Assembly: GCF_008274695.1 (NCBI RefSeq)
Contig: NZ_VTOU01000003.1
Location: 1-64,000, forward strand
Source: Sphingomonas montanisoli
Lineage (GTDB): Bacteria; Pseudomonadota; Alphaproteobacteria; Sphingomonadales; Sphingomonadaceae
Direction: 5' to 3'
Length of the DNA stretch: 64,000 nt
Under the pieces are notes generated by a model. That model searched no databases and was not told the DNA's origin. It saw nothing but the letters and a program-made list of their open reading frames with translations. Of this stretch, positions 1 to 64,000 are shown in pieces; positions within the stretch are counted from its first letter, which is position 1; each line of letters begins with the position of its first letter. A program made the position numbers and the translations under genes.

Positions 1-2095
1 CTGGCGGGGTGGGAAGAAATGCGATCGAGCCCCACGGCGCGCCGCTGCCCGTCTGCCACGTCCCGCCGTTCCCCCAAGCAGACCAGTCCACGAAACCATT
101 TTCGAACGAGCCGTTCTTGAGCAGCTGGGCGCCAGCGACGACCTTGGTCGTCAACGTGGCGACATCGCCCGCGACATTGCTGATCGTGAGCGCATTTGTG
201 GCGATCAGCGCGCCCTGCGCCGCCGTCGTCGTTTCCAGGGCATTTATCTCGCCACCCTGTGCAATGATGTCAGCGGCGATCCCGTCGATGCTGTCGACCA
301 GCGCAGCCGCCTGATCTTCAAGATCGGCGATGACGGCTTCGGCCGCCGCGATCGCCGCCAGCGCTGCCGCCGTATCCGCATCCAGCGCCGCGAGCGCCGC
401 CGCCTCGGCGTCGGTCATGCCCGCAGTCGCACCTGCTTCGGCGGGCTTCAAATCCTCTATCTTTGTCCCGTCCGAATATTCGACAGAGCCGTCGTAGAGC
501 GCTCGGATATAGGGTGCATTGGTAGGGTCGTATCGGGTGGGCGGGGCAGCTTCGACGCCGGCACGGTCGTCCTGCTCCCAACGGTAGATTTCGCTCGATT
601 CCTCGCGCAGCACCATCGGACAGGAGCCGGTGATCGAGATAAGCTGCGCCTCGACGCGGAACGGCTTGTTCACCCAGCCTGCGGCCGAGAGGGTGACGCG
701 AACAATGTCACCGACCTTGGCATTCCAGGCGCGAGCGCCAAATTCAGCGGAGAACTTGCCCCGATATTGGCGGCGTTGCAGAACCTGTTTTGCGATGCGC
801 TGGGCACGCGCCACGCCATCGATCAGCGGCAGATCGAGCGGGAGGACGCGATCAACGCCATCGTTTGCGGCGATCCGGACTTCTGGATAATCGACCAGCT
901 GATAGAGGCTGTTCGCCGAAGGATCGACGTAGCGACCGCGCACGACGTTGTAGGTCTGCTCCAGATCCTCGACGGGTTCCCAGGTGCCGGGGCCGAGGAT
1001 GTCGTCGTCGGTCAGATCGACGGCGACGTCCGCAAGGTCATTGTGGCGAACGATAAGCTCGAGCTTGCCGCCCGCGTCGCGGATCGCCCCGTTGCATGCG
1101 GTGCACTGCGCATCGAGGACGGCGGCGGGCTCCATGTCCTCGCCAAAGACACCGGCACCGGTGTATCGCTTTTCCGTCGAGCCGTCGGCGCGCAGGATGT
1201 CCTCGTCGCACAGGTTGGCGGCGGTGATGTAGCTGGCGAGGTTGATCCGTTGGGGCGGGGTGCCCGGCCCGACCGACAGCTTGCCGTTGATCCGCCAGCC
1301 CAGCTGATAGGTCAGCGTCTGCAGCGCGAGGTTCCGGCCTTGGCCAAGCCCGCTCGCCGTGAACGCCCAGGTCGACTGATCATTGGCACGCTGCGAGCCC
1401 GATCCACCGGGGACGGTGCTATCGAACCGCGGATCATAGACGGGAGCGCCATTGCCCACGATCGTGAGGCGAGAGGACAGACCCGAGACGAACGGGCTTT
1501 CCGCCTTCTTCGAGTTGCCCGTCCGCTTGATCCGAACGTGGATGTAGGCGCAGCCGGTGAGGCGCCGGGTCGATCCCCACTTTAGGCCGCCATTGATGGG
1601 AACGGTGTTGAGCGCGTTGCCTTCAAGGACGGGGGTTACGGTCAGATAGCCCGCATATTTGCCCTGCGGCCCGGTGCCCGGCGTCCACGCGAGAAGATCG
1701 TCGATCCATAGCTCGTCGATCGATTCCACGCGGTGGGCGGCACAGGCGATGATGTAGTCGACATATTCCTGATCGGTGCCGCTTGGCTCAACGTAGCGGA
1801 TGTCCGAGCCGAAAGGGCCACGGCCGAAGACGAACTTGCGCGACGCACTCGGATTGATCGAGGCGCTTAGGCGATCGAGTTGGGATAACGTGGCTTTGGG
1901 GGACTTCGGACCGAGGCCAGCAACGCCAGCAACGGTCGAGAGCGCGGCAGAGACGCCGAGCGCGGTCACGGTGCCGATTACGGTCGTGGCTGTGGTCGAC
2001 AGGAGGCCTATGCTGGCGAGTTGCCCGACACCCGGAACCACGTTCACCGCGATTGCCGCAGCGATCAGGAGCGGGTTGACGATCTTTTTCGACAC
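1..2095 (-). CDS. Tail tip / host-specificity protein J-like (3' end outside window)
   Basis: The minus-strand frame is open from a GTG at 2095 to the window edge, about 698 residues. The N-terminus (SKKIVNPLLIAAAIAVN) is a hydrophobic Ala/Gly-rich segment typical of the tail-tip 'phage tail protein' of alphaproteobacterial siphophages. The middle resembles J-like tail proteins. A long Ala-rich coiled coil follows, then NGSFENGFVDWSAW, which looks like a carbohydrate-binding module start. It follows the DUF2460, DUF2163 and NlpC-like genes, the normal order for the central fibre or hub. The frame is open back to 2137, but no ATG lies in it; GTG 2095 is the best start, with a weak GGA upstream. 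It should set host binding. Confidence 0.8.
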   Translation of the reverse strand, partial: MSKKIVNPLLIAAAIAVNVVPGVGQLASIGLLSTTATTVIGTVTALGVSAALSTVAGVAGLGPKSPKATLSQLDRLSASINPSASRKFVFGRGPFGSDIRYVEPSGTDQEYVDYIIACAAHRVESIDELWIDDLLAWTPGTGPQGKYAGYLTVTPVLEGNALNTVPINGGLKWGSTRRLTGCAYIHVRIKRTGNSKKAESPFVSGLSSRLTIVGNGAPVYDPRFDSTVPGGSGSQRANDQSTWAFTASGLGQGRNLALQTLTYQLGWRINGKLSVGPGTPPQRINLASYITAANLCDEDILRADGSTEKRYTGAGVFGEDMEPAAVLDAQCTACNGAIRDAGGKLELIVRHNDLADVAVDLTDDDILGPGTWEPVEDLEQTYNVVRGRYVDPSANSLYQLVDYPEVRIAANDGVDRVLPLDLPLIDGVARAQRIAKQVLQRRQYRGKFSAEFGARAWNAKVGDIVRVTLSAAGWVNKPFRVEAQLISITGSCPMVLREESSEIYRWEQDDRAGVEAAPPTRYDPTNAPYIRALYDGSVEYSDGTKIEDLKPAEAGATAGMTDAEAAALAALDADTAAALAAIAAAEAVIADLEDQAAALVDSIDGIAADIIAQGGEINALETTTAAQGALIATNALTISNVAGDVATLTTKVVAGAQLLKNGSFENGFVDWSAWGNGGTWQTGSGAPWGSIAFLPTPP

Positions 2096-2150
2096 TATCG
2101 GGTTCCGCAGCGCATGGCGGGCCGAAGGATGGGATTATGGGCGCTGGCCA

Positions 2151-2163
2151 GTTACCGCCGTCA
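2151..2163 (-). promoter_or_regulatory. Late-unit element, copy 1 (TGACGGCGGTAAC)
   Basis: Exact copy of the 13-base element ahead of the tail-tip gene. Its TGA doubles as the stop codon of the upstream peptidase gene. The distance to the proposed GTG start is 55 bases, longer than at most copies. Confidence 0.7.
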
Positions 2164-2571
2164 CACCCGCCATGCGCTCTCCCATTGCGCGCGAGGAACG
2201 CGGACCAACCCGTCGGGCTCGCCTGCGACGTTGCCGACGAAATAGGCGAAATCGGTCATCGCAACGCCAGTCGATCCTTCGAAAAGCACGATGTCACCAC
2301 GGCGGGCGAGGGCGGGCGGGATCGGATCGCCCAGTTTGGCGGTTACGAGCGCGGGGATGCTGTCATATCCAATCTCGCGCAGGAGGCGGATGCCCGATGC
2401 CATCGAGCGGTATTTCCGCCGCAGCCCGCGCGCGTAGTCGGCGCCCGTCATGGCCTTCACCGCATTGGCGGCGTGGGTGAGGCAATCATGCGAGCCAAAG
2501 GCATATCGCTTGGCGCGGACGCTATCGAGATAGTCCGCCAGGCGATGCTCCCAATCTACCCGCCGCGTCAT
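2161..2571 (-). CDS. NlpC/P60-like tail peptidase (DUF6950-like)
   Basis: A protein of about 136 residues with the HDC motif followed by an Ala-rich helix, and a later GDIVLF strand as in NlpC/P60-type phage proteins. In alphaproteobacterial siphophages and gene transfer agents a papain-like peptidase sits here, between the DUF2163 protein and the tail hub, and is thought to cut peptidoglycan during DNA entry. ATG 2571 overlaps the upstream stop as ATGA; an alternative ATG at 2586 is less likely. A clear second catalytic His was not identified by eye, so activity is inferred from context. Confidence 0.75.
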   Translation of the reverse strand: MTRRVDWEHRLADYLDSVRAKRYAFGSHDCLTHAANAVKAMTGADYARGLRRKYRSMASGIRLLREIGYDSIPALVTAKLGDPIPPALARRGDIVLFEGSTGVAMTDFAYFVGNVAGEPDGLVRVPRAQWESAWRV

Positions 2572-3206
2572 TGGAAGGCGTTCCATAGACCGCCGGTGGG
2601 CAGGTTGAGGCCCATGACCGAGGCGGCAAGGTTGTTCGTCTCGGTGCCGTTTGCGATGGCCACCGATGCCTCTGCCGACAAATCGCCGCTATCGAATTCG
2701 GCCTGCGAAAGATACGATCGCCCCGACGCCTGGGTGAGCGATGCGAGATAGGTTTCCGCGCTCAGGCTGATCGTCGAGCTCTCGCGCCCAAACGTGAAGC
2801 TGGGGACCGACATATAGCCGGTGAAATAGGGATCGGGCCGGCCGTACATCGCCAGCGTTGGGCTGAACATGGCTCGCCATAGGCGCACCACCCTGCCCCG
2901 CCATTTTGTCACGTCCCCGATGACGTTCATGATCTCGCTGTCGAGGCTGATCAGGCCTGAAAGCGTGAAGGTCACGGTTTCCGCCCCGCGCTCGTTCATC
3001 TGCACGTCGCTGACGTTGATCGGCTGATTATCGACCGGGCTGTAGGCGTGGCCGTCCAGATCCTCGTCCCCGGTCCCCGAGAAGGTCACGCCATAGGGGA
3101 AGTCGGTAAGGCGCATCGGGCCATCAGCGAAGTCGAGCAGCGCAAAGCGGAACGGGCGAATGACAGGCTGATCGAGCGCGGCGCTATGGGCGGGATCGAG
3201 GCTCAC
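2568..3206 (-). CDS. DUF2163-type tail protein
   Basis: About 212 residues. The order tape measure, DUF2460-like, DUF2163, NlpC-like, tail tip matches the gene transfer agent/siphophage tail-tip cassette, in which DUF2163 proteins form part of the hub. GTG 3206 is preferred over the longer frame: it overlaps the previous stop (TAGTG) and has GAGGAGG about 7 bases upstream. It ends in an ATGA overlap with the peptidase gene. Confidence 0.8.
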   Translation of the reverse strand: MSLDPAHSAALDQPVIRPFRFALLDFADGPMRLTDFPYGVTFSGTGDEDLDGHAYSPVDNQPINVSDVQMNERGAETVTFTLSGLISLDSEIMNVIGDVTKWRGRVVRLWRAMFSPTLAMYGRPDPYFTGYMSVPSFTFGRESSTISLSAETYLASLTQASGRSYLSQAEFDSGDLSAEASVAIANGTETNNLAASVMGLNLPTGGLWNAFQ

Positions 3207-3808
3207 TAGAATGCCTCCTCGACCGCGAATCCGGGCACGGTCCAATCGCCGTCGGCATTCCAGGGCGTTGAGTTGTCGATGATGCTGCTATCGTCCTGCG
3301 CCAGCGACACGAGGGCGTAGGGCAGGCTCACCTCGACGACGGTGTTGTCCGCCACCGGGGCGCGCAGCCAGCGATCGAAGGTCAGAGTTGCGGCCCCGCC
3401 CGACGGATTCACATCGGCCATCAACCGCATAAGCTGATCATTTACGGTGATGAACTGACCAGCCTTTAGCCCGGCCGCGCCCCATCCATCGGTGACGAGT
3501 GAATAGCCAACTTGACCACCGCCGTTCGCACGGACGGTGATGCCAGTGATCTGCAGCTTGCGCACGGCGACCAACTGGAAGCTGTTCCCCCTCCCCTTCA
3601 TCGCACCGAAGAAGCGGTTCCATGCCCAGAATTGCTCATCGGTAGTTAGGTCGAAGCTAGCCACCTCGGCCATCCATCGCGGCGCGGCCGGAAGCTCCGT
3701 CACCTTGCGATGGCTCGTCCATTCCGATCGGTTCACTTGCGTGGGCGCGTTGTAGCGCCAGCCCTTGCCGATGATCGTGGGACAGGTTGGAAGCGAGACG
3801 AGCGCCAT
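3206..3808 (-). CDS. Distal tail protein (DUF2460-like position)
   Basis: 200 residues, beta-rich, with an N-terminal region (LPTCPTIIGKGWRYN) followed by a Trp-rich segment. It lies directly between tape measure and DUF2163, where distal tail proteins (DUF2460 in gene transfer agents) are found. Start ATGA overlaps the tape-measure stop and its own stop overlaps the next GTG, so the tail-tip genes are translationally coupled. Family assignment rests on position more than on motifs. Confidence 0.65.
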   Translation of the reverse strand: MALVSLPTCPTIIGKGWRYNAPTQVNRSEWTSHRKVTELPAAPRWMAEVASFDLTTDEQFWAWNRFFGAMKGRGNSFQLVAVRKLQITGITVRANGGGQVGYSLVTDGWGAAGLKAGQFITVNDQLMRLMADVNPSGGAATLTFDRWLRAPVADNTVVEVSLPYALVSLAQDDSSIIDNSTPWNADGDWTVPGFAVEEAF

Positions 3809-5403
3809 CAGCCAAGGCTCCCCGGCAGACGCGGGCGCTGGATATTGCGCATGGTCTGCCCGTTCGCGGCGGAGACGAGAAGCGGTGCAGCCTCGGCGAT
3901 GCCCTGCGCTGTCGCGGCCCGGGCGATACGCTCGATCTGCGCGGGATCTGTGGCGCCGCGCGCGTCGATCGTGATGTTCGGCGCGATTGTCATGCCACCG
4001 CTTGGGCGCGCCGCGTTCATCTGGCCGAGCGGGATGATATGACCGGCGCCGAGCGGGCGGAAGCCCTCGACACGCCCCGGGGCGGCGCTTTCGTTCACAC
4101 GCACCGTCTGCCCGCCGGCTGTGTATCCACCCGACGCGCGGCCGAAGAAAGATCCCGCCACCGACGAGAAGGCCGACGACAGGTTGCCGCCGATGCTTCC
4201 GCCCTTGGTCGACTGCAGGATCGTGAACTTAGCGAGGAGCAGCGCAAGCACGCGCAATCCCTCGCGCTCGAAGGTCTGCCAGATCGAGCCGGTCCCGCCG
4301 AGGAAGGCGTCTTCGTAGATCGAGGCGAGAGAGCGAATCTGGTCTTCCTCGTTGCGGTATAGTTCGTCCGTAGCGCGGCGCTGCGCGTCGATGGCGGCTT
4401 TTCGGCCCTCCGCCAGCCTTGCATCGGAATCAGAGACTTGTTCTGCAATGCCGCCCGGCCGGTTGCGGATAGCATCGATAGCCGAGGTGCGGTCGCGGTC
4501 GGACGCATCGTCCTCTTTGCGAAGGCGCGCGAGCATGGCCGCTTCGGTTTCAATAGCCTTTGCGTTCTCAACGCGGGCTCGAGTTTCGGTGGCTTTGGTC
4601 GCGACGGCGCGCTTGGATCCGGCGTCTTCTGCCTCAATGCGAGCGTTCGCTTTCTGCATCAGCGTAAGCCGAAGCTGCCCCTGGGCCAGCAAATCCTTGT
4701 TGGCCTGCAGCTCACGTTGCATGGATTCGGCGCGACGATCATTTGCGTAGTTGCCGCCGAAGTTCGCCGCCCGCCCGCCCGTCGATAGCGATAGCTTGTC
4801 GATCTCACCCTGAATGCGATCGACGTTGGCTTGCGCGAGAAGGTTGTCGACGTTCTGCTGCGCCATCGCAGCAAATCGCCGGGAGCCGCTTGTCTCGTTC
4901 AGCGAGCGCAGCGCGTTGTCGGCGTCCTTGGCACGGGCCTCGAGGTCGACTAGCGAGTTGCTGAAAAGGTCTGTGCCGTCCTTCGCAGCCTTGCCCGCTT
5001 CGCCAGCATTCAGAAGATTGGTGACAAGCGGAAGCATCGCCGATGCGACGGCCAGAATGCCGGGGAGCGCAATCCCTTTCAGGGCGGTGCCGAAGCCGAC
5101 GCCTGCCGCCTTCATCTCGTCGAGCGCGTCGATGACCTGTGGGCCTTGCTGTACGATGATCAGGAAGGGGGAAGCGCCGCCACCGAGTTGCACGCCCACA
5201 TCGGACACTTGCCGACCGAAGTTCCTCGTCGCCGCCGCCCCGCGATCCGACATCTTAACGACCGCATTTTCTGCGCGCTGCGATGATGTCTCGATCGTCT
5301 TCGTCGTGCTGTCGAAGGTTTGGGCATAGCGCCGCATATTCGCGTCCGCCTTGTCGACGTTCGCGATGAGATCGACGACGACACTATCAGCGGTAACGGC
5401 CAT
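3808..5403 (-). CDS. Tail length tape measure protein
   Basis: 531 residues with an N-terminal coiled-coil region, hydrophobic segments near residues 95-130, a long central charged alpha-helical region, and a Gly/Ser-rich tail (RASGGYTAGG) typical of short tape measures that resemble lambda gpH. It acts as the ruler for tail assembly and is ejected with DNA; at this length the tail should be short. ATG 5403 has no recognisable Shine-Dalgarno sequence; the leader is C-rich and carries element copy 2. Confidence 0.9.
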   Translation of the reverse strand: MAVTADSVVVDLIANVDKADANMRRYAQTFDSTTKTIETSSQRAENAVVKMSDRGAAATRNFGRQVSDVGVQLGGGASPFLIIVQQGPQVIDALDEMKAAGVGFGTALKGIALPGILAVASAMLPLVTNLLNAGEAGKAAKDGTDLFSNSLVDLEARAKDADNALRSLNETSGSRRFAAMAQQNVDNLLAQANVDRIQGEIDKLSLSTGGRAANFGGNYANDRRAESMQRELQANKDLLAQGQLRLTLMQKANARIEAEDAGSKRAVATKATETRARVENAKAIETEAAMLARLRKEDDASDRDRTSAIDAIRNRPGGIAEQVSDSDARLAEGRKAAIDAQRRATDELYRNEEDQIRSLASIYEDAFLGGTGSIWQTFEREGLRVLALLLAKFTILQSTKGGSIGGNLSSAFSSVAGSFFGRASGGYTAGGQTVRVNESAAPGRVEGFRPLGAGHIIPLGQMNAARPSGGMTIAPNITIDARGATDPAQIERIARAATAQGIAEAAPLLVSAANGQTMRNIQRPRLPGSLG

Positions 5404-5434
5404 GCGGGGACGCTATGGACGGCGCAGGCGGTCA

Positions 5435-5447
5435 GTTACCGCCGTCA
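5435..5447 (-). promoter_or_regulatory. Late-unit element, copy 2
   Basis: Exact TGACGGCGGTAAC, 31 bases before the tape-measure ATG. Here the following bases can pair with the element (GGCGGT-AACTG-ACCGCC), which the other copies do not show, so the hairpin is probably incidental. Confidence 0.75.
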
Positions 5448-5449
5448 GG

Positions 5450-6367
5450 TCAGAGGTCTAAAGTCTCGTCGCCTGCATCGTCGAGCACATCATGCACCTG
5501 CATGATACGATAGGCGATCGGCCTACCGCTCACGCCAGCCTCAATATTCACATCCACATCAAACAGGGCGCGGAAGATATTGCCGGCCAGTTGCAGCTTT
5601 TCGTGGTGCATGCGCTGCTCCGCCAGGTCGGATGCATAGAGCACCGGCAAAGCGCGCTTGTGGATACTCTCGATCACACCCCGCTCGCCACCCTTCTTGC
5701 CGGGCTTCGACGCTTCCACGCTCGGCCTTACAAAGCGAAGGAGGACTCGCGTCTGATTCTCGTCAAGCCTTGCCTCGATTTCCTTGCGGTGCTCGGCAAT
5801 CTCGCGCTGGGCGACCTGCGCGTCGATGGACCGAAAGCGAAAGGCGGAACGGACCTCCCTTCCATCGGACTCAAAAACCGCAGCTTCAATAACCCCACTA
5901 GCGTTAGGATCGCGGGCAATGGCCGCCACTGCTTTATGATAGTCGGCAAGGTCGGACTTCGTCGCTCGCGGATCGCGGCCACCAGGCTTGAAATAGTTGC
6001 CAATCCTTTCCTGCAAATCACTGACGAACGAAGTCAGGATTTGCACGCGATCGATCATGTCAACTGCTGACATTCCAGGCAGGCCGCCAATTATAGGGGC
6101 GACCCACGCGACCAAATCTGCCTCAATGCAGCCCGCGCGAACTTCCTTTACGAAGAACTCACTATCGGCCTTAATCGTGGGGTGGTCGCGCGCTACAAAC
6201 TTATCAAACTGCGATCCTATGCCGACAAAGCTGCCGACAAAATCGTTTAGCGCGACAGGCTCCTCGGTCGCCAACTTAATCCGAATATGCGCGCCGTCCC
6301 CCGCCATAATCTGCGTGTATGATCGTGGCGCGCCCGCGGCGTCAAGAATATCTCGGGTCGCTGTCAA
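5450..6367 (-). CDS. Unknown protein inserted between tail chaperone and tape measure
   Basis: 305 residues from TTG 6367, which overlaps the chaperone-extension stop as TTGA; an upstream start would overlap the chaperone deeply. It is mixed alpha/beta with no signal peptide. The second half is charged and helical (REIAEHRKEIEARLDE), then a Lys/Gly-rich segment and a C-terminal strand region ending DAGDETLDL. I do not recognise the family. Most siphophages have nothing here, so it may be cargo, possibly a host-derived moron or a tail-linked effector. Confidence 0.7.
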   Translation of the reverse strand: MTATRDILDAAGAPRSYTQIMAGDGAHIRIKLATEEPVALNDFVGSFVGIGSQFDKFVARDHPTIKADSEFFVKEVRAGCIEADLVAWVAPIIGGLPGMSAVDMIDRVQILTSFVSDLQERIGNYFKPGGRDPRATKSDLADYHKAVAAIARDPNASGVIEAAVFESDGREVRSAFRFRSIDAQVAQREIAEHRKEIEARLDENQTRVLLRFVRPSVEASKPGKKGGERGVIESIHKRALPVLYASDLAEQRMHHEKLQLAGNIFRALFDVDVNIEAGVSGRPIAYRIMQVHDVLDDAGDETLDL

Positions 6368-6600
6368 TGCATGTGCGCCTTCATCGCGGCCCGGAGCATG
6401 TCGATCTTCTCGGGATCTGGGGCGGGCTTCTCGCCACTGTGCCGCGCGTTCCATTCCGCCAGCATCCCGCCATATTGCCAGAAGTAGAGGTCGCGCCAGT
6501 CCACGCCCATCATGGCGCAGTTGACCATAACCTCGTCTACGCGGAGCGCGGTTTCCTTTGGCGCTTTGCCGCCGGCGCCTTGGCCGGCGCGGCTTTTTTT
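6364..6600 (-). CDS. Tail assembly chaperone -1 frameshift extension (GT-like T domain)
   Basis: In the -1 frame after the A7 run the ribosome would read SRAGQGAGG... and about 76 residues ending KAHMH. This portion (VNCAMMGVDWRDLYFWQYGG) is a small helical domain like the T domain of lambda gpGT or GTA gp10a. It has no credible start of its own; the fused product would be about 218 residues. The extension links the chaperone to the tape measure during tail assembly. Confidence 0.8.
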   Translation of the reverse strand, partial: KKSRAGQGAGGKAPKETALRVDEVMVNCAMMGVDWRDLYFWQYGGMLAEWNARHSGEKPAPDPEKIDMLRAAMKAHMH

Positions 6601-7019
6601 GGCGGATCGTAGCCCTCCACAGCGGCGCGGAGGATGGCGAGAGCAAGCGTCCACCGCTCGACGATCGGGGCGGTGTCGACGTAGGTTTCGACGAGGGACT
6701 TGGCGCGGATCGCAGAGACGTTGACCTCTGCGCCGTTCACCTCGCCCTTGCCGCCGCCGGTCAGGCCCAGGCGGATCACTTCACGGCAGTCGAAAGCCGA
6801 TGCGCGGCCGAGATGCGGGTTGCAGACTACCTCGCCCTCGATGACGGCGACGCCCGCGATCAGGTCGGCATATAGCTCGATGGCGCCCTTACGGCGCTGG
6901 TTGCCGGCGGCGTCGATATAACCGCAGGACTTCTCAAGCTCGATCTGCTGGGGGAGGAGGAGCGCGAACTTGTAGGAACCGTCGGCGAACGGCAGGATGA
7001 TGTCGGTGGGAAGGCTCAA
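6537..7019 (-). CDS. Tail assembly chaperone (gpG-like)
   Basis: About 160 residues from TTG 7019, which overlaps the tail-tube stop as TTGA; GTG 7034 or TTG 7040 are alternatives. It is an alpha/beta protein (PFADGSYKFALLLP) followed by an Ala/Lys/Pro-rich tail that contains the slippery run. It fits the GTA-type tail chaperone family by size and position. Unshifted translation ends in RKPRSA; a fraction should shift into the extension. Confidence 0.85.
   Translation of the reverse strand: MSLPTDIILPFADGSYKFALLLPQQIELEKSCGYIDAAGNQRRKGAIELYADLIAGVAVIEGEVVCNPHLGRASAFDCREVIRLGLTGGGKGEVNGAEVNVSAIRAKSLVETYVDTAPIVERWTLALAILRAAVEGYDPPKKAAPAKAPAAKRQRKPRSA
6594..6600 (-). other. Programmed -1 frameshift site (A AAA AAA G)
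   Basis: Minus strand reads CCA AAA AAA GCC in the zero frame. Seven consecutive A bases allow both tRNAs to re-pair after a -1 slip, and the -1 frame opens directly into the conserved C-terminal extension. The same kind of run is used in dnaX of E. coli. A GC-rich stretch follows that could form a stimulating structure. Confidence 0.8.
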
Positions 7020-7465
7020 GAGGCCGGCACCCACTCCCAAGTGCCATGCGAAGCGATCGCGACCTCACCAGAGCTATCACCTTGGTCGCTCAGGCTCATG
7101 TTCTGCGATGTCATCACACCGTTAAATGCGTAATGCCCCATCAGCACGCCTTCGTCGGACCCGTCACTCTTGTAGAGTTCGGCCTTGTAATCCTTGCGAA
7201 TACCGAGCGCGTCCTCGAAATCCGGGATCTGCGGGACATTCACGATCCCGGAACCAGTGATATCAAGCTGACGACCGTTTGTGCGAACCGTGCGAACGGG
7301 CACAGCGCCCGGCTTCGCGCAGTCGCGGGTGAATTTGTCGGTGGTGTTGGCGGTCTTGTTGATGTTGACCGACGTGATGCCGCACAGGATGGGGAACGCC
7401 TGAGTGGGGGTCGCGCCGTCGCCCATCTTGAGCAGCACGAAATCGGGATCGTTCGGGATCGACAT
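7016..7465 (-). CDS. Major tail tube protein
   Basis: 149 residues from ATG 7465, with GGAG eight bases upstream. It starts MSIPNDPDFVLLKMGDG and has the strand-rich make-up of siphophage tail tube proteins, with a GKW-like ending (HGTWEWVPAS). It precedes the chaperone pair, as expected. The longer frame to 7558 would run through element copy 3 and is rejected. Confidence 0.8.
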   Translation of the reverse strand: MSIPNDPDFVLLKMGDGATPTQAFPILCGITSVNINKTANTTDKFTRDCAKPGAVPVRTVRTNGRQLDITGSGIVNVPQIPDFEDALGIRKDYKAELYKSDGSDEGVLMGHYAFNGVMTSQNMSLSDQGDSSGEVAIASHGTWEWVPAS

Positions 7466-7471
7466 GCGCAG

Positions 7472-7490
7472 CGCTCCAAGGTTCGGAGCG
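7472..7490 (-). promoter_or_regulatory. Hairpin covering the tail-tube ribosome binding site
   Basis: Perfect 6-bp stem CGCTCC/GGAGCG with a 7-base loop; the GGAG of the Shine-Dalgarno sequence lies in the 3' arm. It could limit translation of the tail tube message until the leader is opened. Confidence 0.5.
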
Positions 7491-7516
7491 AAGGCTATGG
7501 AGGGTTGGACCTGATC

Positions 7517-7529
7517 GTTACCGCCGTCA
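7517..7529 (-). promoter_or_regulatory. Late-unit element, copy 3
   Basis: Exact TGACGGCGGTAAC. Its TGA is also the stop codon of the upstream 74-residue gene. The tail-tube start is 51 bases away, and this is the one unit with a clear Shine-Dalgarno sequence. Confidence 0.7.
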
Positions 7530-7751
7530 GGGGGCGAGGGGTTCTTGGATGTTGGCACGGTCGACGATTAGCCCGACGCGCATCGCCAACTCCGCGAAGT
7601 GCGCGCGATCGGCTACGCTGGACGCGGATTGCGATAGTTCGTCGAACTCGAATTCCATCGACCGCAGGATATAAGCGGGGATCACCTCGGCCTTGACCAG
7701 CTGGACGATGATGCGTCCGTACAGCTCAAGCTCGATGTTGGGACCGCTCAC
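7527..7751 (-). CDS. Small unknown protein in connector region
   Basis: 74 residues from GTG 7751, predicted mostly alpha-helical (LELYGRIIVQLVKAE), no membrane segment. Lies between the DUF3168 protein and the tail tube. No family recognised; no good Shine-Dalgarno sequence, so it may depend on translation of the upstream gene 17 bases away. Confidence 0.6.
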   Translation of the reverse strand: MSGPNIELELYGRIIVQLVKAEVIPAYILRSMEFEFDELSQSASSVADRAHFAELAMRVGLIVDRANIQEPLAP

Positions 7752-7768
7752 GCGCGGACCATGCCACG

Positions 7769-8194
7769 TCAGGAGAGGTGACGCACCCGGAAATTAACGA
7801 CGGCGTGAAAGGCGCTCACCTCTTCCGGATCCTGCAGCAGTTGTGACCCTGTCCATCGGAACTTGCCCGCCGCGCCGCCGCCTAGGTCGAGCGATCGGCC
7901 ATCCAGCGCGCTGGCGAGAGTCGCGCCGATGGCGTGCGCCTGATCCTCCGCGGTGATTGATGGCCCGCCATTTGCAAACGCGTGAACCGCGATCGTGACT
8001 TCGCCACCATCTACGCACGCCGCGCGCACCGGGATCGCAGACGGCGCCCCAAGCCGAATGAAGGGAAACGGCGCATTTGCCGGCTGCTGCTGCGGGAAGA
8101 TGCGAGCGGACGGCACGATCGCTGTCACTGGCCCGGCCGCCTTCACCGCGATCAGGATGGCGCGGCGAATTCCGAGGGTGCGATCACTTGCCAC
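7769..8194 (-). CDS. Tail completion/terminator protein (DUF3168)
   Basis: 141 residues from GTG 8194, overlapping the HK97 gp10-like gene. The sequence (IFPQQQPANAPFPFIRLG ... SALDGRSL) matches DUF3168, the family of tail terminators in HK97-like phages and gene transfer agents. It should cap the tail tube before head joining. Position next to gp10-like and tail tube genes supports this. Confidence 0.85.
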   Translation of the reverse strand: MASDRTLGIRRAILIAVKAAGPVTAIVPSARIFPQQQPANAPFPFIRLGAPSAIPVRAACVDGGEVTIAVHAFANGGPSITAEDQAHAIGATLASALDGRSLDLGGGAAGKFRWTGSQLLQDPEEVSAFHAVVNFRVRHLS

Positions 8195-8603
8195 CGTTAC
8201 GCCTCACGACCGCGGATACGGCATCGCCGACCATCTGACGCACCTCGTCGCGGTTCTTTGCAACAGACGGACGCATGAAGGGCCGCTCAGCCACCTTGGA
8301 CGTGCCGAACTCGAGCGCCGCCGCGTACGGCGCGTTGGCGCTGACCTGGACGTGGAGAGGCCCGACAAGGACCGTCTCAATGGAGCGGTCAAGCCGGTGC
8401 GTGTCGGCGTTTGGCGCCTCACCCGGGCGGGAAGCAACGTGGCCCTTCCCGCTGACCGCACCTGCCGTGATCGAGATAGCCGCATCGGTCGCGATCAGGT
8501 CTCCGGCAACGTAGAGAGCTTGGCCCATGAGGCGCACGGCCTCGGGGCCGGTGATCGAGTTGAGCCGCCGCTTTACGGCATCGACGCCAGTGACCTTTGC
8601 CAT
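8184..8603 (-). CDS. HK97 gp10-like head-tail joining protein
   Basis: 139 residues. The central YAAALEFGTSKVAERPFMRPS segment is the hallmark of the HK97 gp10 family (Y..xxEFGT....PFlrPa). Adaptor between head connector and tail. ATG 8603 has only a weak AGGGA upstream and element copy 4 lies 30 bases before it. Confidence 0.9.
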   Translation of the reverse strand: MAKVTGVDAVKRRLNSITGPEAVRLMGQALYVAGDLIATDAAISITAGAVSGKGHVASRPGEAPNADTHRLDRSIETVLVGPLHVQVSANAPYAAALEFGTSKVAERPFMRPSVAKNRDEVRQMVGDAVSAVVRRNGGK

Positions 8604-8633
8604 TCCCTACGATGCGCGCACGGTTACCACCCA

Positions 8634-8646
8634 GATACCGCCGTCA
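8634..8646 (-). promoter_or_regulatory. Late-unit element, copy 4 (variant TGACGGCGGTATC)
   Basis: One base differs from the consensus at position 12. A second partial copy (GGTGGTAAC) follows at 8622-8630. Spacing to ATG is 30 bases, as at the other copies. Confidence 0.65.
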
Positions 8647-8847
8647 ATCTGATCACAAAGGGGTTGTGTGCCGCGCGGCTCGCCTTAATGAGCCCGCTGC
8701 GAATCTGCCGTCCCGATTGAAGGCGGACGTTCGCCTCCCCCGACGGTCCCGGTTGCCCAATCAAAAGCCGGGGCCGTCATATTCGCCGTCAGATTTAAGC
8801 AAATCGAATGATTTACCTGCAGAGCGGACGAATCGTTGGGGTGCGGC

Positions 8848-8976
8848 ATGATTGATCAGAACGACTGGAGCGCACGCGCGCGTGCTAAGGCAATGCGCGC
8901 GGAAGCCATTGCCGCCGTGGGTGTTGGTGGGGCAGTCGTGGTCACTGTGCTGCTTTTACTAGTGGCCTACATCTAG
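8848..8976 (+). CDS. Small membrane protein on the opposite strand (moron)
   Basis: 42 residues: a charged N-terminus (MIDQNDWSARARAKA) and a strong C-terminal membrane helix (VGVGGAVVVTVLLLLVAYI). It is the only plus-strand gene between 1 and 15.6 kb and ends tail-to-tail with the next gene, both stops sharing CTAG. A possible promoter lies at 8752-8783 (TTGCCC, then CATATT). The 200 bases upstream hold no other gene. Function unknown; morons of this type often act in the lysogen. Confidence 0.6.
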   Translation: MIDQNDWSARARAKAMRAEAIAAVGVGGAVVVTVLLLLVAYI

Positions 8977-9347
8977 GCCCTTCGCCCGCGTCCCGCATAA
9001 TAGACGCCCATGGGGTCACGCTCGATCTGGCTCACGTGCCACGTCCCGACATGGGGGCCGGCGAGAACCTCGACCTTGGCGTCGGTGTCGATCGTGCCGC
9101 TGAGTGTTGCAGCGAGGATCAGGAAGCGGACATCGCCCGAGGCATAGCCCTCCGCGCGCATAGCCTCGGTCGCGACGTCGATCTGCGCCTGGCAGTCGCG
9201 TCGAACCTCGACACCGGGCGAGACGATTGAACCGCCAGCGTCATACTCGGTTTCGGTGAAGGTGATGACTTGGGCCGCGTGATAAGGGCCTCCGAACATG
9301 GCTGAGATGCCCTGCGCGATCCCCGCGAACATGGCGGGCACGTCCAT
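8973..9347 (-). CDS. Head closure / head-tail joining protein
   Basis: 124 residues from ATG 9347 (ATGA overlap with the connector gene; GTG/ATG 9359 is less likely). Strand-rich with a C-terminal WHVSQIERDPMGVYYAGRGRR, similar in style to head closure proteins that lie after the DUF4054 connector. The name rests mainly on position and size. Confidence 0.6.
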   Translation of the reverse strand: MDVPAMFAGIAQGISAMFGGPYHAAQVITFTETEYDAGGSIVSPGVEVRRDCQAQIDVATEAMRAEGYASGDVRFLILAATLSGTIDTDAKVEVLAGPHVGTWHVSQIERDPMGVYYAGRGRRA

Positions 9348-9793
9348 CACAGCGACCATGGCGGAAGCGGGCCAGCGAAGCCGTTGTACGCGCCGCAGTA
9401 AGGAGCGCCCCCTGCCCCACCCGAGATGCGCGGGCCGGCCTTGTTGCGCGCCAGCGCTTCGGAATACTCGAGCCCGTAGCGCGTCGATGCCCAGCCCCCG
9501 GCGATCTGCGCCTTCACCGCATCGCTGTTGAAGGAGACATCCATCGCGCCCGATTTGAACCGCTCGACGCCCGCCGGGATCTGCCCGCCGCCGCTCGCCG
9601 CGCCCAACCCCTCGCGCGCCATGTGGTGGGCTGCAGCCGCCATTATGCTCGGCGCGTAGTCCGCCTCGATCCAGCTTTCGTCGACGTAGCGCTTGGCGTC
9701 ATCAATCCAGTAGTCGACGATCGTGTTGTCGACGCTGGAGAACGCGGGGTAGCGGGCCTTTAGATTGGCTGCGGTGGGGACGGTATAGGCCAT
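9347..9793 (-). CDS. Head-tail connector protein (DUF4054)
   Basis: 148 residues. The N-terminus (LKARYPAFSSVDNTIVDYWIDDAKRYVD) followed by an AAHHMA helix is characteristic of DUF4054 connectors, which are HK97 gp6-like adaptors that dock on the portal. ATG 9793 lacks a Shine-Dalgarno sequence and is preceded by element copy 5. Confidence 0.85.
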   Translation of the reverse strand: MAYTVPTAANLKARYPAFSSVDNTIVDYWIDDAKRYVDESWIEADYAPSIMAAAAHHMAREGLGAASGGGQIPAGVERFKSGAMDVSFNSDAVKAQIAGGWASTRYGLEYSEALARNKAGPRISGGAGGAPYCGAYNGFAGPLPPWSL

Positions 9794-9823
9794 ACCGCAA
9801 CGTCGATCAGAGCAGTTGAGGTT

Positions 9824-9836
9824 GCTACCGCCGTCA
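9824..9836 (-). promoter_or_regulatory. Late-unit element, copy 5 (variant TGACGGCGGTAGC)
   Basis: One base differs from the consensus. It ends 30 bases before the connector ATG, in a leader without a Shine-Dalgarno sequence. Confidence 0.65.
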
Positions 9837-9871
9837 ACGGGGTGGCGGCGTCTACCGATTTCTAGCCTAAA

Positions 9872-10102
9872 CTAACCGGCAAAATAGGCCGTCGCCACGG
9901 CGCCGCCGGACGCAGCCGCCAACAATGCGAGCAGCAGGCCCGCCATAGGCCGCCGCCCCTCCTGCGAGCTTGGCTCGTCGATCGATCGGCGCGTCATCAA
10001 TTCATAGGCCTCATACGCGCCATCCCAGTCGTCGCGTCTGGCTTCATCAATGATCTCGCGAATTCGCGCTTCTTGTTCGACGGTAAAGACAGCGTCGTTC
10101 AC
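9872..10102 (-). CDS. Small tail-anchored membrane protein
   Basis: 76 residues from GTG 10102. Acidic helical N-terminal half (EQEARIREIIDEARRDDWD), then a C-terminal hydrophobic helix (MAGLLLALLAAASGGAVATAY). Between the tailspike gene and the connector genes. Unknown family; a single C-terminal anchor would fit a holin-like or spanin-like role, but no lysis partner is adjacent. Bases 10103-10258 hold no gene I can support. Confidence 0.55.
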   Translation of the reverse strand: MNDAVFTVEQEARIREIIDEARRDDWDGAYEAYELMTRRSIDEPSSQEGRRPMAGLLLALLAAASGGAVATAYFAG

Positions 10103-10258
10103 AAGAATTCTTTATCGTGCATGTAGAGCCTCCGGTTCATCCCCTGGCGCATTGAGCGCTCGTGAAACGTTCACTCGTCCAAGCGCCTTCATTTGGCAAG
10201 GGAAGATGACCACGCAAACGATTACAAATTAGTTATTCATTTATTGCCAATGTTTGTG

Positions 10259-12448
10259 TTACCAGCCCAATGTCGCCCGCTTCGCTGCAATCTGCTGTGC
10301 GATGAAGATACGACCAGCGTCGCTGTAGTGGGTCGTTTCGCGCTGCTCGTAGCGTTCATCCTTCGTGTGTGCCGCCGCAGTCGTCCCAAGATATCCGCGC
10401 TCACTTGTGTTGATGACGTTAGTCGTGCGCGTAAGGACGTTCACATACTCGCCGCTAGCGAACTTCATCGGCCCGCCGCCGATTTCGCTGCATGCAAAGG
10501 TCGTGGCACTGTTGTTGATGTCGCTAACCAGCGTGCCAGCGCGCGAAATCTGCCGAAAGCGCCACGGCACCACCTTATTGGCGAAGTCCTGAACCTCCAT
10601 CGGTTCGGCCGGGTCATAGGCGTCGATCATCGCTTGCCACACATTGAGGAAGCGGGCGCCATAGGTCGCGGCCAGTGCCGCGTTCAGCGCCACGATCGCG
10701 TCATAATTCGCGGTGCCGACAAACTCGGTAGCCGTGTTGATGTTCGCGACCGACAGGACCAGATACCGATCATGGGGAATCGCCGCCACCATTGCGGCAA
10801 TGTCAGCCTGTACCGTCGCGCCCTGACTGTAGTTGTTCCGCCCAGCCATGATGGCGATTTCTCGGTCGAATAGCGCGTCGTTGAGGAAGCGTGTCCGGAT
10901 GGCCGTGCTCTGGTCGTTCTCCGCTCCGCAATTCAAGACACGCTTGCCCGTTAGCGCCGCGAGATGCTGCGGGATCGATCGGCCACCGGGGAACGATGCT
11001 CGCGACACGAGACTATCGCCATAGACGGCGATATCCGGAGCCGGGCGCTTCGTGGTGAAGGGGCGCATCTGCGTATCGGCGATCTGGGCGGGGATAACAT
11101 CGATCCGCTCGATCCATCCCTGCCATGCATTGCTGAACCCAAGTCGCGCGGCCGTCGTGGTGATCTGCTGCAGCTTCGTCGATACCTTCACCGATCCGCC
11201 GTTCGCCACGACGCGCCGATCAGTGGCGCTCCACGAGACTGCCTCAAGCGTGCTGGACAGGCGGTTGCCCTCACCGAGCGAATATGTCGCCTCGTTCCCG
11301 CCCTGGTTGTTGTGCGAGAGCCCTTGCGTGAACGTCTGACCACGCTGCAGCGGGGCGCCGCTCTGGATCCGCACAAGAGCGCCGTTATTCGGCGTTCCGT
11401 AGCTATATCGCGACCGCACCACCATCGTCCCGGACGCGCCAGCGAGCGCCGCAAGAAACCCGGCGGCCGTGCTGAAATTGTCGGCGTTGCGCACGCCCGC
11501 TGAACCGGTCGAAGGGACGTAGCTTGTTGGTCCCGGAATCCCGAAGGCGGCCGCCTCAAACTGGACAGCGCGTGGGCTTCCGGCAACGGTGATGTTGACC
11601 GTGCCCGCGGTGTTGGTCCAGATCGCAACCCATTTGCCATGCAAGGCAGTCCTGCCTCCAACGGCACCCCAAGTGTTGTCGGCGGGTACGACTGCAAAGG
11701 TTGCGGTGCCTTCGCTGATGGTGGCGCTTCCGTCGAGTTCCGCGCGATCGGCGATCCATAGCGTGTACCAAGTCGCCGCAGCCACCGTTACCGCCTGCGT
11801 GACCGGCGCGCCGCTGTTTAGAAACAGGTTGGTGGCACTATGCTCCATCAGGGCGCCACGACCGGGCGAGATGGCGGGCACACCATCTTCGAATGTGCGA
11901 AATGCGTAGCCCGGCGCGTTATCGACCGTGAGGTCGGTCTTCGGGCCGGTACGCGAGAACGTGATCAGGCTCGCAAACGAGCCGCCGGCATAGCGATCGT
12001 TCGCGAAGTCCGTGACGACGCTGGCCCCGAGAAGGGGGAAGGGCGTGACGTCAGCCGAGCGGGTCGCGCCCAGATCATCCTCCACAAGAAGAGACCAGAT
12101 GAGCGCACCGCCTGAGATATCGCCCGCAAGGCGCGCGCGGCGAACCGATCGGTCGCTACCAACCGCGTTCGCGGCGATGATGTCGAGTTCGGCCTGCGTT
12201 GTCGCCTGGATGTCGATCCGAGTGTCGCGATAACCGTCACCCACACCCGGCTCATATTCCCGCAGCACGACGGTGGAAACGGGATAGGGAAGCCCGCTCG
12301 ACATCACGTTGCCGTTCACAGTCGAGAAGCCGGGGGCGCCGTCGTTCAGCACCTCCACCTTACCGGTGGTCAGGCCGTTGATCTTCGCCTGAAAGGGGCG
12401 GCCCTGAACGCCCGAGGTAACGGAGAGGGAGAGCGCGCCGAGTGCCAT
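10259..12448 (-). CDS. Tailspike or head fibre with C-terminal SGNH esterase domain
   Basis: 729 residues. An N-terminal beta domain (about 1-130), a jelly-roll/LamG-like middle (about 150-460; repeated ATNLFLNSG, NADNFSTAAG features) and an SGNH-hydrolase domain from about 470. The hydrolase shows IAVYGDS (GDS at 477-479), GRNN at 536-539 and THYSDAG at 706-712, matching blocks I, III and V. Such esterases deacetylate capsule or exopolysaccharide, fitting hosts that coat themselves with sphingan-type polymers. Unusual position: between the capsid and connector genes. It has its own upstream terminator and element copy 6, and no Shine-Dalgarno sequence at ATG 12448. Confidence 0.8.
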   Translation of the reverse strand: MALGALSLSVTSGVQGRPFQAKINGLTTGKVEVLNDGAPGFSTVNGNVMSSGLPYPVSTVVLREYEPGVGDGYRDTRIDIQATTQAELDIIAANAVGSDRSVRRARLAGDISGGALIWSLLVEDDLGATRSADVTPFPLLGASVVTDFANDRYAGGSFASLITFSRTGPKTDLTVDNAPGYAFRTFEDGVPAISPGRGALMEHSATNLFLNSGAPVTQAVTVAAATWYTLWIADRAELDGSATISEGTATFAVVPADNTWGAVGGRTALHGKWVAIWTNTAGTVNITVAGSPRAVQFEAAAFGIPGPTSYVPSTGSAGVRNADNFSTAAGFLAALAGASGTMVVRSRYSYGTPNNGALVRIQSGAPLQRGQTFTQGLSHNNQGGNEATYSLGEGNRLSSTLEAVSWSATDRRVVANGGSVKVSTKLQQITTTAARLGFSNAWQGWIERIDVIPAQIADTQMRPFTTKRPAPDIAVYGDSLVSRASFPGGRSIPQHLAALTGKRVLNCGAENDQSTAIRTRFLNDALFDREIAIMAGRNNYSQGATVQADIAAMVAAIPHDRYLVLSVANINTATEFVGTANYDAIVALNAALAATYGARFLNVWQAMIDAYDPAEPMEVQDFANKVVPWRFRQISRAGTLVSDINNSATTFACSEIGGGPMKFASGEYVNVLTRTTNVINTSERGYLGTTAAAHTKDERYEQRETTHYSDAGRIFIAQQIAAKRATLGW

Positions 12449-12480
12449 AGCGCGGAGGGTGCCGGGAACGGGCTGGGACA

Positions 12481-12493
12481 GTTACCGCCGTCA
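12481..12493 (-). promoter_or_regulatory. Late-unit element, copy 6
   Basis: Exact TGACGGCGGTAAC, 32 bases before the tailspike ATG, just downstream of a terminator that closes the capsid unit. This context argues that the element drives transcription. Confidence 0.8.
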
Positions 12494-12508
12494 GCCGAGA
12501 CGGCAACG

Positions 12509-12538
12509 AAAAGGGCCGCTACCCGAAGATAGCGGCCC
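12509..12538 (-). terminator. Rho-independent terminator after the capsid unit
   Basis: Minus strand reads GGGCCGCTA, an 8-base loop, TAGCGGCCC and then TTTT: a perfect 9-bp stem with a short U tract, 26 bases after the stop of the 12564 gene. Confidence 0.8.
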
Positions 12539-12563
12539 GAGTGTCCCAGGGAGGGGGGATAGG

Positions 12564-12980
12564 TTAGAACTTGGCGGCTTCTTCGCGCGCCAGTTCGATT
12601 GCCGACTTGATGTCGTCGTTCGTGGCGCCGTCCTCGATCGTCACGCCTTCGGCTTTGGCGATGTCGAGCAGGTCAGCCTTATTCTTGCCGGTGAGCGAAA
12701 CGGGCTCGGCCGCCTTCGATCCACCCGGCTTGCCATCGCCATCGCGATCGAGCGCGGCGAGCTTGGCCTTGAGGTCCGCGACTTCGGCCTCCAGTTCGGC
12801 GATGCGCGCCTTGTCGTCGCCATTGTCGGTAGCCTCGTCCTGCTTGCGGCCCAGATCGGGCAGCGGCTCGACGATCTTGTCCTTATCGAAGGTCTCCGAC
12901 TGGCCGGGCTCGAGCCAGACAGTGGTGCCGTCCTTTAGGCTGACACCGCGAGCGGCGGGGGCGAAATTCGTGAGCTTCAT
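12564..12980 (-). CDS. Small capsid-operon protein with coiled coil
   Basis: 138 residues from ATG 12980, with AAGGAG seven bases upstream. N-terminal beta segment (GTTVWLEPGQSETF), central heptad-like coiled coil (IAELEAEVADLKAKLAALD) and a C-terminal helical segment resembling a Rho-N/HeH-type fold (KADLLDIAKAEGVTIEDGA). Comparable small proteins follow the major capsid gene in related prophages; head accessory role inferred. Confidence 0.65.
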   Translation of the reverse strand: MKLTNFAPAARGVSLKDGTTVWLEPGQSETFDKDKIVEPLPDLGRKQDEATDNGDDKARIAELEAEVADLKAKLAALDRDGDGKPGGSKAAEPVSLTGKNKADLLDIAKAEGVTIEDGATNDDIKSAIELAREEAAKF

Positions 12981-12990
12981 CACCGTCTCC

Positions 12991-14031
12991 TTAGATGCCG
13001 TCGCGGTAGACGACCGCCTTCGGTAGGCGGATCTCGGTGCCGCCGACGTTCATCACACCGCCGACCGAGAACAGCATGTCGTGCGCGCGGCGCGGTTCGA
13101 GGAAGGTGTGGTCGCCAGGCAGATGGAAGCGAGCCACTTCCTTGCTGTTGTCCCACGCCATCATGCGGTCGGTGCTGCTGGCACCCGCGCCGGCCAGTTC
13201 GCGAATATTCGTGAACTCGATCGAGCGGCCACCTGCGGAGCGATCACCGCGGATGAAGTCGATGATGCGGCCCGAGCCGTCCGTCATGCGGGTCTGCTCG
13301 ATATAGCGCAGCTTGGCCGTCGGCAGCGCGACGGTGGTCGCGGTGTGCGTCTCCGCCGTCTGGGTCTCGACCGCGTTCACAGCGCCCCAGATGTCGGCGC
13401 TGATTTGATCCGGCGTCTTGTTCGCCCAGGGCGTGGTCGAGCCGGTGCCAGTCGCAGCCACGTTGGCCGTGGGCACGTTCGGATCGTTGATCAGGCCGGT
13501 CCAGCCCTTCTCCGACACGGCTGCGCCGGGCGTGCGGCCGGTCATCGCGACCGAGCGCTTGAACACCTTGGCCACCATCGTGGCGTCGGACGCCTTCTCG
13601 CTGTCGAGCGAACGGCCCATCTTCGCGGCGCGCTGCATCTCCTGCACGCTATACTCGTAACCGATACCGGCGAGGTGGAAGCCGCGAACGTTCTGCTCGT
13701 TCAGGCTACCCACATACGGCATGTCCATGCCCTTGCCGGACAGGAACTCGGCGCGACCGACCATATCGCGGCTGTAGAACACCGTGCCGATGTCCCACAT
13801 GTCGCCGTCTTCGTTGACCTCAATCAGGCCGGTCAGTTCGAAGTTCGGATACTTGCGCGAATAGACTTCGCTCTCGATGCGCCACAGCTGCGGCGTGAGG
13901 AAGGCGATACCGATCTGGTCGTTCGTGTAGAACTGGTCGACCTTGTCGCGGAAGCCATCGACGAACTGGTCATCGTGAGCCTTCCACGCTCGGAAGTCGA
14001 TCTTGCCGGTTGCGGCGTCAAGAAACTGCAT
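12991..14031 (-). CDS. Major capsid protein (DUF2184 type)
   Basis: 346 residues. Conserved segments such as GYEYSVQEMQRAA and the C-terminal PLPKAVVYRDGI-like end match DUF2184 capsids (HK97 fold). It follows the protease/scaffold and cement genes. ATG 14031 has AAGGGGG upstream; it belongs to the unit headed by element copy 7, with Shine-Dalgarno-driven internal genes. Confidence 0.85.
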   Translation of the reverse strand: MQFLDAATGKIDFRAWKAHDDQFVDGFRDKVDQFYTNDQIGIAFLTPQLWRIESEVYSRKYPNFELTGLIEVNEDGDMWDIGTVFYSRDMVGRAEFLSGKGMDMPYVGSLNEQNVRGFHLAGIGYEYSVQEMQRAAKMGRSLDSEKASDATMVAKVFKRSVAMTGRTPGAAVSEKGWTGLINDPNVPTANVAATGTGSTTPWANKTPDQISADIWGAVNAVETQTAETHTATTVALPTAKLRYIEQTRMTDGSGRIIDFIRGDRSAGGRSIEFTNIRELAGAGASSTDRMMAWDNSKEVARFHLPGDHTFLEPRRAHDMLFSVGGVMNVGGTEIRLPKAVVYRDGI

Positions 14032-14044
14032 GGTCGAGGCCCCC

Positions 14045-14497
14045 TTAGCGCTTGGCCAGCTTGACGAGCGCGCCGCTCGCAGCCGTGGTGTCGAAGAACC
14101 AGCCCGGCAGGATGGTGTTGCCGGACGAGGAGTTGGTGAAAGCGCCAGCGCTGGTGACGTAGGCCTGGTCGCCCGGCGCCACCGTTGCCGCCGCCAGAAC
14201 CCAGATCACGCCAAGCGTAACGATCGGGGCGGTGGCGTTCTGCGGGAACGTGTCCGCAGCGCCGCCAGCGATCGGGCTCAGCGCCTCGTGGTCGCGAACT
14301 ATGCCGAGGAGCTTGCCTGCCGTCGGGGTGGCCGTGCAGCCGTGGTCATTGGCACCGCGGAAGGCCGCCTTGCCAAATGCCACGCCCGCCGAATCCTCGA
14401 CGGTGCGCGAGATGATGTTCTTCGTCTCAGCGTTGACGACGAGACCGGGATAGCCGGGAGCCACCTGGTCGGTGTAGTTGCTCTGAAGGATAGCCAC
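14045..14497 (-). CDS. Capsid structural cement protein (Gp24/DUF2190-like)
   Basis: 150 residues from GTG 14497 with AAGGAG upstream. Gly/Ala-rich beta protein with an internal IVRDHEALSPIAGGAADTF region and GDQAYVTSAG loop, similar to structural cement proteins that decorate the capsid, found directly before the major capsid in related phages. Confidence 0.75.
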   Translation of the reverse strand: MAILQSNYTDQVAPGYPGLVVNAETKNIISRTVEDSAGVAFGKAAFRGANDHGCTATPTAGKLLGIVRDHEALSPIAGGAADTFPQNATAPIVTLGVIWVLAAATVAPGDQAYVTSAGAFTNSSSGNTILPGWFFDTTAASGALVKLAKR

Positions 14498-14509
14498 TTT
14501 CCAGTCTCC

Positions 14510-15019
14510 TTAGGCGGCGTTGCGCTGGGCGCGGAGGCGGTCGCGGAGCGCGGCGCCGTCGGCAATGTTGATGGGCTGCTGGCTGATTGCGTCGCGCAGC
14601 GTGTCGGTGGCCTCGACCTTCACGTCCTTCGTCAGGACAGCGAAGGAGGCGGCGACCTGGGCATCATTCCAGCCCTTGGCCGCGTCGCCCATCTTGGCGC
14701 TGACGGCGGCGGCCATGATCTGGCCCTCGTCCATCTCGTCAGTGACGTTGATGCCGAGCGCCTTCGCCTTGCTGGCGATCTGCGCATAGGCCTTGGCGGC
14801 GTCGCGAAGCTGGGCCGGGGTCGGGCGCGCATCCTTGAGCGCCTTGTTCTCGGTTTCGAGCGTCGCCTTATCGGTGGTCAGCGAGGCGATCTGCGTTTCG
14901 AGGCCTTCAACCTTGGCGGTTGCGGCGTCGCGGGCGGCAAGGATCGTGGTGATCGTCGCAATCGCGGTGTCGGCATTGCCGACGTCGACGGTCAGCCCGT
15001 CGATCATCATGGTCTTCAC
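14510..15019 (-). CDS. Internal in-frame scaffold product of the protease gene
   Basis: GTG at 15019 inside the protease gene has AGGAG six bases upstream (minus strand CAGGAGAAGCCCGTG). Translation from here gives 169 residues of mainly coiled coil, separating the scaffold from the protease domain. This nested arrangement parallels lambda C/Nu3. The start is predicted from sequence only. Confidence 0.55.
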   Translation of the reverse strand: MKTMMIDGLTVDVGNADTAIATITTILAARDAATAKVEGLETQIASLTTDKATLETENKALKDARPTPAQLRDAAKAYAQIASKAKALGINVTDEMDEGQIMAAAVSAKMGDAAKGWNDAQVAASFAVLTKDVKVEATDTLRDAISQQPINIADGAALRDRLRAQRNAA

Positions 15020-15619
15020 GGGCTTCTCCTGGGTGGTGAGACTGTCGAAAAGGGGCTGCGGGGCGCTGGCGCAGGGGGCCGCGTCTTTGATGGCGCACTC
15101 GGATCCGGCGCGGCCGCGATCGACGAGAGCGACGTGATTGCCGAAGATCGTCTTCTGGCGCGCCTGGCACTTGGTGCCGTCGGCGGCGGTGAAGTCGCCA
15201 AACTCGAGATCGGCCGAGTAGCCGTTGCTCAGCTCGCGCTTGCCACCGTTGACCTTGGCGATCGCCTCGGCGTCGGTGAGCAGCAGATCGAAGGCGAGAT
15301 AGTCGCCGTCGCGCATCGCGCCCATGACCGTGCCGCGCGCGTGCTGGCGCCAGTTGTCGGCGGTGACAGCCTCGCGAGGGTGATCATCGGTGACGGGCTT
15401 GCCGATGAACGAGCGCGCCGAGGCCGCATCGAACACGGTCTGATCGTCGCGCAGCACATGGACGAGCGCGGTGTCGCGCAGGCCGTGCTTGTTGTCGGGA
15501 TCTACCTCGCGGCCGGCATACTCATAGGTGCCGGTGCGCGCCGCCTTCGCCCGAACGGCGAGAAAACCGTCTTGCGTTCGGCGCGGCGCGTCCAGCACAA
15601 GGGTGTCGGCGAAATACAT
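14510..15619 (-). CDS. Capsid maturation protease with scaffold tail (DUF2213)
   Basis: About 369 residues from ATG 15619; ATG 15628 is also possible, but 15619 gives the 32-base spacing to element copy 7 seen at the other copies. N-terminal DUF2213 protease domain (GKPVTDDHPREAVTADNW, then SNGYSADLEF and GNHVALVDRGRAG), then a C-terminal coiled-coil scaffold (IASLTTDKATLETENKALKD). It should cleave scaffold and capsid during head maturation. No Shine-Dalgarno sequence at the start. Confidence 0.85.
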   Translation of the reverse strand: MYFADTLVLDAPRRTQDGFLAVRAKAARTGTYEYAGREVDPDNKHGLRDTALVHVLRDDQTVFDAASARSFIGKPVTDDHPREAVTADNWRQHARGTVMGAMRDGDYLAFDLLLTDAEAIAKVNGGKRELSNGYSADLEFGDFTAADGTKCQARQKTIFGNHVALVDRGRAGSECAIKDAAPCASAPQPLFDSLTTQEKPVKTMMIDGLTVDVGNADTAIATITTILAARDAATAKVEGLETQIASLTTDKATLETENKALKDARPTPAQLRDAAKAYAQIASKAKALGINVTDEMDEGQIMAAAVSAKMGDAAKGWNDAQVAASFAVLTKDVKVEATDTLRDAISQQPINIADGAALRDRLRAQRNAA

Positions 15620-15651
15620 GCGCGGCATCGTGCCGACGCGGGAGAGGCGGA

Positions 15652-15664
15652 GTTACCGCCGTCA
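15652..15664 (-). promoter_or_regulatory. Late-unit element, copy 7
   Basis: Exact TGACGGCGGTAAC, 32 bases before ATG 15619. It sits in the short gap between this gene and a divergent plus-strand gene that starts 10 bases away. Confidence 0.75.
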
Positions 15665-15673
15665 GGGGGGCAT

Positions 15674-16144
15674 ATGTCGGACGATCGAATGCAAGAACTT
15701 GTAGAGCGGAAGAGGGCCGCGATGCGCGCCCAGGCGGAGAGGGATCGGGAGCAAGCCGAAAGGGAATCGGCAGAAGCCGAGAATCAGAAGCGGGTAGCGG
15801 CCCTTTGGAGAGAACAAGAGCCGGCAATGATGGCGGCGCTCGATGCTGTGAATGCAGCGTTTCAGGGGTTATCCACGGCAATCCACCAATATAGCAGCAA
15901 GCCGGCGAGCTACCCTCACATTGCGTATAAGGAATTTGGCCTTACGAAGGCGCGTATTGCGGGAACTCTTCAAACGTTGAACATCAATGTGGGTCATCAT
16001 GGGCTTGTCGATGTTGCAATGGGCACATCGCATCAACGCCCCATCAAGAGCCAAAAATTTCAGCTTGAGGACGCTGACTTCGAGAAGTGGAAGAACGTTT
16101 TCCTCGACTTTATAGAGGTCAACACACCCGCTAGCCCAAGCTGA
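15674..16144 (+). CDS. Divergent cargo gene (moron) in the head module
   Basis: 156 residues from ATG 15674 with AGGGGGG upstream; a longer open frame to the left is antisense to the capsid genes and rejected. N-terminal charged coiled coil (ERKRAAMRAQAERDREQAERE), then a C-terminal alpha/beta region (AYKEFGLTKARIAGTLQTLN). The 3' half is less GC-rich than its neighbours, suggesting recent acquisition. It overlaps the minor head gene tail-to-tail by 14 bases. No family recognised; a lysogenic or regulatory role is possible. Confidence 0.65.
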   Translation: MSDDRMQELVERKRAAMRAQAERDREQAERESAEAENQKRVAALWREQEPAMMAALDAVNAAFQGLSTAIHQYSSKPASYPHIAYKEFGLTKARIAGTLQTLNINVGHHGLVDVAMGTSHQRPIKSQKFQLEDADFEKWKNVFLDFIEVNTPASPS

Positions 16145-17000
16145 GGACGGCTTGGCTGCGACATCCGCAGAACGGCAGTGTTCCCGGCAGATCATCCGGC
16201 GGCGGCAGCACCCCGTCGCCGGCCAGCGCCGCGGTGTCAGCATAGACCTTCCCGTCCCGCGCGATGTGTTCGGGGCGGCCGTGCTTCTTGTGGGACCAGC
16301 GCCACTTCCACGTTCGGATCCCTGCTTCGGCGCGGCGCTCGCGATCGAGGGATGACGTCAGCTTGACCAATTGATCAGAGGCGATCCGGAGCGACCGCTG
16401 GCGAGACAGTCCGACGGCCTCGCGCAGTTCGCGGGCGATGTCGCGGGCTGGGCGGTTATCGCGCATGCCGGCGAAGACGATGTTCGCGATGCGCTGGCGG
16501 GCCTGATCGCTGACATCGGAGATGAGCGACGTGTTCCAGGCGATGCTATCCCGCACCGACTGCGGCGTGCCCGACGCGAGCAATACTGCCTCGATGTCCA
16601 CATTTGTCGCAGACAGGACGGCGCCGCGCCACTGGCCTCTATGCCAAGATTCGACGCGAGCAGCCCACTCTCGAAGCTCCGGGAGAAGCTGCAGCACGAG
16701 GTCGGACAGTTCGCGGCCGATGGCGTCGAGGAGGTCAGACAAGCTGCTGATGCTGTCCGTGATGAGGTCCGGCGCTCCGATGGTTAGGTGCGAAGGTTGA
16801 CCGTCGCGCATAGCGATCGAGCGCTCATACTCTGCCATGATCCGGGGCAGGACGGCGGCCCATGCGTTCACGACGGGCCTGTAGCAGCGCGCGAACAACG
16901 CCTGCGCCAGCATCCCCGGCGGCGCGATCGGGCGGATGTCGATCGTCTTGCGGCGGGGGTTCTGCGATCGGCGGACTATGGTGGAGAGGTCGTAGCGCAT
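16131..17000 (-). CDS. Phage minor head protein (Mu gpF / SPP1 gp7-like)
   Basis: 289 residues. The C-terminal part has the family's pattern: LTSSLDRERRAEAGIRTWKWRWSHKK, then RPEHIARDGKVY and a Pro-rich DDLPGTLPFCGCRS. These are DNA-ejection/head morphogenesis proteins encoded after the portal. ATG 17000 overlaps the upstream stop (TGATG). Confidence 0.9.
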   Translation of the reverse strand: MRYDLSTIVRRSQNPRRKTIDIRPIAPPGMLAQALFARCYRPVVNAWAAVLPRIMAEYERSIAMRDGQPSHLTIGAPDLITDSISSLSDLLDAIGRELSDLVLQLLPELREWAARVESWHRGQWRGAVLSATNVDIEAVLLASGTPQSVRDSIAWNTSLISDVSDQARQRIANIVFAGMRDNRPARDIARELREAVGLSRQRSLRIASDQLVKLTSSLDRERRAEAGIRTWKWRWSHKKHGRPEHIARDGKVYADTAALAGDGVLPPPDDLPGTLPFCGCRSQAVLSLG

Positions 17001-17176
17001 CAGCGCGCCCGAACGATGAACCCATGCCGGGCGAGCAATCCGGTGCCTATGTCCGACACGCGATCGGCAACCTCAAATGAAATAAATGAGGCGACGACGC
17101 AGGCGAAGGTCAGCGCGAACAGCGCGGGTCGCAACCACCACCGTGGGCGGAGGGATAGCTGCACGGTGATGATCAC
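17000..17176 (-). CDS. 58-residue membrane protein between portal and minor head genes
   Basis: Starts at GTG 17176, overlapping the portal stop as GTGA, and ends in TGATG with the minor head gene, so it is tightly coupled at both sides. Basic N-terminus (LSLRPRWWLRP) and one strong membrane helix (ALFALTFACVVASFISF). Function unknown; coupling to head genes is a reason to believe it is translated. Confidence 0.65.
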   Translation of the reverse strand: MIITVQLSLRPRWWLRPALFALTFACVVASFISFEVADRVSDIGTGLLARHGFIVRAR

Positions 17177-18990
17177 AGACCGCCCTCCCGGATTTCTTCG
17201 AACACCTCAGGCCCGAGGACGATCTTGCCGCGGTATGGCTCGATCGTCGACACATCGACCGGCTCGCCGGTGAGCGAGATGTGCGGCTGATAGTCGGGGT
17301 GGTCCCATGACGCGCCGGCTTCGCGGATCGACATGTTGCGCCACGATAGATCGGTCGACGCGAACAGCAGGACGGCTGTGCGATCACCCAACGGTTCGAC
17401 GACGCGCGGGCCGCCGGGGCTAATGACGATCTTGCCGTCTTCGCCCATCCATCCGCCGCCCATTTTGATCCAGTCCACAGGGGTGCGGCTGAACGCGATG
17501 GTGACGTGCAGATCGTCCTGCAGTTCGGGAAGCCCTTGATCCTTGGCCCATGCCTTGATTTCGGCGACGTTGACGACCTTGCGGCTCACATAAAGCGTGC
17601 GAGGCAAGGCATCGTTCGCGGCCAGGCGCTGGCCAGCCTGAAGCGCGCTCGGGTCTTCCTCGTTGGCATCGTCGTCGTTGCTGGCGTTGAGGCCGAAGCG
17701 TTCGTCTTCGGGGATCTCCGCCAGCGCGCCATCGAGGCCGGGGATCCAACCCTTCTCGGAAAGCAGGTTCTGATACCCCTTGGCGAATGCCTCGTCAGGG
17801 ATCGCGCCCGATGTCCGCACCTTGTCCATCGCATCGGCGGTGGCCTTGAACGTCTCGGCCTCTTCCTTCTCGCTGGGCGTCGAGAGCGGGGCGAACTCCC
17901 ACCAAACCTCGTCATCGGGCGCGCCAAGAGCCGTGGGCACGAGCACGACGTCAAGCTGATCGATGCAGGGCCGCAGGTCCAGATCCTGCCGCGCCTTGAT
18001 CGTTTTGTGCCAGAGCTCGATGTCCGATGCGCCGGTCGAGTTCTGGCCGTCAGGCGACTTCCCGAGCATCACGGTCGCAGGCATGTCGAACGCGCCGCAC
18101 ACCATGGCGAGATAGTTGTTGTTGATGTCGGGGATGCCCGCCCAAGTCATCTGGCGATCCTCGATCGTCTCGCCACCCTTCGTGCCGTCGCCGCTGTCGT
18201 AGAATGTGACGCCGAACATGGATTCGCCCAGCGCCATCGCCTTCATGCGGCCAGCCATCATGGCTTCGCCATCTTTCGATGATGCAATTTGGGTGAAGTT
18301 GGGGATGCCCACGCGCCGGTTGCGGGCGTCCTTGATCAGTGCCGCGAAACCGTTCTGCGCCGTGTCGCTGTTCTGCACGGCGTCGAGCACGGTCTGAACC
18401 TTGCTGTCGCCCCAGAACTGCTCCTCCCATGATCCGCCGCGGATGTCCGGGATCGGGTCGCCACGGAAGGCGATGACGCGCGAGGGGTGGATGTTGACGG
18501 GCAGACGGCCGCCGGTGTTCAGCGTGTAGAAGGTCGGATAACCATACCATTCGTCCGCCGGGTCGGTGCGCATCGGCCCCAACGTCAGCCGCGACTTGTG
18601 CCACACATGAAGGCTGCGCAGCTTGCCGGGGATATCGGGGTTGATAGGAGCGTCGGGGCGATCGTTCCCGATCCACATCACCATCGCGGCGCCGCCGAGG
18701 CCGCGCAGGGTTTCCGCGCGCTTGAGCTTGTTCCACAGGTCCAGCTTGCGCTCTAGCGCCTCAAGCTTCTTGATCTGATCCGCGTCCGCCTGCCAGTTCC
18801 GGCGCTCGCGCACCATCTCGGTCGCGGGCTTGTCGATGCCTTTGCGGCACAGCCAGGACGCGCGATAGGTCGCTTCGATCTCCACGTCGGAGAGGCGGCG
18901 GAAGAGGTAGGCGTTGTAGGAACGCGGGTCGCGGCCGGTGCCAGCCCCGGTCAGCGCATTTACGATGCCGTCGGCGAACGGGGTGTTCAT
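17173..18990 (-). CDS. Portal protein fused to Acb1-like anti-CBASS phosphodiesterase
   Basis: 605 residues. Residues 1 to about 440 are a DUF1073/PF06381 portal (LCRKGIDKPATEM, WGDSKVQTVLDAVQNSD, GKSPDGQNSTGASD). A linker of Asp/Asn-rich sequence follows, then a domain with two HxT/S motifs of the 2H phosphoesterase superfamily: HVT at 495-497 and HIS at 570-572. That is the active-site pattern of Acb1, which cleaves the cyclic nucleotide signals of CBASS. The portal forms the DNA entry vertex. ATG 18990 lacks a Shine-Dalgarno sequence; the leader is very C-rich and bears element copy 8. Confidence 0.85.
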   Translation of the reverse strand: MNTPFADGIVNALTGAGTGRDPRSYNAYLFRRLSDVEIEATYRASWLCRKGIDKPATEMVRERRNWQADADQIKKLEALERKLDLWNKLKRAETLRGLGGAAMVMWIGNDRPDAPINPDIPGKLRSLHVWHKSRLTLGPMRTDPADEWYGYPTFYTLNTGGRLPVNIHPSRVIAFRGDPIPDIRGGSWEEQFWGDSKVQTVLDAVQNSDTAQNGFAALIKDARNRRVGIPNFTQIASSKDGEAMMAGRMKAMALGESMFGVTFYDSGDGTKGGETIEDRQMTWAGIPDINNNYLAMVCGAFDMPATVMLGKSPDGQNSTGASDIELWHKTIKARQDLDLRPCIDQLDVVLVPTALGAPDDEVWWEFAPLSTPSEKEEAETFKATADAMDKVRTSGAIPDEAFAKGYQNLLSEKGWIPGLDGALAEIPEDERFGLNASNDDDANEEDPSALQAGQRLAANDALPRTLYVSRKVVNVAEIKAWAKDQGLPELQDDLHVTIAFSRTPVDWIKMGGGWMGEDGKIVISPGGPRVVEPLGDRTAVLLFASTDLSWRNMSIREAGASWDHPDYQPHISLTGEPVDVSTIEPYRGKIVLGPEVFEEIREGGL

Positions 18991-19022
18991 GCGCGAGAGG
19001 GTGGGCGAGGGGGATGGCGGGA

Positions 19023-19035
19023 GTTACCGCCGTCA
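19023..19035 (-). promoter_or_regulatory. Late-unit element, copy 8
   Basis: Exact TGACGGCGGTAAC, 32 bases before the portal ATG and 10 bases after the end of the SIR2 gene. Confidence 0.8.
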
Positions 19036-19045
19036 GGGGGATGTG

Positions 19046-20044
19046 TCAGCTAGTCAGTACCGCGAAGTTCTGGCGCATAAACTCGGCGCACTTGACGTTG
19101 TAAGTTTTGGGCCGGTCCGGATCGCCGTATTTGAGAAAGCTCGACATTGATTGTCGGATTAGGTGAGTTTCAGGGGCAGGCACATCATAGATTGTGCCCA
19201 GGACTTCACGCGCGTTCGCAATTTCACCTTGCCGGAGCATCTCAATATTAGGACGGTGAAAGCCGAAGCCGAGAAATGCGATCCTATTCGCCCAAGCCAC
19301 ATACTCTTCGACAGACCTAGTAATTTTGGGATCCCTCGTCGACTCGCTAAAGGTTTGGATATTTTCCCAACTCGATGTCATGAAGTTAGGCGTAGGTATG
19401 CCGAAGTCGACGCCGTTGCTCGCAGGGGTTTGCCACGGCAGCATGCCGAGGGTTCCGTAGGGATGCACGATAACCTGCCGCGCCACGATCTTTCGGGCTT
19501 CATCGCCGGGGATTCCATATGCAAGGGACAGAGCGGTTGGAAGGAAGTGCTCTAAACAGCGGTCATAGTTGAACGATATAAAACGGACATTCTCGAAAAT
19601 GTCCTCGACGCGGCTTCTCGAAACGTTCTCAGTCAACTGCTGAGCGAGGCCATGTAGCCACGTCCCTGCACAGGCGTCGGTAGTCGACATGAGGGGGGAA
19701 TCTGCCTCAGCGGCTATGATGGCCTGAACAATCCCAATTTTGCCTACGATTTCGGCATCCGCCGATTCCTGCTGCTCTATAACGTTGTCTATCGAGCGGC
19801 CGATGCTCGCGGCTTGAGCTATTCTCCTCCCACCGCTGACAAGCGCTTCAAGCCGCTCTTTATCGCCATCCGCCAACGTCCTCAAAGTGCGCTCGACTAC
19901 GATATTTCCTTGATCTAAACCCTGGCGCTTCCAATGCAGGTTCACGTTCTTGGCAATGCGCTGAAGAAGGGTGGGGCCGCTCGGAAAGTTGAACTCGCAG
20001 CTCGCCCCCGCGCCGATGACGAATAGAGTGCGCGTTCTGAACAT
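19046..20044 (-). CDS. SIR2-family protein (probable NADase defence gene)
   Basis: 332 residues from ATG 20044, with GAGAGGG upstream; ATG 20077 is less likely. SIR2-like NAD-binding motifs: GAGAS at 11-15, SFNYD at 157-161, HPYG at 194-197 and LGFGFHRPN at 258-266. Stand-alone SIR2 proteins of this type deplete NAD+ in several anti-phage systems. It sits alone between terminase and portal, on the same strand, in less GC-rich sequence than the flanks, so it looks like inserted cargo that protects the lysogen. A deacetylase role is less likely. Bases 20045-20110 are a short gap. Confidence 0.8.
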   Translation of the reverse strand: MFRTRTLFVIGAGASCEFNFPSGPTLLQRIAKNVNLHWKRQGLDQGNIVVERTLRTLADGDKERLEALVSGGRRIAQAASIGRSIDNVIEQQESADAEIVGKIGIVQAIIAAEADSPLMSTTDACAGTWLHGLAQQLTENVSRSRVEDIFENVRFISFNYDRCLEHFLPTALSLAYGIPGDEARKIVARQVIVHPYGTLGMLPWQTPASNGVDFGIPTPNFMTSSWENIQTFSESTRDPKITRSVEEYVAWANRIAFLGFGFHRPNIEMLRQGEIANAREVLGTIYDVPAPETHLIRQSMSSFLKYGDPDRPKTYNVKCAEFMRQNFAVLTS

Positions 20045-20110
20045 TTGAGTACCCTCTCCCCAGCCACTCGCGTGCACTATTTTGCAATCTGCCGCCAGTG
20101 GCGCTTGGCT

Positions 20111-21334
20111 CTAAGATAGCCACGCCGACGCATTGTAGGCGGTCTGCTTGATCAGCGGCGACACCGCATACCGAACCGCATCGATATAGTGGTTGTTCGC
20201 ATCGACAAGCACTGGCAGCACATCTCCGGTCAACCGATCTACCTTGTAGCTGTAGAGGCGCGCCTCGCTGATCGTTGCCTTGCATCGCGGGTGGATGACG
20301 ATCTCGCGGAACGAGCGGAGAAAGCGGATGCCGTCGTCGACGCTCCCCTGCCACTTCGGCGCGGGCTCGGCGCGGCGTAGTCCTGATCTGGTGAGGATGC
20401 TGATCGAGCCAGGCGACGCGCTATCCCAGCGGCTCACATAGTCGGCATAGCCGGGGATGGCGTCTGACACCTTGGCGCCGATCGCGTCGAGCTCGATCCC
20501 GCGCCCACCGGCCTCGTGGCTGATGTAGAGCGTGTCGCCGTGGATATAACAACGCACGGCCGCGGTCGGATCCTGGGCATAGCCGAAGTCGCCGCCCTGA
20601 TACGGGCCGTCCCAGCTATCCTTGGGCTCGAACTCCTGCACCCGCCATTTGCCGGCCAACACCTGCGCATCCGAGTTGACGAGATAGCCGCCTTCCCAAA
20701 CGTGATGATAGGTCGCTGGGTCAAGGCGCTCCTGCTCGCGTCGCCGAAGCTTATCGAGGCCGGCGGGGAAGAACGGGTTATCGAAATGGTTCACCTCTGC
20801 CGTGATCGCGTTGTCGGGCGGATGCTTCCGGAACCGCATATCGACTGGGCTTCCCTCAAGCCGGGGGTTCCAGAGCGCCCATAGCTCGGATTTGGGCTGG
20901 CGGAAGACGGTGGCCTCGAGTGCCAGCCACGACGTTTCCGGCACGTCTTCGGCCTCCTCCACGATCGTCAGGTCGATCTTGGCGAGCGACTTCACCGACT
21001 GCACGTTGCGGCGCAGGCCGCGGAAGAGGAAGTGGGTGCCGTTCGCGCCGCGCAGATAGTCGACGCCGACATCATAGTGAGCTTCCAGCCAAGGCTCAGA
21101 CGCGATGGCCGCCTTCAATTCGGCGTGGAACGATTCCGAGATGCTAACCTGAAACTCGCGAGTGCAGAGGATACGCAGCGGCTCGGCATATCCCCAGATC
21201 GCCGCCATCTTCGCCGCATTGAACGACTTGCCCGATCCACGCCCGCCGTGGAGGTTTCTATATTGGAACGTGCCGCGTTCGGGCGCGAAAACGGGAACTA
21301 GCTTAGGCGGTAGTTCGATCGTGGCTTCCGTCAT
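20111..21334 (-). CDS. Terminase large subunit
   Basis: 407 residues. Walker A GGRGSGKS at 30-37, Walker B TIVEEAED at 123-130, then a nuclease half (GGDFGYAQDPTA with the first acidic site, and later DSASP and DANNHYIDAVRYA). Terminase_3 (PBSX) family motor and nuclease that packages DNA. Overlaps the small subunit stop (ATGA). Confidence 0.95.
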   Translation of the reverse strand: MTEATIELPPKLVPVFAPERGTFQYRNLHGGRGSGKSFNAAKMAAIWGYAEPLRILCTREFQVSISESFHAELKAAIASEPWLEAHYDVGVDYLRGANGTHFLFRGLRRNVQSVKSLAKIDLTIVEEAEDVPETSWLALEATVFRQPKSELWALWNPRLEGSPVDMRFRKHPPDNAITAEVNHFDNPFFPAGLDKLRRREQERLDPATYHHVWEGGYLVNSDAQVLAGKWRVQEFEPKDSWDGPYQGGDFGYAQDPTAAVRCYIHGDTLYISHEAGGRGIELDAIGAKVSDAIPGYADYVSRWDSASPGSISILTRSGLRRAEPAPKWQGSVDDGIRFLRSFREIVIHPRCKATISEARLYSYKVDRLTGDVLPVLVDANNHYIDAVRYAVSPLIKQTAYNASAWLS

Positions 21335-22005
21335 CCGGCCGCCTTGATGATGATGGTCTTGGGCGCGAGCGAGCCGTCAGGGTTGGAGTGCTCCACCTTG
21401 TCGACGAACATGCCCAGATGGCGCGCGACGTTTTCCAACGCCTTGCCTTGGTCCTGCATCTTGATCTCGAAGCCGTCGCGGGTCTGCTTCACGCCAGCAT
21501 AGAGGAGGCGAGCGCCGCCCTTGAGTTTGCGGGTGTCGAGGCCGTGGATATGCGCCTGCCCCTCGCCGAAGCACTTGGGGCAATCGGCGTGCGGATCGGC
21601 GCGGCGATCGTAGCCATAGCCGCCATCATCGGTCGGAAGTTCGGACGCCTCGCCAGCGGCAACCGCAGACAACGCCGTCGCGAACTCCTCGGGGTCGATC
21701 CATTGATAGGCGTGGTCGACACCATGGCAATGACGGCAGCAGGTGCGCCGAAACTGGATCAGGTCGTTCGGATCTGCGGTGGCGATGTCCCACCATCGGC
21801 GGAGAACCATCTCCTGCGTGATCTCGGCCTTCTCGGACAGGCGGGCGCGACCTTCAGTGATGGCGTCGGCGACACAAGTTTTCCCAAGTAGCTCGGGCCC
21901 AATGCGATCAGCCGTGCGCGCGCTATACCCTGCCCGGATCGCGGCCTGCGTCGCGTTCAGGTCGATCAGATATTCTTCGACAAAGCGCTGCTGCTTCGGG
22001 GTCAT
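21331..22005 (-). CDS. Terminase small subunit
   Basis: 224 residues. N-terminal LTP-type start MTPKQQRFVEEYL with NATQAAIRAGYS, the Terminase_2 DNA-binding signature. Central insertion with two Cys pairs (CCRHCHG and CPKCFGEG) that could bind zinc. It recognises the packaging site and feeds the large subunit. ATG 22005 overlaps the upstream gene. Confidence 0.92.
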   Translation of the reverse strand: MTPKQQRFVEEYLIDLNATQAAIRAGYSARTADRIGPELLGKTCVADAITEGRARLSEKAEITQEMVLRRWWDIATADPNDLIQFRRTCCRHCHGVDHAYQWIDPEEFATALSAVAAGEASELPTDDGGYGYDRRADPHADCPKCFGEGQAHIHGLDTRKLKGGARLLYAGVKQTRDGFEIKMQDQGKALENVARHLGMFVDKVEHSNPDGSLAPKTIIIKAAG

Positions 22006-22250
22006 GTCCGCCCCCTGTGCTTGGGCTTCGAGAGGATGGTCGTCACCACCCCGTCGCGGATCATGGCGCGATGGCCAGAGCGAAGGCGGATGGAGGGCGC
22101 GTTCATGCGGACGGCCATCTCCGCGACCGGGGAGGATAGCTCAGAGCGGATGTGCTCCATGTCGATGCCGTAGACCCTTTCGAGGAATCGGAGGATGGCG
22201 TGATCGCTGACGGTGACGGCGGGTGCGGCTACCGGCTCAGGTTGCGACAT
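22002..22250 (-). CDS. Small unknown phage protein upstream of terminase
   Basis: 82 residues from ATG 22250; the frame further upstream overlaps a better gene. Pattern DHAILRFLERVYGIDME...IRSEL recurs in phage hypotheticals, but I cannot assign a function. Ends in an ATGA overlap with the terminase small subunit. Confidence 0.7.
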   Translation of the reverse strand: MSQPEPVAAPAVTVSDHAILRFLERVYGIDMEHIRSELSSPVAEMAVRMNAPSIRLRSGHRAMIRDGVVTTILSKPKHRGRT

Positions 22251-22462
22251 GGCCCGCCCTTTCCGGTCTCGCGCATGTGGGCGGCGCGGCGGGCGTAGAG
22301 GTCTTTGCCCCCGCTGATCTCGATCCACTTGTTGAGGAGGTCGGAGCGGGCGCCGTAGAGACGCTCGACGCGGCGATGGCCACCCTTGACGAACTCGTCG
22401 GCGAACTCGGCCGGCGGGGGCGGCATGATCCGGGTGGACGGGGGACGATAGGCGATGCTCAT
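22229..22462 (-). CDS. Small unknown phage protein
   Basis: 77 residues, basic, no membrane segment; the core (GHRRVERLYGARSDLLNKWIE) may form helices like a DNA-binding protein. ATG 22462 overlaps the upstream stop (ATGA). Confidence 0.65.
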   Translation of the reverse strand: MSIAYRPPSTRIMPPPPAEFADEFVKGGHRRVERLYGARSDLLNKWIEISGGKDLYARRAAHMRETGKGGPCRNLSR

Positions 22463-23001
22463 GCGTCGATCACTCCAAGGTCGCTTTCGCGTGCGAGTTC
22501 GATGAACTCCTCGCGAACGGTGGGATTGGCGCGGTTCCAGGCGCGGGTGATCGCCATGAGCAGGTCATGCTCAGGGTCGTCGCGGTCGAAGAACTGGCGC
22601 TGGCCGAGGCGGGCCTGCACCTTGAGGGCTTCGCTCCGCGTCTCCTCGGGCGTCCAGTGCTCCGCCCCGGCGCGCTTGAGGATTGAAAGGCGCTCGTCGG
22701 CGGGCAGCGCGAGCGCGCTGGCATGGTGGTCGATCGAGAGCGTCTCGTCCCGCATGTGGGGAGGGAATGCCTCAACGACCGCGATCACAGCCTTGAGGCG
22801 CTTCGGCGCAATCCCAAGATTGTCGGACAGGAAGTCAAACCCCGCCTGGGTGAGATGCCCTTCCGCGTTCCCGCGCTCGAGCCATGCGGACAGGCGCCAG
22901 TCGACCGCGACACGCTCGGCGGCGAGCCCCCTGCCCTCGTCCAGCCATGCGTCGAAGCCGACGGCGGGCGCGGCGGGTTTGATCGTAGCGAGCGCGTTCA
23001 T
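22459..23001 (-). CDS. Unknown phage protein of the replication region
   Basis: 180 residues, helical and acidic, with segments DFLSDNLGIAPKRLKAVIAV and LTQAGFDFL that look helix-turn-helix-like, and a TREEF-like C-terminal helix. No family recognised. Coupled by ATGA overlaps to both neighbours. Confidence 0.65.
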   Translation of the reverse strand: MNALATIKPAAPAVGFDAWLDEGRGLAAERVAVDWRLSAWLERGNAEGHLTQAGFDFLSDNLGIAPKRLKAVIAVVEAFPPHMRDETLSIDHHASALALPADERLSILKRAGAEHWTPEETRSEALKVQARLGQRQFFDRDDPEHDLLMAITRAWNRANPTVREEFIELARESDLGVIDA

Positions 23002-23651
23002 GCTTCTTCCCCCTCGATGATCGGCGCGGGATGAGCTGCGGCGAGTTGTGATTCGGTGATCCAGCCCTTTACGAGAGCGGCTTCGGCGGTGGCGCGCGGC
23101 CAGGCGCGGATTTCGTCGAGCGGGATTTCCTCTGTCTCAGCGAGGCGCGCTGCTTCGCGGGCGGCGTGGTCAGCGGCTTCCGCCATCTTGCGCAGCCGCC
23201 ATTCCCGGCGTGAGCGGGTCGCGGCCAGCGGCAGGATGAAGGCGCGCAGTTCACCGGCCGATCGTGGAAAGAACCGCTTGCCCGGCACGTTGACGTAGGC
23301 GCGGCAGGCTTCCTGCAAGATGTCGGCGGGGACGTCGGCGAGGTGGTTTCGCAGGATCGCGAACGACGCTTCGGCCTCTGCCCCATGCTCTTGCTTCACG
23401 ATCGTTGCCGAGCGTAGGCCGAGTAGGGTGGACTTCACGAAGTCGGCGCTGGCCGGCACGAGCAAGGCGCGGTGTTCGTCGGCGGCGGCGAGCAGCGCGG
23501 GCCCATCCTCGGGACGCACGAGCGTGGCGTCGAAGTGATCCGCGTCGAGGTCAGCGCGATACCGCTCAACCGTCTTCGAACATTCGCTGGAGAAGCGGAT
23601 CGCGATAGGTTTCGCGGGCTTGGTGGTCGTTTGCAGGGCGGTGGTGGCCAT
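22998..23651 (-). CDS. Unknown protein, possible replication loader
   Basis: 217 residues from ATG 23651 (longer frame overlaps the upstream gene). Two-lobed: an N-terminal alpha/beta part and a C-terminal helical part (ILQEACRAYVNVPGKRFFPRSAGELRAFI). It follows the putative replication protein, the place of helicase loaders in many phages. Role inferred from position only. Confidence 0.6.
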   Translation of the reverse strand: MATTALQTTTKPAKPIAIRFSSECSKTVERYRADLDADHFDATLVRPEDGPALLAAADEHRALLVPASADFVKSTLLGLRSATIVKQEHGAEAEASFAILRNHLADVPADILQEACRAYVNVPGKRFFPRSAGELRAFILPLAATRSRREWRLRKMAEAADHAAREAARLAETEEIPLDEIRAWPRATAEAALVKGWITESQLAAAHPAPIIEGEEA

Positions 23652-24213
23652 TGCGGCGGTCCTTCGGTACGAAAATTGTTTCCCAGGTTCGTTCGATTGC
23701 GCGGTCGACCAGCTCACCCGGTGGCCATCCGGCCTCAGCGCCTTCAGCCAGGGTCTTGACGATCCGGTCGTAGGCAATCCGGGTCAGAGCCTTCTTCCGC
23801 TGCTGGCAGAAGGTGTTCCAAGAACCGATCCCGACCCCGTCTGGCGGACCAAACCCGGCGGCCTTACGCGTGAGCGCGACACCGCACGTGGGGGTGAGCG
23901 GGGGTTGGGGTTCTTTGGGGGTCTGGGGGTCTTTAGGGGAAGGGGGAGAGAGGGGGAGTGAATCGGGGACAGTCCCGCCCATGTCCCCAGCTTGTCCCGG
24001 GACGGTCCCGGGAATGTCCTCACCATGTCCCTGCTGGTCGTTTGCGGCCGCGCGCTGGCGGCGCTTCTTGTCGCGAGCTGCAGCGCGCTTCGCGTCGATC
24101 AAAGCCTGCACGGACTCGATCGCCTCCACCGCCAGCGCAATTGCTTCCGGAGTAGCGCCGGCGGCGGCCATGCTGCGGATCAGCGTAGAGATGTTGACGC
24201 CCTCAGTAGGCAT
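23566..24213 (-). CDS. Phage replication protein, putative
   Basis: 215 residues from ATG 24213. N-terminal helical, DNA-binding-like segment (LIRSMAAAGATPEAIALAVEAIE), a Pro-rich linker with repeated PKDPQTPKEPQPPLTP, and a C-terminal region (FCQQRKKALTRIAYDRIVKTL) like DnaT/initiator-type phage proteins. It overlaps the next gene by 86 bases in another frame. Replication role is inference from make-up and neighbours. Confidence 0.6.
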   Translation of the reverse strand: MPTEGVNISTLIRSMAAAGATPEAIALAVEAIESVQALIDAKRAAARDKKRRQRAAANDQQGHGEDIPGTVPGQAGDMGGTVPDSLPLSPPSPKDPQTPKEPQPPLTPTCGVALTRKAAGFGPPDGVGIGSWNTFCQQRKKALTRIAYDRIVKTLAEGAEAGWPPGELVDRAIERTWETIFVPKDRRNGHHRPANDHQARETYRDPLLQRMFEDG

Positions 24214-24835
24214 CACGGAGCCTCTTCTGTTCTGCAGCGAGGAGATTGGCGGAAATGCGAGCGACCTCGCGGGCACCTTCGTTGGCGATCTTGTCCTCAA
24301 TCATCGCGCGGGCTTCGGCGGCCGGCACGCGCTTGGTGTCGACGAGGAAGCTATATTCGGGGAGGTGCTCGGGCGGGCACCATGCACGCCGCGCGGCCCC
24401 GCCTTTCCCACTCGACCCAAGTTTGCAGCCAGCTTCGCGCTGGCGCTCGACGAGCGACGGATCGGCTGCACGGCGGCGGGCCATGCTGGCGCGACAGGCT
24501 TCGGACAGCGCCTCTCGCTTGGCAGGATCGGAATAGCGCGCGCGTGCGGCGGCTGATTTCAACTGGCAGGCGACCGGGTTGCTGGCCACCTTCGCCATCG
24601 CGGCAGTGTGTGATGCTCGACCTTCGGGCGTCGCGAGGTATGCGCGGCGGACAGCACGTTTGCGAGCGCGGACCTCGGGGGATCGTGCAGCGCATGGGCC
24701 GCAATGCTTCGCGCTCCGTGCCGCGCAGGCGTCTCGGTTCTGGCAATGAGGGCGCATCGACGATTCTATGCGCTCATCGGCATGACGTGTGCCAGCGCCT
24801 TCGCGTTGCATCTCAATCGATTGGTTGCAGGTCAT
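24203..24835 (-). CDS. Cys-rich basic protein of unknown function
   Basis: 210 residues from ATG 24835 (ATGA overlap with rusA-like gene). N-terminal cluster of Cys/His (MRPHCQNRDACAARSAKHCG, CGPC) that could bind zinc, followed by Arg/Ala-rich tandem segments (KRAVRRAYLATPEGRASH, then ...KREALSEACRAS) like NUMOD repeats of DNA-binding phage proteins. DNA binding is a guess. Confidence 0.6.
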   Translation of the reverse strand: MTCNQSIEMQREGAGTRHADERIESSMRPHCQNRDACAARSAKHCGPCAARSPEVRARKRAVRRAYLATPEGRASHTAAMAKVASNPVACQLKSAAARARYSDPAKREALSEACRASMARRRAADPSLVERQREAGCKLGSSGKGGAARRAWCPPEHLPEYSFLVDTKRVPAAEARAMIEDKIANEGAREVARISANLLAAEQKRLRDAY

Positions 24836-25176
24836 GCCGGCTCCACCTCGACGAGCACCGCCCCACCGGGCACGACATCACCGACAGTGAAGGACGTGCG
24901 GAAGCGGCCGTCGTTGATGCCCAGCGCCAGAGCGAGCCCATCGCGCCCATGCTTGAACGAGGCGAGCATGTTGTCGTCATCCCGCGCGCGCCGGTCGGGC
25001 GGGCAGAAGGTGAGGATCAGCCGCAGCGGTCCATCCGGCACCGAACCCTTGCGGCTCAGCGACAGACCCCAGCAAAGCTCGCGGTAGGACTTCTTCGCCG
25101 ACATCTTGGCGCGGAGGGGCGCCGTGCTGTTCGGGTTGAGCTCCTTGGGGGGCCAGGGGAGAGAGAGGGGCGTCAT
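24832..25176 (-). CDS. RusA-like Holliday junction resolvase
   Basis: 114 residues from ATG 25176 (ATGA overlap). PWPPKELNPN at the N-terminus and DRRARDDDNMLASFKHGRDGLA with a DxDN core are the RusA signature: Asp residues bind metal and cut four-way junctions. In phages it resolves recombination intermediates before packaging. Confidence 0.9.
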   Translation of the reverse strand: MTPLSLPWPPKELNPNSTAPLRAKMSAKKSYRELCWGLSLSRKGSVPDGPLRLILTFCPPDRRARDDDNMLASFKHGRDGLALALGINDGRFRTSFTVGDVVPGGAVLVEVEPA

Positions 25177-27056
25177 GCGGCCTCGACCTCGAAGTCGGCG
25201 GCGATCACATCGGGGAACTGCGCGCGTGTCAGCGCCTCCGACAGCGGCGGGCATACGCTGTTTCCGCATTTCGCGACCTGCGCCGTCTTGGTGATCGGGT
25301 GGCCTTGGGCGTCATGATCGATGACGTAATCCGTCGGGAAGCCCTGCGCGTTGAACAACTCACGCGGCGTCAGCATCCGCATGCCGATATCGACGATCAC
25401 ATAGTCTTCGCCCCCGATCGTCACGATGACGAGGCCGAAGCGATCCTGAACCGTCACCGTGCCCAACGGACTGTCGAGGCCGTGCCCGTCCTGCTCGTTG
25501 CCATAATATTTGATCAGGAAGGCCCGAACCTCGGCCATGTGCGTGCCGCCTGCGCTGACTGTGTGCAGCGGTTCGTCGGTGGGCTGTCCATGCGCGCAAG
25601 TGCCGCGCAATTTGATGAGGTTCGATGTTACGATCCGCTGCTGCGATCCTGTCGTTGCGATCGTCGAAAGCGGCTCATCGGCCGCCCGGCCAGCGAGATT
25701 GGCATTGTTCGGCCCGCCATTCGCCTGCTCGATATGGGCAGCGACTAACGCACGGATCTTTGCATGATCCTCTGCCGAGGCCCGCTCATGGACGTCATGG
25801 CCTAATTCACCTGAGGCATACTTCTGCATGAAGGCCATGACAGCATGATGCTTGATGCCGCCTGCGACGACGGTGCCGAGCGGCGCTTCCACGTCCATCG
25901 CGCGCGGCGCCTGCCCTTCGCGCTCGCCATTGCCGATATGCACCAGGTGCGCGCCGACGATCGTGTTGTGATCGCCGTCCGACGCAGTGACGGTGTGCAA
26001 CGGATCGTCAATCGACCGATTGCCACCGCCCTGCTGGGCATAGCTCGCAAAGGGCGCGATGGCCGCTTCGACGACGCCGAGCGGAGCCGCACCGCCGGGC
26101 CGCTTAATGAAGCTGTTGGCGGTGACAGTGGCGAGCGGATCCTCGACACTGTCGCCGATCGCACCATTCCGGAACTTAGTGATGTGCGGGACCACGACGG
26201 CATGTTCGCCGCGATTGGCACCTGTCACGGTCGCCATTGGCTGGTCGATCGACGCGCCGCGAGCGCCCTCCTGATGGTGGGTCAGCGGCACGATGAATGG
26301 CTTCGGATTGTTGACGACGAACTTCATGATGCCGTGCGCGATCCGCCGAAGCGTCTTGTCCGCGAGGGGCTTCTTCCGCTCGAAGATTGATTGGCAGGGG
26401 ATCGACCAGTCGATGATCTCCGCCGCGGTCCGCCACGGCAGGCGCTGGCCGCTCATAACTTCGGGCGAGCCCGGCCTTCCATGCGTAGGCGCTGGCCAAG
26501 CGATCGGCTTCCCGTCCCGGCGCGCGACCATGAAGAAGCGCTTGCGGATCGTCGGCGCGCCGTAATCGCAAGCCCGAAGCTCGCGGAATTCGATCTTATA
26601 TCCCTGTTTCCGGAGCGCGGCGCACCACTTCGCGAACGTCTCGCCCGCGCGCTCCTTGATCGGCCGGCCCTCATCGTCGAGCGGCCCCCACGTTCGGAAC
26701 TCCTCCACATTTTCGAGCAGGATCACGTCGGGGCGGACCTTCTCGGCCCACAGCACGACCACCCACGCCAGATCGCGGATCGACTTCTCGCGGGGCTTGC
26801 CGCCCTTCGCTTTCGAGAAATGCTTGCAATCCGGGCTGAACCACGCGAGCTGAACCGGCCGGCCCCGCACGACATCGCGCGGATCGATCTGCCAGATGTT
26901 GTTGCGAATGTGCATGGTGCCGGGGTGGTTCACCTCGTGCATGCGGATCGCTTCTTCATCGTGGTTGATGGCAATATCGACGGCACGGCCAAGCGCGGCC
27001 TCAATGCCGGTCGAAGCGCCGCCGCCGCCTGCGAAGTTATCGACGATAAGACCCAT
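25173..27056 (-). CDS. DNA cytosine-5 methyltransferase with repeat-rich insert
   Basis: 627 residues from ATG 27056. Class I methyltransferase: SAM motif DNFAGGGGAS (6-15), catalytic Cys in SPDCKHFS (C77), ENVEEF (115-120), RKRFFMVARR (171-180), RMLTPRELFNAQGFP (560-574) and KCGNSV (596-601). Between the halves (about 270-535) seven 'D-x-P-L-x-T-V' repeats occur (at 271, 306, 350, 390, 460, 494, 528) where the target recognition region is expected. It modifies phage or host DNA, probably to evade restriction. ATGA-coupled to both neighbours. Confidence 0.9.
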   Translation of the reverse strand: MGLIVDNFAGGGGASTGIEAALGRAVDIAINHDEEAIRMHEVNHPGTMHIRNNIWQIDPRDVVRGRPVQLAWFSPDCKHFSKAKGGKPREKSIRDLAWVVVLWAEKVRPDVILLENVEEFRTWGPLDDEGRPIKERAGETFAKWCAALRKQGYKIEFRELRACDYGAPTIRKRFFMVARRDGKPIAWPAPTHGRPGSPEVMSGQRLPWRTAAEIIDWSIPCQSIFERKKPLADKTLRRIAHGIMKFVVNNPKPFIVPLTHHQEGARGASIDQPMATVTGANRGEHAVVVPHITKFRNGAIGDSVEDPLATVTANSFIKRPGGAAPLGVVEAAIAPFASYAQQGGGNRSIDDPLHTVTASDGDHNTIVGAHLVHIGNGEREGQAPRAMDVEAPLGTVVAGGIKHHAVMAFMQKYASGELGHDVHERASAEDHAKIRALVAAHIEQANGGPNNANLAGRAADEPLSTIATTGSQQRIVTSNLIKLRGTCAHGQPTDEPLHTVSAGGTHMAEVRAFLIKYYGNEQDGHGLDSPLGTVTVQDRFGLVIVTIGGEDYVIVDIGMRMLTPRELFNAQGFPTDYVIDHDAQGHPITKTAQVAKCGNSVCPPLSEALTRAQFPDVIAADFEVEAA

Positions 27057-27253
27057 CACAGCGTGGCTTTCTTCTTGGTGCCGAGCACCCCAGGACGGGT
27101 CGCGTTGACGTGGGCGCGAATGTGGTCGACCTTCTCCATGACTGCGGAGCGGGTGATGACCTCGCGGTGGCGGGAGAGCGTAAGCGCGGCCTCGCGGACG
27201 AGATCAGCGGGCGCGGCTTGCGGCTCAGCGCGGCGGAACGGCCACAAGTTCAT
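27056..27253 (-). CDS. Small unknown phage protein
   Basis: 65 residues, basic (ENDING PGVLGTKKKATL), helical; adjoins the methyltransferase with an ATGA overlap. No family recognised. Confidence 0.6.
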   Translation of the reverse strand: MNLWPFRRAEPQAAPADLVREAALTLSRHREVITRSAVMEKVDHIRAHVNATRPGVLGTKKKATL

Positions 27254-27558
27254 GCGGTCGCCCTCCCCTTCCGACCGGACGGGCGGGCCATCATCTCGCG
27301 GTAGGCGACCAGATCGGTGCGCTTGATATGCTCGCGGGCGAAGGGGTTGGCGAAGTAGCCGCCCCGGTGCAGATCGCGAGCGGCGGCGACCATCTCGTCC
27401 TTGAACGACTGTCCCTCGGCGTGGCCGCGACGCGACGTCGACAGAAGGCCCGCGCCGATCGTGAAAAGCTCAGACGGGAGCCAGCCCGTGAAGCCTTCGA
27501 ACGGAAGCCCCTCGTCGATAGCGGCGAAGAACCGCTCTTCGTTGAATGGAGCGGCCAT
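27250..27558 (-). CDS. Small unknown phage protein
   Basis: 102 residues; basic C-terminus (ARPSGRKGRATA). ATG 27558 overlaps the previous stop (TAATG). No family recognised. Confidence 0.6.
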   Translation of the reverse strand: MAAPFNEERFFAAIDEGLPFEGFTGWLPSELFTIGAGLLSTSRRGHAEGQSFKDEMVAAARDLHRGGYFANPFAREHIKRTDLVAYREMMARPSGRKGRATA

Positions 27559-27824
27559 TAGATGCCGAGCCCCAGCTGCATGCCGAGCGCGTTGGCATAC
27601 GTTTCGAGCACCATCTGCTCTTCGTCGTATTCGCCCTTCTTGAGCTTGCGGATGCGGATGAGCTTACGGACGACCTTCGTGTCGTAGCCCCTGCCCTTCA
27701 TCTCCGACATCACGTCCTTGATGTCGTCGGCGATGCTCTTTTGCTCGGCTTGAAGTCGCTCAATTCTTTCGACGAAAAGAAGCAATTCCTGCGCGGCAAT
27801 GCTCGTTGAATCTTCGACGCTCAT
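27558..27824 (-). CDS. GapR-like nucleoid protein (DUF2312)
   Basis: 88 residues from ATG 27824 (ATGA overlap). IERLQAEQKSIADDIKDVMSEMKGRGYDTKVVRKLIRIRKL is the DUF2312 signature. GapR of Caulobacter, the family's best-studied member, is a helical dimer that binds overtwisted DNA ahead of replication forks and helps topoisomerases. A phage copy in the early operon could aid phage replication or alter host chromosome dynamics. Confidence 0.9.
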   Translation of the reverse strand: MSVEDSTSIAAQELLLFVERIERLQAEQKSIADDIKDVMSEMKGRGYDTKVVRKLIRIRKLKKGEYDEEQMVLETYANALGMQLGLGI

Positions 27825-28387
27825 GCGACGTGCCTCCAAATGCGGTTGTGGCGGATGAGGTGGATCGTCGAAATCGACACCCCGTAATCTTCGGCGATCG
27901 GCCGATTGCGCTCGCGCTGGGCAATCCGCGCTCGGATCTGGCGGACCTTCTCTTCGGTCAGGACGGCGCCATAGACGGCCTCACCACGGCAATCCGTCCC
28001 ATGACGAACGCGATCAGCCTGATTGTCGATCGGGCTTGCCCAACGAAGGTTGGTCAGCGCACAGTTCTTAGGCTGGCCGTCGTTGTGACAGGCCTGCGCT
28101 CCATCGAAAGGCTCCGGGCCGCAGAACGCGATCAGGACAAGCCGATGGACTCGCCAGTTTGTTGTGACGCCATCCCGGCAGAGCGATACGATGTCATAGC
28201 CTTGCCCCGCGTCGACGCGCTGCAGAACATGACCGGGCACGGAAATACCCCGAGCCGGTGTGTTCAGATCGCGTCGAACGCGCCCAAGGTTGCTGACTTC
28301 GTAGAGGCCTTCGTATCCACGAACGGGGAGCCACACCTCGACGGTCGCGCAGGCACCATCGGCGGAGATGGGTGTCTGTGCGTTCAT
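27821..28387 (-). CDS. HNH homing endonuclease (NUMOD4 + HNH_3)
   Basis: 188 residues from ATG 28387. N-terminal NUMOD4 motif (WLPVRGYEGLYEVSNLGRVR), then HNH core (HRLVLIAFCGPEPFD, CHNDGQPKNCALTNLRW) and a C-terminal helix-turn-helix (IAEDYGVSISTIHLIR). Such enzymes cut an unoccupied allele and spread by copying. ATGA overlaps at both ends. Confidence 0.9.
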   Translation of the reverse strand: MNAQTPISADGACATVEVWLPVRGYEGLYEVSNLGRVRRDLNTPARGISVPGHVLQRVDAGQGYDIVSLCRDGVTTNWRVHRLVLIAFCGPEPFDGAQACHNDGQPKNCALTNLRWASPIDNQADRVRHGTDCRGEAVYGAVLTEEKVRQIRARIAQRERNRPIAEDYGVSISTIHLIRHNRIWRHVA

Positions 28388-29019
28388 GCTGCTGCTCCGG
28401 TGGGATAATCGCCGTCGCGCTCGAGCCGCTTCCGGCATGGCGCGATCCAGCGCAGGCGGGTGTCATCTTCGCCATCGATCCAGACGAGCCACGCATAGGC
28501 CGTCGCGGTCGAACCCTCGGGCGCGAGCCGGCCTTTGTGCATCACGACGCGCTCGCAGAATTGGAGAACGTAGCTGGGCGGATTGTCGGAGAAGATCGCT
28601 TCGTAGCGGCCGACCGATTCCAGGAAGGCGGCGCGGACGAGGACAGCGAAACCGATGCGGCTCGTGGCGGCCATGCGCTCAATGAACTGAGCAGCTAGCC
28701 GGAATGGCGGGTTCGTGATTGTCCAGTCGACCATCGACGGGAGGAAGCCAAAGAGATAATCTTCGACCGGGAAACCTGCGCCGTAATCGTGGATGTCCGA
28801 CGCTTCGACGCAACCGAAATACTCGGACAGCGGCATGACCATGTGGCCGCGATTCGCCGCCGGCTCGCGACACGCCTGGCGACCCAACTGGCGGTAGCCG
28901 TTCGACATTAGCCAGTCGCACAGCGCGCGGGTCGCCCAGGGCGGCGTCGGGAAGTCGTCGAGACTGTCGTGTGCTTCGACGCGACGCTGCATCACGGCGG
29001 TGGAGGTGTTCTGCGCCAT
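28384..29019 (-). CDS. DNA methyltransferase (N6-adenine type, NPPF motif)
   Basis: 211 residues from ATG 29019. Motif I-like EPAANRGHM, acidic VEASDIHDYG and the catalytic TNPPF (residues 102-106) are typical of phage amino-methyltransferases; the DDFPTPPWATR N-terminus is usual for these proteins. ATGA overlaps at both ends. Target sequence not predictable. Confidence 0.85.
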   Translation of the reverse strand: MAQNTSTAVMQRRVEAHDSLDDFPTPPWATRALCDWLMSNGYRQLGRQACREPAANRGHMVMPLSEYFGCVEASDIHDYGAGFPVEDYLFGFLPSMVDWTITNPPFRLAAQFIERMAATSRIGFAVLVRAAFLESVGRYEAIFSDNPPSYVLQFCERVVMHKGRLAPEGSTATAYAWLVWIDGEDDTRLRWIAPCRKRLERDGDYPTGAAA

Positions 29020-29495
29020 CAGTCGTTCGCCCGCAGAGCCGAGAGACGCTGGCGCAGCGCTTCGATCCCACGCGCTGCGTCGTCGAGCGCCTTCGATCCG
29101 ATCAAGCGCAGTTCGTCGTCGTCGACCTGCCCATCGTCGAGGAGGGCCAACGACAGGAGGTGCGCGAGGTGGAGCAGCTTGGCGAGGCGCTCGTTGTCGG
29201 TCATGTCCTCGCTGTCGAGCGGGACGGACTTCACGCCGATCATGGCGAGGACGTCGGCACCGAAGCGACCATTCCACTCGCGCAGGCCAAGCAGGAAGGA
29301 GGTGAAGCCCATCTCCGCCGTGCCCTTGGCGTATTGGGCGGCCTGATCTTCGGAGCGGCCGAGGACGCGGCCAACATCCTTCCACGTCAGGCCGTCAGCT
29401 TCGCGGATCGCCGCGAGTGATGCGCCCAGCGTGTCGACCGCGTCAGAAACGGCAAAAGTGCGCCGCTTGCCGTGGATTGCCGGTTGTGCGGTCAT
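29019..29495 (-). CDS. Early regulator-like helix-turn-helix protein
   Basis: 158 residues. The N-terminal part (AAIREADGLTWKDVGRVLGRSEDQAAQYAKG) is a likely helix-turn-helix, similar to CII-like phage regulators; the C-terminal half is helical. Located in the leftward operon after two small regulators. Function inferred. Confidence 0.7.
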   Translation of the reverse strand: MTAQPAIHGKRRTFAVSDAVDTLGASLAAIREADGLTWKDVGRVLGRSEDQAAQYAKGTAEMGFTSFLLGLREWNGRFGADVLAMIGVKSVPLDSEDMTDNERLAKLLHLAHLLSLALLDDGQVDDDELRLIGSKALDDAARGIEALRQRLSALRAND

Positions 29496-29728
29496 TTAGA
29501 TGACGCTCCATGATGAGATACGGAAGCCGCCTGATCGTCGTGACCCAAAGGTGCGTCCTGCTGATCGAGGCGGGGTGCGAGGATCGAGCAGTCAGCCGTG
29601 AGGAGGTCGCGGTGACGATGGGAGGCGAGAGCCTGAGACTTGTGGATGCCGTCGTGGGACATGAGCTTGCCGAGCAAGAGCGCGACCAGCGGCGCGGTGA
29701 ACGCGTAGGTGATGGCGAGCGCGATCAT
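29492..29728 (-). CDS. Small membrane-anchored protein of the early operon
   Basis: 78 residues; N-terminal hydrophobic helix (MIALAITYAFTAPLVALLLGKL), then a polar tail. ATGA overlaps both neighbours. Unknown; could be a lysogen surface or signalling factor. Confidence 0.6.
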   Translation of the reverse strand: MIALAITYAFTAPLVALLLGKLMSHDGIHKSQALASHRHRDLLTADCSILAPRLDQQDAPLGHDDQAASVSHHGASSK

Positions 29729-30015
29729 GCGGCGGCCCGAGCGGCTTGGCCGCGGCGACCGAGTTCAGCCCACAGCGCGGCGGTATCCACACTCGACAGG
29801 TCAGGCGCTTGAGCCACGATCTTGATCGCGCGGTGGCGGTTGCTCTCCCGCACGATCCATCCGCCGCGCTCAAGACCCTTGATGACGCGATCGACGCCAG
29901 AGAGCGAGGCGAGCCCCATGTGCTTGCGCATCTCGTCGAAGCTGGGAGACACCCCTCCCCGCTCCGTCTGATAGGTGCGGATGAAGTCGAGGCAGTCTTT
30001 CTGGCGCGGAGTCAT
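29725..30015 (-). CDS. LexA-type DNA-binding domain protein
   Basis: 96 residues. MTPRQKDCLDFIRTYQTERGGVSPSFDEMRKHMGL...SGVDRVIKGLERGGWI matches the winged-helix domain of LexA, without a protease domain. Probably a transcription regulator of the phage early genes. Follows the Cro-like gene in the leftward operon. Confidence 0.85.
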   Translation of the reverse strand: MTPRQKDCLDFIRTYQTERGGVSPSFDEMRKHMGLASLSGVDRVIKGLERGGWIVRESNRHRAIKIVAQAPDLSSVDTAALWAELGRRGQAARAAA

Positions 30016-30224
30016 GCTGCGACCTGGGCGGCGTATCCGGCCATGAACGCTTGCACGCGGCCTGCGAGCTTGAGCGTCGGCGATCGTCCCGCGCGCAGAT
30101 TGATGACGAGCCCGCTATCTCCGACCGCCAGGCGCCCGAAGGTGGATGGCTTGATGCTGTGCTTGGCGCAGAATGCCTCGATCGAGGCCAGCAGCTGCGC
30201 GTCGGTCGGAATGCTTGTGCTCAT
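30012..30224 (-). CDS. Cro-like regulator
   Basis: About 70 residues from ATG 30224. Segment FCAKHSIKPSTFGRLAVGDSGLVINLRAGR resembles a helix-turn-helix. It is the first leftward gene, divergent from the repressor, as Cro is in lambda. The ATG lies 6 bases after a -10 hexamer, so the mRNA may be leaderless. The longer frame to 30251 runs through the operator. Confidence 0.75.
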   Translation of the reverse strand: MSTSIPTDAQLLASIEAFCAKHSIKPSTFGRLAVGDSGLVINLRAGRSPTLKLAGRVQAFMAGYAAQVAA

Positions 30225-30230
30225 GACTGA

Positions 30231-30259
30231 GCTATAGTTGGATGTTTCCAACTCTGCAA
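30231..30259 (-). promoter_or_regulatory. Leftward early promoter with repressor operator in the spacer
   Basis: Minus strand: TTGCAG, 17-base spacer, TATAGC. The spacer is the palindrome GTTGGAAACATCCAAC (16 bases) plus one base, so repressor binding would block RNA polymerase. The proposed start is about the A of ATG 30224. Confidence 0.75.
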
Positions 30260-30268
30260 GTTGGAAAC
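30260..30268 (+). promoter_or_regulatory. Second, half-site repressor operator
   Basis: GTTGGAAAC repeats one half of the palindrome next to the main operator. It lies at the start of the repressor gene's leader and may tune autoregulation. Confidence 0.5.
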
Positions 30269-30271
30269 TTC

Positions 30272-31036
30272 ATGCTTCCTACTCAGCCCGCGCTGTGGGA
30301 TCGCTCCAACATGTCAGGCGATGAAGCATTGCGCGGGAAGCGGCTGTACGAAGCCCTCCTCAAATTGAAGCCGGCCGATGTGAACGAGGCGGAGTGGGCG
30401 GTGCGCGCCGGCGTGAACCGGGGATTCTTCACGAACCTCAAGAACAGCCACATAAGCCCGCGATCCGACACCCTTCGCAAAGTGCTTCGCGCGATCGGCA
30501 AGACTGAAGCCGAACTGTATGAAGCGGCAGCAGGACGCCCCCTCAAGCAATGGGCTTCCGGCGACGTCCTCGATATCGACAAGGCTTCTGACCGGCCGCT
30601 CATAGTCACGACATCATCCACCGATGGCGCGGTGGAAATCCGACAAGTCGACCTTTCCTATTCAATGGGCCCAGGAGCGACCCCTGAGGACTTCCCCGAA
30701 GAGACGCCGGTCCTCTTCGATCCCAACTTTCTGCGCTCGATCACGCGCGCGCCGACGCACCGCCTTTATGTGGCCCGCGGCGATGGCGACAGCATGTTTC
30801 CGACGCTGATCAATGATGACCAGGTGCTGATCGACACGACACAAAACCAGTTGAGCCAGCAGGATCGGATCTGGGCATTGAGCTACGACGGGGCGCTAAT
30901 GATCAAGCGGCTGCGTCGGGCAGGAAAGGGTAGGATCAAGATCATCTCCGACAACACCACCGTGCCGATCGATGAGGTGGACGAGGCTGATTTGCGCATC
31001 TTCGGCCGCGTGATCTGGGTCGGCCGCAGGGTTTAG
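30272..31036 (+). CDS. CI-type phage repressor (HTH + S24 LexA-like peptidase)
   Basis: 254 residues from ATG 30272 (GGAAAC upstream); ATG 30311 is an alternative start giving MSGDEALRG. N-terminal helix-turn-helix (EWAVRAGVNRGFFTNLKNSHISPRSDTLRKV), C-terminal S24 fold with the catalytic Ser in GDSMFPTL (S174) and Lys in ALMIKRL (K212). It should keep the prophage silent and self-cleave upon RecA activation. The flanking palindromes GTTGGAT-N-T-N-TCCAAC are its likely operators. Confidence 0.9.
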   Translation: MLPTQPALWDRSNMSGDEALRGKRLYEALLKLKPADVNEAEWAVRAGVNRGFFTNLKNSHISPRSDTLRKVLRAIGKTEAELYEAAAGRPLKQWASGDVLDIDKASDRPLIVTTSSTDGAVEIRQVDLSYSMGPGATPEDFPEETPVLFDPNFLRSITRAPTHRLYVARGDGDSMFPTLINDDQVLIDTTQNQLSQQDRIWALSYDGALMIKRLRRAGKGRIKIISDNTTVPIDEVDEADLRIFGRVIWVGRRV

Positions 31037-31045
31037 GAGCAGGGC

Positions 31046-31345
31046 ATGGCAGAGGCAGAAGACGAACGCGACCTTACGCGGCCGACCGGGACTGGCTTTA
31101 TTGCTTGCGGTGCAGTGCTCCTGTTCATCGCGTTGGTTTCGACGTTCATCGCCTTCACGCTAAAAGTCGATCAAAGCTATATCGGTGAAGGTGTCTATGC
31201 GCCCGATCCGGAGCAGGCTGCGGTGCGCTTCGTAGCAATCGTCATTGCTGGCAGCGGGATTTCGCTCGGCTCATTCCTATTCGGTATCGGTTTCGTTGTG
31301 CGGGCGATTTGGTTTCTCCCCGGCGACCCTGCGAAGTGCAATTGA
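31046..31345 (+). CDS. Small two-helix membrane protein next to repressor
   Basis: 99 residues; two hydrophobic helices (GTGFIACGAVLLFIALVSTF and FVAIVIAGSGISLGSFLF). Directly downstream of the repressor and co-transcribed with it, so expressed in the lysogen. Superinfection exclusion is a plausible but unproven role. Confidence 0.65.
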   Translation: MAEAEDERDLTRPTGTGFIACGAVLLFIALVSTFIAFTLKVDQSYIGEGVYAPDPEQAAVRFVAIVIAGSGISLGSFLFGIGFVVRAIWFLPGDPAKCN

Positions 31346-31379
31346 GTTCCTAGCACAATGAGTTTGGAAGGAAGTTGAC

Positions 31380-31607
31380 GTGAGCGACAAAGATCCCTTC
31401 CCATTATGGAGCGAGCCCGCGACAAAGGGTGACGTGATCCGAGCCGTTGTCTATACTCGCGCGTGCATGATCGACACGTTGATAGCGCTGCGCGCGCTTC
31501 GCCGAAATGACATATCTCGCGTGGACGAGGTCTTGAAAGACCTGTCGAACAGTGCAGACGAGCTCGAAGTACTTGTCCGCGACATTGCTGGAACAGAAAA
31601 TGACTGA
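31380..31607 (+). CDS. Small soluble protein in lysogeny cassette
   Basis: 75 residues from an in-frame GTG near 31380, helical and acidic at the C-terminus (DEVLKDLSNSADELEVLVRD). Overlaps the next gene. Unknown; co-expressed with the repressor. Confidence 0.55.
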   Translation: MSDKDPFPLWSEPATKGDVIRAVVYTRACMIDTLIALRALRRNDISRVDEVLKDLSNSADELEVLVRDIAGTEND

Positions 31608-32034
31608 GGGGACTGACCAGTTGGCGCTTGTGCGCTCCCTGCGTGAGCAAAAAAGCGCGTTGGAGCAAGAGAATGCCGACTTGAAACGCGGGGGCGGAGG
31701 GGGCACTTCTGGCGGTATGGATGTCATTGACGCCAAAATCGCCGCTGCCGAAGCTCGCACCGATGCGAAGTTCACTCAAGTCATCGCAAAGCTAGATGCG
31801 ATGGATGGAAAATTGACGCGCATCGAGGCGGATAATATCCGAACCCGCAGCACGGTGCGCTCGAGCACTTTCGCGATCATCAGCGCGTTCATTGCAGTCG
31901 TAGCGTTGGGCTTCGCGATCTTTTCGCAGTCGTTCAATATGGGTGAGAAGGTCCGAGAATCGGCCCGCGCAGCTTCGGCAGAGCGGGTGGATGAATTGCG
32001 CTTGCACGACTCGATCGACGGCAACGCCAACTAA
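31600..32034 (+). CDS. Coiled-coil membrane protein in lysogeny cassette
   Basis: 144 residues from ATG 31600, overlapping the preceding stop by 8 bases. N-terminal coiled coil (LVRSLREQKSALEQENADLK), Gly-rich hinge, second coiled coil, and a membrane helix (FAIISAFIAVVALGFAIF) near the C-terminus. Tail-anchored arrangement suggests a sensor or scaffold at the membrane. Unknown family. Confidence 0.6.
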   Translation: MTEGTDQLALVRSLREQKSALEQENADLKRGGGGGTSGGMDVIDAKIAAAEARTDAKFTQVIAKLDAMDGKLTRIEADNIRTRSTVRSSTFAIISAFIAVVALGFAIFSQSFNMGEKVRESARAASAERVDELRLHDSIDGNAN

Positions 32035-32039
32035 GGGCG

Positions 32040-32471
32040 ATGCCCCTCCGCACACTCTCCCTCGACGTCGTAGGCGCGGATCACCCAAACCGCCGCCCTG
32101 GGAAGCAGGGCAAGATACCCCGTCGATACGAGATCCAGCTTTGTGAGCCGGGGGAGCCGATCAGCTTAGAGCTTGAGCCCGACAACCCAGTCGACCCGAA
32201 CGCCGTCCGCGTGATGTCGGCGCGCGGCATTCAGATCGGGTATATCCGCCATGAGCGATCGATGCTGATCAGCGGCTACATTCGCGACTGCCTCGACATC
32301 CGCGGCATCTTCCAGCGCGTGATGCCCTGGGGCGCCATCATCCGCATCACGACCGATGGTAGCGAGCCCGAACTACCCCCCGCCCCTGCTCCGTCCGCAC
32401 AGCCGCTCGAATCGCGTGCGTTCGTCGACGAGGATCCCGGCTTCTATCCCGACCCGGAATGGCCCGAATAG
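32040..32471 (+). CDS. HIRAN-domain protein
   Basis: 143 residues. The segment LELEPDNPVDPNAVRVMSARGIQIGYI fits the HIRAN signature (DNPxDxNAVRV...G..GYI). HIRAN domains bind 3' DNA ends and occur in repair and defence contexts. Last gene before the rightward operator, in the lysogen-expressed cassette. Confidence 0.75.
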   Translation: MPLRTLSLDVVGADHPNRRPGKQGKIPRRYEIQLCEPGEPISLELEPDNPVDPNAVRVMSARGIQIGYIRHERSMLISGYIRDCLDIRGIFQRVMPWGAIIRITTDGSEPELPPAPAPSAQPLESRAFVDEDPGFYPDPEWPE

Positions 32472-32475
32472 GATA

Positions 32476-32491
32476 GTTGGGTTTATCCAAC
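32476..32491 (+). promoter_or_regulatory. Repressor operator (GTTGGGTTTATCCAAC)
   Basis: Near-palindrome matching the operator inside the leftward promoter; 30 bases, about three helical turns, before the next copy, so two repressor dimers could bind on the same face. Confidence 0.7.
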
Positions 32492-32498
32492 TTTATGA

Positions 32499-32527
32499 TT
32501 GACGAGTTGGATTTCTCCAACTAATTG
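32499..32527 (+). promoter_or_regulatory. Rightward early promoter with operator in the spacer
   Basis: TTGACG, 17-base spacer, TAATTG. The spacer is the palindrome GTTGGATTTCTCCAAC plus one base, exactly as at the leftward promoter. It should drive the long rightward operon and be repressed in the lysogen. Confidence 0.75.
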
Positions 32528-32528
32528 T

Positions 32529-32580
32529 TCTCCCACACCACCTGATCAGCCCATCGGCTCGAAGACAGTGGTGCGGGAGA
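32529..32580 (+). promoter_or_regulatory. Conserved-looking hairpin in rightward operon leader
   Basis: Arms TCTCCCACACCAC (32529-32541) and GTGGTGCGGGAGA (32568-32580), 12 of 13 pairs, loop 26 bases. It lies at the start of the transcript, before the first gene at 32587. Antitermination or attenuation could use it; no U tract follows, so it is not a terminator. Confidence 0.5.
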
Positions 32581-32586
32581 TAATCA

Positions 32587-32853
32587 GTGCTTCACACCGC
32601 AATCCAGCGCGAGAGTTCGCAGCAAGAGGCAGACCGCCTGCTTGTTGAGGAACGTGCCCGCCGCAGCCGGTCCTACACCGTAGAGCCGTTGGCCGACTGG
32701 CACCGCAATTGGCGCCTCGGCTACCGCTTCGATCTTCGCGTGTTCGGGCAGGGCCACTGGTCGCTGGGCGAAGGCCTTGCCCAATCCTTCCGCACCGAGG
32801 ACGAGGCTCATGCTGCCGGCGCGGAGTGGGTTGAGAACGGCGGTCGCCAGTGA
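32587..32853 (+). CDS. First gene of rightward operon, unknown
   Basis: 88 residues, basic N-terminal helix then a YRFDLRVFGQGHW beta segment; acidic C-terminus (TEDEAHAAGAEWVENGG). Overlaps the next gene (ATGA). No family recognised. Confidence 0.55.
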   Translation: MLHTAIQRESSQQEADRLLVEERARRSRSYTVEPLADWHRNWRLGYRFDLRVFGQGHWSLGEGLAQSFRTEDEAHAAGAEWVENGGRQ

Positions 32854-33098
32854 ACGCGCTCGTCGCCATCGACACCGCCATACCGGTTCGCACCCTTCGT
32901 GATGTCGCGCTTGACCTGTCGAGCGTCAAGGCCCGCCTCGCTGTCCACTACGGGCGGGTTGGCGATCCGACCGACGCGCAGGACGCGGACTGGTCCGACC
33001 TCGAAGATCAGAAGCTCGCGCTCGAAGCCGAGTTCATCACGATCTTCTATCTGACGACCGGCATGCGCTGGTCTCATGCAACTCAGGTGATGGCATGA
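32850..33098 (+). CDS. Small unknown phage protein
   Basis: 82 residues, helical and acidic (DWSDLEDQKLALEAEFITIF). The start is a GTG read as Met at the TGA overlap of the previous gene. No family recognised. Confidence 0.55.
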   Translation: MNALVAIDTAIPVRTLRDVALDLSSVKARLAVHYGRVGDPTDAQDADWSDLEDQKLALEAEFITIFYLTTGMRWSHATQVMA

Positions 33099-33328
33099 GC
33101 GCGACCGATCACCACGACTGCTTCGCCAAAGTCGATGCGATGCTTGCCGAGCGCAACACGCGGCTGACGTTCCCGATTGTGTTCAGCGAAGACATGCAGC
33201 GCAAGCCCATGATCGTCACCGAGCAGATCGAGACGGGGCGCGGCAAGAAGAAGGCTGTCGGCATGTTCGCGAGCTTCTGCCCGTTCTGCGGCGCATCTCT
33301 CGCCAAGGCGATGGGAGATGCCGCATGA
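33095..33328 (+). CDS. Small zinc-ribbon-like phage protein
   Basis: 77 residues; C-terminal FCPFCGASLAK contributes two Cys, and an earlier HHDCF could contribute more ligands. ATGA overlaps both neighbours. Unknown function. Confidence 0.6.
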   Translation: MSATDHHDCFAKVDAMLAERNTRLTFPIVFSEDMQRKPMIVTEQIETGRGKKKAVGMFASFCPFCGASLAKAMGDAA

Positions 33329-33633
33329 GCGCGCCCAGCCCGGAAGCCATTGAGCGGATGATGGCCTTTGTCCGCAACATGGCCAACGCGACCAGTTGCT
33401 CGCCCTTGTTCCGCGAGGCGGCGGAGATTGCCGCGCTCCTGCCAGAACCGATCGACCCCGACCTGATCGAAGCACGCAAGGTGATCCATCGCGTCCTGAT
33501 GGACAAGGGCGCGTCAGGCGAGGCGATCTTCGCGGGCGAGGTGCTTGCAGGCGAGCGCGACGACGCTCTGTTCATGCACGTTGCGATTGCCGCGATTAAA
33601 CTCGGCCGAGTGCTGGCGGAGGAAGATCGATGA
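33325..33633 (+). CDS. Small unknown phage protein
   Basis: 102 residues, mostly helical (SPEAIERMMAFVRNMANATS; later LIEARKVIHRVLMDKGASG). ATGA overlaps both neighbours. No family recognised. Confidence 0.6.
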   Translation: MSAPSPEAIERMMAFVRNMANATSCSPLFREAAEIAALLPEPIDPDLIEARKVIHRVLMDKGASGEAIFAGEVLAGERDDALFMHVAIAAIKLGRVLAEEDR

Positions 33634-33890
33634 TCGCCCTCGAAGCCTTCCTCGCCACGATCGGCATTGCGATGATCCTCGTGATTTCGCTCTCCGTGAT
33701 CATCGCTGGCGTCCGCTCTGAATGGCCGATGTTCCTCGGAGCCTTTGGCTACCATCCCCCTCGCATCGGGCAAATGCCCCCCCGCCCCGATGCGACTGCC
33801 CGCTCGATCACGGTTTCCCGTGATGCGGTAGCCCCTCCCCATACGCAGGCTGTCGAGCCGGCCTGCGAAACCGGGAGTGCCGCAGCATGA
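33630..33890 (+). CDS. Small membrane protein
   Basis: 86 residues; N-terminal membrane helix (ATIGIAMILVISLSVIIAG) and a Pro-rich polar tail. ATGA overlaps both neighbours. Unknown. Confidence 0.6.
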   Translation: MIALEAFLATIGIAMILVISLSVIIAGVRSEWPMFLGAFGYHPPRIGQMPPRPDATARSITVSRDAVAPPHTQAVEPACETGSAAA

Positions 33891-34600
33891 ACGCTACCCA
33901 GACGCTTACCTCGGGCGACCTCCAACTGGTCGTCAGCCGGATCCCCCGCGACGTTCGCAAGATGATGATGGAGCAGCCGATCTTTTGTGGCGGCGGATTC
34001 ATTCGCGAGACGATCGCAGGCAATGCCGTCAACGATATTGACCTGTTCGGTGGCGACAAGGATCTGCTCAAGCTGAGCGCCGATTATCTCGCCTCGAAGC
34101 GGGAAGGAGCCAAGGTCCACACGACTGATAACGCCTTCACGGTGCTGTCGGTGCCGCGAATGCCGGTCCAGTTCATCACCCGCTGGCTGTTCAGCGAGGC
34201 GGAGCCTTTGGTCCGTTCGTTCGACTTCACTGTCTGCCAAGCGGCCGTCTGGTTCGATCGCAGAATACACCGCTGGCAGTCGATGATCGCCGGTGAGTTC
34301 TATCCTGATCTTGCCGCGCGTCGGCTCACTTACACCTCGCCAGTGCGTGACGAAGAGGCTGGCGGCTCCATGCTCCGCGTCCGCAAGTTCTTGGCGCGCG
34401 GCTACAATATTCAGGCGTTTGCGCTCGCCGGTGTGATCGCCCGCGTGGCGCTGGCCGCAGAGGTTCGCGGCGAGCGAAACGAAACGAACCTGACGTTCGC
34501 TATCTCGCGCAAGCTGGTCGAAGTCGACCCCCTGCTGCTGATCGATGGCTTTGAGCCGGTCAACGAACACGAAGTCATCGACGAAGAGGCTGCAGCATGA
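33887..34600 (+). CDS. Pol beta-type nucleotidyltransferase, phage-encoded
   Basis: 237 residues. CGGGFIR at 34-40, then NDIDLF at 49-54 (two catalytic-type Asp) and FDFT at 112-115 (third Asp) reproduce the nucleotidyltransferase triad order of class II CCA-adding-like enzymes, but the protein lacks the usual long C-terminal RNA-binding body. It may modify a tRNA, RNA or protein. Coupled by ATGA overlaps within the recombination operon. Confidence 0.7.
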   Translation: MNATQTLTSGDLQLVVSRIPRDVRKMMMEQPIFCGGGFIRETIAGNAVNDIDLFGGDKDLLKLSADYLASKREGAKVHTTDNAFTVLSVPRMPVQFITRWLFSEAEPLVRSFDFTVCQAAVWFDRRIHRWQSMIAGEFYPDLAARRLTYTSPVRDEEAGGSMLRVRKFLARGYNIQAFALAGVIARVALAAEVRGERNETNLTFAISRKLVEVDPLLLIDGFEPVNEHEVIDEEAAA

Positions 34601-34887
34601 AGCTCACCAAAATCGAACTCGGGATGCACCATCACGGCTACGGCGTGGGCGCGGAACCCGGCATCAAGTGCGAAGTCGAATTGCGCCTGCCGGGCAGCTA
34701 TTCGAACGTCAGCATCAAGCTCACGCCTGATCAGATCAAGGACGTCGTGGCGCGCGCGGTCGAACACGCGATGACGCAGATCGTCTTCGATCCCGACACG
34801 ATCGATGTCGTCGGCAAGCCCGGCGCGCCGCGCGAAGAGCGCGTCCCCGCCACCGCGACCGCGACCTCGGAGGATATGCCGCTATGA
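34597..34887 (+). CDS. Small unknown phage protein
   Basis: 96 residues; a beta-rich half (EVELRLPGSYSNVSIKLTPDQI) then a helix and a Thr/Ala-rich tail. ATGA overlaps both neighbours. Unknown. Confidence 0.6.
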   Translation: MKLTKIELGMHHHGYGVGAEPGIKCEVELRLPGSYSNVSIKLTPDQIKDVVARAVEHAMTQIVFDPDTIDVVGKPGAPREERVPATATATSEDMPL

Positions 34888-35708
34888 ACGACATGACCAA
34901 GCTCAAGAAGGCTGGGCTCGCTCCCACGGTCGGGGAAATCCTGAACGAGAGCGACGAGGACCGCGGCGCGCGCGAGCGGGCCGCTGCCGCCACCAATGCG
35001 CCGACCGCGTTCGACGAAATCCGCCAGGAAATCGAAGACCTCTACGAAAACGCCAAGCAGTATCTGGACGGGGAAGGCATCCAGACGGAGGAGCAGGCGG
35101 CCGACGTCGGCAAGCTGCGCGACATGATCCGCGACGCTGCGAAGCGTGCCGACGGACACCGCAAGGACGAAGCCGCGCCGTTCGACGCTGGCAAAGCCGA
35201 GGTGCAGGCTCGCTACAATCCGCTGATCCAGAAGGACCGCGGCAAGACCGACCTCGCGATCGCTGCGTGCAACGATGCGCTCAAGCCCTACCTGCATCGC
35301 GTCGAGCGCGAGCAGCAGGCGGCGGCGGCAAAGGCGCGCGCCGAAGCGGATGCGCTCGCGCGAGAGGCGCGCCAGCACGCCGCCATCGCGGCCGATAGCG
35401 GCGACCTTTCGAAGCGCGAGGCGGCCGATGCCGTGCTGGGCGAGGCGAAGAACGCCGCCAAGCATGCGAACCGGATGGAGCAGGCCAAGCCGCAGGCCGC
35501 CGGCCTCAAGAAGGCGATCGGCATGAAGTCGGTTTACCGGCCCGAGTTCATCGACCCCGCCGCGGCGCTGGCGCACTACCGCCAGACCCGGCCCGCCGCC
35601 CTCAAGGAATGGCTGATCGAGCAGGCCCGCGCCGATATCCGCGCCGGCCACAAGACGCCCGATGCCATCCCTGGGTTCAAAGTCATCGAAGATCGGGTGC
35701 CCGCATGA
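34884..35708 (+). CDS. ERF-associated coiled-coil protein
   Basis: 274 residues, with an extended helical, Ala/Glu/Lys-rich coiled coil in the middle (EREQQAAAAKARAEADALAREA) and conserved end WLIEQARADIRAG. Genes of this type regularly precede ERF recombinases in alphaproteobacterial phages. May assist annealing or act as an accessory protein. ATGA overlaps. Confidence 0.7.
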   Translation: MNDMTKLKKAGLAPTVGEILNESDEDRGARERAAAATNAPTAFDEIRQEIEDLYENAKQYLDGEGIQTEEQAADVGKLRDMIRDAAKRADGHRKDEAAPFDAGKAEVQARYNPLIQKDRGKTDLAIAACNDALKPYLHRVEREQQAAAAKARAEADALAREARQHAAIAADSGDLSKREAADAVLGEAKNAAKHANRMEQAKPQAAGLKKAIGMKSVYRPEFIDPAAALAHYRQTRPAALKEWLIEQARADIRAGHKTPDAIPGFKVIEDRVPA

Positions 35709-36412
35709 ACATCCAAACCCAAAGCGAAAACATCGGCGCGCTCATGGAGGCGCTGGCGACGGCGCACGCCGCGATCGACAACGTGGGGCAGGATCGCGAA
35801 GTCGAGGTGCCGATCAAGGATCGGAACAACCCCGGCCAGTTCAAGGGGAAATACAAGTTCCGCTACGCCACGCTGGCGGGGATCCTCCACCACGTCCGCC
35901 CCGAGCTTACCAAGAACGGCGTATGGTACACGCAGTTCGTCCGCAGCGGCGAGATGGTGACGCGCCTGTTCCATAAGTCGGGCGAGTGGATGGACAGCGG
36001 CCAGCTTCCCATGCCCGACATTAAGGGATCGCCGCAGGACATCGGCTCCATCATCTCCTACTTCAAGCGCTACAGCCTCACGGCGGCGCTGGGCCTCGCC
36101 GCCGAAGAGGACAACGATGCCGAGACTGGCGAGCGCGAGGTTTCCTTCCGCGCCGTCCGCAGCAATGGGCGCGAGCAGGCCACCGAATCCGCCCCGCAAG
36201 TCGAAGAACCGCCGATGGGGTGGGGCGACTGGGCGCGCGGGTTGATCAATGCCGTCGCCGATCAGGGTAGCAACGAAGAGCTCGACGCCCTACGCGACAC
36301 GAACAAGCGCTACATCAATGCCGTTCAGCGCGTGGACCGGGCGATGCACGCCGACATCGGCGCGGCCTTCACCGGCCGCCGGGCGGCGCTCGACAAGAAC
36401 GCGGCGTTCTGA
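35705..36412 (+). CDS. ERF-family single-strand annealing protein
   Basis: 235 residues from ATG 35705. KFRYATLAGILHHVRPELTKNG, followed by GSIISYFKRYSLTAALGLAAEEDND, is the ERF signature (Y.....G...SYarRY.l...lgi...eDdd). It anneals homologous single strands, promoting phage recombination, and may circularise the genome. The stop overlaps the next ATG by one base. Confidence 0.9.
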   Translation: MNIQTQSENIGALMEALATAHAAIDNVGQDREVEVPIKDRNNPGQFKGKYKFRYATLAGILHHVRPELTKNGVWYTQFVRSGEMVTRLFHKSGEWMDSGQLPMPDIKGSPQDIGSIISYFKRYSLTAALGLAAEEDNDAETGEREVSFRAVRSNGREQATESAPQVEEPPMGWGDWARGLINAVADQGSNEELDALRDTNKRYINAVQRVDRAMHADIGAAFTGRRAALDKNAAF

Positions 36413-36756
36413 TGCTTCCCCGCCGCATCCCCAAGCCGGCCAAGCGCGCCTCCCGGTGGCGCAGCCAGGCGCACTGCTCCTTCGTCCGCAGCCATGAGTG
36501 CTGCCGGAACGGGTGCGACGGTCGCCCGATCGAGGTGGCGCACGTTCGCCTGGGGAGCGGTGCGGGCATGGGCCAGAAGCCGGATGACTGGCGCACGGTA
36601 TCGCTCTGTCAGTTCCACCACGCCCAGCAACACAAGCTTGGCGAGGCGACATTCTGGAAGGGCTTCGATGTCGAGGCGCTGATCGCCGAGTTCATCAAGG
36701 CATCGCCGCGCCGCGCCCAGATCGAGGCGGAGATGCGGGAGCGGCGGCATGGCTAG
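36412..36756 (+). CDS. HNH-type recombination nuclease (DUF968-like)
   Basis: 114 residues. Cys cluster CCRNGCDG, AHVRLGSG then KPDDWRTVSLCQFHHAQQHKLG: a betabetaalpha-metal site as in DUF968 proteins encoded next to recombination genes in lambdoid phages. It could cut junctions or flap DNA. The start is one base from the ERF stop. Confidence 0.75.
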   Translation: MLPRRIPKPAKRASRWRSQAHCSFVRSHECCRNGCDGRPIEVAHVRLGSGAGMGQKPDDWRTVSLCQFHHAQQHKLGEATFWKGFDVEALIAEFIKASPRRAQIEAEMRERRHG

Positions 36757-37183
36757 CCTCGCCCCCTACCACTTTCGCAAGACGCTATCGGGCTTCGAGC
36801 CGGTGAGCGCGGCCGCGCGCGATTTCCACGCCAAAACCAAGCTGGGCCAGACGGTGCAGCTTACAGGCCGGCGCCCGCGGAATCCGGGTCATCATCGCAA
36901 GTTCTTCGCGCTGCTCGGCATCCTCGTCGACAACACCGACCAGTTCGCCAGCACCGAAGACGCGCTGATCGCCGTGAAGGCCGCGACCGGGCATGGCGTG
37001 TGGAAGAAGCTGCACCCGAAAGCCGATCGCGAAATCTTCATCCCGCACAGCATCGACTTCGCCAGCATGCCGCAGGACGAGTTCGAGGCTTTCTACAACC
37101 TCGCCTTTGCCGCGATCATTCGGTGGTGGCTTCCTGTCGCCGCGAACGATCTGCGCGAGGCCGTCGAAAGTTTCGCAGCATGA
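36749..37183 (+). CDS. DUF1367-type phage protein
   Basis: 144 residues. RRPRNPGHHRKFFALLGIL and WLPVAANDLRE match DUF1367, common in phage recombination regions. Function not known. Overlaps the upstream gene. Confidence 0.75.
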   Translation: MASLAPYHFRKTLSGFEPVSAAARDFHAKTKLGQTVQLTGRRPRNPGHHRKFFALLGILVDNTDQFASTEDALIAVKAATGHGVWKKLHPKADREIFIPHSIDFASMPQDEFEAFYNLAFAAIIRWWLPVAANDLREAVESFAA

Positions 37184-37812
37184 CGCACTTCTCTATCCCA
37201 TATTCGCGCATTGCCGAAATCCCAGCACCGGCGACCTATGAAATCCGGTCGGGTGAATGGTGGCTGCACGGCTCGCTTGAAAACGGCGAGGCCCGAAGCT
37301 GGGGCGGGCGCCACATCATCACGATCAACGAGGCCACCGGGCACTTCACCTGCGAAGGCGGATACGGGACGTTCAGCTATTGCTGGCCGGCGCTTAGCCG
37401 TGGTTCGGAAGGCCTGCACGCTTTCCTATACGATGTCGACTTTGGCTATTTTATGGGCAAGGCGTCGAAGCAGCCCCACCGCATCGCCGACCATGACGCG
37501 ACAGTTCAGAGCCTCAAGCGCGAGCTAGTCCGCGACCGCCGGGAAGGCTGGCTCACGAAGGAAAATGCGCGGACTCTGTGGACCGAATTGGTCGATGCCG
37601 ATGATGGCAACACGGACGAGATGGTTCGGACGCTCTACCAGGATGGCGGATGGAGCGAACGCTTCGATTGCTCTGATCCGTCGGTGATGGTCGATCATCC
37701 GGCCATGCGCCGCTTCTGGGGCGAAGTTTGGAAGCCGTTCGCGGCCGAGGTCCTGCGCCCGCATTGGGAGGCCCATCGCGCTGTGGTCGAAGCCGCAAAG
37801 GTGGCCGCATGA
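37180..37812 (+). CDS. Unknown phage protein
   Basis: 210 residues from ATG 37180 (ATGA overlap). Trp-rich N-terminal half (EWWLHGSLENGEARSWGGRH) then helical part with TRTLWTELVDADD-like segments. No family recognised; no membrane segment. Confidence 0.6.
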   Translation: MTHFSIPYSRIAEIPAPATYEIRSGEWWLHGSLENGEARSWGGRHIITINEATGHFTCEGGYGTFSYCWPALSRGSEGLHAFLYDVDFGYFMGKASKQPHRIADHDATVQSLKRELVRDRREGWLTKENARTLWTELVDADDGNTDEMVRTLYQDGGWSERFDCSDPSVMVDHPAMRRFWGEVWKPFAAEVLRPHWEAHRAVVEAAKVAA

Positions 37813-38030
37813 CCGCGCAAGCGATCGAAGCCGGAACGGCCGAGACGGTTTACCGGCTCGGTTCACGAGAGCGCGGTCCCGAAGGGATGCGCCCGAAACC
37901 CCTCCCGCCCACCTGGACGGTCGCCCCCTATCTCTGGCCGGCAGTCTCTCAGGCGCGGACGCCCCTCGCCCCCTCGGTGGGCGTGCGAGAGATACTTAAC
38001 AGGATGAAGGAGAAGGCCACCCATGTCTGA
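37809..38030 (+). CDS. Small unknown phage protein
   Basis: 73 residues from ATG 37809, overlapping the previous stop (ATGA). Arg/Pro-rich, no clear fold. Unknown. Confidence 0.5.
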   Translation: MTAQAIEAGTAETVYRLGSRERGPEGMRPKPLPPTWTVAPYLWPAVSQARTPLAPSVGVREILNRMKEKATHV

Positions 38031-38349
38031 CGCTCCAAACCGCTACCGGGTGCATAGCCTGCTCGATCTGGCGCGCGTGCCCGAAGATGCGCTCCCTCGC
38101 CTCATGGCGGAATTACCGGCGCTTCTTACGGCCATGCGACCGATGGCGCTGTTGATCGACGCGATGAAGGCATCCGGCGAAGATGTCACCGAGGCAGAGG
38201 CGGCGTTGGTTCAATCCTGCGAATGGATCGACGACACCAAAGGCGAGTTGACCATCAACGCACGGGTCCAGACTGGCGATGATCGCAAGGAGGTCGCGCG
38301 GGCATCTGTAACGTTGGATATCCCGACCATGCTTGGGCCCGAATCATGA
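38023..38349 (+). CDS. Small unknown phage protein
   Basis: 108 residues, helical N-terminal half (LLDLARVPEDALPRLMAELPALL) then beta-like C-terminus. Overlaps both neighbours. No family recognised. Confidence 0.6.
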   Translation: MSDAPNRYRVHSLLDLARVPEDALPRLMAELPALLTAMRPMALLIDAMKASGEDVTEAEAALVQSCEWIDDTKGELTINARVQTGDDRKEVARASVTLDIPTMLGPES

Positions 38350-38636
38350 CCGCCCCGACCCCCGCTGGGGTGGCTCAGGACGCCTGCCCGGGCTGCAACG
38401 GCCAGCTTTGCGTCTGTCACGACTATGACGAGGACAGCGGCTGCGCGAATTGCGGCGGTGAGGGCTTCACCTACGGATGCTCCTGGGATTGGCAGTGCGA
38501 CACCTACGACGAGGGCGAAGGGACGTGCTTGTGCACGCGTCGCTGCGAATGGTGCCAGCCCGTCAAGCGCGACCCGCAGCTTGATCAAGTCCTTAGCGAC
38601 GCCCTCAAATCCACGGAGACCAGCAATGCCGGATGA
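38346..38636 (+). CDS. Cys-rich phage protein
   Basis: 96 residues with CPGCNGQLC, CANCGGEGFTYGC and CLCTRRCEWCQ, at least four CxxC-type pairs, so several zinc sites. The GGEGF part resembles a DnaJ-type zinc finger. Unknown; could bind nucleic acid or act on host proteins. Confidence 0.65.
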   Translation: MTAPTPAGVAQDACPGCNGQLCVCHDYDEDSGCANCGGEGFTYGCSWDWQCDTYDEGEGTCLCTRRCEWCQPVKRDPQLDQVLSDALKSTETSNAG

Positions 38637-38997
38637 TCTGATGGCGCTGGCGGAGCTTGCCGCGCGCGTGGAATGGCTGAGTGGGCCGGACCGGGAGGTG
38701 GATGCGGACATAGCTGTAGCGATCCGTTGGTCGCCTGCCGGGATCGATGAGAGCCTGTTCTTCAGCGAGGAAATTAGGCCGCTTTACGCATACAAGGTTC
38801 CGAAGTTCACTGCCTCCCTCGACGCCGCCATGACGCTGGTGCCGGACGATTACGACTGGGCAGTCTTTCGGACCAATGGCGGGCTTACCGTCCATGCATG
38901 GTGCGGTTCACGTGAGGATGTGTTTGGTGACACACCCGCCCTCGCTCTAACCGCTGCCGCCCTCCGCGCCCGCGCCAGCCAGAGCGGGGTGGCGTGA
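38626..38997 (+). CDS. Unknown phage protein (Ea22-like region)
   Basis: 123 residues from ATG 38626 with GGAGACCAGCA upstream; overlaps the Cys-rich gene. Contains LAELAARVEWLSGPDREVDADIA, a recurring segment of phage accessory proteins of this operon type. Function unknown. Confidence 0.6.
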   Translation: MPDDLMALAELAARVEWLSGPDREVDADIAVAIRWSPAGIDESLFFSEEIRPLYAYKVPKFTASLDAAMTLVPDDYDWAVFRTNGGLTVHAWCGSREDVFGDTPALALTAAALRARASQSGVA

Positions 38998-39470
38998 TGG
39001 GCTGGACACCGGATGCGGAAACCAACCGCGATTTCTGGTCAAAGGTAAAAGTGTCGGAGGTGGATGCTTGCTGGGAGTGGCAGGCTGGAAGAAACGCATC
39101 TGGCTACGGTCGCTTTAAACGCAAAGGTGCGCATAGAACCGCCTTGAGTCTGGCTACCGGCATCCCGCTCGACACAGATATGCTCGCCCTGCACGGATGC
39201 GATAATCCGCCCTGTTGCAACCCTAACCATCTCCGCTGGGGGACTACTCAAGACAATTCTCGCGACACCGTTGCGAGGGGCCGGACCCATAAATGGAACG
39301 GAAAACGAGCGGGTGAGAGAAACCCTAGGGCTAAGATAACTGCGGCCATAGCTGAAGAAATACGGCGACGATATGCTCCAGGAGCATACGGGAAGAAGAA
39401 GCTTTGCAAGGATTTTGGCCTAGCAAAAACAACCATTTATCTCATCCTTAAAGGACGGATATGGGCATGA
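38997..39470 (+). CDS. HNH homing endonuclease (AP2/HNH type)
   Basis: 157 residues from ATG 38997 (TGATG overlap). WEWQAGRNASGYGRFK, HRTALSLATG and CDNPPCCNPNHLRWGT form the HNH_3-type core; the end (GAYGKKKLCKDFGLAKTTIYLILKG) is a helix-turn-helix. Codon use is more AT-rich than the neighbours, so it is probably a recent mobile insertion in the operon. Confidence 0.9.
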   Translation: MGWTPDAETNRDFWSKVKVSEVDACWEWQAGRNASGYGRFKRKGAHRTALSLATGIPLDTDMLALHGCDNPPCCNPNHLRWGTTQDNSRDTVARGRTHKWNGKRAGERNPRAKITAAIAEEIRRRYAPGAYGKKKLCKDFGLAKTTIYLILKGRIWA

Positions 39471-39772
39471 CCACCGACCCCACGATCGCGGCGCTTGCCG
39501 GGAAGCGTCCCAATCCGACCGAGATGGCATGGTTGCTGGCAGGGATCAGGGCTGGTCCGGTGAAACGCTGCTACCAGATGCCCGAGCGCATGCCGCTTCC
39601 GGAGTTTTGGCTTTCGTCATTGGGCTGCTGGGTCACGGAGGACGGGCGCAAGGTCAGCTTCGATGTACGCGGCCAGTTCCGGTCGTTCTATCCCGGCAGT
39701 ATCGACCGGTGGCGCATTCGTCGCGCTGTCGCCCACCACCTCCGCACACAGGGAGGGTCGTCGGATGCCTGA
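39467..39772 (+). CDS. Small unknown phage protein
   Basis: About 101 residues from ATG 39467 (ATGA overlap). Pattern WLLAGIRAGP...PEFWLSSLGCWVT. No family recognised. Confidence 0.55.
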   Translation: MTTDPTIAALAGKRPNPTEMAWLLAGIRAGPVKRCYQMPERMPLPEFWLSSLGCWVTEDGRKVSFDVRGQFRSFYPGSIDRWRIRRAVAHHLRTQGGSSDA

Positions 39773-39935
39773 ACTCGTCATCTTCTTTCGCGAAGGCTGT
39801 TTCTACCCGGTCGCTTTGTCCGGCACGAAACCAGCTTCCGAAGAAATCCCCGAACATGTCGCCCTCAACCCCGGCACCCTGCGCGTCGAGGATCTGAGCG
39901 GCAATATCCTTTGGCCGGAAGGAACGCGCCAGTGA
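39765..39935 (+). CDS. Small unknown phage protein
   Basis: 56 residues from ATG 39765. Strand-rich (PELVIFFREGCFYPVALSG). Ends in GTGA with the next gene. Unknown. Confidence 0.55.
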   Translation: MPELVIFFREGCFYPVALSGTKPASEEIPEHVALNPGTLRVEDLSGNILWPEGTRQ

Positions 39936-40204
39936 CCCCAGATAACACCCCCGCGTCGCCTTCCCGCTGGGCATGGTGGGCCGGCCGCGACGAAGAGGAG
40001 TATCGCCTCGCAGGCCCATGTCCAACACGCGGCCACGCGATCAATGAAGCCTATGGCGACACAGAACCGGGCGACATCATTTATCTCGTCGAGGCAATCA
40101 CCGCCCCTGAAGAAGAGCGCGATCATGACAGCGGCATCATTCCCTTCGTGAAGATGCGTAAACGCTCTCACGTAATTCGCAAAAAGGAGGCTCGCAATGA
40201 CTAA
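39932..40204 (+). CDS. Small unknown phage protein
   Basis: 90 residues from GTG 39932 (GTGA overlap). WAWWAGRDEEEYRLAGP then GDIIYLVEAITAPEE; beta-rich accessory protein of the Ea22-type region. Unknown. Confidence 0.55.
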   Translation: MTPDNTPASPSRWAWWAGRDEEEYRLAGPCPTRGHAINEAYGDTEPGDIIYLVEAITAPEEERDHDSGIIPFVKMRKRSHVIRKKEARND

Positions 40205-40706
40205 CACCCCCGCGTCGGTGGCCGTCGTGCAGGCGTCCGCTTGGCTGCGCGAATGCAGCAAGTGGCTGCTGTCGAATGACCTCGACATGCAGTGCCCCAT
40301 GGAAGCCGATCCGCTTGATCTTGCCGACCTGCTCGACCGCCTCGCCTTCCAGCAGCCGGGCGGGGAGGCAGTCATTCGCACCTGTGACGGTAAAGAGCAG
40401 GACGCTTTTGAAGAATGGGCAGCCAGTCAGAACATGGATACGAAGACGCATCCTATTCACTGGCTGTTCCTTGATCCGAAAACGAGTGCCGCTCGTCAGG
40501 GTTGGCGAGGAGCGACGGAATATTGGGCGGCTCGGATGAAGGATGCAGCACCCACCCCGGACGCCGCGCTGCGGGAGGCGTTGGCACCGGAGGATGCTTG
40601 GCAGGAACTTGTCGAATACGATGATAGAACCAGTCCGGAAGAATATCCGGATATGGCGCTCATCACCCACGATGAGTTGCGCTCTTTCATGGAGCGAGCA
40701 TCGTGA
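40197..40706 (+). CDS. Ea22-like phage accessory protein
   Basis: 169 residues, helical and acidic, with ADLLDRLAFQQPGG and REALAPEDAWQEL, in the style of the modular Ea22-type proteins that pile up between recombination genes and integrase. No function known. Confidence 0.55.
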   Translation: MTNTPASVAVVQASAWLRECSKWLLSNDLDMQCPMEADPLDLADLLDRLAFQQPGGEAVIRTCDGKEQDAFEEWAASQNMDTKTHPIHWLFLDPKTSAARQGWRGATEYWAARMKDAAPTPDAALREALAPEDAWQELVEYDDRTSPEEYPDMALITHDELRSFMERAS

Positions 40707-41017
40707 CGCGGCGGTGCCTAATTTGCAGCAACCTCAACCCCTGTCGGGAGCATTCCGAGCGCAATCAGGACGACGAACTTGCCCGCAACCTGCGCGAGAT
40801 AAGGGCTATCTGTGAAAGGGAAGCCCTCGCCGCCACCCCTTCGCAGAAGCAGGGGGAGGAAAAGAGGTGTCACGCGGGCGGCCCGCTATGCCGGCATCAC
40901 CACGGCCAAGTCGATGTTGACGGACTCCTCACCGCCCTTCGCGAAATCGCGGGCAACAATTGGCGCGACCAGTCACGCGCTCGCCACGTCGCTCGCACAG
41001 CCTTGGGAGACGCATAA
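40703..41017 (+). CDS. Small Cys/His-rich phage protein
   Basis: 104 residues from GTG 40703 (GTGA overlap). CLICSNLNPCREH at the N-terminus and CHAGGPLCRHHHG later could bind zinc. Stop overlaps the next ATG (TAATG). Confidence 0.55.
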   Translation: MTRRCLICSNLNPCREHSERNQDDELARNLREIRAICEREALAATPSQKQGEEKRCHAGGPLCRHHHGQVDVDGLLTALREIAGNNWRDQSRARHVARTALGDA

Positions 41018-41199
41018 TGGCCGAGATGTGTTCCTTCTGCTGGGAGCCTGCGGTTACGACCGTCGATGACCAATTCGACGTCATGCCCGCCTGCCAAGAA
41101 TGCTCGGACGCATGGGACGTAAATCCCGGATTTCTTACCGATGCAGAGCGCCAAGCCCTCGCCACCACCAACGGGGAGACCTCGCATGGGCGTTCCTGA
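41017..41199 (+). CDS. Small zinc-binding phage protein
   Basis: 60 residues. MCSFCWEPAVTTVDD...CQEC has two CxxC pairs. Unknown. Confidence 0.55.
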   Translation: MAEMCSFCWEPAVTTVDDQFDVMPACQECSDAWDVNPGFLTDAERQALATTNGETSHGRS

Positions 41200-41782
41200 T
41201 ATCCGATCGCCGCTCGAAATGGTAATGTTCGCCGCTTGGGTGAACGTGCCTGTCGATCAGGTGCCAGCAAGCTACCGCGCTCCGGCCTGTGCTGACACGA
41301 TGGCAGCCTGGAAACGCGTGGGCGAGGCTGCGCTTGCCTATCATCGAGAGCATGAAGCCACCCCCGACCTCCCCGAGCGCGGGGGATGGCGGTCGATAGC
41401 GAGCGCGCCGAAGGGCCGGGAAGTTTTGGTGTGGCCCGGTTTCTGCGACGACGTTACCGAAGCGATTCTAGGCGACGCAGGCTGGCAGATCGCAACAATG
41501 AACGGCCAGACCATGACCGGCAATCCCGAGATGTGGATGCCGAAACCGCTTCCGCCCGGTTGCACCACCCCCGCTCCTGCTGGCGAGTTGGAGGAGATGG
41601 CCCGCGCGCTTCTGGCCAAGGTGCTTACCGAAGAGGGAATGGAACTTGCCGGCGCCGATATGGCGAACGGCTATCCAGAGGCTGACACGCCGACCTATCT
41701 CGCGCTGCGTGCAGTGACCGAAGCCCTCCGCACCTACCCCGGCGCAACCACGAAGGGAGGGTCTAGCAATGTTTCTTTATAA
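41186..41782 (+). CDS. DUF551-like phage protein
   Basis: 198 residues from ATG 41186. GWRSIASAPKGREVLVW is the DUF551 signature (W.sI.saPkd..vlvw). The rest is modular accessory sequence. Unknown function; overlaps both neighbours. Confidence 0.65.
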   Translation: MGVPDIRSPLEMVMFAAWVNVPVDQVPASYRAPACADTMAAWKRVGEAALAYHREHEATPDLPERGGWRSIASAPKGREVLVWPGFCDDVTEAILGDAGWQIATMNGQTMTGNPEMWMPKPLPPGCTTPAPAGELEEMARALLAKVLTEEGMELAGADMANGYPEADTPTYLALRAVTEALRTYPGATTKGGSSNVSL

Positions 41783-41966
41783 TCCGAATGGCGATCTAAC
41801 CGTGATGCACATGGCGGACTACAACCGGCTTGGCGCTATCGTCGGTTCACTGTGTGGCGAGCGCGATTTCCAGCGTTCGTGCAATCTTCCGCTCGGTTGC
41901 ACGATCTGTAGCGATTGCCGCCAGACCGCATTCGATATCGAGCGGTTGGAGGCGCAGCGCCCATGA
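41769..41966 (+). CDS. Small unknown phage protein
   Basis: 65 residues; GCTICSDCRQ offers possible zinc ligands. Ends in an ATGA overlap. Unknown. Confidence 0.55.
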   Translation: MFLYNPNGDLTVMHMADYNRLGAIVGSLCGERDFQRSCNLPLGCTICSDCRQTAFDIERLEAQRP

Positions 41967-42472
41967 CCCCCATCGCTGAACTGCGGGAGCTTCACGCCAA
42001 GGCGCTGACGGCTGATCCAGATTGGCTGCATGATCCGACGCCCGATGATGTTGTCTGGCTTTGCGCTCAGCTTGCATGCTGGCCGTCGCGGGTTGATGAT
42101 GAACGCACCACCAATGCGCGCTTTCTCATGTTGTCGGCTGCGGCTTTGATCGACCGGCTGACGGGGGAGCGGGAAGATGCGCGCGCCTTGTCCGATCGGC
42201 TATTGCTAGAGGCTCAGTGCCATGCCGGCGAGGCCCGCGCACACAAAGCCACCGTCCACGAGGCATACCAGATAGCGAGCGGCGCAACGGGTGAGCGCGC
42301 CAACTGGAATGGCGCTGGTCCGATCCGGGAACTTGCAGAGTGCACCCCCGCCGCCGAGCAGCGGTGCGCGGACATCATCGAGCAGTGCGCGAAGGTGGCG
42401 GAGGATGTGGCGCTCAATCCAACAATGGTTGGTTACGCCATCCGCGCCCTCGCGCAGACGGGGAGAGGGTGA
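41963..42472 (+). CDS. Unknown phage accessory protein
   Basis: 169 residues from ATG 41963, helical, with DDVVWLCAQLACWPSRVDDER. Stop overlaps the excisionase start. Unknown. Confidence 0.55.
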   Translation: MTPIAELRELHAKALTADPDWLHDPTPDDVVWLCAQLACWPSRVDDERTTNARFLMLSAAALIDRLTGEREDARALSDRLLLEAQCHAGEARAHKATVHEAYQIASGATGERANWNGAGPIRELAECTPAAEQRCADIIEQCAKVAEDVALNPTMVGYAIRALAQTGRG

Positions 42473-42789
42473 TGGGCAAAGCCTTTACCGTCTCATCGCT
42501 TGCCGATCGCTGGTGCGTCTCGACCGACACGGTCTATGCGATGATCCACGCAGGCCGCCTGAATGCTTTCCGATTCGGCGGCAAGCTGTATCGTATCCGC
42601 CCCGAAGAGGTTGAGCGCTTCGAATGTCAGAGCCAGGATATACCCTCCAACGATACCGAGGAAAGTGGGCCATCGTCTGGCGCGAGGCGGACGGACGCCA
42701 CCGACATTCGCTTGGAACGTCTGATCGACCATCGGCCGATGCCGCGGCTCGTGCATTCTGGTCCCGGCGATCAACCCGGGGCGGCATAA
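42472..42789 (+). CDS. Excisionase-like helix-turn-helix protein
   Basis: 105 residues from ATG 42472. FTVSSLADRWCVSTDTVYAMIHAGRLNAFRFGGKLYRI is a MerR/excisionase-type DNA-binding segment. Its last third overlaps the integrase start by 166 bases in another frame. It should bend DNA at att and favour excision, acting with the integrase. Confidence 0.85.
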   Translation: MGKAFTVSSLADRWCVSTDTVYAMIHAGRLNAFRFGGKLYRIRPEEVERFECQSQDIPSNDTEESGPSSGARRTDATDIRLERLIDHRPMPRLVHSGPGDQPGAA

Positions 42790-43610
42790 ATACCGTGGGC
42801 GAAGCAGTGGCCTACTATATCGAGCAGAAAGCGGAGATCCGGTCCATCGAGCGAGCGCGACAGGCGTGGCGACAGGCTGGGCCGTTCTGGTCAGCTATCC
42901 CCATAGGCCGCGTCGATAAGATGATGGCGCGCGACTACCGCGACCACCGATCGCACTGCAAGGCCGTTACCGTCCGCAACGAGCTAGCTATCGTCCGCGC
43001 CGCGCTAAACTTGTGCGAAGAGGATAAGCTGATTGCGAAGGCCCCCTTCGTGCAAATGCCGAGTCTGCCGCAGAACGGCGTCAAACATCTTACCAAAGAC
43101 CAGTTCCGCAAACTGATCGCCGGCACAGAAAAGGGCGCGCCGCATATTGCCCTGTTCATGCAACTCGCGATTGCGACAGGGGCCCGTATGGCGGCAATCC
43201 TTGAGCTTAAGTGGGATCAGGTGAAGCTGGATAGTGGCCGCATCTTCCTCAACCCCGAGGACCGTATAGCAACCAGCAAGGGGCGCGCGACCGTTCCGAT
43301 CAACGACCAACTCCGTCCGGCCCTCGAAGCGGCCAAGGTGGCTGCAACATCGGATTATGTAATAGAACACAACGGCAAGCGCGTAGGTTCGATCAAGACC
43401 GCCTGGAACGCCGCTGCCCGTCGATCCGGTGTGAAGGCGACGCCGCACATGCTCAGGCATAGCGCTGCTGTTTGGATGGCGGAGGCAGGGCAGTCGATGG
43501 ACGTGATCGCCCAATTCCTCGGGCATACCGATTCACGCATAACGCAGCGTGTCTATGCGAGGTTCAGCCCTGACTTTTTGCGAGGCGCCGCAGAGGCGCT
43601 GACCTACTAA
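42624..43610 (+). CDS. int: Tyrosine recombinase integrase
   Basis: 328 residues. N-terminal SAM-like binding region, then the catalytic residues: R188 (ATGAR), H275 and R278 (HMLRHS), H301 (GHTDSR) and nucleophile Y311 (VYARF). Ends 60 bases from the tRNA-Thr 3' end, so it should recombine attP with the tRNA's 3' part. Start is uncertain; the first 35 residues overlap the excisionase. Confidence 0.95.
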   Translation: MSEPGYTLQRYRGKWAIVWREADGRHRHSLGTSDRPSADAAARAFWSRRSTRGGINTVGEAVAYYIEQKAEIRSIERARQAWRQAGPFWSAIPIGRVDKMMARDYRDHRSHCKAVTVRNELAIVRAALNLCEEDKLIAKAPFVQMPSLPQNGVKHLTKDQFRKLIAGTEKGAPHIALFMQLAIATGARMAAILELKWDQVKLDSGRIFLNPEDRIATSKGRATVPINDQLRPALEAAKVAATSDYVIEHNGKRVGSIKTAWNAAARRSGVKATPHMLRHSAAVWMAEAGQSMDVIAQFLGHTDSRITQRVYARFSPDFLRGAAEALTY

Positions 43611-43669
43611 CGAGGTTCAATCGCACCCATGAGCAAAGGTTGCAAACGATGGAAAACCCGCTAAATTAC

Positions 43670-43744
<75 letters not shown>

Positions 43745-43825
43745 AAAAGCCCTATCGGACGGCCGCTTCCCTAGATTTGCCGGGCGGGTCGGTCAACGCG
43801 AAACACGCGCGAACGGCCAGGACGA

Positions 43826-44044
43826 TCAGGCCAGGGGCGGCAGCTGATCGATGAGCGCGTCGAGTTCCGCGCTGCTCAATTCGCCTTCATGATCGGGCTC
43901 GACCACTGTCACCACCGCCCGCGCCCGGGCCGTCAAGGGAAGCTCGAAATAGGTCTGCACGGCGTCGCGCAGGGTCGTTATCGGCGATTCAGCCTGCAGC
44001 GGCGAGGCGATCGTGGTGCGGAAATGCCAGGGGGGAATGTCCAT
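43826..44044 (-). CDS. Small conserved chromosomal protein, unknown
   Basis: 72 residues, helical/acidic C-terminus (ELSSAELDALIDQLPPLA), starting at ATG 44044. First chromosomal gene past the tRNA. The 81 bases between hold the tRNA promoter region. No family recognised. Confidence 0.5.
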   Translation of the reverse strand: MDIPPWHFRTTIASPLQAESPITTLRDAVQTYFELPLTARARAVVTVVEPDHEGELSSAELDALIDQLPPLA

Positions 44045-44086
44045 AGGGCGCCAACCGATCGATGAGCGCGACGGTTCCGCGCAATA

Positions 44087-44950
44087 TCAGGGAACGCCGA
44101 AGGTCCAGCCCTCGATCGCCGCGACCTCAGGCGTGAGTGCCGGCGGGTGCCAGAGCGCCGCGTCATCCGCCGCCCGCGCCAGCCAGGCGGCGCCGACGAT
44201 CGCGTCGGTCGCGTGGTCGTCATACCGGGCGAGCATCGGCGTTTCGAGGCCCCAGCCCAACAGCGCCGCCGCCAGCGCGCCTGCATCGCGCATCTTCGAT
44301 CGCCCCTTGCCCAGACCTGCGGCGCGGGCCGCGATGCTGGTGTAGAGTTCGACGATCATCGGTCCCTTTTCCGGCACCGGATCGAACGGCCAGACCGGGA
44401 TACGGCCCGTCAGTTGGTGCAGCATCCGCATGCCCGTCAGGCTCGACTTGCCCACCTGCGCCGCGCCGACCAGGTTGAAGCAGGAGATGGCGTTGCCATG
44501 CCCGCCCGCGCGGCACGCTTGCTCGGTCAGCCGCATCCGCCCCATCCCGCCCCCGAACAGATCGCCCTCGCGCCCGCCATGGCGGCGGAAGTGTCGGCTG
44601 ACCTCCGGATGATCGACGAAACCGGTGGCGGCGAGGTGCCGGTCGTCGGCGGAGAGATGGTCGATCAACGCCCAGAGCGCACGGGCATCGACCGGGCCGT
44701 CCGGCCAGCCGGGGAGATAGGCGCCCATGTCGAGGAAGGGCAAAGCCATCGAAAAGTCGAAGCCGACGAGCAGATCGGCCTTTGCCGCCGACTGTTCGAT
44801 CAGCCAGTCGGCGACGTCCTGCCGCGACCAGGCGTGATCGAGCAGCACCGGTGCGTTGCGTCCCTCCGCGACCGCGACCGCGATCCCCTTCGGCCGCTCG
44901 ACCGCCTGCCCCGACCAGTCGATGCACGCGAAACGGGTGAAGGCGCGCAT
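44087..44950 (-). CDS. DUF429-like protein
   Basis: 287 residues from ATG 44950; an extended frame further up runs into a repeat. FACIDWSGQAVERPKGIAVA and LLVGFDFSMALP show the DUF429 pattern (D-rich actin-like strand), and DDHATDAIVGAAWLA ends it. Biochemical role not known. Confidence 0.75.
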   Translation of the reverse strand: MRAFTRFACIDWSGQAVERPKGIAVAVAEGRNAPVLLDHAWSRQDVADWLIEQSAAKADLLVGFDFSMALPFLDMGAYLPGWPDGPVDARALWALIDHLSADDRHLAATGFVDHPEVSRHFRRHGGREGDLFGGGMGRMRLTEQACRAGGHGNAISCFNLVGAAQVGKSSLTGMRMLHQLTGRIPVWPFDPVPEKGPMIVELYTSIAARAAGLGKGRSKMRDAGALAAALLGWGLETPMLARYDDHATDAIVGAAWLARAADDAALWHPPALTPEVAAIEGWTFGVP

Positions 44951-44959
44951 CACCAACCG

Positions 44960-45075
44960 CTCCTCCCCCGCCAGGGGTGGGTGGAGGCGACGGATGCGGA
45001 GGATGCGAGGCATCCAGTTGGCCGCCGCCCTCCCCCTCCGTCGGCTAAGCCGACACCTCCCCCTGGCGGGGGAGG
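44960..45075. repeat. Inverted palindromic repeat between DUF429 and YjbR genes
   Basis: Arms CTCCTCCCCCGCCAGGGG (44960-44977) and CCCCTGGCGGGGGAGGA, about 80 bases apart, with an inner GTCGGCTAAGCCGAC palindrome. It looks like a dispersed sphingomonad REP-type element; only sequence form is shown here. Confidence 0.6.
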
Positions 45076-45089
45076 ATTGGGCAGGCGTG

Positions 45090-45431
45090 TCACTTCTTCC
45101 TCGGCCGTGGCGGCTTCTTCGCCAGCGCGCGTTCGTGCGCGCGCTCGATCATCGCCAGCACGCGCTCCGGATCGGCGCTGACGTAGCGGACGAGCAGGCC
45201 CGGCCAGCCGACATAATGCGGGGTCTGCCAGAACGTGTCGGGATCGGTTTCCATCAGCATGTCGACCGTGTCGAGATCGAGCATCAGATGGAAACTGTCC
45301 GCCTCCCGCCCCGGCGTCAGGAAGGCGTTGCCGTTCGCCTTGACCGCGGGGCCGCCATAATAGGTCGAGAGTTCCGCGCCCGGCAGCGACAATGCGTGGG
45401 CGACGACGGTGTCCCAATCCAGCCCTATCAC
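45090..45431 (-). CDS. MmcQ/YjbR-type DNA-binding protein
   Basis: 113 residues. Sequence STYYGGPAVKANGNAFL and DPDTFWQTPHYVGWPGLLVR are typical YjbR/MmcQ features; these small proteins have a DNA-binding-like fold. Ends in a Lys/Arg/Pro-rich tail. Function modest and poorly known. Confidence 0.85.
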   Translation of the reverse strand: MIGLDWDTVVAHALSLPGAELSTYYGGPAVKANGNAFLTPGREADSFHLMLDLDTVDMLMETDPDTFWQTPHYVGWPGLLVRYVSADPERVLAMIERAHERALAKKPPRPRKK

Positions 45432-45440
45432 GCCCCCTCC

Positions 45441-45517
45441 CCGTTCGTGTCGAGCGAAGTCGAGACATGTTCACGCGCGCCCAGCCAACGTGTCTCGACT
45501 TCGCTCGACACGAACGG
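45441..45517. repeat. 27-bp perfect inverted repeat
   Basis: Arms at 45441-45467 and 45491-45517 are exact reverse complements (begin CCGTTCGTGTCGAGCGAAG), loop 23 bases. The sequence is a typical high-copy genus repeat in sphingomonads. It lies in the gap between YjbR and rarA and could form a transcript hairpin. Confidence 0.75.
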
Positions 45518-45534
45518 TTGGGGGAGAAGGGCCG

Positions 45535-46848
45535 TCACTCCCCCCGCCGCTCGGCGCGCAACCGGTCCCAATAGGCCAGCCGCTCCGCAAGCTTCGCCTC
45601 GAAGCCGCGCGGGGAGGGTTCGTAGAAGGTCTGCGCGCCCATCTCCTCGGGCCAGTAATCCTCGCCGGAGAAAGCATCCTCGGCATCGTGATCATAGGCG
45701 TAACCCTTACCATAGCCGATGTCCTTCATCAGCCGGGTGGGCGCGTTGAGGATCGTCTTGGGGGGCGAGAGCGAGCCGGTGTCCTTGGCCGATCGAAACG
45801 CGGCCTTTTGCGCCTTGTAGGCCGCATTCGATTTGGGCGCGGTCGCGAGATAGAGGCACGCCTGCACGATCGCGAGTTCGCCTTCGGGCGAGCCGAGGAA
45901 GTCATAGGCGTCCTTGGCGGCGAGGCATTGGACGAGCGCCTGCGGATCGGCGAGCCCGATATCTTCCGATGCGAAGCGGACGAGGCGGCGCAGGACGTAG
46001 AGCGGCTGTTCCCCCGCCGTCAGCATCCGCGCCATATAGTATAGCGCGGCCTGGGGATCGGAGCCGCGCAGCGATTTGTGGAGCGCGGAGATGAGGTTGT
46101 AATGCCCCTCCCGATCCTTGTCATACACCGCCATGCGCCGATGCAGCAGGGCCGCGAGCTGGCCGGGTTCGAGCGGTTCGGGAATCGCGATCGAGAAGAG
46201 CGTCTCGACTTGGTTGAGCAGGAACCGCCCGTCGCCGTCGGCCGAGGCGATCAAGGCTTCGCGCGCATTTGCCGTCAGCGGCAGTTCGCGCCCCTCGGTC
46301 TCCTCGGCCCGCGCGACCATCTTGCCGAGCGCGGTCGCGTCGAGCCGGTTGAGGATCAGCACCTGAGCGCGGCTGAGCAAGGCGGCGTTGAGTTCAAACG
46401 AGGGATTTTCGGTGGTCGCGCCGACGAGGACGACGGTGCCGTCCTCGACATAAGGCAGGAAGCTGTCCTGCTGTGCGCGGTTGAAGCGGTGGATCTCGTC
46501 CACGAACAGCAGGGTGCGCTGTCCCATGCGCGCATGTTCGCGGGCTTCGGCGAAGATCTTCTTGAGGTCCGCGACGCCCGAGAACACCGCCGAGACCGGC
46601 GCGAAGCGCAGGCCAACCGCGTCGGCGAGAAGCCGCGCGATCGTGGTCTTGCCGGTACCCGGCGGCCCCCACAGGACGAGCGACGACAGCCGCCCCGCCG
46701 CGACCATCCGCCCGATCGCCCCTTCCGGCCCCGTCAGATGTTCCTGCCCGATCACCTGATCGAGCGACTGCGGGCGCAACCGTTCGGCGAGCGGAGCGGA
46801 CTCGGAGATCGTCGGGGCGGGAGAATCGGAGGCGAAGAGGTCGGCCAT
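45535..46848 (-). CDS. rarA: Replication-associated recombination protein A (RarA/MgsA)
   Basis: 437 residues from ATG 46848 (46854 possible). Walker A GPPGTGKTT, Walker B LLFVDEIHRFNRAQQD, sensor 1 ATTENPSFELN and the RarA tail (SNAAYKAQKAAF, GYGKGYAYDHD). A clamp-loader-like AAA+ ATPase acting at stalled replication forks. Confidence 0.95.
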   Translation of the reverse strand: MADLFASDSPAPTISESAPLAERLRPQSLDQVIGQEHLTGPEGAIGRMVAAGRLSSLVLWGPPGTGKTTIARLLADAVGLRFAPVSAVFSGVADLKKIFAEAREHARMGQRTLLFVDEIHRFNRAQQDSFLPYVEDGTVVLVGATTENPSFELNAALLSRAQVLILNRLDATALGKMVARAEETEGRELPLTANAREALIASADGDGRFLLNQVETLFSIAIPEPLEPGQLAALLHRRMAVYDKDREGHYNLISALHKSLRGSDPQAALYYMARMLTAGEQPLYVLRRLVRFASEDIGLADPQALVQCLAAKDAYDFLGSPEGELAIVQACLYLATAPKSNAAYKAQKAAFRSAKDTGSLSPPKTILNAPTRLMKDIGYGKGYAYDHDAEDAFSGEDYWPEEMGAQTFYEPSPRGFEAKLAERLAYWDRLRAERRGE

Positions 46849-47143
46849 CAGCATCGAATATAGGCAGGTGACGCAGGTGCTACCAGCCCGAGAACGGGCG
46901 TGGCGATGACCCGTCCAGCGGATCGCGGGAATCGTCGGAAGTTGTGGAAGTTGTCACTACGTCCGCGTCGGAATCGCTTCCACGACTGCCCCGACGAGCG
47001 AGGCAGGAGGAGAGTGCGCGTGTTTGGCATGGGCCCAAATTAGGCGAGCCGACCGATGTAGGACAGCCGACAGTGCATCCAGTTGCCAAATCCCTCCCGA
47101 CTGGTAATTGATGATATATCGTATCTTTGATTCGGGGGAATAA
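46849..47143. other. Intergenic region between rarA and receptor gene
   Basis: No supported gene; open frames here are short. It carries the divergent promoters. The 3' part near the receptor is AT-rich (TTGATGATATATCGTATC at about 47108-47125), a place where an iron-responsive operator may lie, but I cannot show a Fur box. Confidence 0.5.
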
Positions 47144-49282
47144 GTGAAGCTATCAATCTGGCTGGGCGCTGGCGCGGCGCTCGGATCGGCTCTTGTCGCC
47201 ATGCCGGCTTTTGCGGAGGAGGCCGATGACGAGCGCAGCCATTCGGACATCGTCGTTACCGCCGTGCGCGAGGATGACAGCTATGCGCCCGAGGCAGCGG
47301 CCGTGGCGGGCAAGAGCCCCGCGCCCCTGATCGAGACGCCACAGTCGATCAGCGTGGTGACGCGCCAGCAGATCGAGGATCGCAACCTCTTCACGATCGG
47401 CGAGGCGGTGCAGACCGTGGCGGGCGTGACGGTGATGCCGTTCGACGGCACCAATCCCGATTATCGCGCGCGCGGCTTCGTGCTCGATTATGCCTATGAC
47501 GGCATCCCCTCCACCTTCTCATCGGGCGTGCCCGAGTTCGACCTGGTCATCTACGAACGGCTCGAGGTGCAGCGCGGGCCGACCGGGCTGTTCCGCGGTT
47601 CGGGTTCGCCCGGCGGCACGATCAACCTGATCCGCAAGCGCGGGCTGGACACATTCGCCGCATCGACCGCGCTGTCGGGCGGATCGTGGAACAATGTTCG
47701 CGGCGAATTCGACATTGGCGGGCCGATCGATACGGCCGGGCGGCTGCGCGTGCGCGCGGTAGCAGCGATTCACGATCGCGATTTCTTCCAGGAGAAGTCG
47801 CATACCCGCAAGATCACGTCCTATGCGGCGGCCGATTATGATCTGACGCCCACGACGACGATCGGCGCGTCGATCAGCTATCAGGATACTGCGGCCGATA
47901 CGCCGATGAACGGGCAGCCGGCCTACGGCTTGCTGACGAACGGACGGCGCCATCCGCTGACCGACAGATTCCTGAACTTCCCGCGCAGCTTCCAACATCT
48001 GCCGAACACGAACCTGTTCACCGAAACCACGACCGAATATGCCGGCGAGGTGAAGCAGCAGCTGGGCGACTGGTCGCTGGTGGTGCGCGGGCTGCATCGC
48101 GACATTCCGCGCGCGTGGCACGATGCTTTCATCCGTCCCGGCACCGGTGTCGATCCGGTGACTTTGACCGCCGAATATGTGAACCGGCGCAGCGATGGGG
48201 AGAATGGCAAGACGGCGGTCGATGCCTATGCGACCGGCCCGTTCACCCTGTTCGGGCGCGAGCATGACCTGACCGTCGGCTATAGCTGGGACAAACGCAC
48301 GACGTCGTTCCTCGCGCGCACCCAGACCTCGGTCGGGCGATATTCGATCTTCAACGCCGATGCGATCCCGATCGCGCCGCTGATCTACACATCGGGCAGC
48401 GAGACCGACCTGCGGCAGAGCGGCTTTCACGCGCAGCTACGGCTGCATCCGTTCGAAGGCTTCACGATCGTCGCGGGCGGGCGGTTCAGCGATTACACCA
48501 ACAAGACGCGGGCGATCCCGCCATCGGCCCCGACCCGCTTCACGGTCAGCGGGCGCGAGCGCGGCCAGTTCACCCCCAGCGTCGGCGCGGTGCTGCACCT
48601 GACCGACAACGTCACGCTCTACGGAAGCTATTCGGACATCTTCAATCCGCAGACCGCGCTGCGCGCCGACGGATCGGTGCTCGATCCGCGCGTCGGGCAG
48701 CAATATGAGGCGGGGTTGAAGGGCCGCTTCCTCGACGGGCAGCTCAATGCCAGCGCCGCCGTGTTCAGCAGCAAGGACACGAACCGCGCGCTGGCCGACA
48801 CGGCCAATCCCGGCTTCTTCGTCCAGGCGGGCGAAGTGAGCATCAAGGGATTTGAGTTCGAGGTGACGGGCCGGCCGATTGCGGGCCTCGATCTGGTCGC
48901 CAGCTATACCAACGTCAAAACCGAATATGCGGTGGGCACTGCGGCGCAGACGGGCGCGATCTTCGACATCTTCACGCCGCGCCATCAGTATAAGTTCTAC
49001 GCGCGCTATGAACCGGCGGCGCTGGGTGGCGCCTTCGCGTCGGCCAGCCTGAACGGGCAGAGCGGCGTGGTCGGCGGCGGCGTGGCGGGGGTTCGCGAAC
49101 AGGCCGCGTTCGCGATCGTCGGCGCCCAGATCGGCTGGCGCTTTAACGACAATCTGCGGGCCTTCGTCAGCGTCAACAACCTGCTGGACAAGACATACTA
49201 CCAGCGGGTCGGATCGCCCAACACGTACAATTTTTACGGCGAGCCACGCAATTTCCTGCTCACCCTGCGCGCCAGTTACTGA
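47144..49282 (+). CDS. TonB-dependent siderophore receptor
   Basis: 712 residues from GTG 47144 with GGGGGAA upstream. Signal peptide ends near AFAEE; TonB box-like DIVVTAV, plug domain (TPQSISVVTRQQIEDRN...) and a beta-barrel ending in an aromatic residue context (LRASY). Imports ferric siderophores with TonB energy at the outer membrane. FhuA/FpvA-like type suggested by the plug sequence. Confidence 0.95.
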   Translation: MKLSIWLGAGAALGSALVAMPAFAEEADDERSHSDIVVTAVREDDSYAPEAAAVAGKSPAPLIETPQSISVVTRQQIEDRNLFTIGEAVQTVAGVTVMPFDGTNPDYRARGFVLDYAYDGIPSTFSSGVPEFDLVIYERLEVQRGPTGLFRGSGSPGGTINLIRKRGLDTFAASTALSGGSWNNVRGEFDIGGPIDTAGRLRVRAVAAIHDRDFFQEKSHTRKITSYAAADYDLTPTTTIGASISYQDTAADTPMNGQPAYGLLTNGRRHPLTDRFLNFPRSFQHLPNTNLFTETTTEYAGEVKQQLGDWSLVVRGLHRDIPRAWHDAFIRPGTGVDPVTLTAEYVNRRSDGENGKTAVDAYATGPFTLFGREHDLTVGYSWDKRTTSFLARTQTSVGRYSIFNADAIPIAPLIYTSGSETDLRQSGFHAQLRLHPFEGFTIVAGGRFSDYTNKTRAIPPSAPTRFTVSGRERGQFTPSVGAVLHLTDNVTLYGSYSDIFNPQTALRADGSVLDPRVGQQYEAGLKGRFLDGQLNASAAVFSSKDTNRALADTANPGFFVQAGEVSIKGFEFEVTGRPIAGLDLVASYTNVKTEYAVGTAAQTGAIFDIFTPRHQYKFYARYEPAALGGAFASASLNGQSGVVGGGVAGVREQAAFAIVGAQIGWRFNDNLRAFVSVNNLLDKTYYQRVGSPNTYNFYGEPRNFLLTLRASY

Positions 49283-49294
49283 CGCCGCATGATC

Positions 49295-49320
49295 GCGCCG
49301 GCGGCGTTCGTCGCCGGCGC
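49295..49320. terminator. Hairpin between convergent genes
   Basis: GCGCCGGCG, 8-base loop, CGCCGGCGC: 9-bp perfect stem between the receptor and YbaB stops. No U tract, so a bidirectional terminator is likely but not certain. Confidence 0.55.
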
Positions 49321-49328
49321 AACCGCGC

Positions 49329-49664
49329 TTAGAAGGGCAGCTTGAAGCCCGGCGGCAGCGGGATCGAATCCTTCATCTTCGCCATTTCCGCGTTCGACGC
49401 GGCATCAGCCTTCGCGCGGGCATCGTTGAGCGCGGCGGCGATCAAATCCTCGAGCATCTGCTTTTCGGATGCGACCATCAGCGAATCGTCGATCGTGACG
49501 CCCAGGATGCGGCCCTTGGCGGTCGCCTTGATCTTCACCAGGCCACCGCCGGCGGCGCCTTCGACTTCGACGCTGTCGAGCGAGGCCTGCGCCTGTTCCA
49601 TCTGCGCCTGCACCGACGCCGCCATATTCTGCGCGGCGGCGAACATATCTTCGAGGCTCTTCAT
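49329..49664 (-). CDS. YbaB/EbfC-family nucleoid-associated protein
   Basis: 111 residues. AAAQNMAASVQAQMEQAQASL, VKIKATAKGRILGVTIDDSL and the C-terminal helix match the family, a DNA-binding dimer. It is usually next to dnaX/recR; here it stands alone between the receptor and PadR genes. Confidence 0.9.
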   Translation of the reverse strand: MKSLEDMFAAAQNMAASVQAQMEQAQASLDSVEVEGAAGGGLVKIKATAKGRILGVTIDDSLMVASEKQMLEDLIAAALNDARAKADAASNAEMAKMKDSIPLPPGFKLPF

Positions 49665-49741
49665 CGGGCGAACTCCTTTGTTGGCCGCCCTCCTACGCGC
49701 TTCGGGAAAAAGCGAAAAGACGCTCTTGTAAAAACCTTCTC

Positions 49742-49753
49742 AAGATATATCTT
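49742..49753 (+). promoter_or_regulatory. AAGATATATCTT palindrome before padR-like gene
   Basis: A 12-bp perfect palindrome 30 bases upstream of ATG 49783, with another GATAT-like stretch after it. PadR proteins commonly bind such AT-rich dyads and autoregulate; inference. Confidence 0.55.
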
Positions 49754-49782
49754 ACGCATATCGAAACCGATTCGGAGTATAC

Positions 49783-50406
49783 ATGTTCGGAATGAGACAC
49801 GGCCACCACGGTGGTGGCCACAAGATGCACCGCATGATGCGGGAAGCGATGCGCGGTGGGCGCGGATTTGGCGGCGGCGGCGACTTCGGCGAGATGTTCG
49901 GTGGGCGTGGCGGCGGCTTTGGCGGCCATCGCGGCGGACGCCGGCGGGTGTTCGACGGAGCTGAGCTGCGCCTCGTCCTCCTCAAGCTGATCGGCGATGA
50001 GCCGCGCCACGGTTATGACCTGATCCGCGCGATCGAGGAGCTGACCGGCGGCGCCTATGCCCCCAGCCCCGGCATGATCTATCCCACTGTCACCATGCTG
50101 GAGGAGATGGGCCAGATCGCCGAGCAGGACGGCGCGGCATCAGGCAAGAAGCGCCTGTTCGCGATCACCGATGCGGGCACCGCCGAACTGGCCGAGCAGG
50201 CCGAGCAGATCGAGGCGTTGTTCGCCCGCCTGAAGGCATTGGCCGAGGAGAGCGGCGCGGACGATCGATCGCCGGTGCGCCGTGCGATGATGAACCTCGC
50301 GATGGCGGTGCGGATGCGACATCATCGTGGTGCGACGGGCGAGATCAACCACGAGATCGCCGCGATCCTCGATGAGGCCGCGCGCAAGGTGGAGCGCCTG
50401 GCATGA
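49783..50406 (+). CDS. PadR-family regulator with His/Gly-rich N-terminus
   Basis: 207 residues. N-terminal 55 residues are His/Gly/Met-rich (MRHGHHGGGHKMHRMM), a possible metal-binding extension. From residue 57 a PadR winged helix (LRLVLLKLIGDEPRHGYDLIRAIEELTGGAY, SPGMIYPTVTMLEEMG) and a C-terminal helical dimer region. Likely controls the DUF2218 gene that overlaps its end (ATGA). Confidence 0.9.
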   Translation: MFGMRHGHHGGGHKMHRMMREAMRGGRGFGGGGDFGEMFGGRGGGFGGHRGGRRRVFDGAELRLVLLKLIGDEPRHGYDLIRAIEELTGGAYAPSPGMIYPTVTMLEEMGQIAEQDGAASGKKRLFAITDAGTAELAEQAEQIEALFARLKALAEESGADDRSPVRRAMMNLAMAVRMRHHRGATGEINHEIAAILDEAARKVERLA

Positions 50407-50687
50407 CGCAACATGTCGCCCAGGTGCCGACCACCAACGGCAGCCGTTACCTCCAGCAGCTGTGCAAGCATTGGAGCCACAAGATGCCGGTCGAGTTCGA
50501 CGCGCAGGCGGGGAAGATCACCTTCCCCAACGGTACGATCGCGACGCTGGCGAATGCGGCCGAGACGCTGGACGTAACGATCGACGTCCCCGAGGGGGTG
50601 GATGCCGCGCAGATGCAGAAGGTGGTGGCCGATCATCTCGACCGCTTCGCCTTCCGCGAGGCACCGCTGACGTTCGCTTGGAACTAG
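50403..50687 (+). CDS. DUF2218 protein
   Basis: 94 residues. NGSRYLQQLCKHWSHKMPVEFDAQAGKI is the DUF2218 signature. These small proteins often accompany PadR/siderophore-linked loci; a role in iron or siderophore metabolism is known only by association. Confidence 0.85.
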   Translation: MTQHVAQVPTTNGSRYLQQLCKHWSHKMPVEFDAQAGKITFPNGTIATLANAAETLDVTIDVPEGVDAAQMQKVVADHLDRFAFREAPLTFAWN

Positions 50688-51832
50688 CCGGTGGGGCGCC
50701 GCCCGTAGGTGCCCCATCGCCACAACCATTCCATCGGGCCGTAGCGGAACCGGGTGAACCAGAATGTCGCGAACAATGCCTCGGCGACGAGAATCAAAGC
50801 CGCGACGCCCCATTCGCCCCAGCCGTTGAGCCGGCCCCATAGCCCCAGCCCGAAGCCCGAGAAGATGACCGCCGCGAGTGCGGACTGGCCGAGATAGAGC
50901 GTCAGTGCCATCCGGCCCATCCGCGCGAGCGGCGCGAAGGCGTTTCGGGCATGCGGCCACAGGGTCAGCACCAGCCCGGCGTGACCCAAGGTCATCCCGA
51001 GCCGTGCAACCTGATCGACCATCGCGGTCCACCCGGTCGGGTTCCCGTCATTGCCGAAGATCGCGATCGCCTGCGCGATGCGAAGCGGGAGCCCGATCGC
51101 ATAGCCGGCGATCAGCATGCGCGGCCGCGCGCCCTCCATCCAGTCGCCGCGCCATAGCGCCATGCCGACGAGCATGAACCCCGCCGATTCCGCAATCCAC
51201 AGGATCGACGCGATATCGAGCGTCCATTTCGCGGTGACGTGGCTGAGATAGGCGAGATTGTCGGCATAGCTGCCGTGCCGCGCCGCCGCCTCGGTCGCCA
51301 GCGTCTCGGGCGAATAGAGGAACTGATCGGCGGGCATCAGACCGATCTCGATCGTCATCAATACCGACATCAGCCCGATCGCGACCAACCCCGCGACCAG
51401 CAGGCGGTGGGGCGATCGATCGCGAAAGGCCAGCACCGCGATCCCCGCGATCGCATAGGTCGTCAGGATGTCGCCCGGCCACAGCAGCACCGTCCCATTC
51501 GCGACGCCGAACAGGAACAGCATGGCCAGCCGGCGCAGATACAGGCCGTCGCTTTTCCCTGATCCTTCGAAGAACAGCAGCAGCCCGATCCCGAACAGCA
51601 TCGAGAACAGCCCGCGCATCGTGCCGAACACGAAGAGCTGCGCGATCGTCCAAACCTGCCAGTCGGGATCGGCGAGGCTGGGCGCGGCCATCGGCCGCTC
51701 CATCCCCACCGGCCCCGCCATCAACGGAATGTTGATCAGCAGAATGCCGCACAAGGCGATCCCGCGCAGCGCGTCGATCGCCTCGATACGCTGTGCGGGC
51801 GCGGTGGGGGCTGCTTCGGACAGGGCGATCAG
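50684..51832 (-). CDS. DUF418 membrane protein, probable CTG start
   Basis: About 382 residues with multiple membrane helices (INIPLMAG, FVFGTMRGLFSMLFGIGLLLF, FMLVGMALW, etc.). The conserved start segment IEAIDALRGIALCGILLIN extends upstream of TTG 51754, and no ATG, GTG or TTG lies further up in frame. CTG 51832 overlaps the upstream stop (CTGA) and gives a normal N-terminus, ending a coupled pair with the peptidase gene. Poorly known function. Confidence 0.75.
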   Translation of the reverse strand: MIALSEAAPTAPAQRIEAIDALRGIALCGILLINIPLMAGPVGMERPMAAPSLADPDWQVWTIAQLFVFGTMRGLFSMLFGIGLLLFFEGSGKSDGLYLRRLAMLFLFGVANGTVLLWPGDILTTYAIAGIAVLAFRDRSPHRLLVAGLVAIGLMSVLMTIEIGLMPADQFLYSPETLATEAAARHGSYADNLAYLSHVTAKWTLDIASILWIAESAGFMLVGMALWRGDWMEGARPRMLIAGYAIGLPLRIAQAIAIFGNDGNPTGWTAMVDQVARLGMTLGHAGLVLTLWPHARNAFAPLARMGRMALTLYLGQSALAAVIFSGFGLGLWGRLNGWGEWGVAALILVAEALFATFWFTRFRYGPMEWLWRWGTYGRRPTG

Positions 51833-53889
51833 TCCGCGATCTGGGTCAGGACGAAGGCGAAGGCCTCGGCATCCTCACGCAGGCTGTCGAACCGGCCCGA
51901 TTTGCCGCCATGGCCCGCGCCCATGTTGATCTTGAGCAGCAGCAGGTTCGCGTCGGTCTTCGCATAACGCAAAGCCGCCGCCCATTTGGCCGGCTCCCAA
52001 TAGGTGACGCGCGGATCGTTGAGGCCACCGGTGATCAGCATCGGCGGATAATCCTGCGCCGCGACATTGTCGTAAGGGCTGTAGCTGCGGATCAGATCGA
52101 AGGCGGCCGGATCGGTGATCGGATTGCCCCATTCGGGCCATTCGCCAGGCGTCAGCGGCAGGCTTTCGTCCTGCATCGTGTTGAGCACGTCGACGAACGG
52201 CACGTCGGCCACCACCGCGCCCCACAGATCGGGATCGGTGTTGGCAACCACGCCCATCAGCTCGCCGCCCGCCGATCCGCCGTTGATCGCGATATTGCCC
52301 GCACTGGCGAAGCCCGCGTCGATCAGCCCGCGCGCAGCATCGGAGAAATCGCGGAAGGTGTTCCAGCGGTGGGTCGCCTTGCCCTTCAGATACCAGTCAT
52401 ATCCCAGATCGTCGCCACCACGGATATGCGCGATCGCATAAGCCCAGCCGCGATCGACGAGGCTCAACCGGATCGTCGAGAAGCCCGGCGGGATCGCATG
52501 GCCGTATGCGCCGTAGGCGTAGAGAAACAGCTTGCCGCTGCCGTCCTTCGGAAAGCCTTTGCGGTAAAGGACCGACACCGGAACCCTCGCGCCATCCCGC
52601 GCCGTGATCGTCAGCCGCTCGGTCGCGTAGAGCGAGGGATCATAGCCCGAGGGCAGCTCCTGCACCTTGAGCGTGGTCAGCGCGCGGGCGGCAGGATCAT
52701 AATCGAATACGGTCTGCGGCGTGACCATCGAGGCATAGCCGATCCGATAGGCGACCGGATCATATTCGGGGTTCGAGCCGAGCGAGGCGGTATAGCTCGC
52801 CTCGGGGAAGGCGATGCGATGCTCGGTGCCGTCGTAGGATCGCAGCCGGATCTGATCGAGCCCGTCGACCCGCTCGGTGATCGCGAGGTGGCCCGCAAAG
52901 CTGCTGATCCCGCGCAGATAGACCTGATCCGAACCGGGGATGACCGTCTCCCACACGCCCGGCGTCGCCGGATCGGCGACCGCGACGCGGAAATTGACGT
53001 GATCGTCGTTGGTCAGAATCCACAGTTTGCCGTGCGCGCCGTCGACCGAATATTCGCGCTTCTCCTTGCGGGGCGAAACGAGGATCGGCGCGGCGGCGGG
53101 ATCACTCGCGGGGACGAGGCGGATTTCGCTCGTCTGGTGATCGTGCGTGTTGAGCGTGATCCACTGCCGATCCTGCGTCAGCCCGATGCCGACGTTGAAG
53201 CCGATATCGTCGGTCTCCTCATAGAGCGTGGTGTCGGTCGCGGGATCACTGTCCAGGATGTGCAGGCGGGCGCGATAGGTGCGCCAGTTGTCGTTGACCT
53301 CGGTATAGGCGAGGCTCTTCGAATCCGAACTCCATGCCGTCGCGCCGTTCGTCACCGCGCTGACCGTCTCGACATCCTCGCCGGTCGCGAGATCGCGGAT
53401 CTTCAGGACGAAACGTTCGGACCCGTTGCTGTCGCTCGACCAGGCCATCAGCCGCCCGTCGGGGCTGACATCGAGCACCTGGAGCCGGAAATAATCGTGG
53501 CCCTCGGCCTCAGCGGGTTCGTCGAGGATCACCTCGTCCGCGCCGCCGCTTGCCGGCTTGCGATACCAGACCCGATATTGCCCGCCCGGCCGGAACGCCC
53601 ACCAATAGAGGAAGTCGCCATCCTTCTGGGGGACGCTGGCGTCATCCTCCTTGATGCGCCCTTTCATCTCGGCGAACAGGGTTTCGACCAGCCCCTCGTG
53701 CGGCTTCATCGCCGCGTCGAAATAGGCGTTCTCTTCGGTGAGATAGGCGAGCACGTCCGGCTCATCGATCACCGGATATTTCTGATCCTTCAGCCAGAAA
53801 TAGGGATCTTCGACAGTCTGGCCGTGCCGCTCATAGCGGTGCGGGCGGCGTTCGGCGGCGGGAGGATTGGAGAGTTCGGGATTTGTCAT
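51829..53889 (-). CDS. Oligopeptidase B-type prolyl oligopeptidase (S9)
   Basis: 686 residues from ATG 53889 (53898 possible). N-terminal HGQTVEDPYFWLKD, beta-propeller, and the C-terminal hydrolase domain with AHIRGGDDLGYDWY and the nucleophile motif INGGSAGGELMG; GAGHGGKSGR holds the catalytic His. Cleaves peptides after basic or prolyl residues in the cytoplasm or periplasm. Its stop overlaps the DUF418 start. Confidence 0.92.
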   Translation of the reverse strand: MTNPELSNPPAAERRPHRYERHGQTVEDPYFWLKDQKYPVIDEPDVLAYLTEENAYFDAAMKPHEGLVETLFAEMKGRIKEDDASVPQKDGDFLYWWAFRPGGQYRVWYRKPASGGADEVILDEPAEAEGHDYFRLQVLDVSPDGRLMAWSSDSNGSERFVLKIRDLATGEDVETVSAVTNGATAWSSDSKSLAYTEVNDNWRTYRARLHILDSDPATDTTLYEETDDIGFNVGIGLTQDRQWITLNTHDHQTSEIRLVPASDPAAAPILVSPRKEKREYSVDGAHGKLWILTNDDHVNFRVAVADPATPGVWETVIPGSDQVYLRGISSFAGHLAITERVDGLDQIRLRSYDGTEHRIAFPEASYTASLGSNPEYDPVAYRIGYASMVTPQTVFDYDPAARALTTLKVQELPSGYDPSLYATERLTITARDGARVPVSVLYRKGFPKDGSGKLFLYAYGAYGHAIPPGFSTIRLSLVDRGWAYAIAHIRGGDDLGYDWYLKGKATHRWNTFRDFSDAARGLIDAGFASAGNIAINGGSAGGELMGVVANTDPDLWGAVVADVPFVDVLNTMQDESLPLTPGEWPEWGNPITDPAAFDLIRSYSPYDNVAAQDYPPMLITGGLNDPRVTYWEPAKWAAALRYAKTDANLLLLKINMGAGHGGKSGRFDSLREDAEAFAFVLTQIAD

Positions 53890-53909
53890 CCTAACCATCT
53901 AACCACGCT

Positions 53910-53998
53910 CCCTCGTCATTGCGAGCGTAGCGAAGCAATCCATTCCGCAGTTCGGAGTGGATTGCCGCGTCGCCTGCGGCTCCTCGCAATGACGAGGG
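53910..53998. repeat. 89-bp palindromic repeat
   Basis: Outer arms CCCTCGTCATTGCGAG and CTCGCAATGACGAGGG, with inner CAATCCA/TGGATTG pairs. It is in the divergent gap between the S9 peptidase and aminopeptidase P genes. Form matches dispersed alphaproteobacterial palindromic elements. Confidence 0.7.
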
Positions 53999-54059
53999 AG
54001 GGTGACGATGGGAGGGCGCAAGACTATCTTGGGCACAACACCATTTCGAAAGCCACACA

Positions 54060-55844
54060 ATGTCCGCCTATGAAGACCGCCTGAAAGCCCTGCGCGAGGA
54101 ACTGGCGCGGCGCCGGCTCGACGGGTTCGTCGTGCCGCTGACCGACGAGCATATGAGCGAATATGTCGGCGCCTATGCGCAGCGACTCGCATGGCTGACG
54201 GGGTTTCAGGGGTCGGCGGGGTCGGCCGTGGTGCTGCCCGCCGAGGCCGCGATCTTCATCGACGGGCGCTATACGCTGCAGGTGCGCGATCAGGTCGACG
54301 GCAAGCACTGGTCCTACCAATCGGTGCCGCAGACGAGCACGGCCGAATGGCTCGAGAAGAACGCCCCTGACGGCGGACGGATCGGCTATGATCCGTGGCT
54401 GCACACCAAGGGCTGGGTCGAGGCCGCGAAGAAGGCGCTTGCGAGCAAGGGCGCCGAGTTGGTCGCGGTGGATACCAACCCGATCGACTCCGTGTGGCCC
54501 GACAAGCCCGCGCCATCCGACGCGCGGCTGGTCGTTCAACCCGACGAACTGACCGGCCAGGCATCGGCGGCCAAGCGCGCCGAAATCGCCGACTGGCTGG
54601 AGAGCAAGAAGGCCAACAGCGCGGTGCTGTCCGCGCTCGATTCGATCGCCTGGACCTTCAATGTGCGCGGCACCGATGTCGAACGCACCCCGGTCGCGCT
54701 GGCCTATGCGCTGGTCCATGCCGATGCGACCGCCGACCTCTATGTGGCATCGGACAAGATCGACGACGTGGTTCGCCAGCATCTCGGCAACGGCGTGCGC
54801 GTGCATGATCGCACCGCGTTCGAACCCGCGCTGCGCGCGCTGGCGGGCAAGACCGTCGCGGTCGATCCCGAACGCGCGGTCGCGGCGATCTTCGAATCGC
54901 TGTCCAAGGGCGGCGCGACCCTGATCGAGACGCGCGATCCCGCGGTGCTGCCCAAGGCGATCAAGAATGCCGTCGAAGTGGCGGGCCACAAGTCCGCGCA
55001 GGCGCGCGACGGCGCGGCCCTCAGCCGCTTCCTCCACTGGTTGTCGGTGGAAGCGCCCAAAGGCGAACTCGACGAACTGACCGCGCAAACGAAACTCCGC
55101 GCCTTCCGCGACGAAACCGGTCTGCTGCGCGATCTGAGCTTCGACACCATATCGGGCGCGGGCCCCAATGGCGCGGTCGTCCATTATCGCGCCAGCGAGG
55201 AAACCAACCGCCCGCTCGAACGCGGCAGCCTCTATCTGGTGGATTCTGGCGGCCAATATCAGGACGGCACCACCGACGTGACCCGCACCGTCGCGATCGG
55301 CGAGCCGACCGCGGAGATGCGCGATCGTTATACCCGCGTGCTGAAAGGCCATATCGCGATCGCGAGCGCCATCTTCCCCAAGGGCACGCGCGGCGGGCAG
55401 CTCGATATCCTCGCGCGCCAATATCTGTGGGCCGCCGGCCTCGATTATGCGCACGGCACCGGGCACGGCGTCGGCAGCTATCTGTCGGTGCATGAGGGAC
55501 CGCAGCGTATCGCCACCTTCGGCGGGGGCGACGAGCCGCTCCAGATCGGCATGATCCTTTCGAACGAGCCGGGTTACTACAAGACGGGCGAGTACGGCAT
55601 CCGCATCGAGAATCTGATTCTCACCGTGCCCGTCGCAATCGATGGCGCCGAGAAGGAAATGTACGGCTTCGAGACACTCACGCTCGCCCCCTATGAGCGC
55701 GCGTTGATCGATATTTCGATGCTGACGGCTGACGAGCTTGCGTGGATTAACGCCTATCATGCAAGGGTTTCCGCCGAAATCGGCAGCCAGCTGGAGGGCG
55801 ATGCAAAAGCGTGGATCGAGGCGGCGACGGCCGAACTGAATTAA
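54060..55844 (+). CDS. Xaa-Pro aminopeptidase (aminopeptidase P, M24B)
   Basis: 594 residues. Three-domain aminopeptidase P: N-terminal creatinase-like lobes and a C-terminal pita-bread domain with metal ligands in DSGGQY, GTTDVTRT, GTGHGVGSYLSVHE, NEPGYY and RIENLIL. Removes N-terminal residues before proline. Confidence 0.95.
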   Translation: MSAYEDRLKALREELARRRLDGFVVPLTDEHMSEYVGAYAQRLAWLTGFQGSAGSAVVLPAEAAIFIDGRYTLQVRDQVDGKHWSYQSVPQTSTAEWLEKNAPDGGRIGYDPWLHTKGWVEAAKKALASKGAELVAVDTNPIDSVWPDKPAPSDARLVVQPDELTGQASAAKRAEIADWLESKKANSAVLSALDSIAWTFNVRGTDVERTPVALAYALVHADATADLYVASDKIDDVVRQHLGNGVRVHDRTAFEPALRALAGKTVAVDPERAVAAIFESLSKGGATLIETRDPAVLPKAIKNAVEVAGHKSAQARDGAALSRFLHWLSVEAPKGELDELTAQTKLRAFRDETGLLRDLSFDTISGAGPNGAVVHYRASEETNRPLERGSLYLVDSGGQYQDGTTDVTRTVAIGEPTAEMRDRYTRVLKGHIAIASAIFPKGTRGGQLDILARQYLWAAGLDYAHGTGHGVGSYLSVHEGPQRIATFGGGDEPLQIGMILSNEPGYYKTGEYGIRIENLILTVPVAIDGAEKEMYGFETLTLAPYERALIDISMLTADELAWINAYHARVSAEIGSQLEGDAKAWIEAATAELN

Positions 55845-56009
55845 CCTTAGTTAACGCCTCACCGCGCCGCGGGCACGCTTCACAGAAGCGACGCCCAGTG
55901 TTAAATAATCCGACAGCGAAGGGGCCGGCTCCACGGGGGACATTGGCGGCCTGCCCCTGCGTTTGCGCCTGCCGGCAGAACCGGTTGGCGGATCAGGGCA
56001 TAGGGTCGG

Positions 56010-56555
56010 ATGCGTTTGCTTGGCTGGCGCCGGATTATCGTTTGCGTAAGCGCGGCGCCCCTCATCTGGGGGGCGCTGGGTGGCGCTGCGCCGTTGTGGA
56101 CCGTCGCCGACGTCGATCAACGCCTGCTTGCCGTCCACAATGCCGAACGCGCCCGACTGGGCATCCCGCCGCTCGTCTGGAACGACAAGCTCGCCGCGCG
56201 GGCTGCGCAATGGGCCGACGAACTGACCGAGATGGACGGGCTCGAACATGCCGACGACGCCGATTATGACGACGGCAGCTCGGTCGAGGGCGAAAATCTG
56301 TGGCGCGGGACCAAAGGCTTCTACACGCCCGAACAGATGGTCGGGCTCTGGATCGACGAGCGCAAGATCTTCGTCAACGGCCCCTTCCCCAAGAACGCCA
56401 CCAACGGCCGCTGGCGCGACGTGGGCCATTATACCCAGCTCGTCTGGCGATCGACGACCCAGATCGGCTGTGCCATCGCGGCCAGCAAGGAGGACGAGAT
56501 CCTGGTCTGCCGCTATGTCGAAGGCGGCAATGTCATCGGCGAGAAGCCCTACTGA
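56010..56555 (+). CDS. CAP-domain (SCP/PR-1) secreted protein
   Basis: 181 residues with a signal peptide (RRIIVCVSAAPLIWGALGGAAPLW). CAP motifs: LAVHNAERARLGIPPLVW, GENLW, VGHYTQLVWRST and GCAIAASKEDEILVCRY. Extracellular; role unknown. Bases 55845-56009 hold no supported gene. Confidence 0.92.
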   Translation: MRLLGWRRIIVCVSAAPLIWGALGGAAPLWTVADVDQRLLAVHNAERARLGIPPLVWNDKLAARAAQWADELTEMDGLEHADDADYDDGSSVEGENLWRGTKGFYTPEQMVGLWIDERKIFVNGPFPKNATNGRWRDVGHYTQLVWRSTTQIGCAIAASKEDEILVCRYVEGGNVIGEKPY

Positions 56556-56701
56556 GCCTCGGGTTCGTCGGCGCCTGCAGCCGCCTTCGCATCATCCTGC
56601 ACAGCACGCGCCTGCGCCTTGCGCCGCTTCAGATTTTCGCGAAGCTGCCGAGCGAGCCGTTCGGCGCGATCTTCGGGGGTGGAACGGGCGGATCCGGACA
56701 T
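56549..56701 (-). CDS. Small sphingomonad protein
   Basis: 50 residues from ATG 56701. Basic helix (DRAERLARQLRENLKRRKAQARA) with a conserved look in sphingomonads. Convergent with the CAP gene and just upstream of the tRNA. No function known. Confidence 0.65.
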   Translation of the reverse strand: MSGSARSTPEDRAERLARQLRENLKRRKAQARAVQDDAKAAAGADEPEAQ

Positions 56702-56822
56702 GACGATGCGATGCCATCGTCCGCGATATGCCGCAACCGCCTTGACGGACGCCCCACCATTCGCCATAGCCCCGCCACCCCGAGCGGCTACCCGCCGCAC
56801 GGCGCCGCAATTTGCTGGCGAT

Positions 56823-56897
<75 letters not shown>

Positions 56898-57148
56898 GCA
56901 TCCCGTGAAAACTCAATGACTTAACCACCCCTTCGGGGGAACGCGGACTATTACGCGCAGCTCCCAGGAGCAAACGTAATAACCGCGTAATTCCCGTGAG
57001 GTGTAGTGGTTTCGGCGCAATATACGCGATTGTCTCAGGGGAAGGCTTTCCCCTGCCGCCGCGCCAAAGTCGCGACGGACCCCTTCTGCGGGCGGCTCCG
57101 CCCCCGCAACGCCCCGATAGAGAGTGAGAGGAAAACCGGAATTTCCGT

Positions 57149-57200
57149 GACGGGTAAGGGCTGAGAGAGAGGCTCTCGGCGCCCGTCGTGGAGATTTCCC
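57149..57200 (+). promoter_or_regulatory. Structured 5' leader, copy 1
   Basis: GACGGG (57149-57154) pairs with CCCGTC (57182-57187), with an inner GAGAG/CTCTC stem, then TGGAGA before ATG 57201. Nearly the same sequence precedes the ParB-like gene. Confidence 0.6.
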
Positions 57201-58397
57201 ATGGCGACTATCCTCACTCAATCCGACACGTCCCGACCGGTCTCGGCTGGCTACAAGGTCGATATTTCTCGCGGTCAACGCATCGGCCGCGCTTCGTCCG
57301 AGTGGTTCTCGCGTCCCGACGACGAGCGGTTCCTGTCGCTCTCGTCGCTCCATGCCGCAGTGAAGACACGGGCGGATCGCGCTACGGCTCGCACTGTCGA
57401 AACTCGCGACGTCCAGGTTGAGGCCAGCCGGGACGATGCGGAGCGGCTGGCTCTTCTCATGCCCGGTCGCGACGAGCCGGTCGTGCCGACCCACTGGTCG
57501 TTCGGCCAGCTCTGCAGCCTCGTCGGTGCCCCCTCGGGCTACCTCCGGCAGCTTCCGGCACCGCTCGCCGCGATCAACATGCAGCACGGGCTGCTGTCCC
57601 ATCGAGCCGAGCTCATGAAGATGCTCGAGACCGATGATGGCCGGATCGAACTGCGTGCCGTCACCGGTCCGGACTATGGCCGCATCTGGGATCATGAGCT
57701 GGTCGCGGCGGTGATGAAGATCGCGGGCGACGGCACCGGCGACACGCGTTGGAAGGTGCCCGGCCTGCTTGACTGGTCGACCATGACCCACAATCCGTTC
57801 GTCGAGGTGACCAAGGATACGACCACGCTCTACGCGAGCGATCGCGACGTCTTCCTCTTCCTGGTCGACGATGCGCATCCGATCGAAGCGGGCCGTCTCC
57901 CGAATGGCGATCCCGATCTCTTCTTCCGGGGCTTCTACGCCTGGAACAGCGAGGTAGGCTCGAAGACTCTCGGCATCGCCTCCTTCTATCTTCGAGCGGT
58001 CTGCATGAACCGCAACATCTGGGGTGCGGAAGGCTTCGAGGAGATCAGCATCCGCCACAGCAAGTTCGCCGCCAATCGCTTCGCGCATGAGGCGGCGCCG
58101 GCGCTGGAGAATTTCGCGACGTCGTCGCCAGCGTCGTTCATGGCTGGGATCAAGGCTGCGCGAGAGCGTATCGTCGCCCGGAGTGATGACGACAGGCAGG
58201 ATTTCCTGCGCAAGCGTGGCTTCTCGAAAGGCGACACCGACCGGATCATCGCGACGGTGCTCGACGAAGAGGGCCACCCTCCCGCCTCTATCTTCGATTT
58301 CGTCCAGGGCATCACGGCGATCGCGCGCGACAAGCCCCATCAGGACACCCGCCTCGAGTTCGAAGGCAAGGCTGCGAAGCTTCTCGCCAGGGCCTGA
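57201..58397 (+). CDS. DUF932 protein (plasmid/ICE type)
   Basis: 398 residues. THWSFGQLCSLVGAPSGYLRQLPAPLAAINMQHGL and RNIWGAEGFEEISIRHSKFA are DUF932 features. DUF932 proteins are common on ICEs and plasmids; YfjQ-like, biological role unresolved. SD is TGGAGA nine bases before ATG. Confidence 0.9.
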   Translation: MATILTQSDTSRPVSAGYKVDISRGQRIGRASSEWFSRPDDERFLSLSSLHAAVKTRADRATARTVETRDVQVEASRDDAERLALLMPGRDEPVVPTHWSFGQLCSLVGAPSGYLRQLPAPLAAINMQHGLLSHRAELMKMLETDDGRIELRAVTGPDYGRIWDHELVAAVMKIAGDGTGDTRWKVPGLLDWSTMTHNPFVEVTKDTTTLYASDRDVFLFLVDDAHPIEAGRLPNGDPDLFFRGFYAWNSEVGSKTLGIASFYLRAVCMNRNIWGAEGFEEISIRHSKFAANRFAHEAAPALENFATSSPASFMAGIKAARERIVARSDDDRQDFLRKRGFSKGDTDRIIATVLDEEGHPPASIFDFVQGITAIARDKPHQDTRLEFEGKAAKLLARA

Positions 58398-58429
58398 CAC
58401 CCATCCTGCTAAAGGAAAGGAGCGATCCG

Positions 58430-58774
58430 ATGATCGTCCTGACGCCGACTGCCCGCTTCGCGTTGCGGGCAAATCATATCAACCGCCGGGCCGCCGCCGA
58501 ACGCAGGCAATTCGAGCCCGACCCGACCCCCGTGATCAAATTCTTCAACCCACTCGGGGCGCAGACCTGGCTCGCCACCGAGCTCGCCGACGACGACGAT
58601 GCCGTCTGGGGACTCGCTGACCTTGGCTTTGGGTGCCCGGAGGTTGGCCCCTGGTCGTTGAGCGAGCTCTCCTCGATCCGGCTGCCGTTCGGCATGAGCA
58701 TCGAGATCGACCAGAACTTCTCATCCGGCGTGCCGATTTCAGTCTGGGCGGCATGGTCCCGCCGGACCGGATGA
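58430..58774 (+). CDS. DUF2958 protein
   Basis: 114 residues. Pattern PVIKFFNPLGAQTWLATEL and ADLGFGCPEVGPWSLSELSSI matches DUF2958. It accompanies DUF932 on mobile elements. Function unknown. C-terminus normal for the family. Confidence 0.85.
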   Translation: MIVLTPTARFALRANHINRRAAAERRQFEPDPTPVIKFFNPLGAQTWLATELADDDDAVWGLADLGFGCPEVGPWSLSELSSIRLPFGMSIEIDQNFSSGVPISVWAAWSRRTG

Positions 58775-58899
58775 TCCTCTGGACCGAGGCGCTGTTCCGG
58801 CGGTCGCCCCCAACCGGCCTGCCTCCCGATCACTGACCCATATTCGGGCTCTGGCGCGGCTCTCACCCTCTTAGAGGGAGAGGGCTGCGCCGGCTCCAT

Positions 58900-58953
58900 G
58901 ACGGGTTGAGGGTCGAGAGAGAGTCTCCCGGCCGCCCGTCATGGAGAAGACCC
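58900..58953 (+). promoter_or_regulatory. Structured 5' leader, copy 2
   Basis: GACGGG (58900-58905) pairs with CCCGTC (58935-58940), inner GAGAGAGAG/CTC region, then ATGGAGA before ATG 58954. Stem and SD placement match copy 1, which implies selection on RNA structure. Confidence 0.6.
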
Positions 58954-61086
58954 ATGACCAAGCATGTGAAGATCGTCCTCAGCGGTTCGCGGGACATCCC
59001 GTTCAATCAGCTGGTGCTGAGCCAGGCCAACGTCCGGCGCGTGAAGGCGGGGGTCTCGATCGACGCCCTCGCCGCCGACATCGCTCGCCGCGGCCTGCTC
59101 CAGAGCCTGACGGTCCGCGCCCAGCGTGATGCCGAAGGTAATGAGACTGGCCTGTTCGAGGTGCCGGCCGGCGGCCGCCGCTTCCGCGCGCTCGAAAAGC
59201 TGGTGAAGCAGCGTCGGATGGCGAAGACAGAGCCGGTGCCCTGCATCGTGCGCGATGACGACCAGATCTCGGCTGAGGAAGACTCGCTCGCCGAGAACGT
59301 CCATCGCGAGGCGCTGCATCCGCTCGATCAGTTCCGCGCGATGCAGCAGCTCGTGACCCAGGGTACCGACGTCGAGACGATCGCCGCCACCTTCATGGTG
59401 ACGCCCGCCGTCGTGAAGCAGCGGCTGCGCCTCGCGTCCGTCTCTCCCAAGCTGCACGAGGTCTACGCCGAGGACGGCATGACACTCGAACAGCTGATGG
59501 CCTTCTCGGTGTCTGAAGACCATGAGCGCCAGGAGCAGGTCTGGGACATGCTCCAGTCGAGCTACAACCAGCAGCCCTATATGATCCGGTCCAAGCTGAC
59601 GGAGCAGTCGGTTCGCGCCACGGACAAGCGCGTCCGCTTCGTCGGACTTGACGCCTATGTCGCTGCCGGCGGCTATGTCCTGCGCGATCTGTTCGAGGAC
59701 GATCAGGGCGGCTGGCTGCAAGACGTGGCCTTGCTCGACCGGATGGTCGAAGAGAAGCTGAAGGCGGAGGGCGCGCGCATCGGCGAGGAAGGCTGGAAGT
59801 GGGTCGCGGTCGCGGTGGACTTTCCCTACGACTATGACGAAGACATGCGCATCATCGACGGCGACCAGCCGGAGATGACCGAAGCCGACGAGGCCCGGCT
59901 TGCGGCGCTGCGCGAGGAAGCCGAGGCGCTCGAAGAGGAATGGTCCGGCGCGGCCGACGTGCCCGACGAGGTCGATGCCCGCGTCACCGCGATCGACGAG
60001 GAGATCAGCGCGATCGTCTCGCGCCCGCTCGTCTATCAGCCGACTGAGATGGCGCGCGCCGGCGTATTCGTCAGCATTGACAGCGACGGCTCGCTCTACA
60101 TCGAGCGCGGCTATGTTCGGCCGGAAGACGAGCCCGCCCAGGAGCCTGCTGAAGCCGCGGAGCAGGACGTCGAGCTGCCTGCCGATGACCAGCGCGAGAC
60201 TGAGGATGGCGGCGCCCGCCCGGCGATCGTCACCAACGGTGGCGCGCCTGGTGCGGTTGATCCCGGCGAAGAGGATGAGCAGGACGACCTGCTCCGCCCC
60301 TTGCCCGACCGTCTCGTCACTGAGCTGACCACGCATCGCACGCTCGCTTTGCGCAATGCGGTGGCCTCTCACCCGCAGGTCGCGTTCGCCGCTGTTCTCC
60401 ACGCGCTCGCGCTCGACACCTTCTACCACTACTCCTCGGGCACGAGTTGCGTCGAAATCTCGGTTCGCGGCGGCAGCCTCGGCACCCACGCGCCGGGCAT
60501 GGGAGACAGCGCCTCGGCGCGCGCGATCGACCAGCGGCACGAGAGCTGGGCCGAACGCTTGCCCGATCAGCCCCAGGATCTCTGGGACGTGCTGATCGCG
60601 CTCAGTGCCGAGGATCAAGCGGCGCTCTTCGCGCACTGCGCGTCCTTCGGCATCAACGCGGTCTGGGAGCCGGCCAACCGCTACAATGACGGTCGCGTCT
60701 CCGCGCGGACTGTCTCGGGCCGGATCGAGCACAGCCATGTCCTCGGTCGCGCCGCCGCTCTCGACATGGTCGCCGCTGGCTGGACCGCCACCGTCGACAA
60801 TTACCTCGGCCGGGTGACCAAGGCCCGCATCCTGAGCGCGGTCGACGAAGCGAAGGGCGCCGAGGCCGCGGCGCGCCTGTCGGGTCTCAAGAAGCCCGAG
60901 ATGGCCAAGGAAGCTGAGTCTCTGCTTGCCGATAGCGGCTGGCTCGCCGAGCCCCTGCGCACACCGGCGCTCGAAGCGGTCGAAGAACCGGCGGCGATCG
61001 ACGGCGAACTGGTCGTGGAGCCCGAGGCGGCCCAGGAGCACGATGGTCTGGAGGACGAGGAGTCCTTGGCCATTGCCGCTGAATAG
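58954..61086 (+). CDS. Large ParB/RepB-like partition protein
   Basis: 710 residues from ATG 58954 with GGAGA upstream. N-terminal ParB domain (VLSQANVRRVKAGVSIDALAADIARRGLLQSLTV, EDSLAENVHREALHPLDQF) and a helix-turn-helix (TIAATFMVTPAVVKQRLRL). The long acidic middle (about 310-450) and C-terminal domain are typical of ICE-type ParB proteins. Likely DNA binding for maintenance or transfer regulation. Confidence 0.92.
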   Translation: MTKHVKIVLSGSRDIPFNQLVLSQANVRRVKAGVSIDALAADIARRGLLQSLTVRAQRDAEGNETGLFEVPAGGRRFRALEKLVKQRRMAKTEPVPCIVRDDDQISAEEDSLAENVHREALHPLDQFRAMQQLVTQGTDVETIAATFMVTPAVVKQRLRLASVSPKLHEVYAEDGMTLEQLMAFSVSEDHERQEQVWDMLQSSYNQQPYMIRSKLTEQSVRATDKRVRFVGLDAYVAAGGYVLRDLFEDDQGGWLQDVALLDRMVEEKLKAEGARIGEEGWKWVAVAVDFPYDYDEDMRIIDGDQPEMTEADEARLAALREEAEALEEEWSGAADVPDEVDARVTAIDEEISAIVSRPLVYQPTEMARAGVFVSIDSDGSLYIERGYVRPEDEPAQEPAEAAEQDVELPADDQRETEDGGARPAIVTNGGAPGAVDPGEEDEQDDLLRPLPDRLVTELTTHRTLALRNAVASHPQVAFAAVLHALALDTFYHYSSGTSCVEISVRGGSLGTHAPGMGDSASARAIDQRHESWAERLPDQPQDLWDVLIALSAEDQAALFAHCASFGINAVWEPANRYNDGRVSARTVSGRIEHSHVLGRAAALDMVAAGWTATVDNYLGRVTKARILSAVDEAKGAEAAARLSGLKKPEMAKEAESLLADSGWLAEPLRTPALEAVEEPAAIDGELVVEPEAAQEHDGLEDEESLAIAAE

Positions 61087-61099
61087 CTCAGCGCACCTT

Positions 61100-61132
61100 G
61101 GGGCCTGTCGGATCGGCAGGCCCCATATTTTT
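61100..61132 (+). terminator. Rho-independent terminator
   Basis: GGGGCCTG, loop TCGGATCGG, CAGGCCCC, then ATATTTTT, right after the ParB-like gene and before the Toprim gene. Confidence 0.85.
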
Positions 61133-61143
61133 GGGAGACGCTT

Positions 61144-62190
61144 ATGGCCTCCATTGCTTCGGAGATTTCTCAGCGGCTCGCCGATAATGCCGAAGCCGTC
61201 TGTCGCCGCTATCTGTCCAAGGGCCGAAAGGAAGGCCGTTATTGGCTGGTCGGTGACGTGCACAACACGCCCGGCCGCAGCCTCTATGTTCGCCTATCCG
61301 CGTCTCCTGATGGCCGCGGCGCCGCCGGCAAATGGACCGACGCCCAGAACGGCGATCATGGCGATCTTCTCGACATCATCACCGCCGCGCGCAGTTGCCG
61401 CACGATGCGGGAGACGCTCGACGAGGCCCGGCGCTTCCTCAGCATGCCGATCACGCCTGCGACCGAAGATCCGCCAGCGCGTCGCACCAAGGCTCCGACC
61501 GGGACACCCGAAGCGGCTCGGCGTCTGCGGGCGGCATCGAAGCCAGTCTTTCACAGCCTGGCGGCGACCTATCTGGCATCCCGGCACATCACCGACCTCA
61601 CCGGCTGCGATGCGCTCGGTTACCACCCACATTGCTGGTATCGCGCCTCGGAAGACGACGATCCCGATGTCCTCCCCGCATGGCCCGCGATGATCGCTGC
61701 CGTCACGGATCTGGATGGCACCATCACTGGCGTGCACCGGACCTGGCTGGCGCCCGACGGTTCCGACAAGGCCCCCGTCGTCTATCCCCGTCGTGCCATG
61801 GGCCATCTGCTTGGCCACGGTGTCCGCTTCGGGCAGAGCGGCAGGGTCATGGTCGCTGGCGAAGGTATCGAGACCATGTTGTCGCTTCGCCAGGTCATGC
61901 CCTCCGCCGGAGCGATCGCTGGCCTCTCCGCCGCACACCTTGCCGCCATCCTGTTCCCGGCCGGACTGCAACGGCTCTATGTCGCCCGCGACGACGATCC
62001 TGCCGGAGCTGGCGCCGTCGCGACGCTGACAGAACGTGCGACGGCGACGGGCATCGAGATCGTGCCGCTCGAACCGCGCCTCGATGACTTCAACAGCGAT
62101 CTGCGGACCTTTGGTCGCGAACGCCTCGCGGCCAACCTTCGTGCCCAGCTTCGGGCCGAGGACGCTCAGCTCTACCTGAGGACGGAGTGA
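61144..62190 (+). CDS. Toprim-domain primase-like protein
   Basis: 348 residues. N-terminal DUF7146-like part (GKWTDAQNGDHGDLLDIIT), then a Toprim domain: VAGEGIETMLSLRQ (catalytic Glu) and RLYVARDDDPAGAGA (acidic DxD). Typical of mobile-element primases or DNA-processing proteins. Confidence 0.9.
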   Translation: MASIASEISQRLADNAEAVCRRYLSKGRKEGRYWLVGDVHNTPGRSLYVRLSASPDGRGAAGKWTDAQNGDHGDLLDIITAARSCRTMRETLDEARRFLSMPITPATEDPPARRTKAPTGTPEAARRLRAASKPVFHSLAATYLASRHITDLTGCDALGYHPHCWYRASEDDDPDVLPAWPAMIAAVTDLDGTITGVHRTWLAPDGSDKAPVVYPRRAMGHLLGHGVRFGQSGRVMVAGEGIETMLSLRQVMPSAGAIAGLSAAHLAAILFPAGLQRLYVARDDDPAGAGAVATLTERATATGIEIVPLEPRLDDFNSDLRTFGRERLAANLRAQLRAEDAQLYLRTE

Positions 62191-62305
62191 GGCGGTCCGG
62201 TCGTCCACGACGTTTCAGCGGACGATTGTCAGACCTCATCGTCTAGGGCGGGCCGCGCCCGGCCTTCCTTGAGAGGGCGACTGCGGCAAACGGCCCGGGC
62301 CGGCA

Positions 62306-62381
62306 ATGGCTGCGCCGCGGCTATTTTCCGCCGGGGCTGCGCCCCTTTGCATCGCGAACCAAAATAGCCGCGCTGCGCCAT
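62306..62381. repeat. Inverted repeat in the DUF2493 upstream region
   Basis: Arms ATGGCTGCGCCGCGGCTATT and AATAGCCGCGCTGCGCCAT (with mismatches), about 33 bases apart. Flanked by repeats of GGCCCGGGCC near 62293 and 62424. The ATG inside it belongs to a rejected extended frame. May be regulatory or a recombination site. Confidence 0.55.
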
Positions 62382-62494
62382 CCTTCGCTGGCGCTCCGGC
62401 CGCGCTCTTCAAGCGCGGTTCTGGCCCGGGCCGCCTGCCGCCGGTCGTCGCCAGGAAGGCCGCGAGAGGCGCGGCTCCAGCGACGGAGGATCAC

Positions 62495-63427
62495 ATGACC
62501 ATCGACACCGATCTCGACGAAAACGAACCTCAGCCCGGTTCCACCGCCTACCTCCTGCAGGAAATGCAGCTCTACGGTCACCGGCCCTTCGAAGATGAGC
62601 CCGACTACCGCCCGTTGCCGGACGCCCGTACAGCCGGGGGCGCCATCGCCGACATATTCGAAGCCTTGATCTCTTCTCTGATCGACACTCGGATCGAGCC
62701 CGACCTCGAAAATCTCGCCTGGGGCATCGTCAATGTCTTCCACCGTGCCGGCGAACGGATCGAGCGCGAGCTCGACGACAACGAGCGCGCGCAGAAGTGC
62801 CTCCAGCGCGAGCAGGACGGCAGCGAGGTAAAATCGGTCGAGCTGGAAAGGCGCATCGCCGAAGGCATCACGATGATCGAGCGCCGCGACACTATGGAAT
62901 TCTTCAGAGACGCAGCCGCGGACCAGTTCCGCACGCATATCCGCAAGGCGTGGCTTCCTCGCTCAGGTGCGATGGTCAACCGCAAGATGCTGACCTCGGC
63001 GGTGCTCGACAGCCGCAAGCAGATAGAAAGGCGCGCATATCAGGATACCCGCGTCCTTAACCCCGACGGCGTCCTGATCGCATTCACCGGAGGGGCCGAG
63101 TTCAACGATCACCAGCTGATCTACGCCACGCTCGACAAGGTTCATGCTCAGCTACCCGACATGATCCTGCTGCACGGTGCGACACCGACCGGAGCCGAAC
63201 GCATCGCTGCCTGCTGGGCGCGCGATCGCGACGTGCCGCAAAGGCCGTACAAGCCCGACTGGGAGCGCCATAAGAAAGCTGCACCGTTCAAGCGCAATGA
63301 CGCGATGCTCGAAGCGGTTCCGAGGGGGGTAATCGTATTCCCGGGCACAGGCATTCAGGACAACCTCGCCGACAAAGCTCGCAAAATGGGCATCCGCCTG
63401 TGGGACTGTCGGAAGCGGTCAAACTGA
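62495..63427 (+). CDS. DUF2493 protein (YspA, cpYpsA-related SLOG family)
   Basis: 310 residues from ATG 62495. N-terminal helical region, then the SLOG-like domain: VLIAFTGGAEFNDHQLIYATLDKVHAQLPDMILLHGATPTGAERIAACWARDRDV, ending in FPGTGIQDNLADKARKMGI. SLOG proteins bind nucleotide-like ligands; this family is common on ICEs and plasmids. Function unknown. Confidence 0.85.
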   Translation: MTIDTDLDENEPQPGSTAYLLQEMQLYGHRPFEDEPDYRPLPDARTAGGAIADIFEALISSLIDTRIEPDLENLAWGIVNVFHRAGERIERELDDNERAQKCLQREQDGSEVKSVELERRIAEGITMIERRDTMEFFRDAAADQFRTHIRKAWLPRSGAMVNRKMLTSAVLDSRKQIERRAYQDTRVLNPDGVLIAFTGGAEFNDHQLIYATLDKVHAQLPDMILLHGATPTGAERIAACWARDRDVPQRPYKPDWERHKKAAPFKRNDAMLEAVPRGVIVFPGTGIQDNLADKARKMGIRLWDCRKRSN

Positions 63428-63545
63428 AAGCGGCGACTACCCCGCCGTTCACCCCCGCTCCAATTTGGTCCGGTCTTGTCAAAAGCTGTCCAACAGACTG
63501 GTGAAACGCGACAGTCAGAGAGCAGATGCATGAATGAGTGGCTGC

Positions 63546-64000
63546 TTAGTGCAGCAACGCCAGAAGCGTTGTCGCCAGTTCATCTTTACGAAACGGCTTC
63601 GTCAACCTTGGACGGTCCGCATCTACGCCTGCCATTTCGGCATAGCCGGACACCAAGAGAACGGGGAGTTCCGGGCGGATGTGTTGCACATGGCGGGCGA
63701 GTTCGGTCCCCGTCATGCCCGGCATGAGGTGATCGGTAACGACGACATCGAACGCCTGATCACGCTCCAGCATTCGCACCGCCTCATCAGCAGAACTCGC
63801 TTCGACCACGGCGAAGCCGAGATCGGCGAGCATGTCGGCAGTGCTCATACGCACCAGCTCCTCGTCATCGACAAGGAGGGCTACTCCGCGGTCGGAGACT
63901 TCCTCTTCCAACCGGTTAGCGTTCGACGGCAAATCCGCTGCTTCGGTGCTGACGGGGAGCCATAGCTCGACAGTGGTGCCCATTCCCGGTTGGCTTTCAA
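63546..64000 (-). CDS. Hybrid histidine kinase, C-terminal part with receiver domain
   Basis: The minus frame is open to the window edge. MGTTVELWLPVS is the end of a HATPase domain; a receiver domain follows (LLVDDEELV, phospho-accepting D in VVTDHLMPG, K in LTKPF). The kinase half lies outside the window. Possibly cargo of the island. Confidence 0.8.
   Translation of the reverse strand, partial: ESQPGMGTTVELWLPVSTEAADLPSNANRLEEEVSDRGVALLVDDEELVRMSTADMLADLGFAVVEASSADEAVRMLERDQAFDVVVTDHLMPGMTGTELARHVQHIRPELPVLLVSGYAEMAGVDADRPRLTKPFRKDELATTLLALLH

Follow-up and report, generated by a model that had tools for sequence, protein, structure and literature searches.

A SIR2-fold gene with an apparent variant active-site motif between the terminase and portal genes of a Sphingomonas prophage: a candidate anti-phage effector

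Bacterial immunity makes wide use of SIR2 NADases as effectors. PMC10973363 describes DSR2 as acting in defence by the opening of a lid and the depletion of NAD. PaAvs5 is reported to carry NG in place of HG and still to hydrolyse NAD on infection and to defend, with N110, D112 and E202 likewise required for immunity (PMC12931631). PMC12700824 presents the vertebrate proteins FAM118A and FAM118B as noncanonical sirtuins that process NAD, carry the SIR2_2 annotation and resemble the antiphage sirtuins of bacteria. P2 and P4 prophages are described as having defence hotspots in which small variable cargo (old, tin, PARIS and others) lies between conserved phage genes (PMC9122126, PMC9519451), and Tha prophages as avoiding self-triggering on induction by means of an inhibitor (PMC11087260).

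We analysed a SIR2-like gene in a 64,000-nt stretch of the Sphingomonas montanisoli contig NZ_VTOU01000003.1, here called the window. The original prediction had placed a stand-alone SIR2-like protein between terminase and portal genes, in sequence less GC-rich than its flanks, and each of these points held. The ORF is real and its frame is intact over its whole length; Pfam confirmed the TerS, TerL and portal neighbours (Table 1), and the SIR2 fold spans residues 1-332. An alternative GTG start at 20077, 33 bases upstream, would add 11 aa; the ATG was favoured because relatives begin at the ATG position. The ORF is not a chance one, since relatives were found in 11 other genomes and a SIR2 fold was predicted. 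The GC content of the gene was 0.543, compared to 0.626 for TerL, 0.643 for the portal gene and 0.639 for the window, and the bin from 19001 to 20000 (0.547) was the lowest among the 64 one-kb bins of the window.

Table 1. Features of the window and locations of SIR2 genes of the same family in this phage and other viral loci.
Feature	Position or locus	Strand	Basis or remark
SIR2-like gene	19046..20044	minus	332 aa from ATG; ORF, Pfam, PADLOC, six-frame search, AlphaFold2 fold
GAGAS motif, residues 11-15, NAD loop	20000..20014	minus	sequence, alignment
Candidate lid, mostly helical, about residues 42-148	19601..19921	minus	alignment, model
FNYD motif, residues 158-161, TxNxD equivalent	19562..19573	minus	sequence, alignment
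HPYG motif, residues 194-197, Tyr196 aligned with KomC His146	19454..19465	minus	HMMER; hhalign gives another register
TerS (terminase small subunit)	21331..22005	minus	PF03592, PHROG
TerL (terminase large subunit)	20111..21334	minus	PF04466/PF17288, PHROG
TerL-SIR2 spacer, 66 nt	20045..20110	minus	Shine-Dalgarno-like GGGGAGAGGG; without late element
SIR2-portal spacer, 55 nt	18991..19045	minus	sequence
Portal protein with C-terminal Acb1 domain	17173..18990	minus	PF06381 + PF23474, PHROG
Late-promoter-like element GACGGCGGTAA before portal, intact despite insertion	19024..19034	minus	motif scan
Copies of GACGGCGGTAA	2152, 5436, 7518, 8635, 9825, 12482, 15653, 19024	minus	motif scan
Repressor-like ORF	30242-31036		name read from sequence
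Integrase-like ORF	42624-43610		beside tRNA-Thr; name read from sequence
tRNA-Thr	43670-43744		adjoins integrase-like ORF
SIR2 at TerL-portal	this phage, L176		
SIR2 at major head protein-head-tail adaptor	L177, L185-L189	antisense	
SIR2 before TerS	L201	antisense	
SIR2 after portal	L207		
SIR2 at minor head-protease	L179		
SIR2 at neck-protease	L206		
SIR2 between DNA polymerase and primase-helicase	L180	antisense	
SIR2 by endolysin genes	L197, L199		

By PHROG, the region contained terminase, portal, head maturation protease and major head genes, and its assignment to a prophage was borne out by the integrase-like ORF beside tRNA-Thr and the repressor-like ORF. The contig starts at base 1 of the window, so the left prophage end lies outside the window, and no exact 18-base repeat linked 43401-44000 to any other part of the window. 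A 43.6-kb IMG/VR contig encoded a SIR2 protein, TerL and portal identical to those of the window and was therefore taken as the same phage; a portal scan of viral contigs returned this phage only. The anti-CBASS domain claimed for the portal was recovered as Acb1 (PF23474) at its C-terminus (residues 464-601, E 2.6e-32). Among the 21 TerL relatives with a portal match, tblastn detected Acb1 in 10, this phage included. The domain also occurred in relatives without a SIR2 match in the fetched locus; nothing was found that links SIR2 and Acb1 functionally. Two HxT/HxS-like motifs (HVT and HIS) were seen in the portal Acb1 sequence. Elsewhere in the window, a large minus-strand ORF at 25173-27059 resembles a cytosine-C5 methyltransferase when read by eye and contains several PLxTVTA-type internal repeats.

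Pfam PF13289 (SIR2_2) scored 15.3 bits (E 0.022) against the window protein, under the curated cut-off of 24.5 bits, and reached E 1e-3 in 16 of 58 relatives, while NCBIfam returned nothing relevant for the family. The best PADLOC matches of the window protein were Aga_SIR2 (E 1.3e-4) and SIR2 (E 3.8e-4), with values down to 2.1e-12 and 6e-9, respectively, among relatives; at E <= 1e-3, Aga_SIR2 matched 41/58 members and one SIR2 model 32/58. An AlphaFold2 model built from an alignment of 58 family sequences (A2) had a pLDDT of 94.6 and a pTM of 0.92, and an earlier model from alignment A1 had 84.5 and 0.87. The A2 model matched SIR2 enzymes over its full length, as the original prediction had anticipated. 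At E <= 1e-3, the PDB matches given by Foldseek fell from 23 for the A1 model to 2 for the A2 model, the better of which was SIR2-HerA (E 3.5e-4); query TM-scores were about 0.3-0.5. The predicted fold, together with the GAGxS and NxD motifs, places the protein in the SIR2 fold superfamily.

The A2 model was further compared by VIA-align with SPARSA 8y80 (Z 13.7, 233 aligned, 3.8 A), BcThsA 8bto (Z 13.4, 223 aligned, 3.3 A), SIR2-HerA 8wld (Z 13.4, 240 aligned, 4.2 A), human Sirt5 (Z 13.1, 210 aligned, 3.6 A), DSR2 (Z 12.6) and KomC/KomBC entries (Z 12.0-12.8). These scores tie, so the fold cannot separate defence NADases from deacylases. The tie of sirtuin deacylases with defence SIR2s would suit an enzyme that phages acquired and that acts in lysogenic conversion, not defence: either a SIR2-type transferase of ADP-ribosyl or acyl groups, or a housekeeping NAD enzyme. 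We consider this unlikely. When the profile was compared with PDB sequences, KomC came first (2.2e-5) and an Avs5 chain second (1.6e-4), the other matches listed being above 0.1, and among the 15 matches listed no sirtuin structure appeared apart from KomBC chains. The window protein also has four cysteines with no CxxC pair and therefore no zinc ribbon, which likewise argues against a transferase or housekeeping enzyme.

The GAGAS, FNYD and HPYG motifs named beforehand were all present; HPYG differs from the canonical motif of SIR2 and looks like a variant of HG. Across 117 aligned members, conservation covered GAGxS, SID (84-86), K102, E113, W129, FNYDR, G197, G259 and N266, the invariance of FNYDR being biased because FNYDR..E was the search pattern used to collect loci. 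The kept residues SID 84-86, K102, E113 and W129 fall in the helical stretch between GAGAS and FNYD, a candidate lid by analogy with the systems described in PMC10474274 and PMC10973363.

The HMMER alignment to KomC set Tyr196 of HPYG on His146, and the ungapped comparison of the distant member L211 (HLHGSLG) with the window protein (HPYGTLG) agreed with Tyr196 at the His position. The hhalign comparison of A2 with A3 (15 PADLOC-type SIR2s) set HG against L199-G200, contradicting the KomC register. The catalytic-His position of canonical SIR2 NADases appears, from the KomC register, to be Tyr196 in the window protein. Position 196 was Tyr in 106, Phe in 2 and His in 8 of the 116 members holding the motif, the eight being seven Novosphingobium copies (HPHG) and L211. 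His194, two residues before Tyr196, was retained in 107/116; Arg replaced it in 8/116, seven of these with His one residue earlier (HRPYG), and a His stood somewhere at residues 193-196 in 114/116, the exceptions being L171 and L125. Read by eye, the SIR2_2 (PF13289) matches in the class comprised 23 HG, 2 HxYG and 3 other motifs (n = 28 readable of 30 fetched, with L226 and L242 left out), and both HxYG matches were also found by the A2 profile. All 15 PADLOC SIR2 model matches read in the class had KxHG, in a set that overlaps the PF13289 set. One chromosomal relative (L283:9065-10117, the same as L008) had decayed motifs (GPGAA, FNRD, HPLG) in an open frame and is possibly a pseudo-enzyme.

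In sirtuins, H-to-Y is an inactivating change, and SIRT1 H363Y is a dead mutant. The title of PDB entry 2h4h likewise names a Sir2 H116Y mutant structure. With Tyr at the likely His position in most members and the NAD-loop motifs still conserved, the protein could be a SIR2-fold binder of NAD or ADP-ribose derivatives without hydrolysis, that is, a sensor, sponge or dominant-negative partner. We doubt this, and we think it equally doubtful that such a binder could, for example, damp host SIR2, Thoeris or CBASS signalling to the benefit of the prophage, for which the anti-CBASS Acb1 on the portal of the same phage would speak. The histidine two residues earlier and the near-constant His at 193-196 weigh against a non-hydrolysing binder, ligand binding is itself only a candidate property, and the non-His HG variant of Avs5 is reported to be active (PMC12931631). 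Because that NG variant works, NADase activity is possible, and an enzyme with Tyr at the site and a His close by may likewise be active.

We extend this tentatively to the HxYG clade as a whole, which would be a distinct group of stand-alone SIR2 proteins borne by phages and chromosomes. Its members would perhaps be immune effectors that cleave NAD with a rewired active site, the HG His being naturally Tyr with a His at -2, and would be carried as single-gene cargo where transcription units meet inside the structural modules of prophages. If the clade is active, SIR2 chemistry would have a second natural solution after the Avs5 NG variant, and the apparent Tyr-for-His exchange is a natural test of the need for the HG histidine. 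The clade is under-annotated because the Pfam and NCBIfam profile libraries barely catch it. No title on a YG-type SIR2 was found in the literature search, and absence from print is not claimed.

The SIR2 insertion was sought in related phages through TerL. Eighty TerL relatives were kept, and 21 of them had a downstream match to the portal of the window, including L015, which is the same phage; the other 59, among them L032, which ends at TerL, stand outside the insert count. In 19 of the 20 other relatives with a portal match, the TerL-portal gap was estimated at about 14-195 nt, and no evident foreign gene was found in the printed spacers or among the ORFs of five wider ones. The 20th, L021, had about 0.9 kb in this gap with a different, reverse-strand gene. 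The SIR2 insert was absent from 19/20 comparable relatives, and L021 carried another gene at the spot. Both inserts follow the terL stop and precede a short conserved element that lies ahead of the portal gene, and they were the only two seen at this spot. The L021 gene (2372-2965, minus), named by eye as outer-membrane beta-barrel-like, is possible surface-modifying or exclusion cargo. In G406, a member of the TerL family, a non-homologous gene begins 1 nt after TerL, without an insert.

The TerL of the window was 85-91% identical to those of L016, L017, L018 and L020, while the portals were 40-43% identical (91% and 43%, respectively, for L016). High TerL identity beside low portal identity indicates a mosaic breakpoint at the TerL-portal spot. 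Such a breakpoint would be expected for a neutral passenger at a recombination junction with no present function, but the intact 332-aa frame, the conserved family motifs and the good predicted fold make a passenger very improbable. By its absence from most comparable relatives and its GC difference, the SIR2 gene looks like accessory prophage cargo, or a moron.

The minus strand carried eight copies of the 11-base element GACGGCGGTAA between 2152 and 19034, six exact and two with one mismatch. The window total of nine matches (one outside 2152-19034) compared to 1.29 expected, and 0/100 shuffles reached nine. Copies lay 24-33 nt before the starts of 6/19 tested late-region genes, and those at 2152 and 7518 were not paired with any tested gene start. 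The six element-led genes had weak Shine-Dalgarno sites (dG +1.9 to -3.6). Among the 13 tested genes lacking the element, nine had strong sites (-6.1 or lower); the contrast is a tendency because the other four were also weak. The SIR2 gene was among the nine, its Shine-Dalgarno-like site having a dG of -8.3, and no late element was found within 70 nt of its start (best, 5 mismatches). Of the 21 relatives, 11 had GCGGTAA or ACGGTAA in the TerL-portal spacer, 4 had CGTCCGTA and 6 had neither; 8 of 9 relatives examined had at least one further copy of their own element downstream on the same strand.

GACGGCGGTAA is probably a phage-specific late promoter with short leaders, and the SIR2 gene, lying upstream of the portal's copy, is read as standing outside the late-element regulon. 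The promoter scan found no sigma-70-like promoter for SIR2; since the gene shares its strand with the late genes, terL transcription may read through into it. Its strand and its place 66 nt 3' of terL could also mean that it is a lytic-cycle gene co-transcribed with terS-terL, acting in packaging or late on a co-infecting phage. We judge this improbable, because some homologues in other prophages are antisense to late genes and because the absence of the insert from most comparable relatives means that SIR2 is not needed for packaging.

The six-frame search found the SIR2-like protein in 12/385 Alphaproteobacteria genomes, its own included (E <= 1e-3), with a best match of E 1.3e-49 among the 11 others. 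The A2 profile raised this to 17/385 genomes of the class, its own included, several matches being weak or partial. From the collections, 208 cellular loci were obtained, of which the best 80 were taken, and this phage is among the 39 viral loci; the nearest relatives were Sphingomonadaceae, and 14 Rhizobium/Agrobacterium plasmid records matched. No match was found by tblastn in the phage collection of 50,697 records at E 0.01 or in BFVD at E 1e-3. Viral and cellular labels were interleaved, with at least 18 changes on a FastTree tree of 117 rows, the sole tree method, in which long branches were flagged and some "cellular" copies may lie in unrecognised prophages.

Eleven of the 39 viral loci, this phage included, had SIR2 in a module for head, packaging or connector functions; the junctions differed, and some copies were antisense (Table 1). 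L186-L189 were placed by sequence cluster, and some contigs are near-identical. Some PHROG hits in the viral contigs presumably mark Mu-like and T7-like phages. In L179, a P-loop ATPase-like gene (6125-7630, minus; phrog_8614, unknown function) between head genes beside SIR2 is a possible second cargo; it was read as KAP-like, on a contig with what we take to be Mu-like head genes. No conserved partner gene was found across 119 family loci. The largest non-SIR2 neighbour clusters, in 11 and 10 of these loci, were by eye phage head/packaging or common housekeeping-type genes, the cluster of 11 being a phage portal family.

Among chromosomal copies, eight loci adjoined a Lon-like gene and G325 and G244 were near an aroB-like gene (names read from sequence); a pgi-like gene was also among the neighbours. 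No clear excess of defence genes was found near chromosomal copies (PADLOC at 1e-8, 44 loci): model-name matches numbered at most 16 within 3.5 kb versus at least 11 beyond 5.5 kb, where several models can match one protein. This count covered 128/270 genes within 3.5 kb and 130/284 beyond 5.5 kb (150-1200 aa) and left out 11 Lon-adjacent loci and loci with less than 8 kb on either side. Repeated positions without clear defence-gene enrichment would again favour a transferase or housekeeping enzyme, against which the patchy distribution (17/385) speaks.

The reading we prefer, at a probability of roughly 45%, is that the gene is a moron of a temperate phage, probably of a Sphingomonadaceae host, with its own ribosome site and expressed in the lysogen, that encodes a one-protein, SIR2-fold, NAD-cleaving anti-phage effector. 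The insertion separates the TerS-TerL genes from the portal-led late unit, and the gene's own ribosome site and position outside the late-element regulon would allow expression in the lysogen. The GAGAS/FNYD pocket would bind NAD, and the helical lid may hold this pocket closed, as is described for DSR2 and SIR2-APAZ/Ago (PMC10973363, PMC10474274). A cue from an incoming phage would open the lid, and NAD(+) would be cleaved at the Tyr/His variant of HG, so that the cell would stop supporting the rival phage and the infection would be aborted. An anti-phage function, which the original prediction also proposed, is plausible. Against this reading stand the apparent Tyr at the catalytic-His position, the fall to two Foldseek matches with the better model, the housekeeping-type neighbours and the lack of a clear defence-gene excess at chromosomal copies, the possible read-through from terL with no sigma-70-like promoter found, the weak sites of four genes without the element, and the decayed motifs of L008. 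The location is relevant to how a lysogen can house a potentially lethal NADase next to late genes of its own, and a lysogen with such a gene must escape self-triggering on induction.

Stand-alone SIR2 and Aga_SIR2 (SPARSA) of PADLOC resemble the window family in SIR2 fold, GAGxS, NxD and length; PADLOC SIR2 has KxHG, whereas the window family has HxYG and no Ago or APAZ was seen. The APAZ domain and short Argonaute partner of SPARSA were both absent, the 332 aa being all SIR2 fold and the neighbours TerL and portal. KomC, the Kongming SIR2 NADase and best PDB profile match, is similar in fold and as an approximately one-domain effector. Its HG carries His146, the residue changed in the H146N mutant that the 9xvc title names, in contrast to the Tyr at the HMMER-aligned position of the window protein. 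Kongming (KomABC) involves a KomB partner and dITP activation; no conserved neighbour gene was found for the window family. Avs5 (SIR2-STAND) shares a natural replacement of the catalytic His in HG, as described in PMC12931631; it has Asn at the site, whereas the window family has Tyr with His at -2 and no STAND or sensor domain.

DSR2, ThsA and SIR2-HerA share the SIR2 core with the window protein. The large C-terminal sensor of DSR1/DSR2 is absent from its 332 aa, as is the C-terminal SLOG domain of Thoeris ThsA, the window protein ending with the SIR2 fold. SIR2-HerA has a HerA partner, whereas the immediate neighbours here are TerL and portal, with no HerA-like conserved neighbour. FAM118A/B, likened to the window family by their description, are reported to retain His (H206) and to form filaments of two paralogues (PMC12700824). 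The P2 hotspot is described as adjoining the portal gene, as here (PMC9122126, PMC9519451); the P2/P4 hotspots belong to another phage type, and the junction here is TerL-portal. A prophage-borne SIR2 protein is thus ordinary in kind, and it is the HxYG site and the position that are unusual.
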